Positions 1 to 64,000 of a stretch of DNA of 64,000 nucleotides are shown piece by piece. The stretch covers positions 1,359,501 through 1,423,500 of the forward strand of contig NC_135555.1 in the NCBI RefSeq assembly GCF_964340395.1, read 5' to 3'. The notes beneath the pieces were generated by a model that was given only the letters and a program-made list of their open reading frames with translations, searched no databases and was not told the DNA's origin. Each line of letters starts with the position of its first letter. Positions within the stretch are counted from its first letter, which is position 1. The position numbers and the translations under genes were made by a program. The DNA is from Glandiceps talaboti. Its lineage: Eukaryota > Hemichordata > Enteropneusta > Spengelidae.

Positions 1-142
1 AATATAAATATAAATATAAATATAAATATAAATATAAATATAAATATAAATATAAATATAAATATAAATATAAATATAAACACAAATATAAATACAAACG
101 TAAACATAAACATAAACATAAATATAAATATAAACATATTTC
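1..142. repeat. AT-rich hexanucleotide microsatellite
   Basis: The window opens inside a run of AAATAT-type hexamers. It decays rightward into AAACAT/AAACGT variants before unique sequence begins near 143. The left end is cut by the window, so the true array length is unknown. Confidence 0.9.
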
Positions 143-567
143 GCGGTGTGTGGACTTACGCGATCCTAGAAACTCTTATTGTACTCTGAAACGTATCTCG
201 GGAAACAAGTGCCTGTGGTTTGCAAGAATAATTTGTAATCTACCGTGTTACACAAATTTACATAATCTTCTTGTAAAGTATCCGGTGTAAATTTCTGAAT
301 AACAGTAAGAAGATCGTAACGAATGTGGAAATAAATAGACTAAAAGAAAAAGAATCAATTTTACTGAATAGTCAAGATGGGTATTAATTTGTTTAGAAAG
401 ACGATATTTGAAAACAACACATTGTCCATTCGTTGATGTGCAGTACCCCTTGTTAGGCCACATCCATAAATGGTCCTTCCTATCTCCATGATTAAATTAC
501 ACGTAAGACGATTTCAAAGGTTGTGAACTCATTGATCTTGTAAACACCAGACGACCTGACGGTGATA

Positions 568-887
568 CTAGTAATCAGCTGTTACGCGACCTTGTTCGTA
601 CTCTGGTCTACTGACCATACAGTTGTCGGGGTTTTCCTTAGCCAAAGGAATGAATAATGGATGTGTCCTAGACATTGGCATACCAACAGATGGAGATAAC
701 AAGTCATCATAAAGCCGGGATGGGGTCGTAGAGTCAAGGTTTTTAAAAAAAGGCAACTTTGGAGGAATATTGTATTCAAATTTCTTTAGATCATGCATAT
801 AATGGTAATGTCTACGGATCAAGGGTCTAACACTGAGCCCATGAGGGATTGCCCTCACTGGACTTCTTGGGAGACACGTGTTTATAT
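568..887 (-). CDS. Possible terminal coding exon, protein not recognised
   Basis: An open minus-strand frame of about 106 codons ends at a TAG at 568-570. It has no ATG until the MHDLKK stretch, but the frame stays open upstream to a plausible acceptor (TTTATACAAG) at 888-891. It therefore reads better as the last exon of a minus-strand gene than as a stand-alone ORF. The peptide is rich in Pro, Arg, Tyr and His (RRHYHYMHDLKKFEYNIPP, then LPFFKNLD and SRPEYEQGRVTADY at the C terminus). That composition is reminiscent of small ciliary microtubule-associated proteins, but I do not recognise the family and name no function. No upstream exon could be placed between 900 and 6800. Against it: the polypyrimidine tract is weak and no obvious polyadenylation signal was found downstream. 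Confidence 0.4.
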
Positions 888-3800
888 CTTGTATAAATAA
901 AGATTATTCAGTATTATTTATAAGGTAAGGTTATTTTTTTTACTGACGTCGATACATATTTCAAGAAAAAAAATAATGATATAAATATCATGGTAGAAAC
1001 AGCGGTGTGCATATTATCGTAATCTCGTGTTAGTTTAGATTAACAATTGTCTTATCATACACTATAAACCGGGACTGTTGATGTATTTTACATACATTTG
1101 GCAGTAAATATTGTCCGAGTCGGCAATAATGGCGATGGTGATTTATAGATGTGTTTTCCCACCAATAAAATAATTTTGCTGAGTCAGTTATTTTCAATTG
1201 GGGTCAAAGGCAAATCATTGTAAAACCAATCTTCAGAGCTTACGTTGTACGAGTGTACAGTTACTAAATACGGTTTTTAATACAACCAGGACTTGCTTCT
1301 TTTCAATATGAACCCAAAGTACAATGTAACACAAACAATTCCCAACGCCCAAACCACAAAATACAATATTTTGGATCTTATAACACTAACACAGCAAAGA
1401 GTTACTTATGTCTATACCAAAATAGTAGAACTGTTTGCTTAATTTACAAACCAAATTATGGACGTATACTAAAGAATAGTTTTCCAATGTGTAGGCGGTT
1501 CCAATTATTGTCTAATTCTATGAGTATTACGTACAACCCCCGGAATGAGACTTACGTATATGTAACTGCCTAGTAATCCCTTGAGTATTTCCTCAAACTA
1601 AATTTACAGGTTTCAAAATTAGCTACCAAGTGTAAAATTTGCTGATCATTACTGAAAATATTATATTGACCACGTATATATCACAACCTATAATTGTATG
1701 TACCACAGTCACTTGTATGCCGAGGATCGGTTCTGAAGTCTGAATCTGTAAACCCGAAAATTGTCAATAAAAGTTTTCATGATGTAATCATTAATACGTT
1801 TATATTTGAAGTTATGCATTGATTATGAGTTTAATGTGTGTAGTTGGTAAGATACTGGGTATATTATGGTGTTATTTCATCGTACATTAAACTCATACCT
1901 GACACAAAAGTTTGGTTAATATGATTCATACTTCTGAAACGATCGTCGGTTCACAAATGACTGTTGTATTTATAATATACTCTATTACAAATATCAACCT
2001 GACAACACTGAGTTTTGATTTTTCTTCCAATTTGGAGATAGCACATTCTACTGACAAAAAATGACTATTAAAGCGATGTGGATGTGAATGAAATTAAAAA
2101 AAAAGTTTATAGCTAGAATCAGATACTCCATTTTTAGAAGCATCATTAAATTTAGAACCGTTGCATTTCAGTCATAAAAACATAAGTTTTACGTTTTTAT
2201 TTTTATAATGATGACCGCAGTGACAGAGTGGATAGGGGTATGACACATATAAATCAAATTGTTGCTAAGGTCTTGAGGGATTTGGCAAAAACAGCAATTT
2301 ATAATATTTGGCAATATATAAAATGCTAACATAAATGTTTAAGAGTAAGTATTCGAGAACACAGCGTTTTATTTATACAAATCGTGTGATAAAACCGTGA
2401 CTGTGTTCAACTATGGTGCAGCTGGTGATGGAATATGTTGCTTCATTCAAACCCATGTTATGCTATAAATAGTATAGAATCTCAGTTTAGTTACAAGTCA
2501 CTAGCTAGGCCACACACCATATCATGAGTTATGATCATCTATATATTGCAAGCTAGGAGGAAAATAAACAGTATGATTGTACAGACAGGAAATCACAACG
2601 AAAATAAAAATAAAAAGTAATCATAAACCAAAATAATCCTTTATAAAAGATATACTGTCTAGATAACCAAAGATAAACTCAAGTTGTTTATTTTAGTGTT
2701 TACAATGAAATGATAAGACCTGTACAACACAAATAAAGTGTATATATTGTTGAAAGCCATATTGTACCTGATAACACACAAAATGTTCAGTTTTGGCTTT
2801 AATCGAAGAGTCTCTACAGATCCGTTGTTGGCCTTTTAAATAGAATATATAACTTTTGAATGGTTTAGTTATAAAATGAGTCATTAACTTATACTGCATA
2901 TCAGAGGTAAACCACAGGCCAGGAACTGTGGGTAAACTAAAGTCAAGATGGATCATTTCCTTGCTGAACTTGTACAGACTATTCCAATGTCCTCACCAGA
3001 TAACAATTATATCAGTCTTCATATTAAATCTTTGTACTCCTTCTTAGACATTTTATTTGCATATGTTTGTGTGTTCTTTACAAATGTAACTCCGTTATCT
3101 GTTGAAATAAATAAATTCATTCTTACACTCACTTGATTTAGTCTACAGAATTCTCTCTTGTGAAGATTTTGTTTGTTCTAAGTTTGTACTCGTATATTTG
3201 TCTTTGACAGTGTGTATGTTTTCTTCTTCTTTGTGGTGAGTTGTACCCCAGTTATCATTTTTAGGACAATGATAGGATAATACTAATTATCACAAATGGA
3301 GTAGTTTTCAATGAAAGGGACTCTGTAAGTGTTTAACTTAAACACATAGTTGGTCAGCATTTATTTGTGACTGTCTGTGGTACTATTCAAAAGGAAAATT
3401 TGATACTCTGTGGTCTTAATTATGCATGTTCTAAAAAAAGTGGTTTCTTAGCAACCAGAGCAAACCATCTCACTGTCCCTGTGTTATAGTTTCTAATTTC
3501 CATTCAAGGTCAATCAACTTAATTGCAAACAAGCCACAATGGTGGAATTGGACCAAAAAAAACAAAATCTGCCATTTTCTATTATATTTGTGATAACAGA
3601 ACCCTCTGTTGTAAAAATACAATGAAAATTGTATGCATAAACAGTTCCCTAGCAACCAACCAACCAAACAAATCAAAGTTAATAGTTGTGTGTGTTAGTT
3701 TCAAATTAACACAGGAAGGTCAATAAAGTTGGGTGTCAAGCCATCCCTCTACAACCTAGCTCCATTACATTGGTCTGGCTGACTGCACAAAAACAAAGTT

Positions 3801-4130
3801 GTCCCTCACACTATAGAGAAACAAGACTCACTAACAGTTGTTATACTTAGCCACTTTAATACAGCCTTGAGACATTTTAGACAACTTACAAGTCTCACTT
3901 ACACAACCTGTTGTTTCATAAACTATTGAAAACTTGGACAGTCTAAATGCTTTGTGGCGGTAATCAACTGTGGGTAAACACACCACACATACTACAGGCT
4001 AAAGAAAACTTTAACTTTAATGAGACTGAACTGTTCTTAGAAGGTCTATTAATAGTACATGTACATTTCATGTTAATAGACCATCTAACAGTTCATTTCA
4101 GAGCTTCTACAAATGGGTGTACTTCAAGAG
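888..4130. other. Non-coding stretch, no gene seen
   Basis: AT-rich sequence with only short, scattered open frames on both strands and no codon bias or splice pattern that I can support. It could hold introns or upstream exons of the minus-strand exon at 568-887, but none was identified. Confidence 0.5.
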
Positions 4131-4139
4131 TCTTTTATT

Positions 4140-4935
4140 CTTTTTTTTTTATTGTACATTTCAGAGTAACAGAAATGGATTTGACATTTTCAAAGATTCC
4201 GAGGCTAATATTTGTATACTGTAAACCTGCATATTTTCACAACTAGAAAATTTTGCGATTTTACAGTCTTCATGTAGTTCACAAAGATTAATTTTCACTA
4301 ATAACCATACTGGTACATTGCATTATGCAGAAATATATATTTTCGCTACTACTTATTTTCGCGTTTTTGTTTTGTAGCGAAATTAGCGAAAATAAATCTT
4401 ATGCGAACATTTCCAGGTTTACAGTATTCACAACACAACACAACACAACAACACTGTACATCCCATGTTTATTGTACATTTCAGAGTAACAGAAATGAAG
4501 TTGACATTTTCAGAGATTCTAATATTTGTATATTCACAACACAACCACACTGGACATCCACTGTTTATTGTACATTTCAGAGTAACAGAAATGGTCATTT
4601 TCAGAGATTCTAATATTTGTATAGCCACACTTTGTACAACCACACTCAGTACATCCAATGACAATGCTCATTGTACATTTCAGGTTAGCCAGAACTGAAG
4701 TCTATAATTTGTACATTCAAAAGTGTATCATTTTAATTTATAAGTACATTCAATTTTTACCATGCATTTCAGACTACCTAGAACAGAATGTTATATTTCC
4801 CAGAAGTCCATCATTTGTACTCGTTGTTTATTGTACATTTCCGAATACCAGCATTTGATGTAACATATCAGAGATTCTATAATTCTTACATTCAAAGTTA
4901 AATATTTACTGTACATTTCACAGAATTTAGTACTA
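4140..4935. repeat. Degenerate tandem repeat with a recurring 'tgtacatttcagag' motif
   Basis: A module of roughly 100 bp recurs near 4150, 4469 and 4567. It starts with TTATTGTACATTTCAGAGTA and continues with ACAGAAATG, a TTTTCAGAGATTC block and an ACAACACAAC tract. More diverged copies of the TGTACATTTC core lie near 4672, 4831 and 4908. The open frames here are by-products of the repeat and are not proposed as genes. Confidence 0.7.
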
Positions 4936-6282
4936 TAAAAGGAGAATCAGGAAACAATATTTCACAAGCTTTAGAAAAAAAAATTGAAATAAAAACACCC
5001 CTGTACACGGAGTATATATTACTGGTATATATTACATTATGTGTGGTCATAGTATATACAACAAATTAGATAGAATAGATGCAAAAAACTTCTAAAGAAG
5101 TATTGGTTTTGAAAATTAATCAAAGATATTTTTGTAGACTTTGAAATCTAAAACACTTCTTTTTACATGGTGTTAGACAGTAAAACACAATGAAAACTTT
5201 GCTGAAATTCAGGACAATACAATACTTAGCTCTGAGAAGTCACGGAAATCAAGAACAATATACATTTTCAGTTAGCTCTGTGAAGTCAAGAATTCAAAGA
5301 TATACATGTATTGAATGAAGAGCTAATTTCTACTGGTTGTACATACATACAGAGTGTGTGTGTTTTGTATTCATAATGAATAACACACAATATTATGCAG
5401 GTGGGGTGTATTTTTATAGAGTTTATTGGAAAAGCCACAAAGCACTTCATATACTGCCATTCCCTAATCAGCCATCATCCATTCATCCATTCATTCATTC
5501 TTTCAAACATACACACTATAGATTTGGTCAAAGCATTAGCTCTTCAAACCATCCGTGATTGTAACTATTCTGCTTTGATTCATGTATTAAAATGTCAACA
5601 ACAAAATTCCACCAAGGACACATTCCCATCTACAAATTTATAAAATCAACAATGGATTGTGACATCATAAGGAAAGTATGCCTACTTCAGAAAAGACCAT
5701 AAAACAAACTCTGTTGGAGGCAATAATATCTCATGTTTTAGATGTTGCTACATGTGTTCAGCACATCTTAACCTTAACATCAAATCACTTGTGTACATAG
5801 TCATTATATGTACCTCTGTTAGCCTACTGTATAAACACTGTATGTACAGACTTGAGTCAACCCAGAGTACAAAACACTGACTGTAGACTTCAAGCAAGTG
5901 TCCTCACTCTAACAGATTCTGAACACACCATTTGTATTGAGTGCTGGTATAAAAAAGATACAATATTGTGTTGATAACCTTGGCAGTCTTCCTGCTGTCC
6001 AAACAAACACTAGTATACCAATAAACTTAATATGCTGTACCTCCAGTATTACACAGTATCAGGTTAAAGCCATGTTGTCCACTAACCATCAGGTCAAGAA
6101 CTACCACTGTACTTTAAATTAGTGTTGATAATCACTTTGAAGTTCTCAATAAACAGGAGGATTTCTCATACACTTGGAGTGCCTTCTTGATAACAATGAA
6201 AACTACTTTTTACTTTTCAGAGTTCCACAAACTACAAGTATTTTGTTAATCACATTAATAAGTGGCTTTAGTTTGTAAATAC
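4936..6282. other. Non-coding stretch, no gene seen
   Basis: AT-rich intergenic sequence between the minus-strand exon at 568-887 and the 3' end of VAC14. No coding exon, RNA gene or repeat beyond short simple runs (for example CATT repeats near 5480-5500) could be supported. Confidence 0.5.
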
Positions 6283-6284
6283 CA

Positions 6285-6376
6285 GTCAACCAACCAACCA
6301 ACCAACCAACCAACCAACCAACCAACCAACCAACCAACCGACCAACCGACCGACCGACCGACTGACCGACCGACCG

Positions 6377-6409
<33 letters not shown>

Positions 6410-6433
6410 CCAACCAACCAACCAATCAACCAA
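6285..6433. repeat. (CCAA)n/(CCGA)n/(CAAT)n tetranucleotide array
   Basis: About 150 bp of tetranucleotide repeat that changes unit along its length: CCAA, then CCGA, then CAAT, then CCAA. The blocks suggest successive point changes that then spread by slippage. Long open frames in both directions (TNQP- and VGWL-type) are artefacts of this array. Confidence 0.9.
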
Positions 6434-6880
6434 TGTTGGATGGGCATGTCCTCATCTAAGACAACAAATAATTCTAATGAGCACTTAGTTCAAAGAATTC
6501 AGATAAATAAACTGTTGAGAAAACCAAACAATGCCAATACACAAGTAATAAGTAATTCCAAGCAAGCATGCAGTTCTGATAAACATAGCATCATGGAGGT
6601 AGGAACACAGGACTATCTCTATGCATATTGTATACAGATAACTAAACTGGGTATTTAACCAAAAAGTGATAGAAACCAAATATTTCAGAAACTAAATATC
6701 TGGGGATAAGTAAAAAGAACACAATAGTTCAGATATCAAGGCAGTTCAGATAATCAAACAGTTAAAACAAAAAACAGTTCAGATAACCAAACAATGAAAG
6801 AAACCAAATATTTCAGAAACTAAATATCTGGAGATAAGTAAAAAGAACAAAATAGTTCAGATAACAAAGCAGTGTAGATT

Positions 6881-6886
6881 TTTATT
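6881..6886 (-). terminator. Likely VAC14 polyadenylation signal
   Basis: A minus-strand AATAAA lies about 310 bp downstream of the VAC14 stop codon. It is the first canonical signal seen after the terminal exon. Cleavage position not determined. Confidence 0.5.
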
Positions 6887-7194
6887 AACTGAAATCATAT
6901 TTCTATGTCAGAGAATAGATGGATACTCAAAAAGTCTTGCCAGGAATAATTAAAAGTCATTAGACTTCTGAACATTGCTCCTGAAAAGAACTTGTGTGTT
7001 ATGCTAAAGAGCATATCATGCAGATTCATATAACAGCTCCATTCATATAACAGTAATCCTTCCACTATTCCCTGCAGACACTCTTTTCCTGGTATTGTAT
7101 TACTATTGTAGTAGGAAGTCTTGTATTCAATACTCTGTATTCTTCTAATGGTAGTACAGTAATCACTGTCCAATTCAAACCAAGATTTGAAAAT

Positions 7195-10100
7195 TTAAAA
7201 ATCCAGTTTTCTGACAGCTTGTACTTCTTCCATGTTCCTAGCCCTTGGTCTTTTAGCTTTGGTGTGTTCTAGCTGTATTTTTTTGAAATGATCCAGTAAT
7301 TCTTCAAAATTGATAGTTTTCAGATGTGGTCTATCTTCAGGAGAGCTTGTGGGTCTGCAATGAATGCAATTATTATGATGGCATGATTTGTATTTCTTAT
7401 TTTACGACGACGTTTCATAATTTATCCTAAGAGTATTAGTCTTACAATATCATACAAGATACAGATGGTGTGTCTATCATGAATCTTATATAAGCCTTTG
7501 GGGAAAAACATCAGACATGGTAAGTACTTGTACGATAATGTCTAGACAACATGAATACAGAGAGTTAAATTTTAATCACCTAGTACTATGATCAGAACAT
7601 GCGACACTAATGAAAATTTCAGTTTGAGTTTTTATGACAAACAAATCTACTAAAATATTCAATATGATGAATTTAAACATAGCAGGTTGAATGATATGCT
7701 ACATGTATTAATATATACAACAGTAATGTGTATGGACAGACAAGGTGTTTGTAAAACCCATACCGGTAGATACTAGAGGAAAACCGGCAAACTGATAATA
7801 GTATGGCATATTGTACCCAAGACAAGTTGATAGCATGCAAACAAAAAATATGGAATTTAAACCATGATCTTTCTACATCATGGCAATGCTTATATAAATC
7901 ATTAGTTCAGCAGTCTCAAAACAGGAGTCAAAATGTCAAAAATCACCATTATCTGTCCATTTTTTTCATAAATTATACTTGGAAGGTATAAGGATATTAT
8001 TCCCTAATATTTTTCCTCAGTTAGTTGGAAAATAATAGTGACATAAGGGTTTGTCACTATTTGTCTTTTACCTTGTAGTAACAACACCCCTTAGATTACT
8101 CATATTTGTTTTTTGGATGAATAAAAGAAAATGGGAATAAGGCCTAAAAAAACATTGTTTTGTTCCGTTACCTGACCCCACCTAGCTTTTCACTGCCGAC
8201 CCTTAACTTTTTAAAAAGTATTCTGGAAAAAATTAATAAAATTGCCAAAATTGTGAAGTCTCACGGGAAATAGTGGATGCGGACAATATAAAACTGTTCT
8301 TCCAATCTGTAATGGCTGTACAACTGATAGGACAAAATAAACAACACAGAGACCATTTGGAAAACAATGGAAAACCTGAACTAGACTAGACACTCACACA
8401 GAAAAAAAATACAATAAAATAAAATAAAAAATCTACCTACCCCACCTATTCTAAAATTGAGCGTAATTGGAACCACACAATTTTTTTTTATTAGACCTAA
8501 TATCTAATTATTTACCAGGTTCACAATATTCAAATACAGAAAGAACATATCATTCAACACATAATACCACACACACACACACACACACACACCACTTCTT
8601 CTAGCTATGTCAATAGTAATTATAACAATTTCCTTTTCACCTTGTATTTCTAATCAAAATCAGCAATGTAATTACAATATCCAATCTACATGTAATAAAC
8701 CAGCAATTGTACTAAACAGCAATCAACACTTTATTACACAGATATAATATTTCAAAAATATTTGTCTAATTATAAACCATCAGGTGATTAACATCATACA
8801 TTAACTTGATTATAATATGCTATGAAATTCTAATATTTCTCAATACCACATACAGATATAGTCTTTCACTGGACCAACCTAATGAATAATAATGTGGCAT
8901 ACCATTTCTATGTTGACTATCTGTATTTATCATGCAATATTTCAGTTCTATTTCTGTAAACCACCTGGATATAAAATATGTATCTATTGCATGTACTTGA
9001 CCTGATGTTGACCTGTTGTTATATCATATGATATCATAAATTTGTCTATTTCCCTTATACTAGACTATGGTATTTCTTTCCTTTTTACTGACCCAATATT
9101 GAAGTAACATACTACACATTTGTCTATTTAGTTTATACTATAAGCCCTTTCCTTGCTACCCCAAAATTGATTTATAACAGAAATTTGTTTATTTCATTTG
9201 AATTACCTGCTGGTAGACTAATTATGCCAGTGCCCTGTTACCCCAAACATTATGCAAATACAAACTTGTTTCTTTCATTTATACTGAACTATAGTATGTC
9301 TTTCCCTTACTGTATATTTTTCATGTGTATTTGACTTCAGCATACTCTTCCCTTGCTACCCTAAAATTGATGTAACACACACATTTCTCTATTTCATTTG
9401 TTATTAATGTGTCCTTCCCTTGCTACCCCAAAATTGATGTAACATAAAAATTTCTCTATTTCATGTTTTTATTAATATGCCCTTCCCTTGCTACCCCAAA
9501 CTGATGTAACACACAAATTCATCTATTTCCTTTATACTGGACTACAGTATGCCTTTCCTTTACTTTCACAAAATTAATGTAAAATACAAATTTTGTTTCT
9601 CTTCCATAAATTAGTCAGTATATTTATGTTATTTTCTGATTTTTACAAAAGATCAGTTGCAAATCAAGATGACTTTTTGATAATCCTGTCAGCTTAATAA
9701 ACAATACACACATCTAGCCCTCACCTATTTATGAGTAACCTTTTGGTTATATAATAAAAAAACATATTTTTTTCCATACAATTAGTCATTATATTCATAT
9801 TAATGGCCTGACCTTGCCGTGTGGTGTTGTCGTCTTTATATCTGCATTCATTATCATATTTCACAACTAGAGATTAAGTTTGTTATTAAAAATCTAAATT
9901 GAAATTCATGATTGATTGATTGATTGACAGCTAAAGGGGTTATACACTATACTACTGTAGTGTGTATTGCTGGATAAAGTTCCAGAAGTAGATGAAGTAT
10001 AAACAAGGCAGTGAACAGAGATATCAACATACTTAATACATAGGGAGCTTCTTCCATCAGTTTTAAACCTGCAAAGCTCAGACTAAATACAGCATGATTC

Positions 10101-10624
10101 ATTTATTATTCATATTATTATATTTTATTCTATATTTCATATCATTCATATTATTATTGCTGCTAGCTACACCACTCAATGCATAGAAGACAAGCTCTCA
10201 AAATGTGAAATTTCCATATATAAAAACAAGATGTATCGTTATCTTTGTAATAACGCCAATAAAAATGTGATTAAATACAAAAAAACAACAGCATGTGTTT
10301 TGGTTTGATGATAAATCACACTGTACATGATCCACATTTAGCTAAGCTTAGTAAAATCAACCCCCACTGAATGGAGTTAGGTAATAAACAACTATGTGTT
10401 ATACACCATTAACAAGATATGAAACTAAAACAAACCATTGTACAGTATATCAGGTATTGATTACCTTGTAACCATCTATCACAGTTTATCATTATATCAT
10501 ACTTGAATTGTGGTCATTTTATCACATTTTTTGTTTATTTTACTCAGTTGAATATAGTCCATGTATAGATATCAAACAATAACACATAAATTGCACAAAC
10601 TATATATACATACATTACATTACA

Positions 10625-10655
<31 letters not shown>

Positions 10656-10841
10656 CATACATACATACATACATACATACATACATACATACATACATAC
10701 ATACATACATACAGACATACATACATACATACATACATACATACATACATACATACATACATACATACATACATACATACAGACATACATACACACAGAC
10801 AGACATAAATACATACATACATACATACATACATACATACA

Positions 10842-10880
<39 letters not shown>

Positions 10881-13800
10881 CCATCCATCCATCTATCCAT
10901 ACATAGTCACACTAAGAAACCTTAGAAAATAGATGAAAGTTTTCCACACTAATCATGGCATGTAAACCACATGATGGATCAGTTGACCTCACTACAAAGC
11001 AATACTAAGGTTTTCAACTTACAATCAAACCAACCAGATGATCTCATTCACACATTTCCTATGATATATCTATCAGTGAATACAAATGCACACCTGTACT
11101 CTTTTTATCCTTAGTCTGTAAATGACTGGAACAATCTCACAAAGAATGTTGACTTTTTTGAATATTCAATGTAGAAATGTTGGCAAAAATGAAGTCTTTA
11201 CCCCTTTGTCTTACTAGTACTGTCCACACATGTACGTACACATGATACTTATTAGTGTTAGAGTCAGAAGAAAGAGACAGACACCATTTAAATGAGTACC
11301 ATATCTTACCTGTCATCTTTAGGCAGTAGTTGATAATTAGGAACACAGTCTAGTCTATGACGTAGTGTACTAAAAGATGAACTCTGAGGAAGCAACATCA
11401 ACAATCCATATAGACTCTTCACTAGGTACTGATTATGATCTAAATCTAACAGCTGTAGTCGAAGGTCTAAGTTTGAAGATAGAAAATTGAATTATTAATA
11501 CTAGTATTATATCATATCTTTGCTTAGACAACAATTATGAGGTATAAAACAGGTTAGATATGCAAGTGTATTATTAGTAGTCTTTTATTCAAATTTGAGA
11601 CTCTTCAGCCATATTTTCTGACAGGTGTTGTACGTTTCATATTTTTCATCCATCTTTTAAAAATTCTCACTTTTGTTTGAAGTTTGTGCATATTACTTAA
11701 CTGTGATGAACAAACACAATATCCTTCCTCATCCTTCCCAAAAAGTGCACTCATGATGGTTAGTACCAATCTGATGTGGTGAATACAGTTTGATTTATTT
11801 ATTTACCTCTATTTCCTTAGTTTTTATTGTTGTCAATTTTGGTGTTCAGAAAGGTGTTCGCTCCCAGAACAACAAATTGAAAATGCACTCACCACAACAG
11901 TGAAGGCTGCCCTCAGTGTTCATAAGTGGTAGAGGTATACCAAATGAATAGATTTATTTCAAAATAGTGTGTCATACTTACAGGTAAATATTGGTGACTC
12001 TATCAGTTGTACCAGTTTATCAATCTCTGTCAAGAAATCTACCGTCACTTCAAGATCACCACTGATATTCAATGTCAAGGAATATATATCACCAAAACGT
12101 TGAAATGTGAACTCAAATATAATGACGGAGCCTTCCCAATGTATTGTACAGCTCATAAGCATGAAATATATAGAGATGAACTTTTGTGGCTTGCTAATTT
12201 CCCCTTCAGTGACAAACTAGACTAGTTCAGATCAAACTATTTCTGTTGCCCTATGTTCCCTACTATAATTTTTATCTTTGATGATACAGGGTTGTAGTTG
12301 TCATTTTATATCGACAAAATAAACAAACTTCAATGCAATAGATTGAAGTGAGCCAGCAATGTTTGTTTTCAGTGTGTGACTTTAGTAGTGTATTGCCATG
12401 GTGATGAACTATATGCAATACTATAGAATCTCTTATCATATTATTGTGTTGAATGATATATTCCCATCAAGATATAACAGACTATAAAAATATGAAAACC
12501 AGATCAGATTACACTTTATAAAAATAAAGATACCATTATAGTTTATTTGGATAGAGTAGATGGAGATATAAAATGAGATCATTGACATTTATTTTAGTAT
12601 TATTTCCTAAGGATACAACAGATGGAGTAAATCACAGGCATGTTTGTAGTTTTGGGTCAGAAAGCATAACGATACCGTGGCAACTGGGTTGTGACACCAC
12701 GACTTGTATAAACAACTGAATAACGCACAGCTGTCCTGTAACAAACAAACAAACAAACAAACGAACATGATGGCCAGTACTGACATTGAATGTTCAAGGA
12801 CTCTGAGTTCATAAGGACAGTGATAGATTCTTACTTCCTGTCAAAAATTTGAAGAATCAAAAATCTAAATTTTGCTAACATCTCTTCAGACAAATAAAGG
12901 ATGTGTTGACAGCTGATGTTACCTCAATAAAGATGGCGGCAATATGATCTCAGCAGTGACTCTCAAGTGTCTGGTCATATGACATGTGACATCAACATTT
13001 TAAAATATTCCCTAAGCATGCATATCAGGTGTCAATGAAAATCTAGGATTTTATCTCTTCAGACATTTAACTCCGGTGATATTACCTTCATTAGTCATGA
13101 TGGTTATAGTTTAGATTGTAACTAAGTGATTGTTAGTAGATGTTATTACATAGCACTATTTGTACTCTAGTCACTGGCAGTGTTTTAATCTAAGGTTTAG
13201 TAGGACTTGTAACTGAAGGATAGCTTCAGGACTTACATATACAAACACACTTTAGAACTAATTCACAGTGACACAGACAGACACAGGTTTTAAAATAGAA
13301 GCAAATTGGTGAAATATATATTTGGCTACACGAAGGTAGTTCATCACAATACATGTCATATTAGTATTACAACATTAGATATTCATTCCCTTACATAACG
13401 ACAGACGCTTCCCTCTGGACGTCGTTACAGGGTTCCATTTGCAAAAAAGAACTTGTTTAAAAAATCATTCTTACCATCAGCAGTGGCCATTTTGAACACA
13501 ATGTGACAGCCTCAAGTGAACGTTTATTTCATTATGTAAATATACTATTTCTGTTTTCATTGCTGTGAATTATGTGTATTTTTGTAACATTTGCTGATGA
13601 GTCTGAAGACAATTTTCTGTGTTTTTATATGCACACAATAAAGTTTTGAATTGAATTGAATGTCACTAACACCGAGTATATTGATATTAGTCCTTTCAAA
13701 ATACTTGATTCATTCTTATTCACTACAATGAAATTACAATCTCTCTTTATCACAACCATACATGTAGAGTCAGAGGATAGAGATACGACTGAAATGATCA

Positions 13801-15621
13801 GTGCAGTGAGGTAAAGTGTGCATAAAATGTTACCTTTGTTTTTAGGTCTTTGAGCTGATTTCTGAATTCAAATAATTCAGTTGATGTTATTAAGATACTA
13901 TTCAATGTTTGTACCATACTGGAAGCAAACTTCAATTCTTCTTCATGGATAAGAATTTCTGATAATGCTCTGTAAATGTCTTCAGAGTTCAGGAGTAAGC
14001 ATAACTGCCTGTTATAAGGAAAACAAAAGACAAAGATGTTACAACTATAGAGGGCAGTCATTAACTAGAACAAGTAACTACTGTTCTTGCTCATAAACTG
14101 TTGTTTCTATACACTCAACTACATTTTTTTTCATCATTTTCCTGATAGTCCCTCCTTAAAAAATATGTTTCATGTACATACATCATTGCAACTGAGTCTT
14201 AAATGTTCATATAAAAAATGTAGCATAAAAATAGTGCCAGTAGTTACTGCATCAGTGTTTTATTTACTTGTAACTTACATGACTTCTGATACACATTGCA
14301 TTCATTCATTCATTCACTCATAAACATACTCGTCAAAAAAATGATGAACACACACATGCATACGTATGTACATACATACATACATATACACATACATACA
14401 TACATACTTGTACTCCGGGTGGGCGTTAAATTTCGACTGACAGTTACAAATGAGGGCTATTGACCAATCAGGGAAAAGCGTGAAGACAGGTGTATGAGCA
14501 GAGTAGCAAATTTATCAAATGTTAGTGGCGGGAGTGTATTTTCTATGTATGAGATCCAATTAATGGCATCCAGGGAAGAGTGATTAGACGCAGACAATCA
14601 TAACAAAAACATGACCCCAGACTGTGACTGAACAGATAAGACTTCCGTTCACACGTTGAACACTATTTTTGTAATAATAAACATTACCTCAGAGTGTATT
14701 TAGAAGGTGAATAAAATACACATACAACAAGGTAGACGGTATAATGGCAGGGGGAAAGCGACGGTTTGCTGTTATGACAGCTGAGGACATAGATCAGAAA
14801 CTGAAGGCAAGTGTACTGAAAAACACACAGAAATACACTGAAAAAAATACTAGCTCATCATGCAAGTTTGGAATAGTTGGGCCGAAGATAGGGATGAAGA
14901 CGGAATGGACAAAAAGTCACAATAATTGTGGACGGTATTGCATTGTAGTAGTTTGAATGGTGTATTTTACTACAACTTGCGAGAGGTAGACGGTACTACT
15001 ATTGCTTCGTAATACACGACATTTCAAAAGTTTGAATGATGTATTTCATTTGCATGTAATTAATATGCTGTTTCTTTACACTAGACACATATAAACAATT
15101 TCGCTGAAAGTTGTATTTTTGATGTCAGTAGCCAGGTTTACGTTTTATCAGTGGCGATTAAATTTCATATCACTAGTTGCATACACATGATGGATGTGAT
15201 TGTATTGAGTAGTTTGTAGTATGAATGTCCTGCATAATAATATCAAGCAAATACATAGTGGTATGAAATACACTGTACATTGGGATGTAAATTGCTATTT
15301 TCGTCGTGCAACATAGCGATATACGTGTGTGACATTGAATGTTGACACAGGCGTGTATCCAGTTTGTTGACACGTGTCAGCTTCGATTGGAAGTCACGTT
15401 GGCGTCAGGGTGTCTTGTCGAAAATCAAAACATAAACAATGGGTGTATGAACTTTTTCCTGGTAAGAATATGACACCATCGAATTATTAGCCGGGGTACA
15501 AGATAAATGCCATCCTGGCAATACACGCCTCCTACGTCGGCGTGTATTTACCCGGACGGCATTTATTACATACATACATATACACATACATACATACATA
15601 CATACATACATACATACACAT

Positions 15622-15652
<31 letters not shown>

Positions 15653-18600
15653 TACATACATACATACATACATACATACATACATACATACATACATACA
15701 TACACACATACATACATACATACATACATACATACACACACACATACACATACACATACATACATACATACATACATACATACATACACACATACACAGA
15801 GAGACATCCCATTTGTGTTGCTTTGACTTACCTAATAATAAATGAACCTCTGTCTTCAAGTAAATGTTTATCTGTACTAAATAATTTCATCAAGTTAACC
15901 ATAAACTTGATAAAATAAAGATTCATGCCTGGTACTGGTGTTGCAGACTGCATTGCAATGTCTGTCATTTCATTACTGATTTTACCCTGACCTGCTGGAG
16001 ATGATGCAATCTCAGCTAACACTTCTAAATCTAATAGAACTACCTGAAAAGTTACAAACAGAACATGTTTAGGTTCTCATGCAGGTCTCTGAAATTTGAC
16101 TTTTTTTAAAAGGGAGGGCGCTATTCACATTGCTTATCCTGATTGGCTATCCAATATGCAAAACGTAATACCTGATGATTTTTTTGTTATAAGCCTTTTT
16201 TTTGGTAATCTATTCAAAATAACACATAGCTAGTATAAAAGTTAATTGAGTCTTTTCTGATGCTTTGTGCACAAGAAAATTTCTATGGTTTTTGTATTTC
16301 CCTGTGTTTGTGAATTCAGCAATAGTGTCCACTTTATATATTGCAACTTGTAAATTTCCTAGTCATGTATTTCTTGAATGGTGTTTCTTCTTTACTTGTG
16401 TATATTTTCCCATTTAGTTATTCATTATTTATCTTGAAATGAAATTAGTCAAGTGTAAATAGTCCCTTACCACTATAGTATTTGATACTTCTACTTCTAC
16501 ACTGTGTAAACATCCAAACAGGATTATCAACACACAGGTGTAACGCTGGCGGCGTCCTATAGATTTCACCCGTGTTCAGGTGTGCACGATTTATGAGATC
16601 GGTCATATCAATGCTGGAGAGGGCAGACTTGAAACTGTTTATTGACTTTGATTATTGAATGGATAGTGGTAAGAGATTTAATTCTGGAATTGTCCAAGGA
16701 ATCAGTGAATATACATCAGAATATATACGATATAGACTTACTTCATCTGAAGGATCTGATAATGTCTTCAACAAAACAGGAAATAACTCTTCTACATGGT
16801 GAAATATCTATAGAAATAATGGAAATACATTTATGTCAATGGTATATGAATGTAGAGATGTAGTTGTTAGTCATTCATATCTGGGGGTACAAATGTGAAG
16901 TTACTTGGAACATTTACCAAATGTGGTATAGAATCATCAATTTGTAATTCTACCGTTTACAAATTAAATAGATAGATATAGCTATATCATATATCAAATT
17001 TAGTGTTGAAATGTAGATACAAATAATTACTACTGGTAGGTATATTATTTACTATACTTTGGCTTGAATTTATAGACTTACTGATGATTTCATCTATGCT
17101 GTGTTTTGATATATTTAAGGTTAATTTGATAACTTCATTTTACCTTACTTGGTATTTTAATATGTAAATGATAGATCCATTTCAAGACAGACATCCTGGT
17201 CTGCATAGAGTTGTGTAATAAATGCCTTGATTACCTTATGTAAATGATAGATCCATTTCAAGACAGACATCCTGGTCTGCATAGAGTTGTGTAATAAATG
17301 CCTTGATTACCTTATTTGGTATTTTAATATGTAAATGATAGATCCATTTCAAGACAGACATCCTGGTCTGCATAGAGTTGTGTAATAAATGTCTCGATTA
17401 CCTTATTTGGTATTTTAATAATGTAAATGATAGATCCATTTCAAGACAGACATCCTGGTCTGCATAGAGTTGTGTAATAAATGTCTCGATTACCTTACTT
17501 GGTATTTTAATATGTAAATGATAGATCCATTTCAAGACAGACATCCTGGTCTGCATAGAGTTGTGTAATAAATGCCTTGATTACCTTATTTGGTATTTTA
17601 ATATGTAAATGATAGATCCATTTCAAGACAGACATCCTGGTCTGCATAGAGTTGTGTAATAAATGCCTTGATTACCTTATTTGGTATTTTAATATGTAAA
17701 TGATAGATCCATTTCAAGACAGACATCCTGGTCTGCATAGAGTTGTGTAATAAATGTCTCGATTACCTTATTTGGTATTTTAATATGTAAATGATAGATC
17801 CATTTCAAGACAGACATCCTGGTCTGCATAGAGTTGTGTAATAAATGTCTTGTTAGGACATCTACCATCGGTGCTAGTTGTAACTTCACATGTTGATGCT
17901 GGTGCCTGCGAAAAAAAAGAGGGAATACCATGAGTTCACTATTGATAATTATGTATTTCATCATAAGCCTAGAGTTGTGTGCCTGTGTATGGAAAACCAC
18001 ACAAGTCATATAGCCATAATTGTGGTACAGCGAAAACGTTCATGAGTATGTTTATCACATGGCAGATTGTGTCTGATCTCAAATACCTTCAAATCAAACC
18101 AAAGTTCTTGTAAAATCATATACAGATGATACAAATGGATATAAAATAAGAATTATATTATATCATGCTACTATGCGCCATTCTGATTGGATAATAACTG
18201 TGGTAAAATCCCATTTTACCACGGCTGGCAGTGGTAAAATGGGCCCCTAAACTAGCATATGAATAGTACTCACAAAAATGAAGCTAGTGTTCGTTCTTAT
18301 ACCAATAAGTTAACACTTCTTCAGAGTAAAGGTATGTCAGGTATCCTGTCCAATAGTTTGGGTTACAGTAGTCCAAATAATTCCACTGATGACCTTGCGA
18401 TCGAAAGCAACGATCGATCAGTGGCTTCAACACCACTGGCCATGGCTGATAAGGTACAAGTTCTCCCATGCAACGAGCCGTCAGCGTCCTGCTCTCGTTG
18501 AATCAAGCAACACCAATTTAACTTTTAACCATCAGTCAAGTGCGTCAGGATTATTTCAAAACTGTACAGTTTCAGGTTCGGTCAATGTTCAATTTGTTAA

Positions 18601-21600
18601 CCATTAAATTAAAGTAGACTGTGTAACGTCGCGTCTCTGATTTACTGTCTCGCGCTTTCTCCGATTCAACTGGTTCAACGCCGCGGGCCGAGACATCTAT
18701 TTTTAGCAGTGTACAAGATTGTATTGTTCTTATGTAAATATCCAAACAAAATTGTTACTTTCTTTGACCTCTTTCCCCGTTTTCTTTGTTGCTAGTTTTC
18801 AACGCGTTTTCGTTATGCATTATATGATGTAAATAAAGTAATTTGTCAATACATTGCAATGCAGTGTATGGTTTGTGTTCATGCAGTGTGTGTGGGGGAC
18901 GACATGAACGTATCCACTCATCAAAATATGCTCGTTCACGACGATCTATTACAGACGATCTTTCTCTGTACGTGCGAATTCGCCTTTTCAGGCATATAAA
19001 TAACCACAGAATCACATTTAGAAGAAATAGACACATATTTTGATATAATATAATAACAATAACCTCCGCCGAAGGCGGGTATACACTCGAATTTGGTACA
19101 ATTCGCTCCATATAGCACTCGCCATTCGGCTCGTGCTATATGTCGCGAATTGTACCAAAATCTCGTGTATACCCGCCTTCGGCGGGGGTTATTGCTTAAA
19201 TCTTTTACAACACTAATTATTCAAATCTCTGACTTACTGTGTCTCTGGTTTATCTGTTTGCTGGGTGACACTTTCCTCATCATCTTTATCATCTTCTAGT
19301 GTTATTAGCCTTTTCAAATGTTGGTTGACACTATTTGCAACCTCTCTGATATCTGATGAAAAGTTAAGGTCTTATCTCACAAAAGCTAGATTAACATCAT
19401 TGATATGGTTCTCCTATATTCCTAGTCACACAGTCACATTATCAAGTACACGTACAGTCTTTGGTATACAGTTACTACACAAAGACTTTTTTTTGACACA
19501 AATTCACACTTGTGGAAATAACAGCTGAATGATTCTAAATTACTTGTTAAGTGTGTGTGTTTTCATATATCAAATACAGTGTTTATCATGTGTTTATTAT
19601 TGACTCAAACCCATCCCCTCCCATTACAGGTGATGTTCTCCCCTTAACAAGGTGACAGGGCACAGAGTTTGAACTACAGTAATTCATCAGTGCCCTGCTT
19701 AATCACAATTTTCATACATCATCGTCATCATCTTAATATTCAATAATGAATCATGCTTGAAGGAACCAGAGAAGTGGTCACCACTACCCAAGTCTTGTTC
19801 AATTCTGTTTCAAGTGTTCATCCATTTTAAAAATGAATGACAGTTCATAATTCCATAAACAAACATGTCACTGCCTCTGGTATAAAGAAAACAACTTGAA
19901 GCATAACATTACTCTTATTTTCCCCACCTCCTTCATACAGATGGTTTACAAAAACATTTTGTAAAATAAGAATTACCACTATTATCGAAGCTGAAAGGAT
20001 ACTTTTCTTGTTATCTTCATAAGCAACACAGGGTAATATTGCAGTTAATAACCCTGAGGCAAAGGGTAGCATAGTCCTTCCAGCAATGGTTAGGAACTCT
20101 TTTAGCCAGGTTATAGCCGTAAATTGTATTAACTCATCTATGAAAAGTAGAATATAGGAAGATTCAAGTTCAAGTTTCAACTCTGGTTTGTCGGACGGAC
20201 GGAGGGAGGGACGTACGTACGTACATACGTATATATGTATTCTTGACAGCATCTTCCCATAAACCAAATTTCATCCCTCACCATTTTGAAACAAAGTATA
20301 TTTCCTGTCCTCCATGGTCATATCAATGCAATGTAATAACATTTCATTACCTTGTGACTGGCAATGTGTCATTATTACCCTGAGACTGGCAATGTGTCAT
20401 TATTACCTTGTGACTGGCAATGTGTCATTATTACCTTGTGACTGGCAATGTGTCATTATTACCTTGTGACTGGCAATGTGTCATTATTACCTTGTGACTG
20501 GCAATGTATCATTATTACCTTGTGACTGGCAATGTATCATTATTACCTTGTGACTGGCAATGTGTCATTATTACCTTGTGACTGGCAATGTGTCATTATT
20601 ACCTTGTGACTGGCAATGTGTCATTATTACATTGTGACTGGCAATGTATCATTATTACCTTGTGACTGGCAATGTGTCATTATTACCTTGTGACTGGCAA
20701 TGTGTCATTATTACCTTGTGACTGGCAATGTGTCATTATTACCTTGTGACTGGCAATGTATCATTATTACCTTGTGACTGCCAATGTATCATTATTACCT
20801 TGTGACTGGCAATGTATCATTATTACCTTGTGACTGGCAATGTATCATTATTACCTTGTGACTGGCAATGTGTCATTATTACCTTGTGACTGGCAATGTA
20901 TCATTATTACCGTGTGACTGGCAATGTGTCATTTATTACCTTGTGACTGGCAATGTATCATTATTACCTTGTGACTGGCAATGTATCATTATTACCTTGT
21001 GACTGCCAATGTATCATTATTACCTTGTGACTGGCAATGTATCATTATTACCTTGTGACTGGCAATGTACCATTATTACCTTGTGACTGGCAATGTGTCA
21101 TTATTACCTTGTGACTGGCAATGTGTCATTATTACCTTGTGACTGGCAATGTATCATTATTACCTTGTGACTGGCACTGTATCATTATTACCTTGTGACT
21201 GGCAATGTGTCATTATTACCTTGTGACTGGCAATGTACCATTATTACCTTGTGACTGGCAATGTGTCATTATTACCTTGTGACTGGCAATGTATCATTAT
21301 TACCTTGTGACTGGCAATGTGTCATTATTACCTTGTGACTGGCAATGTATCATTATTACCTTGTGACTGGCACTGTATCATTATTACCTTGTGACTGGCA
21401 ATGTGTCATTATTACCTTGTGACTGGCAATGTGCCATTATTACCTTGTGACTGGCAATGTGTCATTATTACCTTGTGACTGGCAATGTGTCATTATTACC
21501 TTGTGACTGGCAATGTGTCATTATTACCTTGTGACTGGCAATGTGTCATTATTACCTTGTGACTGGCAATGTATCATTATTACCTTGTGACTGGCACTGT

Positions 21601-24600
21601 ATCATTATTACCTTGTGACTGGCAATGTATCATTATTACCTTGTGACTGGCACTGTATCATTATTACCTTGTGACTGGCAATGTGTCATTATTACCTTGT
21701 GACTGGCAATGTGTCATTATTACCTTGTGACTGGCAATGTGTCATTATTACCTTGTGACTGGCAATGTATCATTATTACCTTGTGACTGGCAATGTACCA
21801 TTATTACCTTGTGACTGGCAATGTGTCATTATTACCTTGTGACTGGCACTGTATCATTATTACCTTGTGACTGGCAATGTACCATTATTACCTTGTGACT
21901 GGCAATGTGTCATTATTATCTTGTGACTGGCAATGTATCATTATTACCTTGTGACTGGCAATGTGTCATTATTACCTTGTGACTGGCAATGTGTCATTAT
22001 TATCTTGTGACTGGCACTGTATCATTATTACCTTGTGACTGGCAATGTGTCATTATTACCTTGTGACTGGCAATGTGTCATTATTACCTTGTGACTGGCA
22101 ATGTGTCATTATTACCTTGTGACTGGCAATGTATCATTATTATCTTGTGACTGGCAATGTGTCATTATTACCTTGTGACTGGCAATGTGTCATTATTACC
22201 TTGTGACTGGCAATGTGTCATTATTACCTTGTGACTGGCAATGTGTCATTATTACCTTGTGACTGGCAATGTATCATTATTATCTTGTGACTGGCACTGT
22301 GTCATTATTACCTTGTGACTGGCAATGTGTCATTATTACCTTGTGACTGGCAATGTGTCATTATTACCTTGTGACTGGCAATGTGTGAATTATTACCTTG
22401 TGACTGTCATTATTACTTTGTGACTGGCAATGTATCATTATTACTTTGTGACTGGCAATGTGTCATTATTACTTTGTGACTGGCAATGTATCATTATTAC
22501 CTTGTGACTGGCAATGTGTCATTATTACCTTGTGACTGGCAATGTGTATTCAAAATATTCACCATTTCTTCAAATTTCACGTTGTGGGGATATTTTTTAA
22601 TCTCTCGTAAGAATTCTTCAAGTGCCGTCTCACACCTGTTACAAAAACATTAACATGTAAAAATCAAATATCACATGAAATAGAATGAATGAATGTATTA
22701 AAGAACAAATGAATGGAATAGGATGTATGAATGGATAAATACACAAGACTTCTATATGCCTGTACATGTAATTGTGTCGATAGGGGTTTTTCATTGGTCA
22801 ACTACAAAGTTAAATGAATAATTTGCATAATCTGACCTGGTGGTCATGTAAATGTCCTTCCATATTTGATACAAAGGGTTGTCAGACAGTACACCGAGTT
22901 ACATGTAAGTATATTGCAGAATCTGAGTCAAGGTAAGACCATCCAGTAAAGAGTTTAACCTGAAAATCTCACCACTTACATTTTCCTTATCTCTTTACTT
23001 TGATCTCCCAAGATATAAAGCATACCATCTAATATTTCTGGTAAGAATATTAACATATCAATGTGTGGCACAGAATCCAATACAATCACCTGTAAAATAA
23101 TACAATTAGATAGTATTGCCCAATTCTGTTCTTCATTCAGCCATGGAAAATATGAGTGACCTAAGGGTCCCTTATCACTACAAGTTGCTAGACAAGTATT
23201 GACAACCGTTAGGTCACGAGTATTTTCTGGCTGACTGAAGAAAAATATTAGTATAATTATACCATTGCCAATAATATAAAATAAAAATCAAGGGAAAGCA
23301 ATCACAATTTTGAGCGTTTTGACTCATATTTCGAACACAGCAGAACCAATGACGTAGACACATATTGTCATGACAGATGCATGTTGCCGTGACGTAGAAC
23401 GAGTACAGATTCCATATTTTTTTGTTGAACCTGGCTCGTGCATGGTATAATAAATGATACAGGCATACATAAAATGAAATATTTTGTGTTATATTTTCCT
23501 ACACATTACTGACAGGGAGGTTATAGGCTAAACTTTGCCTTGCAGTTATATATGTTCTGATTTCCATCATGTCTTTTCTATGCAAATATTCATGTCAAAG
23601 TTTTCTATCTTGGTGGGTTATATTTACAATAGATGTTGTGGGAAGTACAATGATTTACAACAACTGAATAGATTTCAGCTGTTCATTGTCTTCTATGACA
23701 GGACCATTTCATTATATTTTGTTGAAGTCAATCTTATCTTTCTGCTAGTAAGATGGAAGTAGAAATTACACTATACAAGCAATTTCTCATATCTATACAA
23801 TTGGTTACTTTTGATCTTCCTTGGTGAAGGATTTCTCTGATGTGTATTAGATCACTCAAGACATTATGAACTAATGATGGAATCTGTCTAGATATCGTCG
23901 TGTCAGTGCAGTAAGGTCATATCTGCCTATACAACTGCATAGTAGATACAACCTTTCGGCACAGACACAATGATACACTGATATACTTACCCAAGACACT
24001 ATAAACTGCCTAGCAAATGAATGTGTTGTATAAATTCTCTCTCTGACAAGTGGCATAAATGATACAAGATCAAATGACTGTGATTCTGTCACAATGTCCT
24101 GTAAGAATAATCAACATATACAATTTACTACATTGTATTCAAAGTCATTGCACAGTTTATTTACTTCATCCGTTTTACATGGTATGATATAACTACTTGC
24201 AATATGGTAATAACTTGTATCCTAACACAGAGTACTATTTTCAAACAGCGTGTCTGTCCCCAGCAGCAGTTCTGGGTTGACCTTTGACCCTGTGTTTCTA
24301 CAGACATTGATATGACACTAAACTTACCTTCATAAGTCTGTCTAGTAGTTCTGACCCATTCTTGACATTAACATCAGGATCAGCAGCAAGCTGAAAACAA
24401 AAATGGAATCACTTTAGAGCACTCAGATGTTTCAAGAATATACGATCCATCATTTTCAAACTTTACTACAATCTTCTGACCTTCTAGTTCTAAAATATTA
24501 TGTGACTGATTACTTCTACTATAAATGAAATCAAAGAGAGGAAATAACTAGTACACATAAGGACCAATAACAAGTTTACAATGTCTGTATTTCTTGAATC

Positions 24601-27600
24601 CCAAATGCCTTTGATGTAAAATTTGATTAAAAATGTATAACTATGTATTTTATTCTCAGTACAATTGAATAGCAAAACCATTAATTATTATCTTTACCGT
24701 TTTCATAAAATTCTTTCATTTTCATGTTGAAAATAACTTTTTTTAAATGTACATCTCATTCCCTTCATATTCATGTAAAGTTTGGGAAAACTTTGCAGAC
24801 ACTGTACATTTATCACATTCAAACACTACTGTGTGTACATATAGTAAATACTGGTAACTGTACTTTGCATATTATATATCAATTTTTGCTAAAATATTAA
24901 TGTTTTGTTCCTGATTATAGTTCAAATATAATTGTGCTTTGTATGTGTTAATGTTGATGTTTTGCTCAAAACAATACAGCAAGAATAACCACAAAGTATA
25001 CTGTATGATACATTTGACACATTTTATAAATTTTATACAAAACTGCCATGGAGAACTTTCATACAAAGTGTAACAGTAGCAGACTGATGTCAAATGAATG
25101 AATGTAAGTTAGATAAATACTGCCCTCTAGTGACAAGTGCTACAATGAATGTCCACAAGTGCGATTTTGACATGTTTATATATGATGTAAAAACCAAGGT
25201 AACATTGAAGTGGTTGCCACTGCGATGATCAATACAATGTAAAAACCAAGGTAACATTGAAGCGGTTGCCACTGCTATGATCAATACAATGTAAAAACAT
25301 GGTAAACACATTAAAATACTAACTGGAAACCCAGCACTGTACATCACATTACATTTTAATCAACTAATCCACATCTCAGTAGTACATACAAAACTGTTAT
25401 CATTGAAGGTTGTCAAGTTTTGGAATTTTGGTTTACTTTAATAGAAGTGTGAAAATGAAGTTCAGCAATTGCATTGACACTAGACCCCTTTTCCCATAAA
25501 TGAATGTTGTTCATTTATTGGGCTTATATGAAATCATGTGATCATCACTAAGCAAGCAATGGAAAGGAATAGATAATACTGTCTTACCTTACTTAGTCCA
25601 TCAAATACTTCATTAAAGAATGCAAGTACAGACCCCCTAGCTACCTTGACAATATTATACAGTGCTTCACAGGCATAGTATCTGACACGACTGTCTGGGT
25701 CAGAGAAACATGCCAATACAGGACGTATCATCTCAGCTAAATAGTTGCCAGATTCCTGTTTAACAATACAAAATACATGTAGACTACAATTATTTTGTAA
25801 AACATGAATTTTATTTTATATTGACTCGATAGTGTAAACAATTTGTGAACACTCTACATTGCATATGAACAAAACAGTTTTCAAGATTTGAGACAAAATA
25901 TGTGAAGTGCAAGCGTAGTATGAACATTGTACCCAATTTAACTACATGGTAGATTTTGGAACAATTACAACATCTGTGGTTCAGACATTCTAGTTCATGG
26001 TATGATGTATATCCCACAATTCTGTCTGATTAGAGATTAGTATCCACTACTGTACCTTGGACTATATTGCTAATTTCACTTTTCATCACTAATATACTTT
26101 TATCTTGCCAAAAATAGACTGATTGGATGAGTCGTAAAAATGTAATATTGGAATCACCAATACTGTTTGTCTTCTTTGTACACTATATTGAAAGTAAGGT
26201 ACAAATTTTACTGGAGGTGTTGAGTTAACTGGAGGTGTGAAAAGGTTTGCTTTGATATATGTAAATTCAGGTGTGAAAGTACTTGTCAGTTATATGCATC
26301 TAACTGTCCACCTTTTGTGATAATGAACATACACAGTGACTGTGTTATAAGATAGACCCTCCACAAAGTGGTGGAGGGTCTATGGTTATAAGACATATCA
26401 CATGCTAGTATTCAATTATTTGTTATGGACTAACATTTGATACTAACCTTTCCTAGAGCTATGGCAGTAGCTGCTAGTCCTATTAGTCCACCCTTACGAC
26501 TGTTAGGATTATGTGACATTACAAACTCATTGGTTAATACATTGACCAATCGTTTGATCTGTTCTGTGTTATTGGAAGCTACAAACTCTTTTCCCATCCT
26601 GGTCAGAGAAAAAAAAATCAGAAAAAGACAGAACAAAAGATGAAAATGAGAAGGCAAACATCAATTATGTTTACTTTATTATGATTCCAAAAAAACAACC
26701 CTAATATACAGCAAAGTTTATATATAACAAATACACATTTGGTGGACTACTTTGGGAATGAAATGACAGATATTATTATAGATAGTGTGGTCGATTCAAG
26801 GTCTGTTCTAGAATACTGAATTTTCTACCAGCAGAGAAAGTAAGCTGTGCAGGAACAAAAATCAGAACAGATACAATTGTTGTTTGTGTCTGTCTCTTGT
26901 AGTGGGTGATTCATATACATTGTAATACAATTGTTGCATGTTTCATTTATTTATTTCGTGTTTAATTCAGGCCCATATAAAAGGGGGAAAATATAGATAA
27001 AGAATACAGAAAGCTAAATACTGACAAGTGTCTATCTTTTAATGCAGATAGTGATTTACTAAATAAGGACTAAATGGAAGACAGTGCACAGCCCTGTCAT
27101 AATTTGAGACAAAACAAAAATAAGCCTCATATCATGACAGCACCCTACATGTGGACCATACCTTGCAGACCTATGCACAAATGTATATATATCAACCTGC
27201 AAGGAAGTCACATGTAAGTATTACAATGTATATAAATCACTGTCTGCAAGAGACAGAGATAAGCAACAAATGTAGTATCCGTTCTGACTTTTGGTCCTGC
27301 AAAGTTTACTATAGTACTTTCTTCTGCTGTATCAAGGTGTAGTTCATCAAACTTTTCTTTTCTAAATTTGACTTAACACTAATAGTACATCCATTGTCAA
27401 CTGTGTGAACAATGGTACACACCGTACATATCCTTAAATGACCCCAACTCCCAACCTGAGGACCAGAATTTGAAACTTAGTTGTTAACTTGTGTGTCAGC
27501 CAGAAACATAAACTCCACGTGTATCTATTAACCACAATTTGGGGGTTCAGCTCATTCTCTGTGAGACATTAACATTACAACTTAAATACTGAAGGGTGGA

Positions 27601-27743
27601 CAAGAGTATAAATATTCCTAAAAATTAAGTTTGAGTACACACCTTTCAATTTCCAACGCCGCAACTTTTCGTTTGTCATACAATTTGTCGTTCAAAGCCC
27701 TCACACAGGCTGCATTCAGCGGTGCAAAATCTCTCTCTGTCAT
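7195..27743 (-). CDS. VAC14: VAC14, scaffold of the PIKfyve-FIG4 phosphoinositide complex (17 exons)
   Basis: VAC14 is a HEAT-repeat scaffold that holds the lipid kinase PIKfyve and phosphatase FIG4 together on endolysosomal membranes to control PI(3,5)P2. Exons in transcript order: 27643-27743, 26448-26598, 25588-25755, 24328-24390, 23991-24098, 22980-23089, 22529-22635, 20003-20137, 19238-19352, 17767-17905, 16742-16807, 15832-16043, 13834-14008, 12617-12735, 11982-12061, 11310-11466, 7195-7354. All junctions are GT-AG and in phase, giving 721 codons plus stop (human about 780). Landmarks shared with human VAC14: [20 protein letters not shown] at the start, [10 protein letters not shown] (exon 2), [17 protein letters not shown] (3), [11 protein letters not shown]-like (4), [11 protein letters not shown] (10), [14 protein letters not shown] (12), [15 protein letters not shown] (13), [19 protein letters not shown] (14, FIG4-binding region), [19 protein letters not shown] (15). 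The linker after exon 9 is shorter than in human. Exons 7 and 10 carry tandemly repeated 3' edges. Confidence 0.96.
8141..8497. mobile_element. Tourist-like MITE (PIF/Harbinger type), copy 1
   Basis: About 357 bp with terminal inverted repeats starting GGCCTAA (right end reads TTAGACC, one change). It is flanked on both sides by TAA, the 3-bp TWA target duplication typical of PIF/Harbinger elements. Inner TIR sequence extends through a TGTTTTGTTCCGTTAC-like block. A second copy lies at 60016-60345; the two share long stretches such as AATTGTGAAGTCTCACG and ACCATTTGGAAAACAATGG. It sits in the last VAC14 intron and has no coding capacity. Confidence 0.8.
8568..8592. repeat. (AC)n microsatellite
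   Basis: Short AC dinucleotide run next to the MITE copy, inside the last VAC14 intron. Confidence 0.9.
8990..9600. repeat. Diverged tandem repeat in last VAC14 intron
   Basis: About seven imperfect copies of a 60-100 bp module: a CTTCCCTTGCTACCCCAAAA-type block, then TTGATGTAACA, then ACAAATTTGTCTATTTC. The copies from 9340 to 9520 are the most alike. No coding content. Confidence 0.65.
10607..10880. repeat. (CATA)n array ending in (CA)n
   Basis: About 235 bp of CATA tetranucleotide with occasional CAGA interruptions, followed by about 38 bp of CA dinucleotide and a CATC tail. It lies in the last VAC14 intron. The Tyr-Ile-His-Thr and Met-Tyr-Val-Cys open frames over it are repeat artefacts. 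Confidence 0.95.
13395..13660 (+). mobile_element. Possible retroelement 3' tail with (TTGAA)n end
   Basis: The segment ends in ACACAATAAAGTTTTGAATTGAATTGAATG: an AATAAA followed by short TTGAA-type repeats. That is the form of 3' ends of CR1/L2-like LINEs or SINEs mobilised by them. No coding remnant is visible, so the class is inference. It lies in the intron between VAC14 exons 13 and 14. Confidence 0.35.
14366..14410. repeat. Short (CATA)n run
   Basis: Imperfect CATACATA repeat in the intron between VAC14 exons 12 and 13, just left of the Crypton-like remnant. Confidence 0.8.
14744..14956 (+). mobile_element. Crypton-type recombinase N-terminal remnant
   Basis: A 70-codon plus-strand frame starts [20 protein letters not shown] and continues to [10 protein letters not shown]. 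The layout (basic start, R-F, a D/E-D helix, then N-T-x-K/Y-x-T) resembles the N terminus of Crypton/DUF3504 tyrosine-recombinase proteins common in invertebrate genomes. The similarity fades after about residue 45. It lies antisense in the VAC14 intron between exons 12 and 13. The family call rests on remembered pattern only. Confidence 0.45.
15502..15566. repeat. 65-bp hairpin with about 27-bp arms
   Basis: Arms ATAAATGCCATCCTGGCAAT... and its partner ending ...CCCGGACGGCATTTAT pair over about 27 bases with a few mismatches. They flank a short CTCCTACGTC loop. It directly abuts the (CATA)n array at 15566. It could be a foldback-element end or a remnant of the terminal structure of the nearby Crypton-like sequence. 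Confidence 0.75.
15567..15800. repeat. (CATA)n/(CA)n array
   Basis: About 235 bp of CATA repeats broken by ACACAC stretches. It ends only about 30 bp from the 3' edge of VAC14 exon 12, so the exon's donor at 15830-15831 sits next to a long simple repeat. Confidence 0.95.
17141..17766 (-). repeat. Tandem array of VAC14 exon 10 3' edge plus splice donor, about 91-bp unit
   Basis: Eight copies, counting the real exon end, of a unit whose minus strand reads GAGACATTTATTACACAACT ... CCAAATAAG followed by GTAATC or GTAAGG. Each unit repeats about the last 80 bases of exon 10 with its 5' splice site. One unit (near 17232-17260) has lost the TATTAAAATACCAAATA part. Unit length is about 91 bp, so retention of one unit shifts frame and soon reaches a TAA. 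Copies are nearly identical, which points to recent spread or homogenisation. Confidence 0.92.
17767..17905 (-). CDS. VAC14: VAC14 exon 10, source of the 91-bp array
   Basis: This exon encodes the [17 protein letters not shown] segment and the conserved [11 protein letters not shown] motif, ending at residue 399 in phase 0. Only the donor at 17765-17766 gives the human-like continuation into exon 11 ([18 protein letters not shown]). Use of the next donor would add about 30 codons ending at an in-frame TAA. The exon joins directly to exon 9 (codon CA|G), skipping a Ser/Pro-rich linker that is longer in human. Confidence 0.93.
18165..18245. repeat. Inverted 'GGTAAAATgGG / CCCATTTTACC' repeats
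   Basis: Three blocks GTGGTAAAATCCC, ATTTTACCACGG and GTGGTAAAATGGG form an alternating hairpin. It lies immediately left of the Crypton-like C-terminal remnant and may belong to it. Confidence 0.6.
18246..18606 (+). mobile_element. Crypton-type tyrosine recombinase C-terminal remnant
   Basis: One frame reads [16 protein letters not shown] followed by [10 protein letters not shown]. This fits the H-K-x-E-x-S-x-R-S-Y box that carries the catalytic tyrosine at the end of Crypton/DUF3504 recombinases. A second frame further on ends [16 protein letters not shown], which fits the usual G-x-F-x-x-C-T-x-x-G C terminus of the same proteins. The two parts lie in different frames, so the copy is degraded. 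It sits antisense in the intron between VAC14 exons 9 and 10. The fragment at 14744 could be from the same family but is separated from this one by three VAC14 exons. Confidence 0.55.
19055..19197. repeat. About 140-bp near-perfect palindrome
   Basis: Left arm AACCTCCGCCGAAGGCGGGT ... GGTACAATTCG ... ATATAGCAC mirrors right arm GTGCTATAT ... CGAATTGTACC ... ACCCGCCTTCGGCGGGGGTT, with a short centre near 19122-19130. The arms contain smaller palindromes (CGCCGAAGGCG; TATATAGCAC/GTGCTATATG). It has the form of a foldback MITE. It ends about 40 bp from the donor of VAC14 exon 9. Confidence 0.85.
20345..22528 (-). repeat. 28-bp minisatellite carrying the VAC14 exon 7 splice donor, about 78 copies
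   Basis: On the minus strand the unit is ACACATTGCCAGTCACAAG (the last 19 bases of exon 7) followed by GTAATAATG (first 9 intron bases). It starts at the real exon edge and runs about 2.2 kb into the intron with few variants (GTGTC/GTATC/GTACC, CAATG/CACTG on the plus strand). Nearly every unit keeps AAG|GTAATA, a usable-looking 5' splice site. The array ends about 200 bp from the acceptor of exon 8. Confidence 0.97.
22529..22635 (-). CDS. VAC14: VAC14 exon 7, source of the 28-bp array
   Basis: It encodes [20 protein letters not shown] and the end [10 protein letters not shown], joining to exon 8 [15 protein letters not shown] as in human (HCQTTDDLIQLTA). Only the first donor (22527-22528) restores codon G|AT. 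With the second donor the junction reads AG|A TGA, an immediate stop. With later donors the frame meets TAA inside the second GTAATAATG. Distal donor use should therefore give truncated, decay-prone transcripts. Confidence 0.94.
23131..23400 (+). repeat. Dispersed repeat family, copy 1
   Basis: About 250 bp that aligns, with divergence, to the reverse complement of 43430-43680. Shared blocks include GTTTTGACTCATATTTCGA, ATGTAGACAC-like, GACCTAAGGG-like and GAGTATTTTC. Internal inverted motifs (TGAGTGACCTAAGGG against CCGTTAGGTCAC) suggest a non-autonomous DNA element. It lies in the intron between VAC14 exons 5 and 6. Confidence 0.6.
25180..25300. repeat. Two-and-a-half copies of a 52-bp tandem repeat
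   Basis: The block AACCAAGGTAACATTGAAG ... GTTGCCACTG ... GATCAATACAATGT repeats with one or two changes inside the intron between VAC14 exons 3 and 4. No exon edge is involved here. Confidence 0.8.
26353..26382. repeat. Perfect 12-bp-arm hairpin, also present at 58428
   Basis: TAGACCCTCCAC and GTGGAGGGTCTA flank a 6-base loop. The right arm and what follows (GGGTCTATGGTTATAAG) recur at 58441-58457 with one change. It may be a short dispersed foldback repeat. Confidence 0.7.
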
Positions 27744-28532
27744 CGTGAATGATGTTGGTCGATCCCCGATCACTGATTTCTAAAAAATCTGTTTATACAC
27801 AGGCAGGTGAGCACATTTTAACGACAATAATAATATGTTCACCTCTTGGTTTCTGTCTGCTTATCAAGACGACATCAGACCTTCACCCGCTGAAGCAGCT
27901 ACACCATGTAATTATAACCCTGCCATAATCCTTAAACGTAACTCAAACTATCTCAATTTAAATACTCTCAAAGATTTTTCTGCGCTAGGAATCAGAGAAA
28001 TATAATACAAATATTTTGCCGTATTTTTTGTACGTTTGTGGAAGCTCTGTCATCGAATTTAGACTGTTTTTTTTCGACACGAGTGTCGTGTATCTAAAGG
28101 GGGTGATGGCTATACTTCAGACAGCCACCAACTTAATCTTTATGAAACAAATGCGTGGATTCGTCTGTAGATCAGACCCTGTCTTTCCTAGTCCAATCGA
28201 GGGCGCGCTTAGAAAAATAAGAACCCGGAAGTACATGACAAAGTGAACTGATCGCTGCTAGCTGACGATTTTCTCATTTATTATTCATTATTTATACGAT
28301 CGAATACCGTGTTTTACGGTGACCGACACAATGAAAGAAAAATACATCTACTTCTATGACATGGATCTTCTAGAGTCGTAAAATACATTTATAGAAGAAT
28401 GAACAAATCATCGATTCAGGAAATTAAATAGCGTTCATGCGTCGTTTCATCTTCATCACATGATCAGCTTCTTCTCTTCATCATCTCAAGTGTCTGCTTC
28501 ATATTTCGTATCACCATCCATCGTAATATTGT
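27744..28532. promoter_or_regulatory. Divergent promoter region between VAC14 and the MARVEL gene
   Basis: The two start codons are 789 bp apart and point away from each other. The region contains a consensus-like ETS site ACCCGGAAGT at 28223-28232 next to a GGGCGCGC stretch. Such sites are common at TATA-less bidirectional housekeeping promoters. No TATA box in a convincing position was seen. Shared control is inference from layout. Confidence 0.5.
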
Positions 28533-31500
28533 ATGATGGCTGAAGATATTCATAACGTTGATATCGAATCGTTACCAAGTCCAGATACTCAAAGAGAAAT
28601 AACAACTGCAGTTCCTCCGATTACCACTCAGAATGTGAGAGTTCGAGTCGATTACAGTTATCTACGAACAGCACCTGGTGCGTTGAAACTGTTACAGATA
28701 GTAAGTATTGCATTCGTAATATTATGTTTTTCAGTCACATTTTGACGTATTACGTTTGAAATGGAATGGAATGCCGAAGAGAAGGAAAAGTCATTATTTT
28801 GACACATCATGACAACAAAATACTCAGTTCATTTATTGTGGAATTTCAAAAAATTGTCTCCTTATTAAACAAAGAATGTGATATGTTAATAATATTACCG
28901 AGTGTGAAGTACATGTTTGGTCGATTCAAAGCATTGATGTAAATGGATATTTTCAAGTTACTACTTTGAATATTTTATTATAGTTTTATATTTTAACTTT
29001 AAAATACAGAAATAATAGGCATTTTTTTTTAAATTTCGAGTTTGCATATATTTCAGGCTCCAAAAACAATGGTGCTTCAATTCTTCAGTCAATAAAATAT
29101 ATATAATTGTCAATAAAATAGGTTTTGGAAAACTATTGATGACATGTACTGGACAACAATTTTTTGGGCAAGTATTGTTATCAACAGAAATAGGTTGATT
29201 TATCAAGTACATGTAATGAATGCAAATGAAGACGTTCAACAGAACAGCACAATCAATAAATTAAAAAACCCAAAGATTTATGTAACAATAAAGGACACAG
29301 TTATTATCTTAAAATCTGAAAATCTAAATATATAGTAGAATGGAAAGTTATATTAACCATTAATCATTCAAATTACACAACATTGAAGAGCAAAGATCAG
29401 GTCATGTGACCTGAATTAATTAATCAAATTGTTTGCACTGTATGTGTTAGGAAAATCACATATCTTATTTCCAAATATAATTTGAATATTCTTTGAATTT
29501 TAAAATTATAGTTGTTTAATGAATGAAAATGATAAATATGCACATACTGGTTAGATCTGTTTGTGGATATAGAAAGTTTTGAAAGATAATGCTAGAGATG
29601 TAATATTGATAATTCTGAAAGGAGAATATTATGAAACTGAAAGAAACAGACAATGGATAAAGACTGAATAGAATCATTGTGAGGTCCTGTTCATGTAACC
29701 ATGGGATGATCTAGCAATGACGTTCATTATTTGAAGAGATGTGTGCATTCCCAAAACACATATTTGTGTGTACTTTTCACTAATGTGAGTAAAGATACAT
29801 AGATACACTCAGTATACAGTCAGTTCATTTGCTTAGTTAGAGGATAAAGAATGGATCACTAAAATATTCATGAATATATAATAGGGCATGACTTGTAATC
29901 TTAGCATGATATCTACATATTGGAAAACCTGAACAACATTTTTTTGGGCAAGTATTTTTATCAACAGAAATAGGTTGATTTATCAAGCACATCTTGGTAA
30001 TTGGCTAGACCGATTGTACTGAGTGATATGGTACTGGTAATTGGCTAGACCGATTGTATATACATGTATGAATAAAATATATGAAATATATATTTAAAGA
30101 GAGAGGAAAGATGAAAACAGTTGTTAGTAAACTGACTAATTGCAAATTGTAAATTGACAAAAAGGCACAGTTACGATGTGAATGTTTTCTGAGTTGTTTT
30201 TGTTTCATATCATTATGAATGATAACGTCTACTTTCAGGTAAATATTGTCAATGTTTGTAAATGTATGTGTTATGACAGCTATGCAACTGTGATATCAAA
30301 GACAAATTTTGAGTGCATCTAAACATTCGGTTTTGTTGATAGTTTGCCGAGATCTATAACGTTATGTTTAAAGTGAAATATAACAGATTTCCAGCCCAGT
30401 TACTATAGTGATGATTTAACATGGTTCAATATAAAACAGATTATAAAATTTTTGAAATTATGAAGTGCTTAATATTCCAGCCCTCCAAGAAATTTTGATT
30501 GTCAGTATTAAATGTTGTGTTTCATTATTACATACACATCAATGATTACATACATTAGTATGTGTACATATACTATTGTGTTTACACTGCAGTGCAATAT
30601 CAATAACATTATCATGGATGTAGAAAAGGGGCAGTAGCTGACAAAAGCTACTTAGTGCTACTCTGCAATATTTTACCTTTTACTTTGTCAGGAATCTGTT
30701 TAAAAATTCTTTGTGTCAACCATTACATTTCCATCGATGGTTGACTGAGATTCATATGTGTCTCATGTACATTACCATCTATTTTTTACATTTGACTTAA
30801 AAAAGCTCAGATAATGGCAAATTGTATGCAAATTTGTATAGATGCAATACCATGTACACAAAATCACATGACTACATCTGTTGTATTTCTGTTTTTTGGA
30901 TAAACACAATGTACTGTAATAACAAAACCCCATCATGCATTGGTGCCAGTATGGATACTAGGATTCACTCACTTTGCTTGTAGAACTATGATGTAGAGAA
31001 TACGTACACCACACTGGCACTCTTACAAATACCCCAAGTACACCACACTGGCACTCTTACAAATACCCAGAGTACACCACACTGGCACTCTTACAAATAC
31101 CCCAAGTACACCACACTGGCACTCTTACAAATACCCAGAGTACACCACACTGGCACTCTTACAAATACCCCAAGTACACCACACTGGCACTCTTACAAAT
31201 ACCCAGAGTACACCACACTGGCACTCTTACAAATACCCAGAGTACACCACACTGGCACTCTTACAAATACCCAGAGTACACCACACTGGCACTCTTACAA
31301 ATACCCAGAGTACACCACACTGGCACTCTTACAAATACCCAGAGTACACCACACTGGCACTCTTACAAATACTCCAAGTACACCACACTGGCACTCTTAC
31401 AAATACCCAGAGTATGCCACACTGGCACTCTTGCAAATACTCTGAGTACACCACACTGGCACTGAGATCTTACAAATACCCAGAGTACACCACACTGGCA

Positions 31501-34500
31501 CTCTTGCAAATACTCCAAGTACGCAACACTGTCACTGAGATCTTACAAGTACCCCAAGTATGCCACACTTGCACTCTTGCAGCATGGGGTTCTGATATAT
31601 TATTAAGAAAAAATGTAGAAACAAAACCATGCATATGTAATGTTACATTTAAGTAGATTTTCATGTTACTTGTTTGATATTTGATGAGTGCTAAATTCTC
31701 TGTATTTCCTTCACTACATAATATTAGATGAGTGCTAAATTCTGTGTACTTCCTTCACTACATAATATTAGACCTAATCTGCAGTAATTTCTAGTTCTGT
31801 ATTCATTATTCATGGATATAAGTCTCCAATTAATTAAATTTATTTTGTGTGCAAGGTCAGTTTATGATAATTATGATAATCAAGACATCTTTAAATCAGT
31901 CATGGTTGGTCTGTTAAGATTTTCAACTTGCCAATGTTGATACTTATTGTGGTACAAAAATGTGTGACTTTTTCATTTAAACTTAATCTTTTCAGAGAAT
32001 TGTTTGATTGTTAATTTTGTACCATTCCATGTGACATTGTACATTCAGATACATCCCCCCCCCCTCCAAAAAAAAAGGTGCCTAAAGTGAATGACATTTA
32101 ATACTGATATTTACAAATTGCCGCATGGTACTTAAATAAGTTTGACAGCTTTATAAAATATCACATAAACCACACAAGCTGTACAAATCTTTAGACCCTC
32201 AAATGTCATAAATTCAAATTGTGAATATTTGATAATCATACTAGAACTGATGTGATAGAAGTCATCCATTGTAAACTATTGATATTATCAGACTGTTATA
32301 GATGGATGATGTATAGTAAGCCGTAGGGAACAATATTCAGGTGTCAATTCTATTTTTAGATAACCACTGTGAATGTATAGAATATTCAAACATAACACAG
32401 AATATGACGACATACTTTTTCAATACAGTTGAAAAATTAGTGTGAAATCGAGTCAGTGTTTATAGATGTTTGAATCATTATATCTTCAAAGCGAATTCTT
32501 TCCTATATATAAACTTACTTGTATGCAATTAGATAAGTATGAAATCAAAATACAGATATTTAATAGCCAAGTGGTTAATTACCCATCATTCCAGACCACG
32601 GCCTCAGTGTCACGGATGAAAGAACAGCTCTGGTTTGTGAGAATGTTAATTACCTTATGCACAAATGGCATTATGACATTTCTGATCTTGTTCTGTAAAA
32701 ATATATAGTCTTAGTGGTTTACAGCATTTAGGTAAAGAGAGTACTTTTTATTACACAACATTCCGACTTCTCTTTATAGAAGGATTGATATCATGTAGTA
32801 CAGTGCCTTTAGGGTAGTAGTCCTTTTGACTAATATTGTGTCATCATGATTTGTTGTGAGTTTACAATCACAGTAACTAAACTCTACAAGTCATTACATG
32901 AAGTCATTGGTTGGATTATCTTGTAGTACGTCATACAATGTTCTAAACAGTGTGCCCTCTAATGATAGCCAAATTTTCTTGTAGTCATACAGTGTTCTCA
33001 TTTAAAAGAATAGAGTTGGACAATTACATGTTATTGTAGGTTATGTGAAAAGACATTTAGTTCATTGATACCACAGAACAAATCCTAAGTCTTGGGTCTT
33101 GGGGTCATCAGCACAGTGACTACACCCCTATGTGGTTTGTCTGTTTTAGTCATACATGCATGAGGTAGTACATACACAGTGTTACCAGAATCACAATCAG
33201 AATTACTATATTCATCCCACTAGTGGAAATAAAAATGACAATAATTCACACAGATAAAAATATAAAACTGAATATGAAAATAAAACTGTGTAGTACATTA
33301 TAGTAAATATAAGTCCACAAGATACTACAAAGAACAACTGTGGTTGTTAAAAACAGAGATAGGGGATGGGACATATTTATTTATTTATTAAGCCGTGTAC
33401 ACAAGAAGACGTGACATTGGCAAGAAAATATACCAAATGAAACACTGATGTTTACAATGTCTTGAAAATATTAAGTATATCACTGAGATATTTAGCTATG
33501 ACACTTGCTATAGTATCATCTACAAATGAAAAAATGTACTTAAATAGAGAATGATTATCAAATTTAAGTAACTGCGACTGTAAACTAAATAAAATGTCCA
33601 AGTATTTATCTCTTATCTTCTGAATTTTTTCATTTTTACACAGTAATGCACAGTGAAATTCATCTCCAATACTTGAGCTACACAACGTGCATAATCTCTG
33701 TTTCCTTTCAATGTTCTTGTAATGGCCAGTTTCAATTGGCAATTGGACAATTACGATTTAAGACATTTTAGCTACTGCAGTATTATATCTACCACTCCTA
33801 GAAATATGTCAGTTGTTGAATTCTGTATAGATGGGATAGAGTGACAGGTCCTTAACAGAAGACTTCGCCTTTGTCGTAATGCATTTGTTGTAAACAGATT
33901 CTAAACTTTTGCATTGTTTTTACCCCTAATTTGGCCAACCTTTTAGCTGATTAGTCCTATTAAGCTAATGTAGCCTTTATTTATACAAAATTTGAGCGAT
34001 ATAATTGTCATACTATGATACTGGGAATCTGGTCTGGATACCAATGTGTGGTCTCTAAAAGAAAGATATCTGAAAGATTACATGAAGGAATAGCAGTAGA
34101 CTACGTTACAGTGTCCTGGGGTCATCAACTCACAAGTGACATATGCTGTAGGTGCTTGGATATATTATATTATATAGTAGCACTGGTGATTGCCCTAAGG
34201 GCTCCACCTTCCTCTGTTCATACCATTATAACTCACATCTATAATAAGAAACCCATTTAGCTGTCAAATATAGTTTGTGTACAATGTGAGATGTTTATGA
34301 TAAAAGAACAGATTTCCTTATTGAAATACTGCCTGTATAATATGTTAACCAATACATCCATAGTCATACACATCAATCATTATGTGAGTACATCTCATAT
34401 ACATTGTTCTTGTACACGGTATAAGATGAATAAAATAAAGATTTAACTTTTTGCTGCTTCACCCCCCCCCCCCCCCCCCCCCCCGCCTGCCATGACAAAA

Positions 34501-37500
34501 ACACTGGTAAATGAATGTATTTATTGATATCTTTTTCATAGTAATTCTGTAGACTTCATCTCGTATCACTACTCTTTATACCAAGTCCCATCAAAATGTA
34601 GGTATAAGTTAAGGACAGAACTTTCCAGAGGACATTCTAGCAAAATTTACCCTTGATTTAGAAGTAACTAATTATAGCAATTACCATTTTCAGTGATTGC
34701 ATGGATGCATACTATTGGTATTTGCACTGCAACACTTATTGCCTGGCTATGAGGGCACTAGTAGACTTGTCTATTACCCCAAGGGCTGTTATACAACACT
34801 TATTGCCTGGCTATGAGGGTGCTAGTAGACGTCCATTACCCCAAGGGATGTTATGCAACACTTATTACCTAGCTATGACGGCACTAGTAGACATCTATTA
34901 GCATGAGGGCTGTTATACACTTATTGCCTGGCAATGAGGGCACTATAGATGCGTCTATTACCCCAAGGGCTGTTATGCAGCAACTATTTCCCGAGGGACA
35001 TAGTTCTACATAACAGCATGACAGGTAATATGTATGCAAATCACCGATAACACTTGCCACTGTAAAAGTGCTGTTGCGAAATAGAAAATGACTATTGCCC
35101 TCTGTATGCAAATTGAGGTCACTATGGGTCACTAGTCCACACCATGTGACAATGTCAAAGTTAATCACTGCTGTATATAGAATATTATTCCATACTTGTA
35201 TGCAAATAAACACATGAGCATTCCATATATATATGAAATCATGGTAATTAACTGAGTTTTGATATTTCTATGAAATTCACATGTTTCAGATAAACATTTG
35301 TAATAATAATTAACACAACCCCAGTACGTGCGAGTGCTATTAAGGGTATTTGAAATTGTAGTGTTTTTACCTTCGTGAGAGAATTAAGTGAGTAAGGCCA
35401 CAGAGAACAGTCTGCAAGCACTCATGAATAAGACATATTATATTCATGACAGTGACTGAATGTAATTCAATTGAATTAGAATTGCATATACAATTTGCAG
35501 TGAACAGTATCAATGTGTTACTTTATCTGTATGCTGACGAGGGATTTCAATATATTGCCTTTGTGCATTCAATATGATGCTATCAGTTCTAGGTAAAATG
35601 TTCCATACTCAGCTGATCACAACACTGATTTAGTCCTCAATGTAAAATGTTCAGTGCTGGCTTTCATGCACTGTTGATTTAGTATAATTAACTTGAATTG
35701 TGCAGCATCAAGAAGTAATAACATATAAATTGTGACTTTTAGTCATCAATACTGACTTGCCTTGTCAACTTATTTGATATATGTATATCTCTGCAACAAC
35801 AATATTAGAAAATTTATGTACAAAAAAACAGATTTCTAATGATTTGTTTAATCTGATATTTGACATTTCTTTAACTATTTCTTTTTCTTTCACTTTTCTT
35901 TCAGATGTTTACGATAGCATCATTAGTATGCGTAACTACAGCTAGTTATTCTGGGTTGAATTATCTGTCGTTACCACTGGCTGGTAGATCCAGATTCTTT
36001 GTGTTTACATCAGTGGTGTCGCTACTAGCAACCACAGCCATTGTATTCTTTCACTCTACTGGTTTATCAAGAAGAATGCCAATCAACTGGCATTTGTTTG
36101 TAAGTTGATTTATTACTCCTCTGATTTCACATTTAGCTCTAAAATATATTTAAAACCCCAATGTGTGAATCTCATGATCTTGGTTTACTACTATCTTATG
36201 AGCAGAGCCATACAGAATGTGGGATTATTCTGTCATTCAGGACCAACTTTTCCTATAATAGCTCTGCCAGCCAACTGTTTTTCACATCAAATTTTAATAT
36301 CATCCAAAATTGACCTTGATAATTCTGCATTAATGTCAGTCCACTGAACAGAAAATGTCCACCTCCTTCCATACTAGTATCATGTACTTTGTAATTTCAT
36401 TCCTAAATTTTTCAAATCACATAATAAACATTTTCCCTATAAATCTGTTATTTCAACTGTATATGTTGATCTGGTTTCATATCAAACATTATGCCATCTT
36501 GTAAGTTGAGAACATTGGGCCATGAAATAAATGTATTGAAGACATAGAAGATGATTGTTTGGTTGATAAAAGATAAAAGAATTCAGAATCAAGAAAGGAT
36601 GGAATAAATCTCTAGATTGAAAAAAAAAAACACTTTAAAAAAGAGAAAATTGCAGAATAAATCTCTTGATTCAAAAAGCACTTTAAAAGGAAGAGATGGA
36701 ACAACTGATGAGATGGATTATTTGGACATGCAGTCTGCAGACTAGTTGCCATCAATGAGAGTAAGCAACAATGGCAATGTAACATGATTAGTAACTCTAA
36801 TGATGTGGAAAGGATGTATTTATGAATAAATATTGATGTTAATTAGACAGAAAAATTGTAAGCAAAGGATGATGGGTTTTCAGATCCGGTATTAAACATG
36901 TAATATGATTTGTGGAAAGGATCGATGTATCTATGAATACACATTGATGTTAAAAGAGACAGAAAAATTGTAAGAAATGGATGGATTTCTATATCCAAGA
37001 ACATTTTGAAAAGAGAGGAAGATGAATATCTTAAAATGCAATCTGTTGCTACTAGTGAATGCCATAATAAAGGTAGTCAAACATAATAAGCTGACATAGA
37101 CACTCTAATGATGTCAAAAGGGGTATTTCCAGAAATAGACATTGAGTAGAGATGTTAGTCTTATTACAAGCCATGGTAATCATAACACTAGGCAGGTATC
37201 TATGTAATAAAGACCATAATCCTAAGTGTCAATTTGATGTAATTGCAATAACATCAGAAGGCTGTTAAATTAACTTATAAATTGAAAATAATAATATCTC
37301 GACCTTTGACCCGGTAATAGCAAACATCAAATGAGTTCAAGTTTTTCAGATTTTTAAAAACCATATTTCATTTATTTGTAATTGCAAACATATTACTTGA
37401 TATCATTCAAGTGAGTGAATTAGATCAAAATGTCTATGAAGACTGCTGTGCTAATTTAATGCATTTTGTTTTGAAAATTAGAAGTCATTAGTTGTGAAAA

Positions 37501-40500
37501 CTATAACTTGGATATACTCACTGAAATGCTACATGCAGTTTCCATGACATTTAAATAAGTTGTACTTTAATGACCAAAACATGGATACTCAGTTACTGAT
37601 GGAAAATATAAATTGTTATTAGGACTCAGGTAGATATGCCGATTAGGAGGATATGCAAATAGGATGTATTGAAATATAACCTGGATTGAAATTAGCATAA
37701 AACTCTTGCTCAGGGAACAAACTGATGAAGATTTTCTTCGTCATTGCTATGGTAACAGGAGGATATGGTGAGATTGTGACATACGGTGGATTGCTTTTAG
37801 GTGAATGTTAATCACATTGTAGAAAGCTATCTGAGTCTCTCTACTCAGTTATTGACGAAAACACACACTATTAGGGCTATGACATCTCAGCAATACTCTT
37901 ATATTTGCTGCTGTACGAGTTCATCAAATTAAAGTTTTCAAAGGCTAAGGAGATGAAATTGACTCAAGTTCTCAAGACTGAAAACTGCAAAGGACTTACG
38001 TCAATTTTTTACACTTCTTTTCCACTAAATAGTTATGTACTTGAAATGAGATTATGTCTTTAATAATCAATTTCCCTTGTCCATGTTATCTGCTCACTGG
38101 ACTTCAAAACTTTGAAAATAGTTTATGTATTTATGTATGTATTTATTTATGGTTTTACCTAAACATCTGTTATATCTATTCATTAATATTCAAAATAAAT
38201 GTTTGTGTTTTTTTAATTTCATAAACAAAAGTATAGAAAAATGGACATCAATTTGAGAAAGAATTTGAACAAGACAAATTATTGATATTATTTTTAATTT
38301 GTTGAAATTTCACATACCAGTATTATTTGTTTTAAATGTTGACAAGGATTGTGCAAGAAATAAATTTTATTATTTAGTCCATGAGCCAGACCCTGGTTTT
38401 TAGCCAATTGGTACCAAAATGAGGTACCATGTGAAACATTACTTTTCTAAAACCAATTTTTCTGTAGATTTCAAAAATGCTTGGTGGACATCTGTATTTG
38501 GTAGCTTTCTAGTAGTAATCTTCATTTAAAGTTACATAACACATAATAAAAAAATCAATAATCTGATGGTGGTTTGGGGATGACAATTCAAATTTGAAAC
38601 AGTTTATGTAATCCAACATTCATAAAACATTGAAATAATTAAATTAAATTAAATTATGACTGAGATAACATTGTTTGACATCTTTAGATCTTATGATTTG
38701 CATATTAATTACCTCATTTGCATATAATTATCCATACAACAATTTTCTTTTAACACAGTGTTATTGGAATTAACATAAATTTTTGCATTTATTCTTTAAA
38801 CACCGTATTATTTCACATGAGACCAGCTTTTTCGTTTGAGACTCGCATCGGAAATCACCATCATGAATATTTTACCTGGCTAGTCCAATAAATCTGTACA
38901 ATATAACTCTATTACTGGTTATGTACAAGAAGTTCATAGTGCACTGATCAAGGAAAAGTATACATCGAAAACAGAAACTTGATCTGAGACGGAATAAGTT
39001 CCGACCCGGGTCACAGTACCTTGGCCCGGGTCAAATCTTGATATTATAATTATAACTCTCACTAGTAGCCTATCATTAATCCCCTCTGCCAAACTGAAAT
39101 AAAGTAACTAAACAGAGGAATAAACATGAAAAGGCACAAGCAATCGGCAGTCCCATAGCAGTATAGCTGTCCATCCAATCTGCACCTGCTTCTTGCATAC
39201 ACGCATATTGTGCGGCTGGCTAGATATTGCAAGAAAATAGATAGAATGTTTGAATTATGTAGATACGAAAAATATTGATTTTTAACCAGATGCAGTCTGC
39301 GAAATCATGAAATGCGACCAGGTCGCCAAGCTAGAAGCACTGCCTGAATATTGGAACGTGTGGAATATTTACAGTGGAGACGGAGACGATCACAGCATTT
39401 GTTTTATCTACTGTACTATAGGTATTTCAAATGTAGATGTTTTTGTAGATCCTGGTGTAATCACACTTAGTTCTTTACAAATTAACTAAAGTATATTTTG
39501 AATTAATCCTTGGTAAACAGTGGGTCAGTTCATGGCTGCCGAACATATTTGAAAATGGAGTTCATGTTCAACAAACTCTGTCATACCATTTCAGATCTCT
39601 GAACAAGCTTGTAATGTTACAGCAGCATACGCGTCATTGATAGTTTCATCAAATTTAAAGTTATTAACAATTTACACTCGACTTTGAAAGCTTTCATCAT
39701 ATGAAAAAATCTGAAACAGGCATTATCACAATAACTGGGAAAGAATTAATCTGGCGCAGACACGCTAGTCAAAGCAAAACTAAACAAAACTAAAATACAA
39801 CAAGATCAAATTGATCCTAACATTGACATTTTCCTTTACAAAAGTGTTCAAAATGAATGACAACCCAAAGATCTCCCAAGGGACTGTGCCAGTGTAGGTG
39901 TTTCCGTGTAAACAGTGAAAAATGATCGTCAGTCGGTTTACTGTATCTTTTAAACACATAAAAATACATTAAAATGAATATGATATTGTTGATTTGTTAA
40001 CGTTTTATTCAAAAATATCAAAACTAAATCTGAAATACAAGTACAAAAATCTCTCTAGGGACATGTGTAAGTCTAGAGGTTTCCATGTAAACAGAAAATT
40101 TTTTATTGGTCTATGTCGGTTTATTATATCGTGTAAACACATAAAAACGAATATGATATTGATTTTTAACGTCTTTAGTCAGCAATATTTGACTGACAGG
40201 TATAATATCCATTGATTATACAATGTAACAAAGTTTGATGAAAAGAATAGCTAGACTTTTCCGATTTGTTGCGTACTGTACAGGTTAATGCCCTGCTGAA
40301 CCTATCACTGAGCCATCGATTGCATGATTTTAAGTTGAGGTTGAATTCACAATTTACATTCCCACAGAGCTTTGTCATTCACGATTCACGCATTTAATTT
40401 CTAAGCATTCACCATTCACATTCGAAAATAATGATTATTCACCAATGATGCAATATTCACCAAACCACATTCACGCATTTAAAAAAAAGATGCCTTCACC

Positions 40501-41153
40501 ATTCATACATTCAAATATAATGATTCACCACTCACGTGTACGTATAATCCTCCCGATTGTTACACGGTTTCCCAACGAGCTTCAGTTGTACCTATACGAT
40601 AAACAGTACTTTTTTAGCTGCCCAGAAAATGTTGTCAAGAAAATTCTGTCTTCTGCCTGTACTTTCAATGTCACAGCCATTGGATATTTCGATGTAATGA
40701 CAATGTATGCTTCTGATATCCTCGTTTCTAATGAATGGGATCTTCATTTTCCAAGGACAGAATTATTACCATTGGCCGAAAATTTTCTCAGTTTGTACAA
40801 TTTTTATGCTCATCACTGCAACAACTGACGTTACACCATGCTTTATTACTAATATTAGAAGTAAAGCCCATGAATAGAACACTCAAACCGGAATGGACGA
40901 TGATAGAAAAGTCCATTGATGATCAGTTTCTTCCTTGTCTGTCTGGGGTTAGATATGGAAGTACGTGGGTGGTACCTTTGTATTCAAACCTCTTGCGACT
41001 CGCAATCTGAATATGGACTATACATATGGACTATACATCACTGGTGAAAATATCGTTTGGTACCACTTTTTGGTACCAATCACCCTATCTGGCTCATGGA
41101 CTAATTTCTATATAAATGTAGAATATGGTTAAATATAATGTACTGAGGTAGAT

Positions 41154-41219
<66 letters not shown>

Positions 41220-42910
41220 CATGCATGTGTATATGTGTGTTTGTGTGTTTAGTGATATTTCATAGGAAATGAAATATCGTAAAATTGCCTAAAGTCAATT
41301 TGGATTCAAATGTAATCAAGGAGAAGGTTTGATTGGCTCTATTTCAACTGATGTTGATAGAAAGGATATCAAGCACTGTTATAAAAACTAATCAAGCCAT
41401 AACCTCCTTAATTAGATTTTGATCAGATTTGATCAGATTGTTAGAAAATAAACATTGGTGTTTCCTGTCAGATTTGGTTGGGCACTAGTTGCATAGTAAT
41501 ATTGTCATTTATATTGTCATTAATGAAATCAGTGAACAAAGAGAAAATACATACTACTATTTAGACTGCACATTTGCAACACTCATAGTATGTATGAGGC
41601 ATTGTTTTGGTCACAGCGAAAATAGGGTACGCGGCAAACCGCCCAAACCCAACGTTGGGGTTTGGGGGGCTTGAAACCGCCCAGGGTGCTTACCTGAGGA
41701 ATTACGGTAGTATTTATACAGTGAAATATCAAAATACTGAATCTAAGTCTCTGTGACTGTGATCTAGTTAGACAAGTGTTTACATTCATCTCAAAGCTAA
41801 AATTCACAGAAAATATTTGTCCAAAACTTGTTTCATTGAAGCTAGCACATACATTCATTTTACAAGCCTACTACCTTCATGTGTCTGTATCCAGTCCTTA
41901 GTAAACACTTTCTACATTTTTTATTTTGAACAACTTGAAGAAACTCAGGGGAGCACTGACTACATCAATATGACATCAACATTATAATGAATGTACAGTG
42001 CATAATCTACAATTATACATACAAAAATTGAAATCATACTGGTGTCAGATAACTCAGTTTTTAATTGGTCAATGTTTTATCACAAAGCTTCTTCATCATT
42101 TCAATTAGTCAATTTCTTCAAAGGAAACTTACGACAAAATAATTCCAGCTGAGTATTTTACATATTCACACCTGTTATCAGGAGTCCCAATCCATAACAA
42201 AAAATGCTGATTATAAAAGTCATATTCTCATTTATCTAAATTATTATCTTTTTTATTTTTATATTTTACAGGATTTTCTCTTCTGTCTCGCCATGTGTTT
42301 CTTATACTTGGTAGCTTCATCTCTGATTGGCTCGGCCTGTGTTGTCTACCAAAACAAGTACTCTGATTGGGCAGCAATCCAACTACCTACTGGAGTTGTA
42401 AGTAAACATCCAATGGTACTTCAGTCAAGTTAATTGTAGATCATTCCTACTTGTTATGCAAATTTGTATGTATGAGTATTTACACATGACAAATTTTATG
42501 ATTTGCATTATCTTGAATTTATCATGTAAGCAAGACATAAAGATATGGCTATCCTATTTTAATAAAGTCGTACAACTATATTGTACTTATCTCTTTGGAG
42601 ATCTGGGATTATTTATGTTGGTGCTGTGTGCAAATATTTTACATGTTGAATAGCTCATTTGCATTGCTGGCATTTAACATGCAAATAATCTTATCCTTAA
42701 ATAAGAATGACAATTTATATGATAATTGCAATCAAGTCATACAATTATCTTTTGATTATTTCATTGCAGATCTTGGGCTATGTGTGTTTGGTACTGTATG
42801 CAATTGGTGCAGTGTTGGCATTTAGGAGATGGAAATGTGGCAATCAATTTTCACATCGTCGACTGGAAAGTAAACATCGAGGCTCAGCGTCAACTAATGT
42901 TGTTACCTGA
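28533..42910 (+). CDS. MARVEL-domain four-pass membrane protein (CMTM/MAL-like)
   Basis: Four exons, 28533-28700, 35905-36099, 42272-42397 and 42770-42910, all phase 0 with GT-AG introns. They encode 209 aa. The start is the first of two adjacent ATGs; the frame ends at a TGA. Residues 1-45 are soluble and acidic (DIESLPSPDTQ). Four hydrophobic segments follow at about 50-72, 86-106, 122-148 and 164-184, the usual MARVEL topology with both ends in the cytosol. The approach YSYLRTAPGALKLLQI before the first segment resembles CMTM and MAL family proteins. The tail is basic (FRRWKCGNQFSHRRLESKH). MARVEL proteins act in membrane apposition, apical transport and lipid-domain organisation. Which subfamily this is, I cannot say. 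The first intron is 7.2 kb and the second 6.2 kb, both repeat-rich. Confidence 0.85.
31003..31580. repeat. 34-bp minisatellite, about 17 copies
   Basis: Unit GTACACCACACTGGCACTCT followed by TACAAATACCCAGA or TACAAATACCCCAA, two alternating forms. It decays at the right end. It lies in intron 1 of the MARVEL gene, well away from either exon. Confidence 0.95.
33366..33760 (-). mobile_element. LINE 3' fragment (C-terminal zinc-knuckle region)
   Basis: A minus-strand frame reads LPIETGHYKNIERKQRLCTL with a C-x2-C then IGDEFH...LLC spacing. This is the cysteine-histidine region near the C terminus of many non-LTR retrotransposon polyproteins. It ends at a stop near 33452 and is followed by an AATAAATAAATAAATA tail at about 33380. 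Only the last 100 codons or so remain (5' truncation). The fragment at 49006 shares the IGDE-F/I-H motif and may be the same family. Confidence 0.65.
34462..34484. repeat. Poly(C) run of about 23
   Basis: An uninterrupted C run in MARVEL intron 1. Its length should be treated as uncertain because such runs are error-prone in sequencing. Confidence 0.9.
34725..34985. repeat. Tandem repeat of about 63 bp, four copies
   Basis: Copies contain CAACACTTATTGCCTGGCTA, TGAGGGCACTAGTAGAC and ATTACCCCAAGGGCTGTTAT with substitutions and small deletions. It lies in MARVEL intron 1. Confidence 0.85.
38374..41104. mobile_element. 2.7-kb DNA element with perfect 17-bp TIRs
   Basis: TTAGTCCATGAGCCAGA at 38374-38390 is the exact reverse complement of 41088-41104. 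Inside each end lies the same second block, ATTGGTACCAAAA-N3/4-GGTACCA, again inverted, so each end is a composite of about 50 bp. Within it are two diverged copies of a block of about 130 bp (39889-40010 and 40050-40180, with GTAAACACATAAAAA and GAATATGATATTG), a 127-codon plus-strand frame at 40445-40828 (core YLYDKQYFFSCPENVVKKIL), and a minus-strand stretch at 39090-39235 (QYACMQEAGADWMDSYTAM). I recognise no transposase. The target duplication is unclear because the flanks are T/A-rich. It lies in MARVEL intron 2. Confidence 0.75.
41157..41218. repeat. (GT)n microsatellite
   Basis: About 62 bp of pure GT just outside the right end of the 2.7-kb TIR element. Confidence 0.95.
41634..41690. 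repeat. GC-rich hairpin
   Basis: AACCGCCCAAACCCAACG and its partner TTGGGGTTTGGGGGG form a short hairpin, followed by another ACCGCCC. It stands out from the AT-rich intron around it. Origin unknown. Confidence 0.55.
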
Positions 42911-42936
42911 ATCTGACAGTTTACTGTCTTACAGGA

Positions 42937-42942
42937 AATAAA
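42937..42942 (+). terminator. Polyadenylation signal of the MARVEL gene
   Basis: AATAAA 27 bases after the TGA stop, followed by an AGTCTAAAGTCTAAAAAAAA tract. If used, the 3' UTR is very short. Confidence 0.7.
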
Positions 42943-43429
42943 GTCTAAAGTCTAAAAAAAAATCTATATTTTTATTCCTCACCATATCATGAAACTTGCC
43001 TTGTTGGATTTTATGTGTGAATAATTGTTACCATGGCCACAGTTTGGAGCATCCTGTTGATGGTAGTATAGGATACAAGTAGTTCCTAAATACAATGAAA
43101 TAATACAATATAGAATGTCAAAACACTGTGGATGTGTTTCTCACCACGGTATAATATGATATTAGACTTTTACTGTACAGTGTACTGTAACACAGCTATT
43201 GGGTTGTTTGTAATGGCAGACGTCAACAGATATGGCTAAGAAGAGATGAATCTATGTATGTATGTATGGATCCCAATACTTTAGTAATATAGTAAATAGA
43301 AGTATGTGACTATATTAACAACTACCTGAACCAAATGATATATTCTGACCTTATTTCTATGTTAGATACATTATACCACACACACACACAAGCCAGCTTG
43401 AACTTGATTGGACAAAATTAAGAGTTTTC

Positions 43430-43680
43430 CTACCCAAGTCATTATTTGTCACAGCAATTCGTGTCTACATTATTGATTCTGCAGTTCTCGAAATATGAGT
43501 CAAAACATTCCAAAAATTCTATTATTTTCCAGATTGAGGTGGTATAACTATATTATTCTCCAACATTTTTCTTCCTGAAAATACTCATGACCTAAGGGTT
43601 TTGTCACAACTCTTCTAGTGAATCATAGTGACAAGGTCCCTTTGGTTATACCGGTATTTTCCTTGGCCGCATGACAAAAA
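43430..43680 (-). repeat. Dispersed repeat family, copy 2 (inverted relative to copy 1)
   Basis: The reverse complement matches 23131-23400 over about 250 bp with moderate divergence. The ends here carry GAAAATAC...CATGACCTAAGGG and CCCTTTGGTTATACCGGTATTTTCC. Confidence 0.6.
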
Positions 43681-43984
43681 ATATTTGGTCTAATTATATA
43701 TGTCATAAAGATAAAATGCGATTGTATTTCTCCAGTTTGAGATTTTCACATTTGTTTTCACATGATAGACAGACTAAATATATTTCATTTACAGTAGATT
43801 GGAGACAATTGCTAGGTAAGAGAGTAAATACCATGGGATTTCACAGTGTTTACACCTTCCAAACTTACTCAACATTTCATGGTACCTTTGTTCTACATAT
43901 CTGATATTGTATAATAATGCTATACCTTGTTACATTGTCATTGTATCTTCATTACATTTTGAAAGTGTAATTTACTTAATTGAC

Positions 43985-45016
43985 TCCTGTAGGTGATATT
44001 CACTCTATAGTTTGTGATAGACACCAACTGTTGACCACTATAGACAATAGTCACTCTATAGTTTGTGATAGACACCAGCTATTGACCACTGTACTATAGA
44101 CGATAGTATTGTCTGTGATAGACACCAGCTATTGACCACTGTACTATAGACGATAGTATAGTCTGTGATAGACACCAGCTATTGATCACTGTACTATAGA
44201 CAATAGTATTGTCTGTGATAGACACCAACTATTGACCACTGTACTATAGACAATAGTATAGTCTGTGATAGACACCAGCTATTGATCACAGTACTGTACT
44301 ATAGACAATAGTATAGTCTGTGATAGACACCAGCTATTGATCACAGTACTGTACTATAGACAATAGTATTGTCTGTGATAGACACCAGCTATTGACCACT
44401 GTACTATAGACAATAGTATAGTCTGTGATAGACACCAGCTATTGATCACAGTACTGTACTATAGACAATAGTATAGTCTGTGATAGACACCAGCTATTGA
44501 TCACAGTACTGTACTATAGACAATAGTATAGTCTGTGATAGACACCAGCTATTGATCACAGTACTGTACTATAGACAATAGTATAGTCTGTGATAGACAC
44601 CAGCTATTGATCACTGTACTATAGACGATAGTATTGTCTGTGATAGACACCAGCTATTGACCACTGTACTATAGACGATAGTATAGTCTGTGATAGACAC
44701 CAGCTATTGATCACTGTACTATAGACAATAGTATTGTCTGTGATAGACACCAGCTATTGACTACTGTACTATAGACAATAGTATTGTCTGTGATAGACAC
44801 CAGCTATTGATCACTGTACTATAGACGATAGTATAGTCTGTGATAGACACCAGCTATTGATCACTGTACTATAGACGATAGTATTGTCTGTGATAGACAC
44901 CAGCTATTGACTACTGTACTATAGACAATAGTATTGTCTGTGATAGACACCAGCTATTGATCACTGTACTATAGACGATAGTATTGTCTGTGATAGACAC
45001 CAGCTATTGACCACTA
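43985..45016. repeat. Minisatellite, 60-66 bp unit, about 17 copies
   Basis: Unit: GTCTGTGATAGACACCAGCT, ATTGATCACAGTA, CTGTACTATAGACAATAGTAT. Copies differ mainly by an optional CAGTACTG insertion and by GACAATAG/GACGATAG. The unit holds several short palindromes (ACTATAGAC.ATAGT, TGATCA). It lies downstream of the MARVEL gene. Confidence 0.93.
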
Positions 45017-45157
45017 AACTTCCATTTTCACAACCGCATGTGAATTGTTTGGTAATTACACACATGTACATTTGTATTGTGCATTGAGACTTGCTAATTA
45101 TTATATTCTGATATGAAAGTTTTGACATTGGTAAATGTCTGTACAAATTATGTTCAT

Positions 45158-45370
45158 GAATATGGACTGTACATCTGGTAGTATGTATGATATGACAGTT
45201 GGACTGTACATCTGGTAGTATGTAATTGTAAGATATGACATTCAGACTACATCTGGTAGTATGTAGGATATGACATTCAGACTACGTCTGGTAGATATGA
45301 CATTCAGACTACATCTGGTAGTCTGTAGGATATGACATTTGGACTGTAAAACTGGTTGTTTGTAAGATAC
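45158..45370. repeat. Tandem repeat of about 42 bp, five copies
   Basis: GACTGTACATCTGGTAGTATG with TAAGATATGACATTC, imperfect copies directly after the larger minisatellite. Confidence 0.8.
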
Positions 45371-45573
45371 AACATTCATAACATGCTATCAGTTATCACT
45401 GAACAACATGACATAATCTTATAGTCTAGAAGTCTGGTTGAAAGTCAAAGTAATCCTGTACTTCCTGGAGTTACCCAACATGTACTTTGTTGTTTGCATC
45501 ATTCTTACATTTGAGGATTTACTCATTTGCATGAACAACTTTTGGTTCATCATTTCTCATTCAGCTAGATGGA

Positions 45574-45640
45574 GTAAAGAGAGATCTTGAGATGCCAAGC
45601 CAGATAGTACTGTATCTGGAATCTCACGACCTCTCTTTAC
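45574..45640. repeat. 67-bp hairpin
   Basis: GTAAAGAGAGATCTTGAGAT pairs with ATCTCACGACCTCTCTTTAC, with CCAGATA/TATCTGG closer to the centre. It is a possible foldback element or a small structured RNA; nothing favours either strongly. Confidence 0.7.
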
Positions 45641-46465
45641 TCATTGCTTCTACATTAAGGGATATCCACCATATTCTAACAAATACACTATGTCTTATAG
45701 ACTTGATGATCTCTTCATTGCATCTCAGTTTCTGATTTTAGAAGTCTTGTTGGATTAGCATAATATATTCACTACATTCAAAGGTTACTATTTAAATCAT
45801 ATGATTACTGGTACCATATGTTGTACTGTGGTATGTGCATATAATTTCATTCACTGTTTAGAATTCTTAGCAAAACTTAATTCATCAATCAACAATACAC
45901 TAAAATATCAGATACTTCCAATATTTCAGTAGTTTGGGAGAATTCTGAAGCTCAATAATATGCCGACAATCATGCAAGAATCTTGCTTTGGTACCAGTTA
46001 GAGTACTTAACTTACATGAAATTATTAACAAAAACACACCTTTGATCAATGCAAGGATTGACACTTAATAAAATGACAAGCATCATAGGTGATATAGACC
46101 TGAGAATTAGAAGTTTACTGTTCCAGTTAGAAAACCATTTTTATGTTTTCCAAAGTACTTAAGTTTTGTCATATTTTGTATGGTATATTTTGTTACATGT
46201 ATATATGTAAGTGGTTAATATATATTTGTTAATTTATTTATTTATTTGTAAGACCTGTGTTGACATAAGTACTGTTTGTAATTAGTGCAATAGTGTGTTT
46301 TTATTAAAGATATTTTATGTAAATTGTGATGGTCTGTAAATAAAGAAGCTGTGATTTCAATTGTTTTAGTCTGTCATTCATTTTAAAGCAGCATAGGTAG
46401 ATAGTATTGTCATGTCTTTAGCATGATGCATTAGGAACATTGAAAAAATGTTCAGGAAAAAATTA

Positions 46466-46477
46466 TGTGTATGTATG

Positions 46478-46511
<34 letters not shown>

Positions 46512-46531
46512 TGTATGTATGTATGTATGTA

Positions 46532-46582
<51 letters not shown>

Positions 46583-46615
46583 ATGTATGTATGTATGTAT
46601 GTATGTATACTATGT
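46466..46615. repeat. (GTAT)n/(GT)n array
   Basis: About 75 bp GTAT, about 28 bp GT, then about 45 bp GTAT. Open frames over it are artefacts. Confidence 0.95.
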
Positions 46616-47505
46616 ATGTATGAACGTACGTATGAGTGTGTGCATGCAGGCGTATTTATGAGTGTGTGCGTGTGTATGGTAATGGTTAGGTTATCAACTA
46701 TTAAATGTTGTGTTTATTTCAAATGTCATACTACTACATACATGATCTTGAAGAGGCAGTCTGTAACAGAGGCCCCTTTGAGACTTACATCAGTGCATGA
46801 ATGCAAATAGAAAATTGAAAACTAACAACAATAAATGAAGTTTATAGCGGTAAATAAGAAATGAAACTGTATTCACAGTGTTTGAATGAAAATACAACGT
46901 AAACATTAAAACATAGTTATAAGCAAATATGAATTTATTGGTACCCAAAATATTATGTCATACCTGTATGAAACAAAGTAACCACCAAAGACCAAATATT
47001 TCCAGACTGTACAATCTGATGGAAAATGGAGCAATTTTTCTGTTTCATCTCATTTTTCTGTACATTGCATATTCACTTTACATTTGATGGCAGAATGCCA
47101 AGAAAGCAATCTGCTTATAAAAAATACATAGGATGAAAAGATTACAAGTAATGATGGTTGCCTCATGAAGCAAATAGTTTAATAACAACAAACATGTATG
47201 CACAGGATTTTGAAATGACCAATGACTCACACTAAGAATACTATTAAGGAGTTAAGCTGAGTGTGAATACAACTACAACTGTAGCTGATGGGTTTTGACA
47301 ATATTGACAACCACTCTCTATGTAGCCTTGGTTATCTAGCATTCCATCATCCATTCATATCATTATCTTACTACATTTATCTCAGTATTTACTCTTGAAA
47401 GAGGTTGAAGAATTTCAGAATTTTATAATAACAGTGTTTGTTATAAAACACACTGCATCATAAATACAAGAAATCAATTTCTTTTAATATCAAATATCAC
47501 AAACT
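46616..47505. other. Non-coding stretch, no gene seen
   Basis: Intergenic AT-rich sequence between the MARVEL gene and MRPL36. Apart from the listed repeats on either side I see no exon or RNA gene. Confidence 0.5.
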
Positions 47506-47509
47506 GTTA

Positions 47510-47648
47510 AATTACACTGGATAAATTTGAAGACGTAAATCCAGGTAGTCCAAACTACACTGGATAAATTTGAAGACGTAAATCCAGGTAGTCCAAACTA
47601 CACTGGATAAATTTGAAGATGTAAATCTAGGTAGTCTAAACTACACTG
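47510..47648. repeat. 43-bp tandem repeat, three copies
   Basis: AAACTACACTGGATAAATTT followed by GAAGACGTAAATCCAGGTAGTCC. The first two copies are identical and the third has three changes. Confidence 0.92.
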
Positions 47649-48079
47649 TAATATTCTATACCAACGATGACAGGGTTCTCCCCCGCCTAAAATAATGATG
47701 GGTAATTAGTTCACTCCACATGGGGAGAATCCTGTTCTCTAAAAGGTCAAAGGTCATACCATTTGTTCACTTCATTTGACTGATTTTAAAGAATGTTAAG
47801 ATTTTCAACTTGTCAAACAAAACATTTGTGATTCCTATATCAATAGATACTCTAAGGTCGAGTAACATTTATAATAGTATTCATTGCCAATAGTGGATTC
47901 CCTCTACAATACAAACATACCTCTTGATTTTTTCCTTCAAAAAACTCTCCAATCTAGCAATGGGTTCAACAATAAAGTGTTCCTCTTGGTTGACATTCTT
48001 AGAGTACAAATGTAATGATACAAATTTCCTTAGTATTCACATCAATATTGAGAGTCTATACCAATATGGATTTTTTGTT

Positions 48080-48454
48080 TCAATATCTAAAGTCTTGATC
48101 TGTGACATATTTCCTATGGTATGCTTGCTGGTTATCGACGATCAAACTTCTTTGTTTGTGCCTTGGATGAGTTTTGCATAAAATATGCCAACGTCCTTTA
48201 ATTTTGACACGATAGCAATCTTTACAGCGTCGGTGTAGAATAAGTTTAGACTTGAATGTATTCACATGCTGTATACTTGGTAAACTTGGTTGTAGATGTA
48301 TGTGTGTTCCTCTGGGTAGTAACTGGTGTGATGACCTTGGATGTAAAATACTGTATGTTGACCCTAACACTTTGCTGGTGTAGATCCAGGGTGAAGGGAG
48401 CCCTCTACAGGTCACATTTATCAGCATCCTACATTTTCCCAGCAATGATGCCAT
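48080..48454 (-). CDS. MRPL36: Mitochondrial large-subunit ribosomal protein bL36m
   Basis: A single 124-codon frame. Residues 1-65 form a basic, Ser-rich leader suited to mitochondrial import. Residues 66-105 match bL36: [20 protein letters not shown] then [17 protein letters not shown], close to human FKNKTVLKKRCKDC and [12 protein letters not shown]. The zinc ribbon ligands are C77, C80, C93 and H99. The protein sits in the 39S subunit. Odd: about 20 residues ([20 protein letters not shown]) follow the point where most L36 proteins end; this could be a real tail, or the last exon could splice before it. The gene is head to head with NDUFS6, as in human. Confidence 0.9.
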
Positions 48455-48676
48455 ATCTTCATAAAGATAATTGCAGTACCGACAGTTTCCTTATGTTCTG
48501 TAAGAAACAAATGTCGTTGTGATTGAAATGAAAAATTGTTTCAAATAAAAAGGAATCAAATGAAAAAATAGTGACATATATATATGATTGTGACGTCTGA
48601 TGATTGCAACAGTGTGAAACACAGTAACAGCTCCTGTGTATCTTGCTTGATACTGTATATATATATATATATATAT

Positions 48677-48813
48677 AGTTTTGGTAGTACTGGAACTCTT
48701 TCTTGGGTGTAACTCGGAGTTTCACGCATATTGTGATCACGAGTGTCTGATGATCGCAATATGCGTGAAACTCTGAGTTACACCCAAGAAAGAGTTCCAG
48801 TACTACCAAAACT
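48677..48813. repeat. 137-bp near-perfect palindrome
   Basis: Arms of about 60 bp: AGTTTTGGTAGTACTGGAAC to the mirrored GTTCCAGTACTACCAAAACT. They differ at only a few positions, mostly near the centre GTGATCAC. As RNA this would make a very stable hairpin. Confidence 0.93.
48743..48783 (+). ncRNA. Hammerhead ribozyme core (type I, Penelope-associated)
   Basis: Stem I GTGT (48743-48746) pairs with ACAC (48780-48783). The CTGATGA core is 48747-48753. Stem II CGCA/TGCG (48755-48758 with 48762-48765) has an ATA loop. GAAA follows at 48767-48770. A 3-bp stem III ACT/AGT has a CTG loop. The predicted cleavage triplet is GTT at 48777-48779. All invariant core bases are in place. The one weak point is T/T opposite each other at the base of stem II. 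A very short stem III is a known feature of Penelope-linked hammerheads. Activity is untested. Confidence 0.65.
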
Positions 48814-48870
48814 ATTACGCTCTGCCACTGCGGTATAGAGCACTGTCTTAGCAGATTGATGCTCACCGAG

Positions 48871-48871
<1 letters not shown>

Positions 48872-48962
<91 letters not shown>
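48872..48962. repeat. (TA)n microsatellite
   Basis: About 90 bp of pure TA at the end of the Penelope-like fragment. Such arrays can extrude as cruciforms; the length may vary between individuals. Confidence 0.97.
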
Positions 48963-48966
<4 letters not shown>

Positions 48967-49005
48967 TATATTTTTTATTTGGCATGAAATAATGTAAAAA
49001 ATACA

Positions 49006-49310
49006 TTATCTAGAGTCAAAAACAACATACAGAAACAACAAAATCAAAAACAACAGATATTGAATACAATGATAATAATGAATTAGAGAATTTTCTCCAA
49101 AGCTATTAGTGACAAAATCATCATTTGAGTTCATTATTCTTTTGAAATATTCTTTTTGAGATAATTTTGAAAAACTTTGATCATAAATTTTGATAGATCT
49201 TTGAAATTGGTTTCTAACTTCAATTACAGATGTATTGCTGTAATTCATTATAGCATGGATTTCATCACCAATAGCTTTAGTATTACATAAATGACATATA
49301 TGAATGCATA
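49006..49310 (-). mobile_element. LINE 3' fragment (C-terminal zinc-knuckle region), copy 2
   Basis: The minus strand reads CHLCNTKAIGDEIHAIMNYS and runs on about 80 codons to a stop at 49006. The C-x2-C and IGDE-x-H layout matches the fragment at 33366-33760 and the C-terminal region of non-LTR retrotransposon polyproteins. Only the end of the element remains. Confidence 0.55.
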
Positions 49311-49353
49311 TACATGCATATGTGTGTGCGTGCGTGCGTGCGTGCCTGCGAAA

Positions 49354-49683
49354 TTACATGTAGTAACATTGGCTACAGTACGTAGTTTGAGAATTCATTA
49401 TATTTATTGTCCAGTTTAATTTAAAGATGCCCATTACAGATATTAGAGGCAAGAAGCTAGCAATTTGTAAAACAGTGCTGTCTTGTTGGTGCAAGTTGGT
49501 ATGCCTTTCTTCAGGCATTGAAGTATCACCATGTTTCAGGCAACACAAACATTTTTTAACATCGCAAATATCAACTAGTAGTATTTGATGATTTGTAAGC
49601 CTATCATTTAGTATCATATCACTTATCATCAGAACAGAAGAGGGATAAGCGATCGACGATAATACAACACTGGAATATAACAC
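49354..49683 (-). other. Open frame of unknown status
   Basis: A 110-codon minus-strand frame with the segment RLTNHQILLVDICDVKKCLC followed by CLKHGDTSMPEERH. It is longer and more even in composition than chance frames nearby but shows no family I know. It directly follows the LINE fragment and could be an upstream exon or UTR of MRPL36, more repeat, or chance. Confidence 0.2.
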
Positions 49684-50096
49684 GTCATTTCATTGCTGCA
49701 CAGTAAATAGTCTTTCCCATAAATATTACAGTAATTAACAATATCTGCACCAACCTTCACTCTCTCTCCAGAAAATAACCACTTTCTTCACAATGTGCAG
49801 AGCAACTTAGACCAGCACGTTCACCTAGCACACGACTTCAAATCCGGATGTGCATAAGCCCCCTAAGTATCTCATTTGTTCATTAGCTCACTTGCTTCTT
49901 TTCCCCCATAGATTATAAAAGAATCACATCTGGATATGAAGAAATGGAGAATATTGTCGTAATGTTTGTTTGGAATCTACAAGAATGTGTGCATCTGCAT
50001 AGCATATTGAACAGCCAGGAATTTAAGATATAATTTCATTTTTAAAGATGTAGTTAGGTATGCCAATCAAAAGGCCCATAATGCCGTGCAACTAAA

Positions 50097-52419
50097 ATGG
50101 CGACGATCCAGATGATTTCTCGCCGGGTGCCAACAATTTCAAGACTAGTTCAAAGCATTGCGAGACCCATCAGTACATGTAATCGATGTTACGTGCAAGA
50201 TAGACAAGTGACACATACAGGCCAGGTCAGTTTTTTAACCATGCATACCCGTTGAATCTGCTACTCGTAATTTATACTGGGGGGTCATCTCAATGTCAGA
50301 TGTCAACACCAGTTCTGAGGTTGTTGTCATCATAGATCACGTAAGTTGTATGATATTATACATTGGAAAAATAAATAGCCCAAATAAATAACACGATGCT
50401 TATTCAGCATGTGAGATAATAGTTCTATAATAAGATTAACTAACCCCCTAAATATATCAGCGATATGGTCTCCGAGAATTATTATAATGTAACAATAATT
50501 TGATTCTTTAAAAAATGTAAATTGTAATGAAATCTAGACTAAATAAATAAATGTAGTAGAACTCAGAAGGTGAATTTCATCATTTACCGGTAATTCTTTG
50601 TCCTGATACAGATGAAAGATATGTTTCTTCCTTGTTATTAAATAATTCAAATTTTCATTACTCAAATGACAAAAGTAAATTGTTGCATATTTCTACCTCA
50701 GATGATAAACTTCTTGGAAAATATTTGTTGGATGTAAACAGTCCTCCAGTAGTCTGTTAAATGATTGTAGTCACAAAATTACAGATATAAGTTACCATAC
50801 TATAAAAACTATCCACCAAATAAGAATTATCATAATGTATTATGGTCTTATTAACAGGTGTTTGATGATGGTGACTATCGACAGGTTAGATTCACCCAGT
50901 CTGTGAAAGAGGTAAGAAAATAGGTACACATTTCATTGCTTGTACAGATGGGTTTCAGCTGTAAATTTACAATATTCCATTGTTGATGATGAATCAAATT
51001 ATTGCAGCAATTTACTGCAGGAAATCTTGTAGAACTTGTATTGTTTGATGTATGTTATATATAGGGAACTCTGATGAAATGCCAGGGACACTCTTGTTTA
51101 TTTCACCTACCCTACCTATATTAAAACAACACTGCTGTGCAACCTGTGACAGTATTATACCATAGTATTAGAACTCCTGGTCCATAATGCATGAGTGCCA
51201 GTGTGACATATGCTGGGTATATGCATGAGTGCTTGCAATGATCTCTTATGTGTGGCTATACTGTCATGAGTGTAGCATGTGAAAGTGCTGCAGAAAACAC
51301 TGCAAGTAGTGCCCCGAATACCCACAGAGACACTTACACATCATGGGGGGGGGGGGGGGGGTCTGTTTTGTTCTTGTTATGATACTGATCATTGTAATCA
51401 ACACTTATCATCCCTTTGTGTGTCTATCTAGGTGAATGAGAAATTTGCCATAGATCTCATAGCTGATATTCCACCTATACAAATAGCTGGAAATCATGTG
51501 TGGTGTGATGGTGGTGATGGTGCACTTGGACATCCAAAAGTCTATATTAATTTGGTAAGTATGTGGATAAAGGCAAACAAAAAGTACTTACAAAAAATTC
51601 ACAACATATAATTCAATATTGGTGTAGTTAAATCTACATATCAAGAAGTGGGACAAGTTTTGGAATTTATCACTTAAAAGTCTCCACAAAAGGTATAAGT
51701 TTCTCAGTGAAAGCTAGCATCCTTATCTGTAATTTTAAAGCAGCCATGTAATATATTGTGAATATTGTATCCATGAATGTATTTGATAGACTATGGATTA
51801 TTATATAAAGCCCAATAAAAATATTAGTATGTGGATGAATATATATTGCTTTGGTTTTACTTTACAACTTAACTAACTAACAAGGGGAAATGGAATATTA
51901 TAAAAATGAATTTACCTGTCTTTGTTTGTCATATATTTGCTAGCAAACCATCTTTCTTCTTGCCATCCTATCATGATAGCAAAGTGTATTTGCTCAAAAG
52001 ATAACTATTTAGTCAGGACATATATTTTTATGACTTTACTTTAACTCTGCTGTCAAAGTATATCTAAATCATTATTATACTATCGTGACATTTCCTGTAG
52101 CTTCAAAGATTATAACAGAAATGGCAATATTGATACCTGTAGGTGTGAGGCTGTGGTACATCACTTTTTACATACATGCTTCTAAGATGTAATGAAAGAC
52201 GTAAGGTCACAAGCCTTAGTTACTTTACCTCTAAACATAATTTCCAATCAGATTGTATAGTTATCATTTGTACTATTTTACTTTTCTGTACATGTACAAA
52301 GCATGTGTTGATGCCAAAGACATTATGTAATGATAGTATTTTTATTCCCCCGACAGGATCAACCTGGTCCCCATGCCTGTGGATACTGTGGACTTCGCTA
52401 TGAACAGAAAGCACATTAA
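50097..52419 (+). CDS. NDUFS6: NADH dehydrogenase iron-sulfur protein 6, complex I 13-kDa subunit
   Basis: Four exons: 50097-50225, 50858-50911, 51432-51554, 52357-52419; all GT-AG and phase 0; 122 aa. Residues 1-about 30 ([20 protein letters not shown]) form a mitochondrial targeting sequence without acidic residues. [31 protein letters not shown] and [17 protein letters not shown] match animal NDUFS6. The zinc site of this accessory subunit is visible as C86, H95, C110 and C113 (CGYCGLRY). The protein binds zinc in the matrix arm and is needed for late assembly of the N-module of complex I. Human ends HHH-like; here the end is EQKAH. Start chosen because the ATG sits in AAAATGGCG and gives the leader. 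Confidence 0.96.
51345..51361. repeat. Poly(G) run of 17
   Basis: An uninterrupted G run 70 bp upstream of NDUFS6 exon 3, within reach of its acceptor. A quadruplex is possible in DNA or pre-mRNA. Length is uncertain. Confidence 0.9.
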
Positions 52420-52849
52420 TATATATATTTAGTAATACATAGGGATTGTTTTCATTTGATATAAAAAAATATGATTGTACACGGAGTGATATGACAGAAT
52501 TCTAGCCACCAGCAACAATCAAATATTGCACCAATCTTACACCAGCACTGTAATGTACTTTGTTGAGTGTCACGTAGTTTCACTGATACACTCTAGATAC
52601 ATTTATCATAGCAAATTATTCAACTTTACACGTATGTACACCAAATCATCTATAGCTGGTTTCCGAGTCAACTTACTCTCTAATCACTAATCTACACAAG
52701 ACTTCATATTGGTTTGCTGACAGCATAGAATGAATACAGTATTTGCTATAAAATCTAGATATCTTTGTAGTAAAAGCATGTACAAATGATTTGTATTGTA
52801 AAAAAAGACACTTTGTATGACATGTACTACTTTATGCTGTGTTTTAGTG

Positions 52850-52855
52850 ATTAAA
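52850..52855 (+). terminator. Likely NDUFS6 polyadenylation signal
   Basis: ATTAAA followed by GTTTTGTTCAAG about 430 bp after the stop. It is the best signal seen before the GA-rich array. Confidence 0.55.
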
Positions 52856-52896
52856 GTTTTGTTCAAGTTACATTTGATGTGTAATGTGTAAATGGG

Positions 52897-52898
52897 GG

Positions 52899-52985
<87 letters not shown>

Positions 52986-53026
52986 AGGGAGGGAGGGAGG
53001 GGGGGGGAGGGAGGGAGGGAGGGAGG

Positions 53027-53107
<81 letters not shown>
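52897..53107. repeat. Homopurine (GA)n/(GGGA)n tract of about 210 bp
   Basis: Two GA blocks flank a GGGA/GGGGG centre, with no pyrimidine on the plus strand for about 210 bases. This mirror-repeat homopurine tract can form triplex (H-DNA) structures. It lies just downstream of the NDUFS6 polyadenylation signal. Arg-Glu and Ser-Leu frames over it are artefacts. Confidence 0.95.
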
Positions 53108-53109
<2 letters not shown>

Positions 53110-54178
53110 TCTTTAATGTTTATTTGCCAAATACACCAGGTCATTTTGATTAAAATATTATATCTATGATGCAAGGAATAGCAGACTGGTGATATTTTGC
53201 CAGGGATATTTTGTCACTGGCCACAATGTGAAAATTGAAAAAATAAACGTATGAAAGTCCAGTTCTATAATTTGTTCTTTCTCTGCTTATTATTGTTGTC
53301 GATTAGTCAGACAAATATCAACTATCAATAAGAAACCCTCTCTATGCCCACTCCCATTCCAAACGCGGCAAGATGCGAATGTTTTGACACCTTGACAAAA
53401 GTGAAAATAAAATAGCGCCCTCACAGTCATTAGCATAGTTTGTCAGTCTGCATCCCAACGAGTATTGAAACTATACACATCAGACAATGAGTTTTATTGT
53501 AACTATTACTTCCACGCCCTGAACTTCAAACAAATACAAAACTAAATAAATAAATAAATAAATAAATAAAATACATGTTGAGGGATACGTTGTATGTTTG
53601 TAAACATGGTAAAGACAAGGACATAAATTATACATCCTTGGTAACTGTAAAATTTTCGAATATGTGAGACATATTTAAAAGATTGTCTTTTTAAAATCTT
53701 GGTACGCGCATTTTTTTTAAAGGGGCAACGAATAAAATATTTTGTGATAGCCAGTTTGATGATACTTAAATAAAAAACTGCTGAGGTATAAGAATAGTAC
53801 AGTAAAACAGAAATGATGGTGTGATGGACAAGTGATATAATTATAGTCAAACGATCATTTGAACACTGAATTATAACGATTTCATAATCAATATTATAAA
53901 AAGAAATATTATTCACATAGACCAATCATGAAACGATTCATTTGATTGACCAAAATGAATCATCTCTGATATGATATGCTGTATATATACAGCAGAACGA
54001 ACGTACCTACCTACTAACCAATGTTACCTTCTTTATTTGCATAACAATAGGACGGTTGCCACATACCACAACACTATGAGCATTACTCCTGGTGCGGTTG
54101 TTGTAAAGTGCAATATTTCTGTGAAGTCCACATGTCACTACTTAACAGTTCGATTCATGTCCAATTAAGTCTGTCAAG
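53108..54178. other. Intergenic region between NDUFS6 and the next gene
   Basis: AT-rich. It contains an (AAAT)n run at 53544-53573 that could be a retroelement tail on the minus strand, with a 127-codon AT-rich frame beyond it that lacks an ATG start. No supported gene. The promoter of the downstream gene should lie in its right end. Confidence 0.5.
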
Positions 54179-57100
54179 ATGGGCCCAGACAGTGAAATTA
54201 CCGGACAGACCTTACTAACAGCTGTATACAGTCAAAATTGGCCAGCACCAGACCCAACAAAGACGCCGTTACGAGGATTTCGAGGGTATGTATGTACCGA
54301 TCAACGATCTGTGTTATGGGGAAATAACTATAAGTGTGTAGCAAACAAGGGCTGTTTAGTTTCTGAAGCACAGCTGATCGTTTTTCCGATAAGAAAACCC
54401 GGCATACACGATTGTGATTTTTCTTTACAGTGATAAAAGACGACAGAATGCAACAAGAATTAGCAGCGCTAAAACCAGTAGGAGAGGTGGGTTACTGTCT
54501 ACGGAAGAACGAGCCGAGTTGATGTTAGCACGGCCGTCGACGCCAAGTCTGAACACTTTAGATAGGGTAAGTATACGTCTGGTTTCTAACTATTACTAGC
54601 AAGTCAGTGACAATTTTATAACTTTTATTCTGATATCATAACCGAAAGTCAATATTCTCAGAACATAGATAAAAAATTCCCATGAATTCAGCAGTTGTAT
54701 GGTTTCTAACTCAGTGACATTTTTACGTTACTTACACAGGAAACTTTAAAGTGGAAGTCATGGACAACAAGCAATGATAATCATGATAGTTACACAGGTA
54801 AGGCGTAACTACTGAACCATATCAGTGTGTGTGAGTAACTGCATAACACCGCTTAACTCGAGGTTGTCTAGTTGTATTGCAATGAAATTTTAGCATTAAG
54901 TGACCAGACGGTACGTTTTGCTGTGTGGAGCAACGGTCGTATTACAAGCGTTCGGTTTCATTACAATACATTTGATACAACGTATAACAAAGCGAAGTCA
55001 AAACGAACTGTTAACGTTAACAATTTATCCGTTACCAGGTCACTGTAGATTCTGACGTACTGACCGGAATAAAATTCAATTTTAGTCTGTATGTCTCATC
55101 AATAATACTGAAACTGAAAAAAAGTTTTAAAATATCCAAGAAAAGTTGAAATATGTATCACTTTCATGTTTACAGTTACTAATGTGGACTTTTTTTTTAC
55201 CTCTTTTTGTTTGCAGATTTATCGATGTACAAAATCACACAGGTGGGTTATTTTATACTGATTGTGACGTTCAGTAGCATACAAGACTGTTTTATCTAGC
55301 ACGATTCCAAACCAAAGCTTTGTGAATTGGACATGGTTTGTTGACTAGCGACCATTGTACCAGTGTTCACTGCCCATGATATATGTTGTTGACTCTTTAC
55401 AATTAATGTCAGAAGGAAAGTGCTCGCCTCAAACCATACTATTCATTCTATAGACATGCCCTTGGTACTGTGCAATTACAACATAAAAACACTCCTCAAG
55501 ATATGTTTTATTTCATTTTCTTTCACATTATTTTTCAAATAACACCTGGATATCATTAGCTTGTGAAGCCTATTTCTATAAGATTTTAAGTAGGTCTACT
55601 ACTACAGAAGGTATACTGCATTTGACAATATCTCTGATACAAGTTTTCAATGTATGCTTTCTGTTTGCTTCTGGGTCAGTTTCTGATCAAATACACAAAT
55701 CAGGAGATCTTATTGGCCTTGACAAAACAGCTTTGTGAAGTAAAGAATAAACCTATGATATATCAATGGTTGCATAGATTAAACTTACAGCTGTGCAGTA
55801 AGATCCCCCAACCATGGTTATTCAGTGAATATATTTTGACTAGTTCCCCTGTAGCTCTACTCCAAGCATACAGTTACTCTGTTTTCTAAGTCTAATACAA
55901 TGCTTAGGGGCAAGTCTTAAGTTTGTATATGACCCATCCAATGTAGCTTAGCTTTTGTTACTGTAAATCGACTGGGAGAAAATATTTGTACTGAAGGTTT
56001 ACCCAGCAGAGTGACTGAGACATTTTAATGAAATACACACAGACAATGGATTGACGTCATTACACTGCTCTCTTTCTATGCAGGACACGTTTAGAAAATT
56101 AACGAACCAAGTCAAAGATGTCAACAACATGATGACAAATAAATTCAGGAATTCTGGTTTCAAGGTAAGAAATCCATTACAGATGAAATCTATATCAATC
56201 TGATATGTAAATATGAAATCTACATCAATCTAATATGTAAATATGAAATCTACATCAATCAAATATGTAAATATGAAATCTACATCAATCAAATATGTAA
56301 ATATGAAATCTACATCTATCTGATACATTAATATGAAATCTACAACAATTAAATATGTAAATATGAAATATATATATATCAATCTAATATGTAAATATGT
56401 TAAATAATGAGATCAATTATGACAGTATATAACTGGTGTAATTTAAATTAAGAATAACTAATTTCATTGAGTTTAAAATGTTTATCAAGTTGATGATAAT
56501 AGGACTGTACATATTTGGTATTTGATGTTGTGTTTTTAATTAACTTTGGATTATGCACCGTTGCAAAATTTGCTTTATCAAACCAACATCTTACAGTCGT
56601 CAGGTATAGGAAATGAACTAAGTGTGTGTGAATTGTTGGTGTAATGGGAAATGATGGAATTTCCACTTTACATGCCAAACATGACTACATTGATTAATGT
56701 AATGAATTCAGTGCTGATTTCACATCAAAACCGTGGCTTTTATTCAACGTGACATTTTACTTAATGAGTTTTTGTACATTTGTACTAAAGAAACAGTATA
56801 ACAAAGTGCTGCTATTTTTATGCACAAAGTATACTGGAGAATTTTGCTGGTTAAATTTGTAAAGGTATCATTCAGCATGAAATTTCAGCCAATTATTGTA
56901 ATAGTGATTTGACTCTAGTAGGTGTGTGGATAGAAATCTGTATATATGCTGCTATCGATCTATATAGGAAAAGGTTAAAATTAAGTTTTGATTTTTTTAA
57001 AATTGTTCTACATGTATAAAGGAAATAATGAAAGGTTAGATTTTTTTGAATGACAGAAATATTTGAATTATTTTTGAATGACAAATAGAATGAATCCGTT

Positions 57101-60100
57101 GTTTAATTTGCATATTTACCAGTCAATTGATTAAATTCATAGAGTAATTGTGGTCATATGGTAATGTTTTATTATGGTATCCATGACAACATCAAATCCA
57201 TCTGTCAAAATAAATAGTACCTTTATCCACTTACATTGTTTCACATTACTCCCAATATCTGGTAATCTTGTACAAATACAATACTAGACACAGACTTATT
57301 AATAGATTTGATCTGCTGTAAAACTAAGACTAGTCTAACAGCTAACTAAACTACCTAAAACAGAACCAGGAACCAAAATGAAATAAAACAAACAATATTG
57401 TTGATTTTAAGATTAATATATTAATAACATATGTATGATTCAAACATCAATAGTTGGGGTGAAAGAAACACATACTGAACTAGATATGTAATTTTTTTAT
57501 GAAGAGAAAAGATGTCAGTTTTTATGATTTTACCAGCATATAGTATTACTATAAATTCAGTACAAAATTAAATTGAATCTTTGAATAGGTTTTTCACACC
57601 GCGAATGGACTTTGTCAAGAAGTCTGAACTAATATTCTAAAAATAAAATAATGCACATGAAGCAAACAAACATGAATTACAGGTAGACATAAATAACATA
57701 TATACCGTAGATTGAATGAAAGAAATAATAAAATGAGAAAAATGAATAAAACTGACCAGTGTAAAACTAAATTTAATACTACTATTAAAAAGGAATTGTA
57801 TTGGTTAATAATGGCATTATCTTGTAAGTTTATGTCTCAGGTTCCAAATATGGTGTTGAATGGTTAACAGTTGAAAAGTCCAGTACTATCCATTACCAAC
57901 TGTTACCTTTATTAATTCCTTTAGGAATTATTATGTGTTAGAATAAATATTACCAGAATGTAAATGACTTGCTGTAATATATACATGATGGAATCTAATA
58001 CTTTTGTTGTAATATGATAATAGTGTAGGATATTCTATTTGATATGTAACACTGCATTCAATAATAAATCATGTAATACATACCTACAGATACAACGAAA
58101 TGAAAAAGTAAAACAAAAAATATATATACTACTGGAAGTTACCTGTATTGTAGAGAAAGTGGTAAAACCTGGAAATCCCATGCATGGGCTGTCAATCTTG
58201 AATAATACGTCGTGTGTGTACATGGAGGAGTAGGGGGTGGAAAAATATATGGGGTGTGGGGTGTAAATCTTGAAAAAAATCATGGTGTAGAGAGGGGTAG
58301 ACATCCTGAAATATTCATGGTATGAGATGATCATTTTGATCAAAGATTTGAATGTCATTGTTACCCATTGCTTGTATTATGTGGATAAGGAAATGACTTT
58401 TTATTTGTAACAGATAGGTTTTAACATAGACCACAGTGGAGGGTCTATGGTTTTAAGTCATCAGACTATGAAATGAACTGAAACTAATCAACTGTGTTTG
58501 TGTTGAACTATATCAACTCACAATGGGACACTAATTACTATTTATTTTCTTTCAAAAGACTCAAAGCTGGACTTCCACATTTTTTGTATTCTGTATTGTA
58601 AATATCTTGTGAAGTGTATAACACAGATTCTGTTAATGACATCACTAATGTGATGTCACACTTCATTTTACTCATTGTCATGTGTTTCTGTTCAGAACAG
58701 ATTATAGCTAAAATCTAGCACTATTTCCCACATGTTTTCAAAGACTTTCCCTGCGATAATGATTCTTACAATGTTCAGTGAATTCAGTGTTTTTTTCTCA
58801 GGCACAGTATGAATTTAAATCTACCAGTGTATGTCCAATTGCTTCCCAAACAAAATTGTACAATGCATGGGGAAACTAATATGCCATTTTTACCATATTT
58901 CTCCTTGTCTAGTATTTGTATCAGTAGTACTCTCCAACCCTATATGAAATTCTTCATGAACACGCATTCTCACAAGCCACTGGTGGCATATTAAATACAA
59001 CAAGAATAAGCGTGTAGTTTTAAAACAATGTCTAAGAAATGTACCTTCTACAACTAAGATCTTAATTCACCTGTATTTATTCTATTTATTCTGTGCTTTG
59101 TAGAAATACTATGTAAATAGTGAGAAAGTGACACCAGCTATACATCCAAGTCAGTTAGCACTAAACCTACGATCTACAAGACCATCATATGAACGTTATC
59201 AAAGCACTGAAGATGAGGACATGCTGATACAATCCAGACCAATCAGTAGATCAGACAGGTAAAAAAGTTTCACTTTCTATTCAACTTTATTGTCATTTTA
59301 TCTGTTCTCATTTTATTCACTTGAGATCAATTAATCATTCTTCCAATTAATTCAATCAAAAATCAACACAAAATGTGTTTTTGCCATAAAAATTTTTTTT
59401 TGTAAATTTTCTATAATTTCAATGGTGACAATTTAAACATTGTTACAATGAGTTTCAAACTGCATACATATTCAAGTACTTGTTGTCTGATTGACTCTTT
59501 TCAAGACTAAATTATATTTTTTTAATATAAAAAACATATTAAGCTTTTGAATAGAAGCAAGTCTTTATACATGTCACTATCAAGATTATTAGAAAAATTC
59601 TCGGATTACATTTTTTTCTTGGCTAAAGTAAATCTTTAAATTGTGTATATTTGTGTGATAGAAAAAGAATGATAATAATTAATTTGCATAATATATACAG
59701 TCAACAGTTATATCGAATACATTTGTACATTCTTCAGAAACTATGAACATTCCTTTTGAAAAAACTTAAGAACAGATGCATGAAATAATCAAGGTGTGAC
59801 TTTTTTGTCATGTGTAAGATTTAATACCAGGACACCATCATTTTAACTAAAACTTGGCAACAAGATAACCATTATAGATAACAAGGAATAGTTGTCACTT
59901 TGTACAGATAAAACAACAATGGTGTTATCAGCCAAATAGAATTGTTAATCTACAGTGTCATTGACACACTATCATACTAACAGCTGTTGTGATACTCCTC
60001 TACGGATCCTACTAAAGCCTAAAAAAATAACTGTTTGGTTCCGGTTACCTGACTGAGAGAAAAAAATAATAAAATCGCAAAAATTGTGAAGTCTCACGAG

Positions 60101-63100
60101 AAATAGTGAACGAGGAAATTGCACCAACTTGAAAAGTCATTCTAAAACATGTTCTTCCAAGCTGTAATGGCTGTACATCTGATAGGAAGAAATAAATAAC
60201 ACAGAAACCATTTGGAAAACAATGGAAAACCTGAACTAGACACTAACACAGAAAAAAAAAAAATAAAATAAAATAAAAAATCTACCTACCCCACCTATTC
60301 TAAAATTGAGTGTAAACGGAACCACACAATTTATTTTATTAGGCCTAATGGATCCACCGGTCCACTAAATTATTCATTCAATTTGATCTTCCACACCTTA
60401 GTTTTGATCTTCATTCTCCACCAAGTTCTTTGTAATCTGACCTCAACATATTTATCTCTATTTGACTAGACAGTAATAGAGAATTCTATGCATAAAACCT
60501 CAACAACAGTCAGTCAGTTGGCTTGTATGACCTTTTGGGATGGGAGTATACCATACTTGCATTGTATATATCATAATACCACACCAATGGTAGCTAATGG
60601 TTGTCTGCTGCTATTGTTACCCTATAGAACAACCTAATTTGTATGAGTGCTTTACAGTGAATAGTTGGTTTTATTTATTGATAATCCCCTTAGCGATTCC
60701 TGTCAAACTTTAGCTTCACACTGTACAGGATATAAGTTGATAACAATAATCTGGTGTTGTTGTGGGAATCTATTAGAGGTTTTACATTCAGTGCAATCCC
60801 AGATAACGGAACTCAACTATAAAGTGAAAATAAAGTTGATGAATTGTACGGGAAATTGAGTCTGTCATTTTATTCTATAGTAGAGTTGAACACTTTCAGT
60901 GCATACACAATAATCTCTCAACCATACACAGGTGTCATGACACTGGATAGGAAATCAAAAAGGTACCTTTTAGGACTTCAACAAAATGTTAGAAAATCAG
61001 AAACTCATGGCTTGTAAATTGCAAAAAGGACATTAATTCATGTACTGTTGTCATAGTAACAGTAATTTATGTAACATGCAGTATCTTTCATTAGTCCAAA
61101 GGGACATACAAATCTAGTAGAAGACTTGTCATTACAGACCAATACACCTTGGGGATTGACTTTCATGAATATATTAAAAATACTTTAAATTCTTTGAACA
61201 TAGTTACGTTAATTAAGCTTGTACAATGTCCTTTCTAATAATTACATAAGAGATTAAATTGTGTGCCTGCTAGTTTCAAGGAAAGCATCAACCTGTTATC
61301 GCCATGTTTGTCAGCCGACAAACTGCTATTACCATTTGACAGCCATGTTACTACAAACTGAAAAATATCAAATAATTTCAAATAAGTTTATTTTATATCC
61401 TTAGCTACAACAAACTTGAAATTCTAGGATGTACACTGCGCTAATCATAGAAATTCATAAACTGTTTACTAAATACATAAATGTACACATTTGATATGAA
61501 CTTAGGGAGATAGGGTTAGGTGAAGTTTTATAGACCCCTTAACATGATCATGATTTGTCACTGATCATGAGCTGCCACTGTCCTAGACTGGCTTATTTTA
61601 GAAATTAACAAAAAACCCAACATTTTCCAGTGATGACAATAGAATCCTATTGCTAGGAATTGTGGGATAGATTGTTTGGTATAGGTTTAGTTTGACTAAA
61701 CATGAAGTTATAGTTTATCAAATGTAGTAGACTTGACAGAAAGGCCAAAATAACAAATCTGACTCATTAATTCTATCAATTACAAGTTGACAACTGAATT
61801 TCAACTCATTAGTAATGTTAACACCATTGTAGACATTAACTTCTGACACTATTTATAATGTGTACTATCAGCAACTCATATAGAAACAAACTGTTTCCAT
61901 GGTTACTTGTGATTAAAAACTTTACCTGTTACTTAATTTATTTGATTTCCTTACTTTATTCTGTAGAACAAGACAAGTTTCACCAAGACCAATGTCATCA
62001 TTACTACGGCGACCACATTCAACAATGTCCCAGTACAGTACTAGATCTTCCTCACCAGTAAATGAATATGATTCGCTAACACCACGTATTGTTGAGGAGT
62101 TAGGGGACCTTGAAAAGTCAACACCATTTTATGATGTTGCTGAGGGGCCCTTCAATACTGTCAAAACTACCTGGTCTGATGACTCTGGTGATGAAAATGA
62201 GAAAAATGATGAAGAGAACAGTGATTATGAAAATGATGAATTAGAGAAAGTTAAAGAACAGAGACCAAGAATTCCAGATTTTAGTATTCCATCTGATCTA
62301 GAAGATTATGATGATGATATTGATTTTAATGAATCTAACTTGGAAGAACCAGACCAGGAATATCCAGAACCACTATCGGAACCATTCTGTGATATGGATC
62401 TCTTCTATCTCTCCTGTCTGGAAGAAGACTGGAAAGAAACCCTGGAACAGAAACCAGAAGAAGAGGACGAACCAATGATGGAAAGATTAGTAGAGCTGGA
62501 AAGATTACAATGGCTTACTATTAATTGGGAAAATGAGAAACAAAAATCACACAAGAAAAATGGTAAACAAAAGGAAGGTGTCGACAGAGTACAGAGTGCA
62601 GGTCTTAGTGGTAGATACAAATCTAAAAACTGTGTTGATGATTGTACACAACCAGCATGTGCAGGTGACTGTCCATCAAAACGTGTACATTCAGCTAAGG
62701 GGTGTTACCATTGTAAAAAGAGAACTTGTGATGGTAGTTGTACAGAGTACGGTTACCAACACTTTGTACGGTCACCAAGAACAGACAGTGATGATGAAAG
62801 TACGAAAAGACCAAAGTCTTGTAACAGTTGTACACGGAAGAATAGAGTTCAGACTATCAACAAAAATAACACTCTACTAGGGAGGCCTAAGTCTTCTTTT
62901 GCTACGTATAGTACAGCAGAGCTGTATAGTGTTGATCCCAGACGTATAAACCCAAATGGTAAAATTAATGGTGCCATACAATCAGCTGATCAAGTCATCA
63001 TCTCACCTAGTCCCAGCTCAACACGTCCTAACACTCCATTTTCAACTAAATCACCATCACGTCCGGCCACTGCTAAACCTGTACGAGGAGCAAAAGGAAG

Positions 63101-63239
63101 AGATTCCGTGCTTTCCGGGAAAAGTTACACTTCCCAACGTAGGAACTCTATCACTAAGCCAGTTAGTGTCAATATAGTAAAAGCCAATTCTAGGGCTAAG
63201 TCTGCAAGGAAAAGGAGACCAAGGACTGCAAAGAAATAA
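54179..63239 (+). CDS. Unrecognised 611-aa acidic protein with a paired Cys module (7 exons)
   Basis: Exons 54179-54285, 54431-54566, 54740-54797, 55217-55242, 56084-56164, 59104-59258, 61967-63239. All introns are GT-AG and phases agree throughout, giving 611 aa; the first in-frame ATG has a good context (AAGATGG) and an in-frame stop upstream. N terminus: MGPDSEITGQTLLTAVYSQN, then a basic Ser/Arg-rich stretch (RRQNATRISSAKTSRRGG) and STEERAELMLARPSTPS. Residues 255-360 are strongly acidic (Asp/Glu). Residues 410-446 hold eight cysteines in two similar modules, CVDDCTQPACAGDC and CYHCKKRTCDGSC, followed by a CNSC. The C terminus is Ser/Thr/Pro- and Lys/Arg-rich, ending ARKRRPRTAKK. No signal peptide or membrane segment is seen, suggesting a cytosolic or nuclear protein, probably metal-binding. 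I do not recognise the family. Confidence 0.85.
56183..56400. repeat. 30-bp tandem repeat, seven copies
   Basis: ATGAAATCTACATCAATCTA followed by ATATGTAAAT, starting about 20 bp after the donor of exon 5 of the unrecognised gene. The unit does not include the exon edge. Confidence 0.9.
56401..59103. other. Intron 5 of the unrecognised gene
   Basis: AT-rich intron of about 2.9 kb including the 30-bp repeat. Apart from the hairpin motif at 58428-58457 I see no repeat family or exon in it. Confidence 0.5.
58428..58457. repeat. Short hairpin motif shared with 26353-26399
   Basis: TAGACC-N10-GGTCTA with the common stretch GTGGAGGGTCTATGGTT. It is less perfect than the copy at 26353. Confidence 0.6.
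60016..60345. mobile_element. Tourist-like MITE (PIF/Harbinger type), copy 2
   Basis: 330 bp, TIRs AGCCTAA...TTAGGCC, flanked by TAA on both sides. It is clearly the same family and in the same orientation as the copy at 8141-8497, differing by indels near the left third. It lies in the last intron of the unrecognised gene. Confidence 0.82.
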
Positions 63240-63448
63240 ATTATGATTTATGTGATAGACCAGTAAACCTGTCTGTTGTGGACAGCCCTGTCAAGTATCA
63301 CCCTGTAGTGATGCATGTCATCGATAATTGACAGGTTTCACTGTGCTTACATTCACACTTTTACTGCTATAAATGCACCTTTACATTATCAATATAATGT
63401 CTGTATTGATATATTCAATAGTGTCTATACCTTGCACAGCACTGCGGT

Positions 63449-63454
63449 AATAAA
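63449..63454 (+). terminator. Likely polyadenylation signal of the unrecognised gene
   Basis: AATAAA 210 bp after the stop at 63239, followed by CTTGTGTAC and T/G-rich sequence. Confidence 0.6.
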
Positions 63455-63459
63455 CTTGT

Positions 63460-64000
63460 GTACAAGGCTTGCTTTCACTGGTTGTAAAAATTTATGGTAG
63501 AGTCCAAAAACTGCACACATATTTCCCGTACATTTGGTTCACTTTTGTTGTTTTAAGTAGGATGGATGGCCACACTTTAACAATATAGGGGGGATAGGGT
63601 CTTGATCAATATTGGGTGTAAATGCAGTAACTTAATTTCATTCATTCACTATGATAAGTTCTGGGTAGTGACGGTAACCATGGTGATGTAAGGGAGGCAA
63701 GTAATACAATGCTAAACACAAAGAATTATGCCATCAGCCAATCTCATTAAAATCTGATACGTGAATTTGGCTTAATTGTTGGGGAAGGCACTCACTATCG
63801 GAACAAATTAAAAACAAACGACAATATTTGAAAGAAATAGAGGTAAATAAAGTAATTGAGCTATATTCCCACATCAGATTGGCCATCAGCTGCTGTAGTA
63901 GATGTAAATTAATATTCACCAAGTTAATGCCTGCATTTGTAGTGAACCATTCATTTGTATGACGTCAGTGAGGTAGAATATATTCATATTTATTTCCGTG
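63460..64000. other. Right-end non-coding stretch
   Basis: No coding exon, RNA gene or repeat that I can support before the window ends. Confidence 0.5.

Follow-up and report, generated by a model that had tools for sequence, protein, structure and literature searches.

Two minisatellites that multiply 5' splice sites at exon edges of VAC14 in the hemichordate Glandiceps talaboti

The minisatellite of human IFI6 (also called 6-16 or G1P3), whose repeat unit is 12 bp long and in frame, is an older example of splice donors supplied by a repeat, and it was reportedly described by Turri in 1995. Two downstream repeat units of this gene act as donors and give rise to three mRNAs for different isoforms (PMC4526556, in part). 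Another array is the VNTR in intron 18 of human ABCA7, which has a 25-bp unit in about 12 to 427 copies and opens with the GT of the exon 18 donor (De Roeck 2018, PMC5954066; statements here on ABCA7 draw on part of that paper). Retention of a single unit is out of frame and produces a premature stop, and this minor isoform is raised by cycloheximide. In the parts of the paper drawn on, retention is reported for a single unit only, with no ladder, and neither unit retention nor NMD depends on VNTR length. Length goes with increased skipping of exon 19 (4.1-fold for one expanded allele), which removes 44 amino acids, and with decreased expression. The frameshift isoforms come from a cryptic acceptor in exon 18 and from one-unit retention; they amount to 14% and 2%, the former figure presumably belonging to the cryptic acceptor. 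Alternative isoforms, mainly exon 19 skipping, jointly exceed the canonical isoform in 90% of BA10 brain samples, and the VNTR is associated with the risk of Alzheimer's disease (PMC5954066). Tandem duplication is also described as a route to intron gain, for example in the model of Rogers and in potato RdRp (PMC4974935, in part), and 24-nt repeats flank two gained introns in fission yeast (PMC3629103, in part).

The VAC14 gene of Glandiceps talaboti has two donor arrays, one at exon 7 and one at exon 10. Both lie in a stretch of 64,000 nucleotides that we call the window. At both sites, an array with a minisatellite period overlaps or abuts the 3' edge of a coding exon, and its units carry usable-looking 5' splice sites identical or close to the native donor. 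The likeness to ABCA7 lies in the similar unit size of the exon 7 array, the scale of its copy number and a first copy that is the real exon donor; furthermore, the unit is no multiple of three, and hence retention of one unit leads to a premature stop. However, the ABCA7 VNTR starts at the GT, whereas the VAC14 units also hold 19 or 82 exon bases, so that the entire exon-intron junction is multiplied. A further difference is that a single gene, VAC14, holds two arrays, which are known here from the sequence of one assembly. IFI6 is similar in that a minisatellite at an exon edge provides multiple donors, but there the donors encode isoforms, whereas units of 28 and 91 bp, as in VAC14, disrupt the reading frame. 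Intron gain likewise involves a tandem duplication that carries a splice site, with copies concealed in an intron. In that case a new intron arises, whereas VAC14 shows multiplication of a donor, with an acceptor that has no relation to the array. A sequence-only reading of this DNA, made earlier by a model, had not known exon-edge donor minisatellites on this scale to be described. That they are undescribed is contradicted by ABCA7, which in the parts of PMC5954066 drawn on closely matches VAC14 in architecture and in scale, and by the older case of IFI6. The kind of donor minisatellite to which the VAC14 arrays belong has been described before, although it is little known, and the unusual point is the presence of two such arrays within one gene.

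VAC14 lies on the minus strand at 7195..27743 and has 17 coding exons, which were located by tblastn and then joined. The start ATG is at 27743, the stop codon ends at 7195, and the joined frame encodes 721 amino acids with a single, terminal stop. Homology is collinear over the full length. Among the best 120 of 3644 relatives, the closest is VAC14 of Saccoglossus kowalevskii (84% identity over 100% of the query length; 86% in a 9-sequence alignment), and proteins of a brittle star, an amphioxus and a nemertean are 64-68% identical to the query. In the alignment with Saccoglossus VAC14, the join of exons 7 and 8 and that of the array-bearing exon 10 are both free of gaps. Introns 8 (19353-20002) and 14 (12062-12616) have the donors GTATCCTTT and GTATCCTTA and, near their acceptors, CCTTAAC and TCCTTGAC; they resemble U12-type introns. 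Intron 9 contains a near-palindrome (19050-19200) and open frames (18240-19135), both seen by eye, which are possibly a transposable element.

Exon 7 (22529..22635, minus strand) is 107 nt long and ends in phase 1 with CAAG/GTAATA, where the slash marks the exon-intron junction. The array begins within this exon, as had been noticed before, and occupies 20346..22547 on the minus strand; the interval given earlier, which ran to 22635, included the rest of exon 7. TRF reports a period of 28 bp, 78.9 copies and 95% matches, and a unit parse yields 79 units, one without 8 bases and the last partial. The 28-bp unit, ACACATTGCCAGTCACAAG/GTAATAATG, takes 19 bases from the end of exon 7 and bases +1 to +9 from intron 7, just as the sequence-only reading had it. 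That reading had also counted about 78 consecutive AAG/GTAATA donors and treated them as equals. The number of units was nearly right, but only 75 of the 79 keep the GT, and the exact motif AAGGTAATA (AAG/GTAATA) is present in 68. Nor are the donors equal: units 3-5 carry AAA/GT, in which the -1 base is weakened, and the GT is gone from units 10, 15, 20 and 23, where +1 has changed from G to A.

The array contains 16 distinct unit types, plus units that bear indels. Unit types recur weakly at a lag of five (at least this strongly in 23 of 2000 shuffles, with 15 lags tested), as blockwise duplication would give. Assemblies often get the precise length of a tandem array wrong, and mis-assembly could in principle have produced this array or its length. 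Against such an artefact stand the variety of unit types, the indel-bearing units, the lag-5 pattern and the occurrence in the same gene of a second array with unrelated sequence, and we regard it as extremely unlikely. Counted by eye, five substitution types fall in the nine donor sites (-3 to +6) and six in the other 19 sites. The donor bases are no better conserved than the remainder of the unit. Seven of the eight changes at -1 or +1 are found in units 3-23. We considered whether decoy donors close to the exon are selected against; these changes resemble about two events copied in blocks, and we make no claim of such selection. An origin of the unit from a transposon or an RNA gene was set aside: the unit is exon 7 sequence, the window had no match in Rfam at gathering thresholds and no tRNA, and a PDB search with a 72-amino-acid piece from exons 6-7 gave no hit at E 0.001.

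The acceptor of intron 7 (ttctacttttcatag/) is ordinary and lies outside the array, about 200 bases past it. Its position bears on the idea that the array made intron 7 itself, by tandem duplication of AGGT. Each intact unit does contain AG/GT, as this model requires, and the 24-nt repeats around two gained introns in fission yeast offer a parallel (PMC3629103, in part). However, the acceptor is not part of the array, the duplicated units do not bound intron 7 or intron 10 on both sides, and a short extra peptide at the exon 7/8 join in zebrafish and Tubulanus hints at an older junction, although it is no proof of one. We find it hardly credible that the intron arose in this way. Recursive splicing at the exon 7 array is possible, each intact unit being AG/GT; by eye, there is no clear pyrimidine tract ahead of the AAG in the unit.

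Exon 8 (20003..20137, minus strand, 135 nt) has its acceptor beyond the 28-bp array and starts at 20137, where it continues the codon CAA G/AT GAG. When the 75 GT donors of exon 7 were joined to it in silico, only the first (donor 1 at 22529; junction 22528..22529, minus strand) gave the full product of 721 amino acids. With each of the other 74, translation would end at residue 279, in 73 cases within the retained array and for donor 2 just past the join. These stops would lie at least 1197 nt upstream of the last exon junction, and all 74 alternative donors yield predicted NMD targets. In these respects the sequence-only reading was borne out in silico: it had held that the first donor alone keeps the frame, that donor 2 meets a stop directly after the join and that use of later donors, with stops inside the array, would create targets for decay. 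It had also placed the end of exon 7 at 22529, a position supported by the gap-free 7/8 join against Saccoglossus and by the acceptor phase at 20137. Homology and frame together point to the use of donor 1 at exon 7.

The array at exon 10 had not been mentioned in that reading. Exon 10 (17767..17905, minus strand, 139 nt) ends in phase 0 with TAAG/GTAATC, and the array, of eight units, occupies 17144..17848 on the minus strand, as defined from TRF rows, a unit parse and splice consequences. The TRF rows behind it are 17161-17315 (76 bp) and 17237-17850 (91 bp). The 91-bp unit takes 82 bases from the end of exon 10 and nine from the intron (the TRF edges would give 84 exon bases per unit). Units are spaced by 91 bp, once by 92 and once by 76, and the exon-like part of the eighth unit ends at 17144. 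The sequence is unrelated to that of the exon 7 array in the same gene; in each array about nine intron bases have been captured, which is sufficient for a donor. All eight units have the donor AAG/GTAA. The acceptor of exon 11 (16742..16807, minus strand, 66 nt) is again outside the array, about 340 bases past it. Only donor 1 (17767) would be productive. All seven others would lead to premature stops 825-1357 nt ahead of the last junction and are predicted NMD targets.

Within the exon 10 unit, a GCAG also precedes a run of 57 in-frame bases that leads up to the donor (GCAG/ACC...AAG/GT). Candidate pseudo-exons of this form lie within 17144-17732 and measure 57 nt in five of the seven later copies, 58 nt in one and 42 nt in another. 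Including one, two or three of the 57-nt pseudo-exons would keep the reading frame intact as far as the native stop. The upstream pyrimidine count is 10, at the low end of the 9-16 found at native acceptors. One could imagine that exon-edge donors are amplified recurrently in this lineage and that the paired arrays work jointly on VAC14, with a copy-number-dependent dial on productive splicing at exon 7 and a bank of in-frame 57-nt mini-exons at exon 10; we think this combination very unlikely. If it were true, the mini-exons (19 residues, or ending ...PSK) could contribute further helix-repeat peptide.

We think it probable that the arrays at exons 7 and 10 are donor minisatellites shielded by splicing, that is, exon-edge duplications that were tolerated through use of the first donor and then amplified. 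They would have begun as two separate short tandem duplications across the 3' edges of VAC14 exons, one of 19 exon plus 9 intron bases and the other of 82 plus 9. The spliceosome could stay on the exon-proximal donor, and the extra copies would leave with the intron and the protein would be unchanged. Because the copies fall within the intron when the upstream donor is used, such an array would be shielded from selection and free to grow, and slippage or unequal exchange may have brought the two arrays to 79 and 8 units. Donor 1 would be the main donor used, probably by exon definition of these short exons, and VAC14 should remain functional as long as splicing relies on the first copy. Shielding is favored by the prediction that donor 1 alone keeps the frame, as one of 75 donors at exon 7 and one of eight at exon 10, and by the second array of the same design within the same gene. 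The lack of extra conservation at the donor bases is also consistent with it. Counting against it, duplicated identical donors can favor the intron-proximal copy at high U1 occupancy. The ABCA7 array, which alters isoforms and expression, argues by analogy against shielding being harmless.

By analogy with ABCA7, donor 1 should dominate over the later donors of VAC14, and a minor share of transcripts, perhaps a few percent, would keep one 28-nt unit and be degraded. Long arrays may also favor skipping of exon 8 or reduce output. Such skipping would keep the frame and remove 45 amino acids, which parallels the length-dependent skipping of ABCA7 exon 19, with its 44 amino acids (PMC5954066, in part). 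This parallel raises the question of a dosage dial, in which array length would govern what fraction of transcripts is unproductive or skips exon 8, and would thereby tune VAC14 output between individuals or tissues. In its favor, every alternative GT donor is predicted to give an NMD target, both at exon 7 (74 of 74) and at exon 10 (7 of 7). On the other hand, the donor bases are without extra conservation, and unit retention and NMD in ABCA7 are independent of length in the parts of PMC5954066 drawn on. We consider a dial of this kind doubtful.

Neither array donor (GTAATA and GTAATC) has a G at +5, a condition shared by just 3 of the 14 U2-type donors of VAC14 (P 0.033 for both array donors, post hoc). 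Going by these sequences, the missing +5 G could have been a tolerance filter for arrays. The U1 pairing energy of the array donors is -6.6 kcal/mol, rank 9-10 of the 14, and four of the 12 other U2-type donors pair more weakly (-6.5 to -5.6 kcal/mol). Weak donors as the reason for tolerance thus hold at +5 only, and we do not maintain that explanation. The same figures bear on whether the surplus donors are a platform for U1, acting as an intronic enhancer for exons whose donors lack the +5 G. A 5' splice site downstream of a 3' splice site boosts recruitment of U2AF and U2 to roughly the extent that a strong enhancer in four copies does (PMC8724738, in part), and the +5 G is missing in both array donors. 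However, the exon 13 donor GTAACA also lacks it and has no array, nor have the four donors that pair worse with U1. Moreover, every added copy would be a competing, frame-breaking site, and donor conservation is no higher than in the rest of the unit. A U1 platform therefore appears to us quite unlikely. We also dropped a reading in which RNA structure masks the donors, since some shuffled sequences fold equally well. In the consensus 28-bp unit, ATTGCC pairs with GGTAAT over the donor (-5.1 kcal/mol; 13 of 200 shuffles as good), and in the context of exon 7 the fold has a z of -0.44 (65 of 200 shuffles). Within the folded stretch, donor 1 has an accessibility of 0.35 and the nine later donors have 0.34-0.93, so that donor 1 is not the more accessible.

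Of four minisatellites in the VAC14 gene, two span a donor, more than under a model of random tolerated placement (P 0.011 for donors only, 0.030 for donors plus acceptors; both post hoc, for four minisatellites and with the 17-bp row at 8691 left out). This excess may reflect a bias or a function beyond neutrality and is only a hint. The window as a whole is rich in minisatellites: 12 loci in 64 kb were kept from 40 TRF rows after overlapping rows were merged and microsatellites and short or low-scoring rows (e.g., 8691, 47352 and 57043) were dropped. Two of the 12 overlap an exon, in a comparison with VAC14 exons only. No such overlap was found for the further TRF loci at 31004-31536 (period 34), 34728-34979 (62), 44006-45015 (50), 47509-47648 (43) and 56183-56399 (30). 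Elsewhere, a frame of 440 amino acids at 61917-63236 on the plus strand matches the FAM217 family (E 3.6e-11). Exon-like frames at 28527-42907, also on the plus strand and divergent from VAC14, have by eye the look of a small membrane protein, and three pieces of them had no Pfam match.

With VAC14, an invertebrate gene with two arrays joins ABCA7 and IFI6, the cases of donor-multiplying minisatellites that this analysis found in print. The arrays constitute a natural test of how the spliceosome chooses among dozens of near-identical donors. They also suggest that duplications of exon ends survive because splicing hides them. Since such duplications would be concealed in this way, we expect that more will be found when long-read genomes are scanned for arrays at exon edges.
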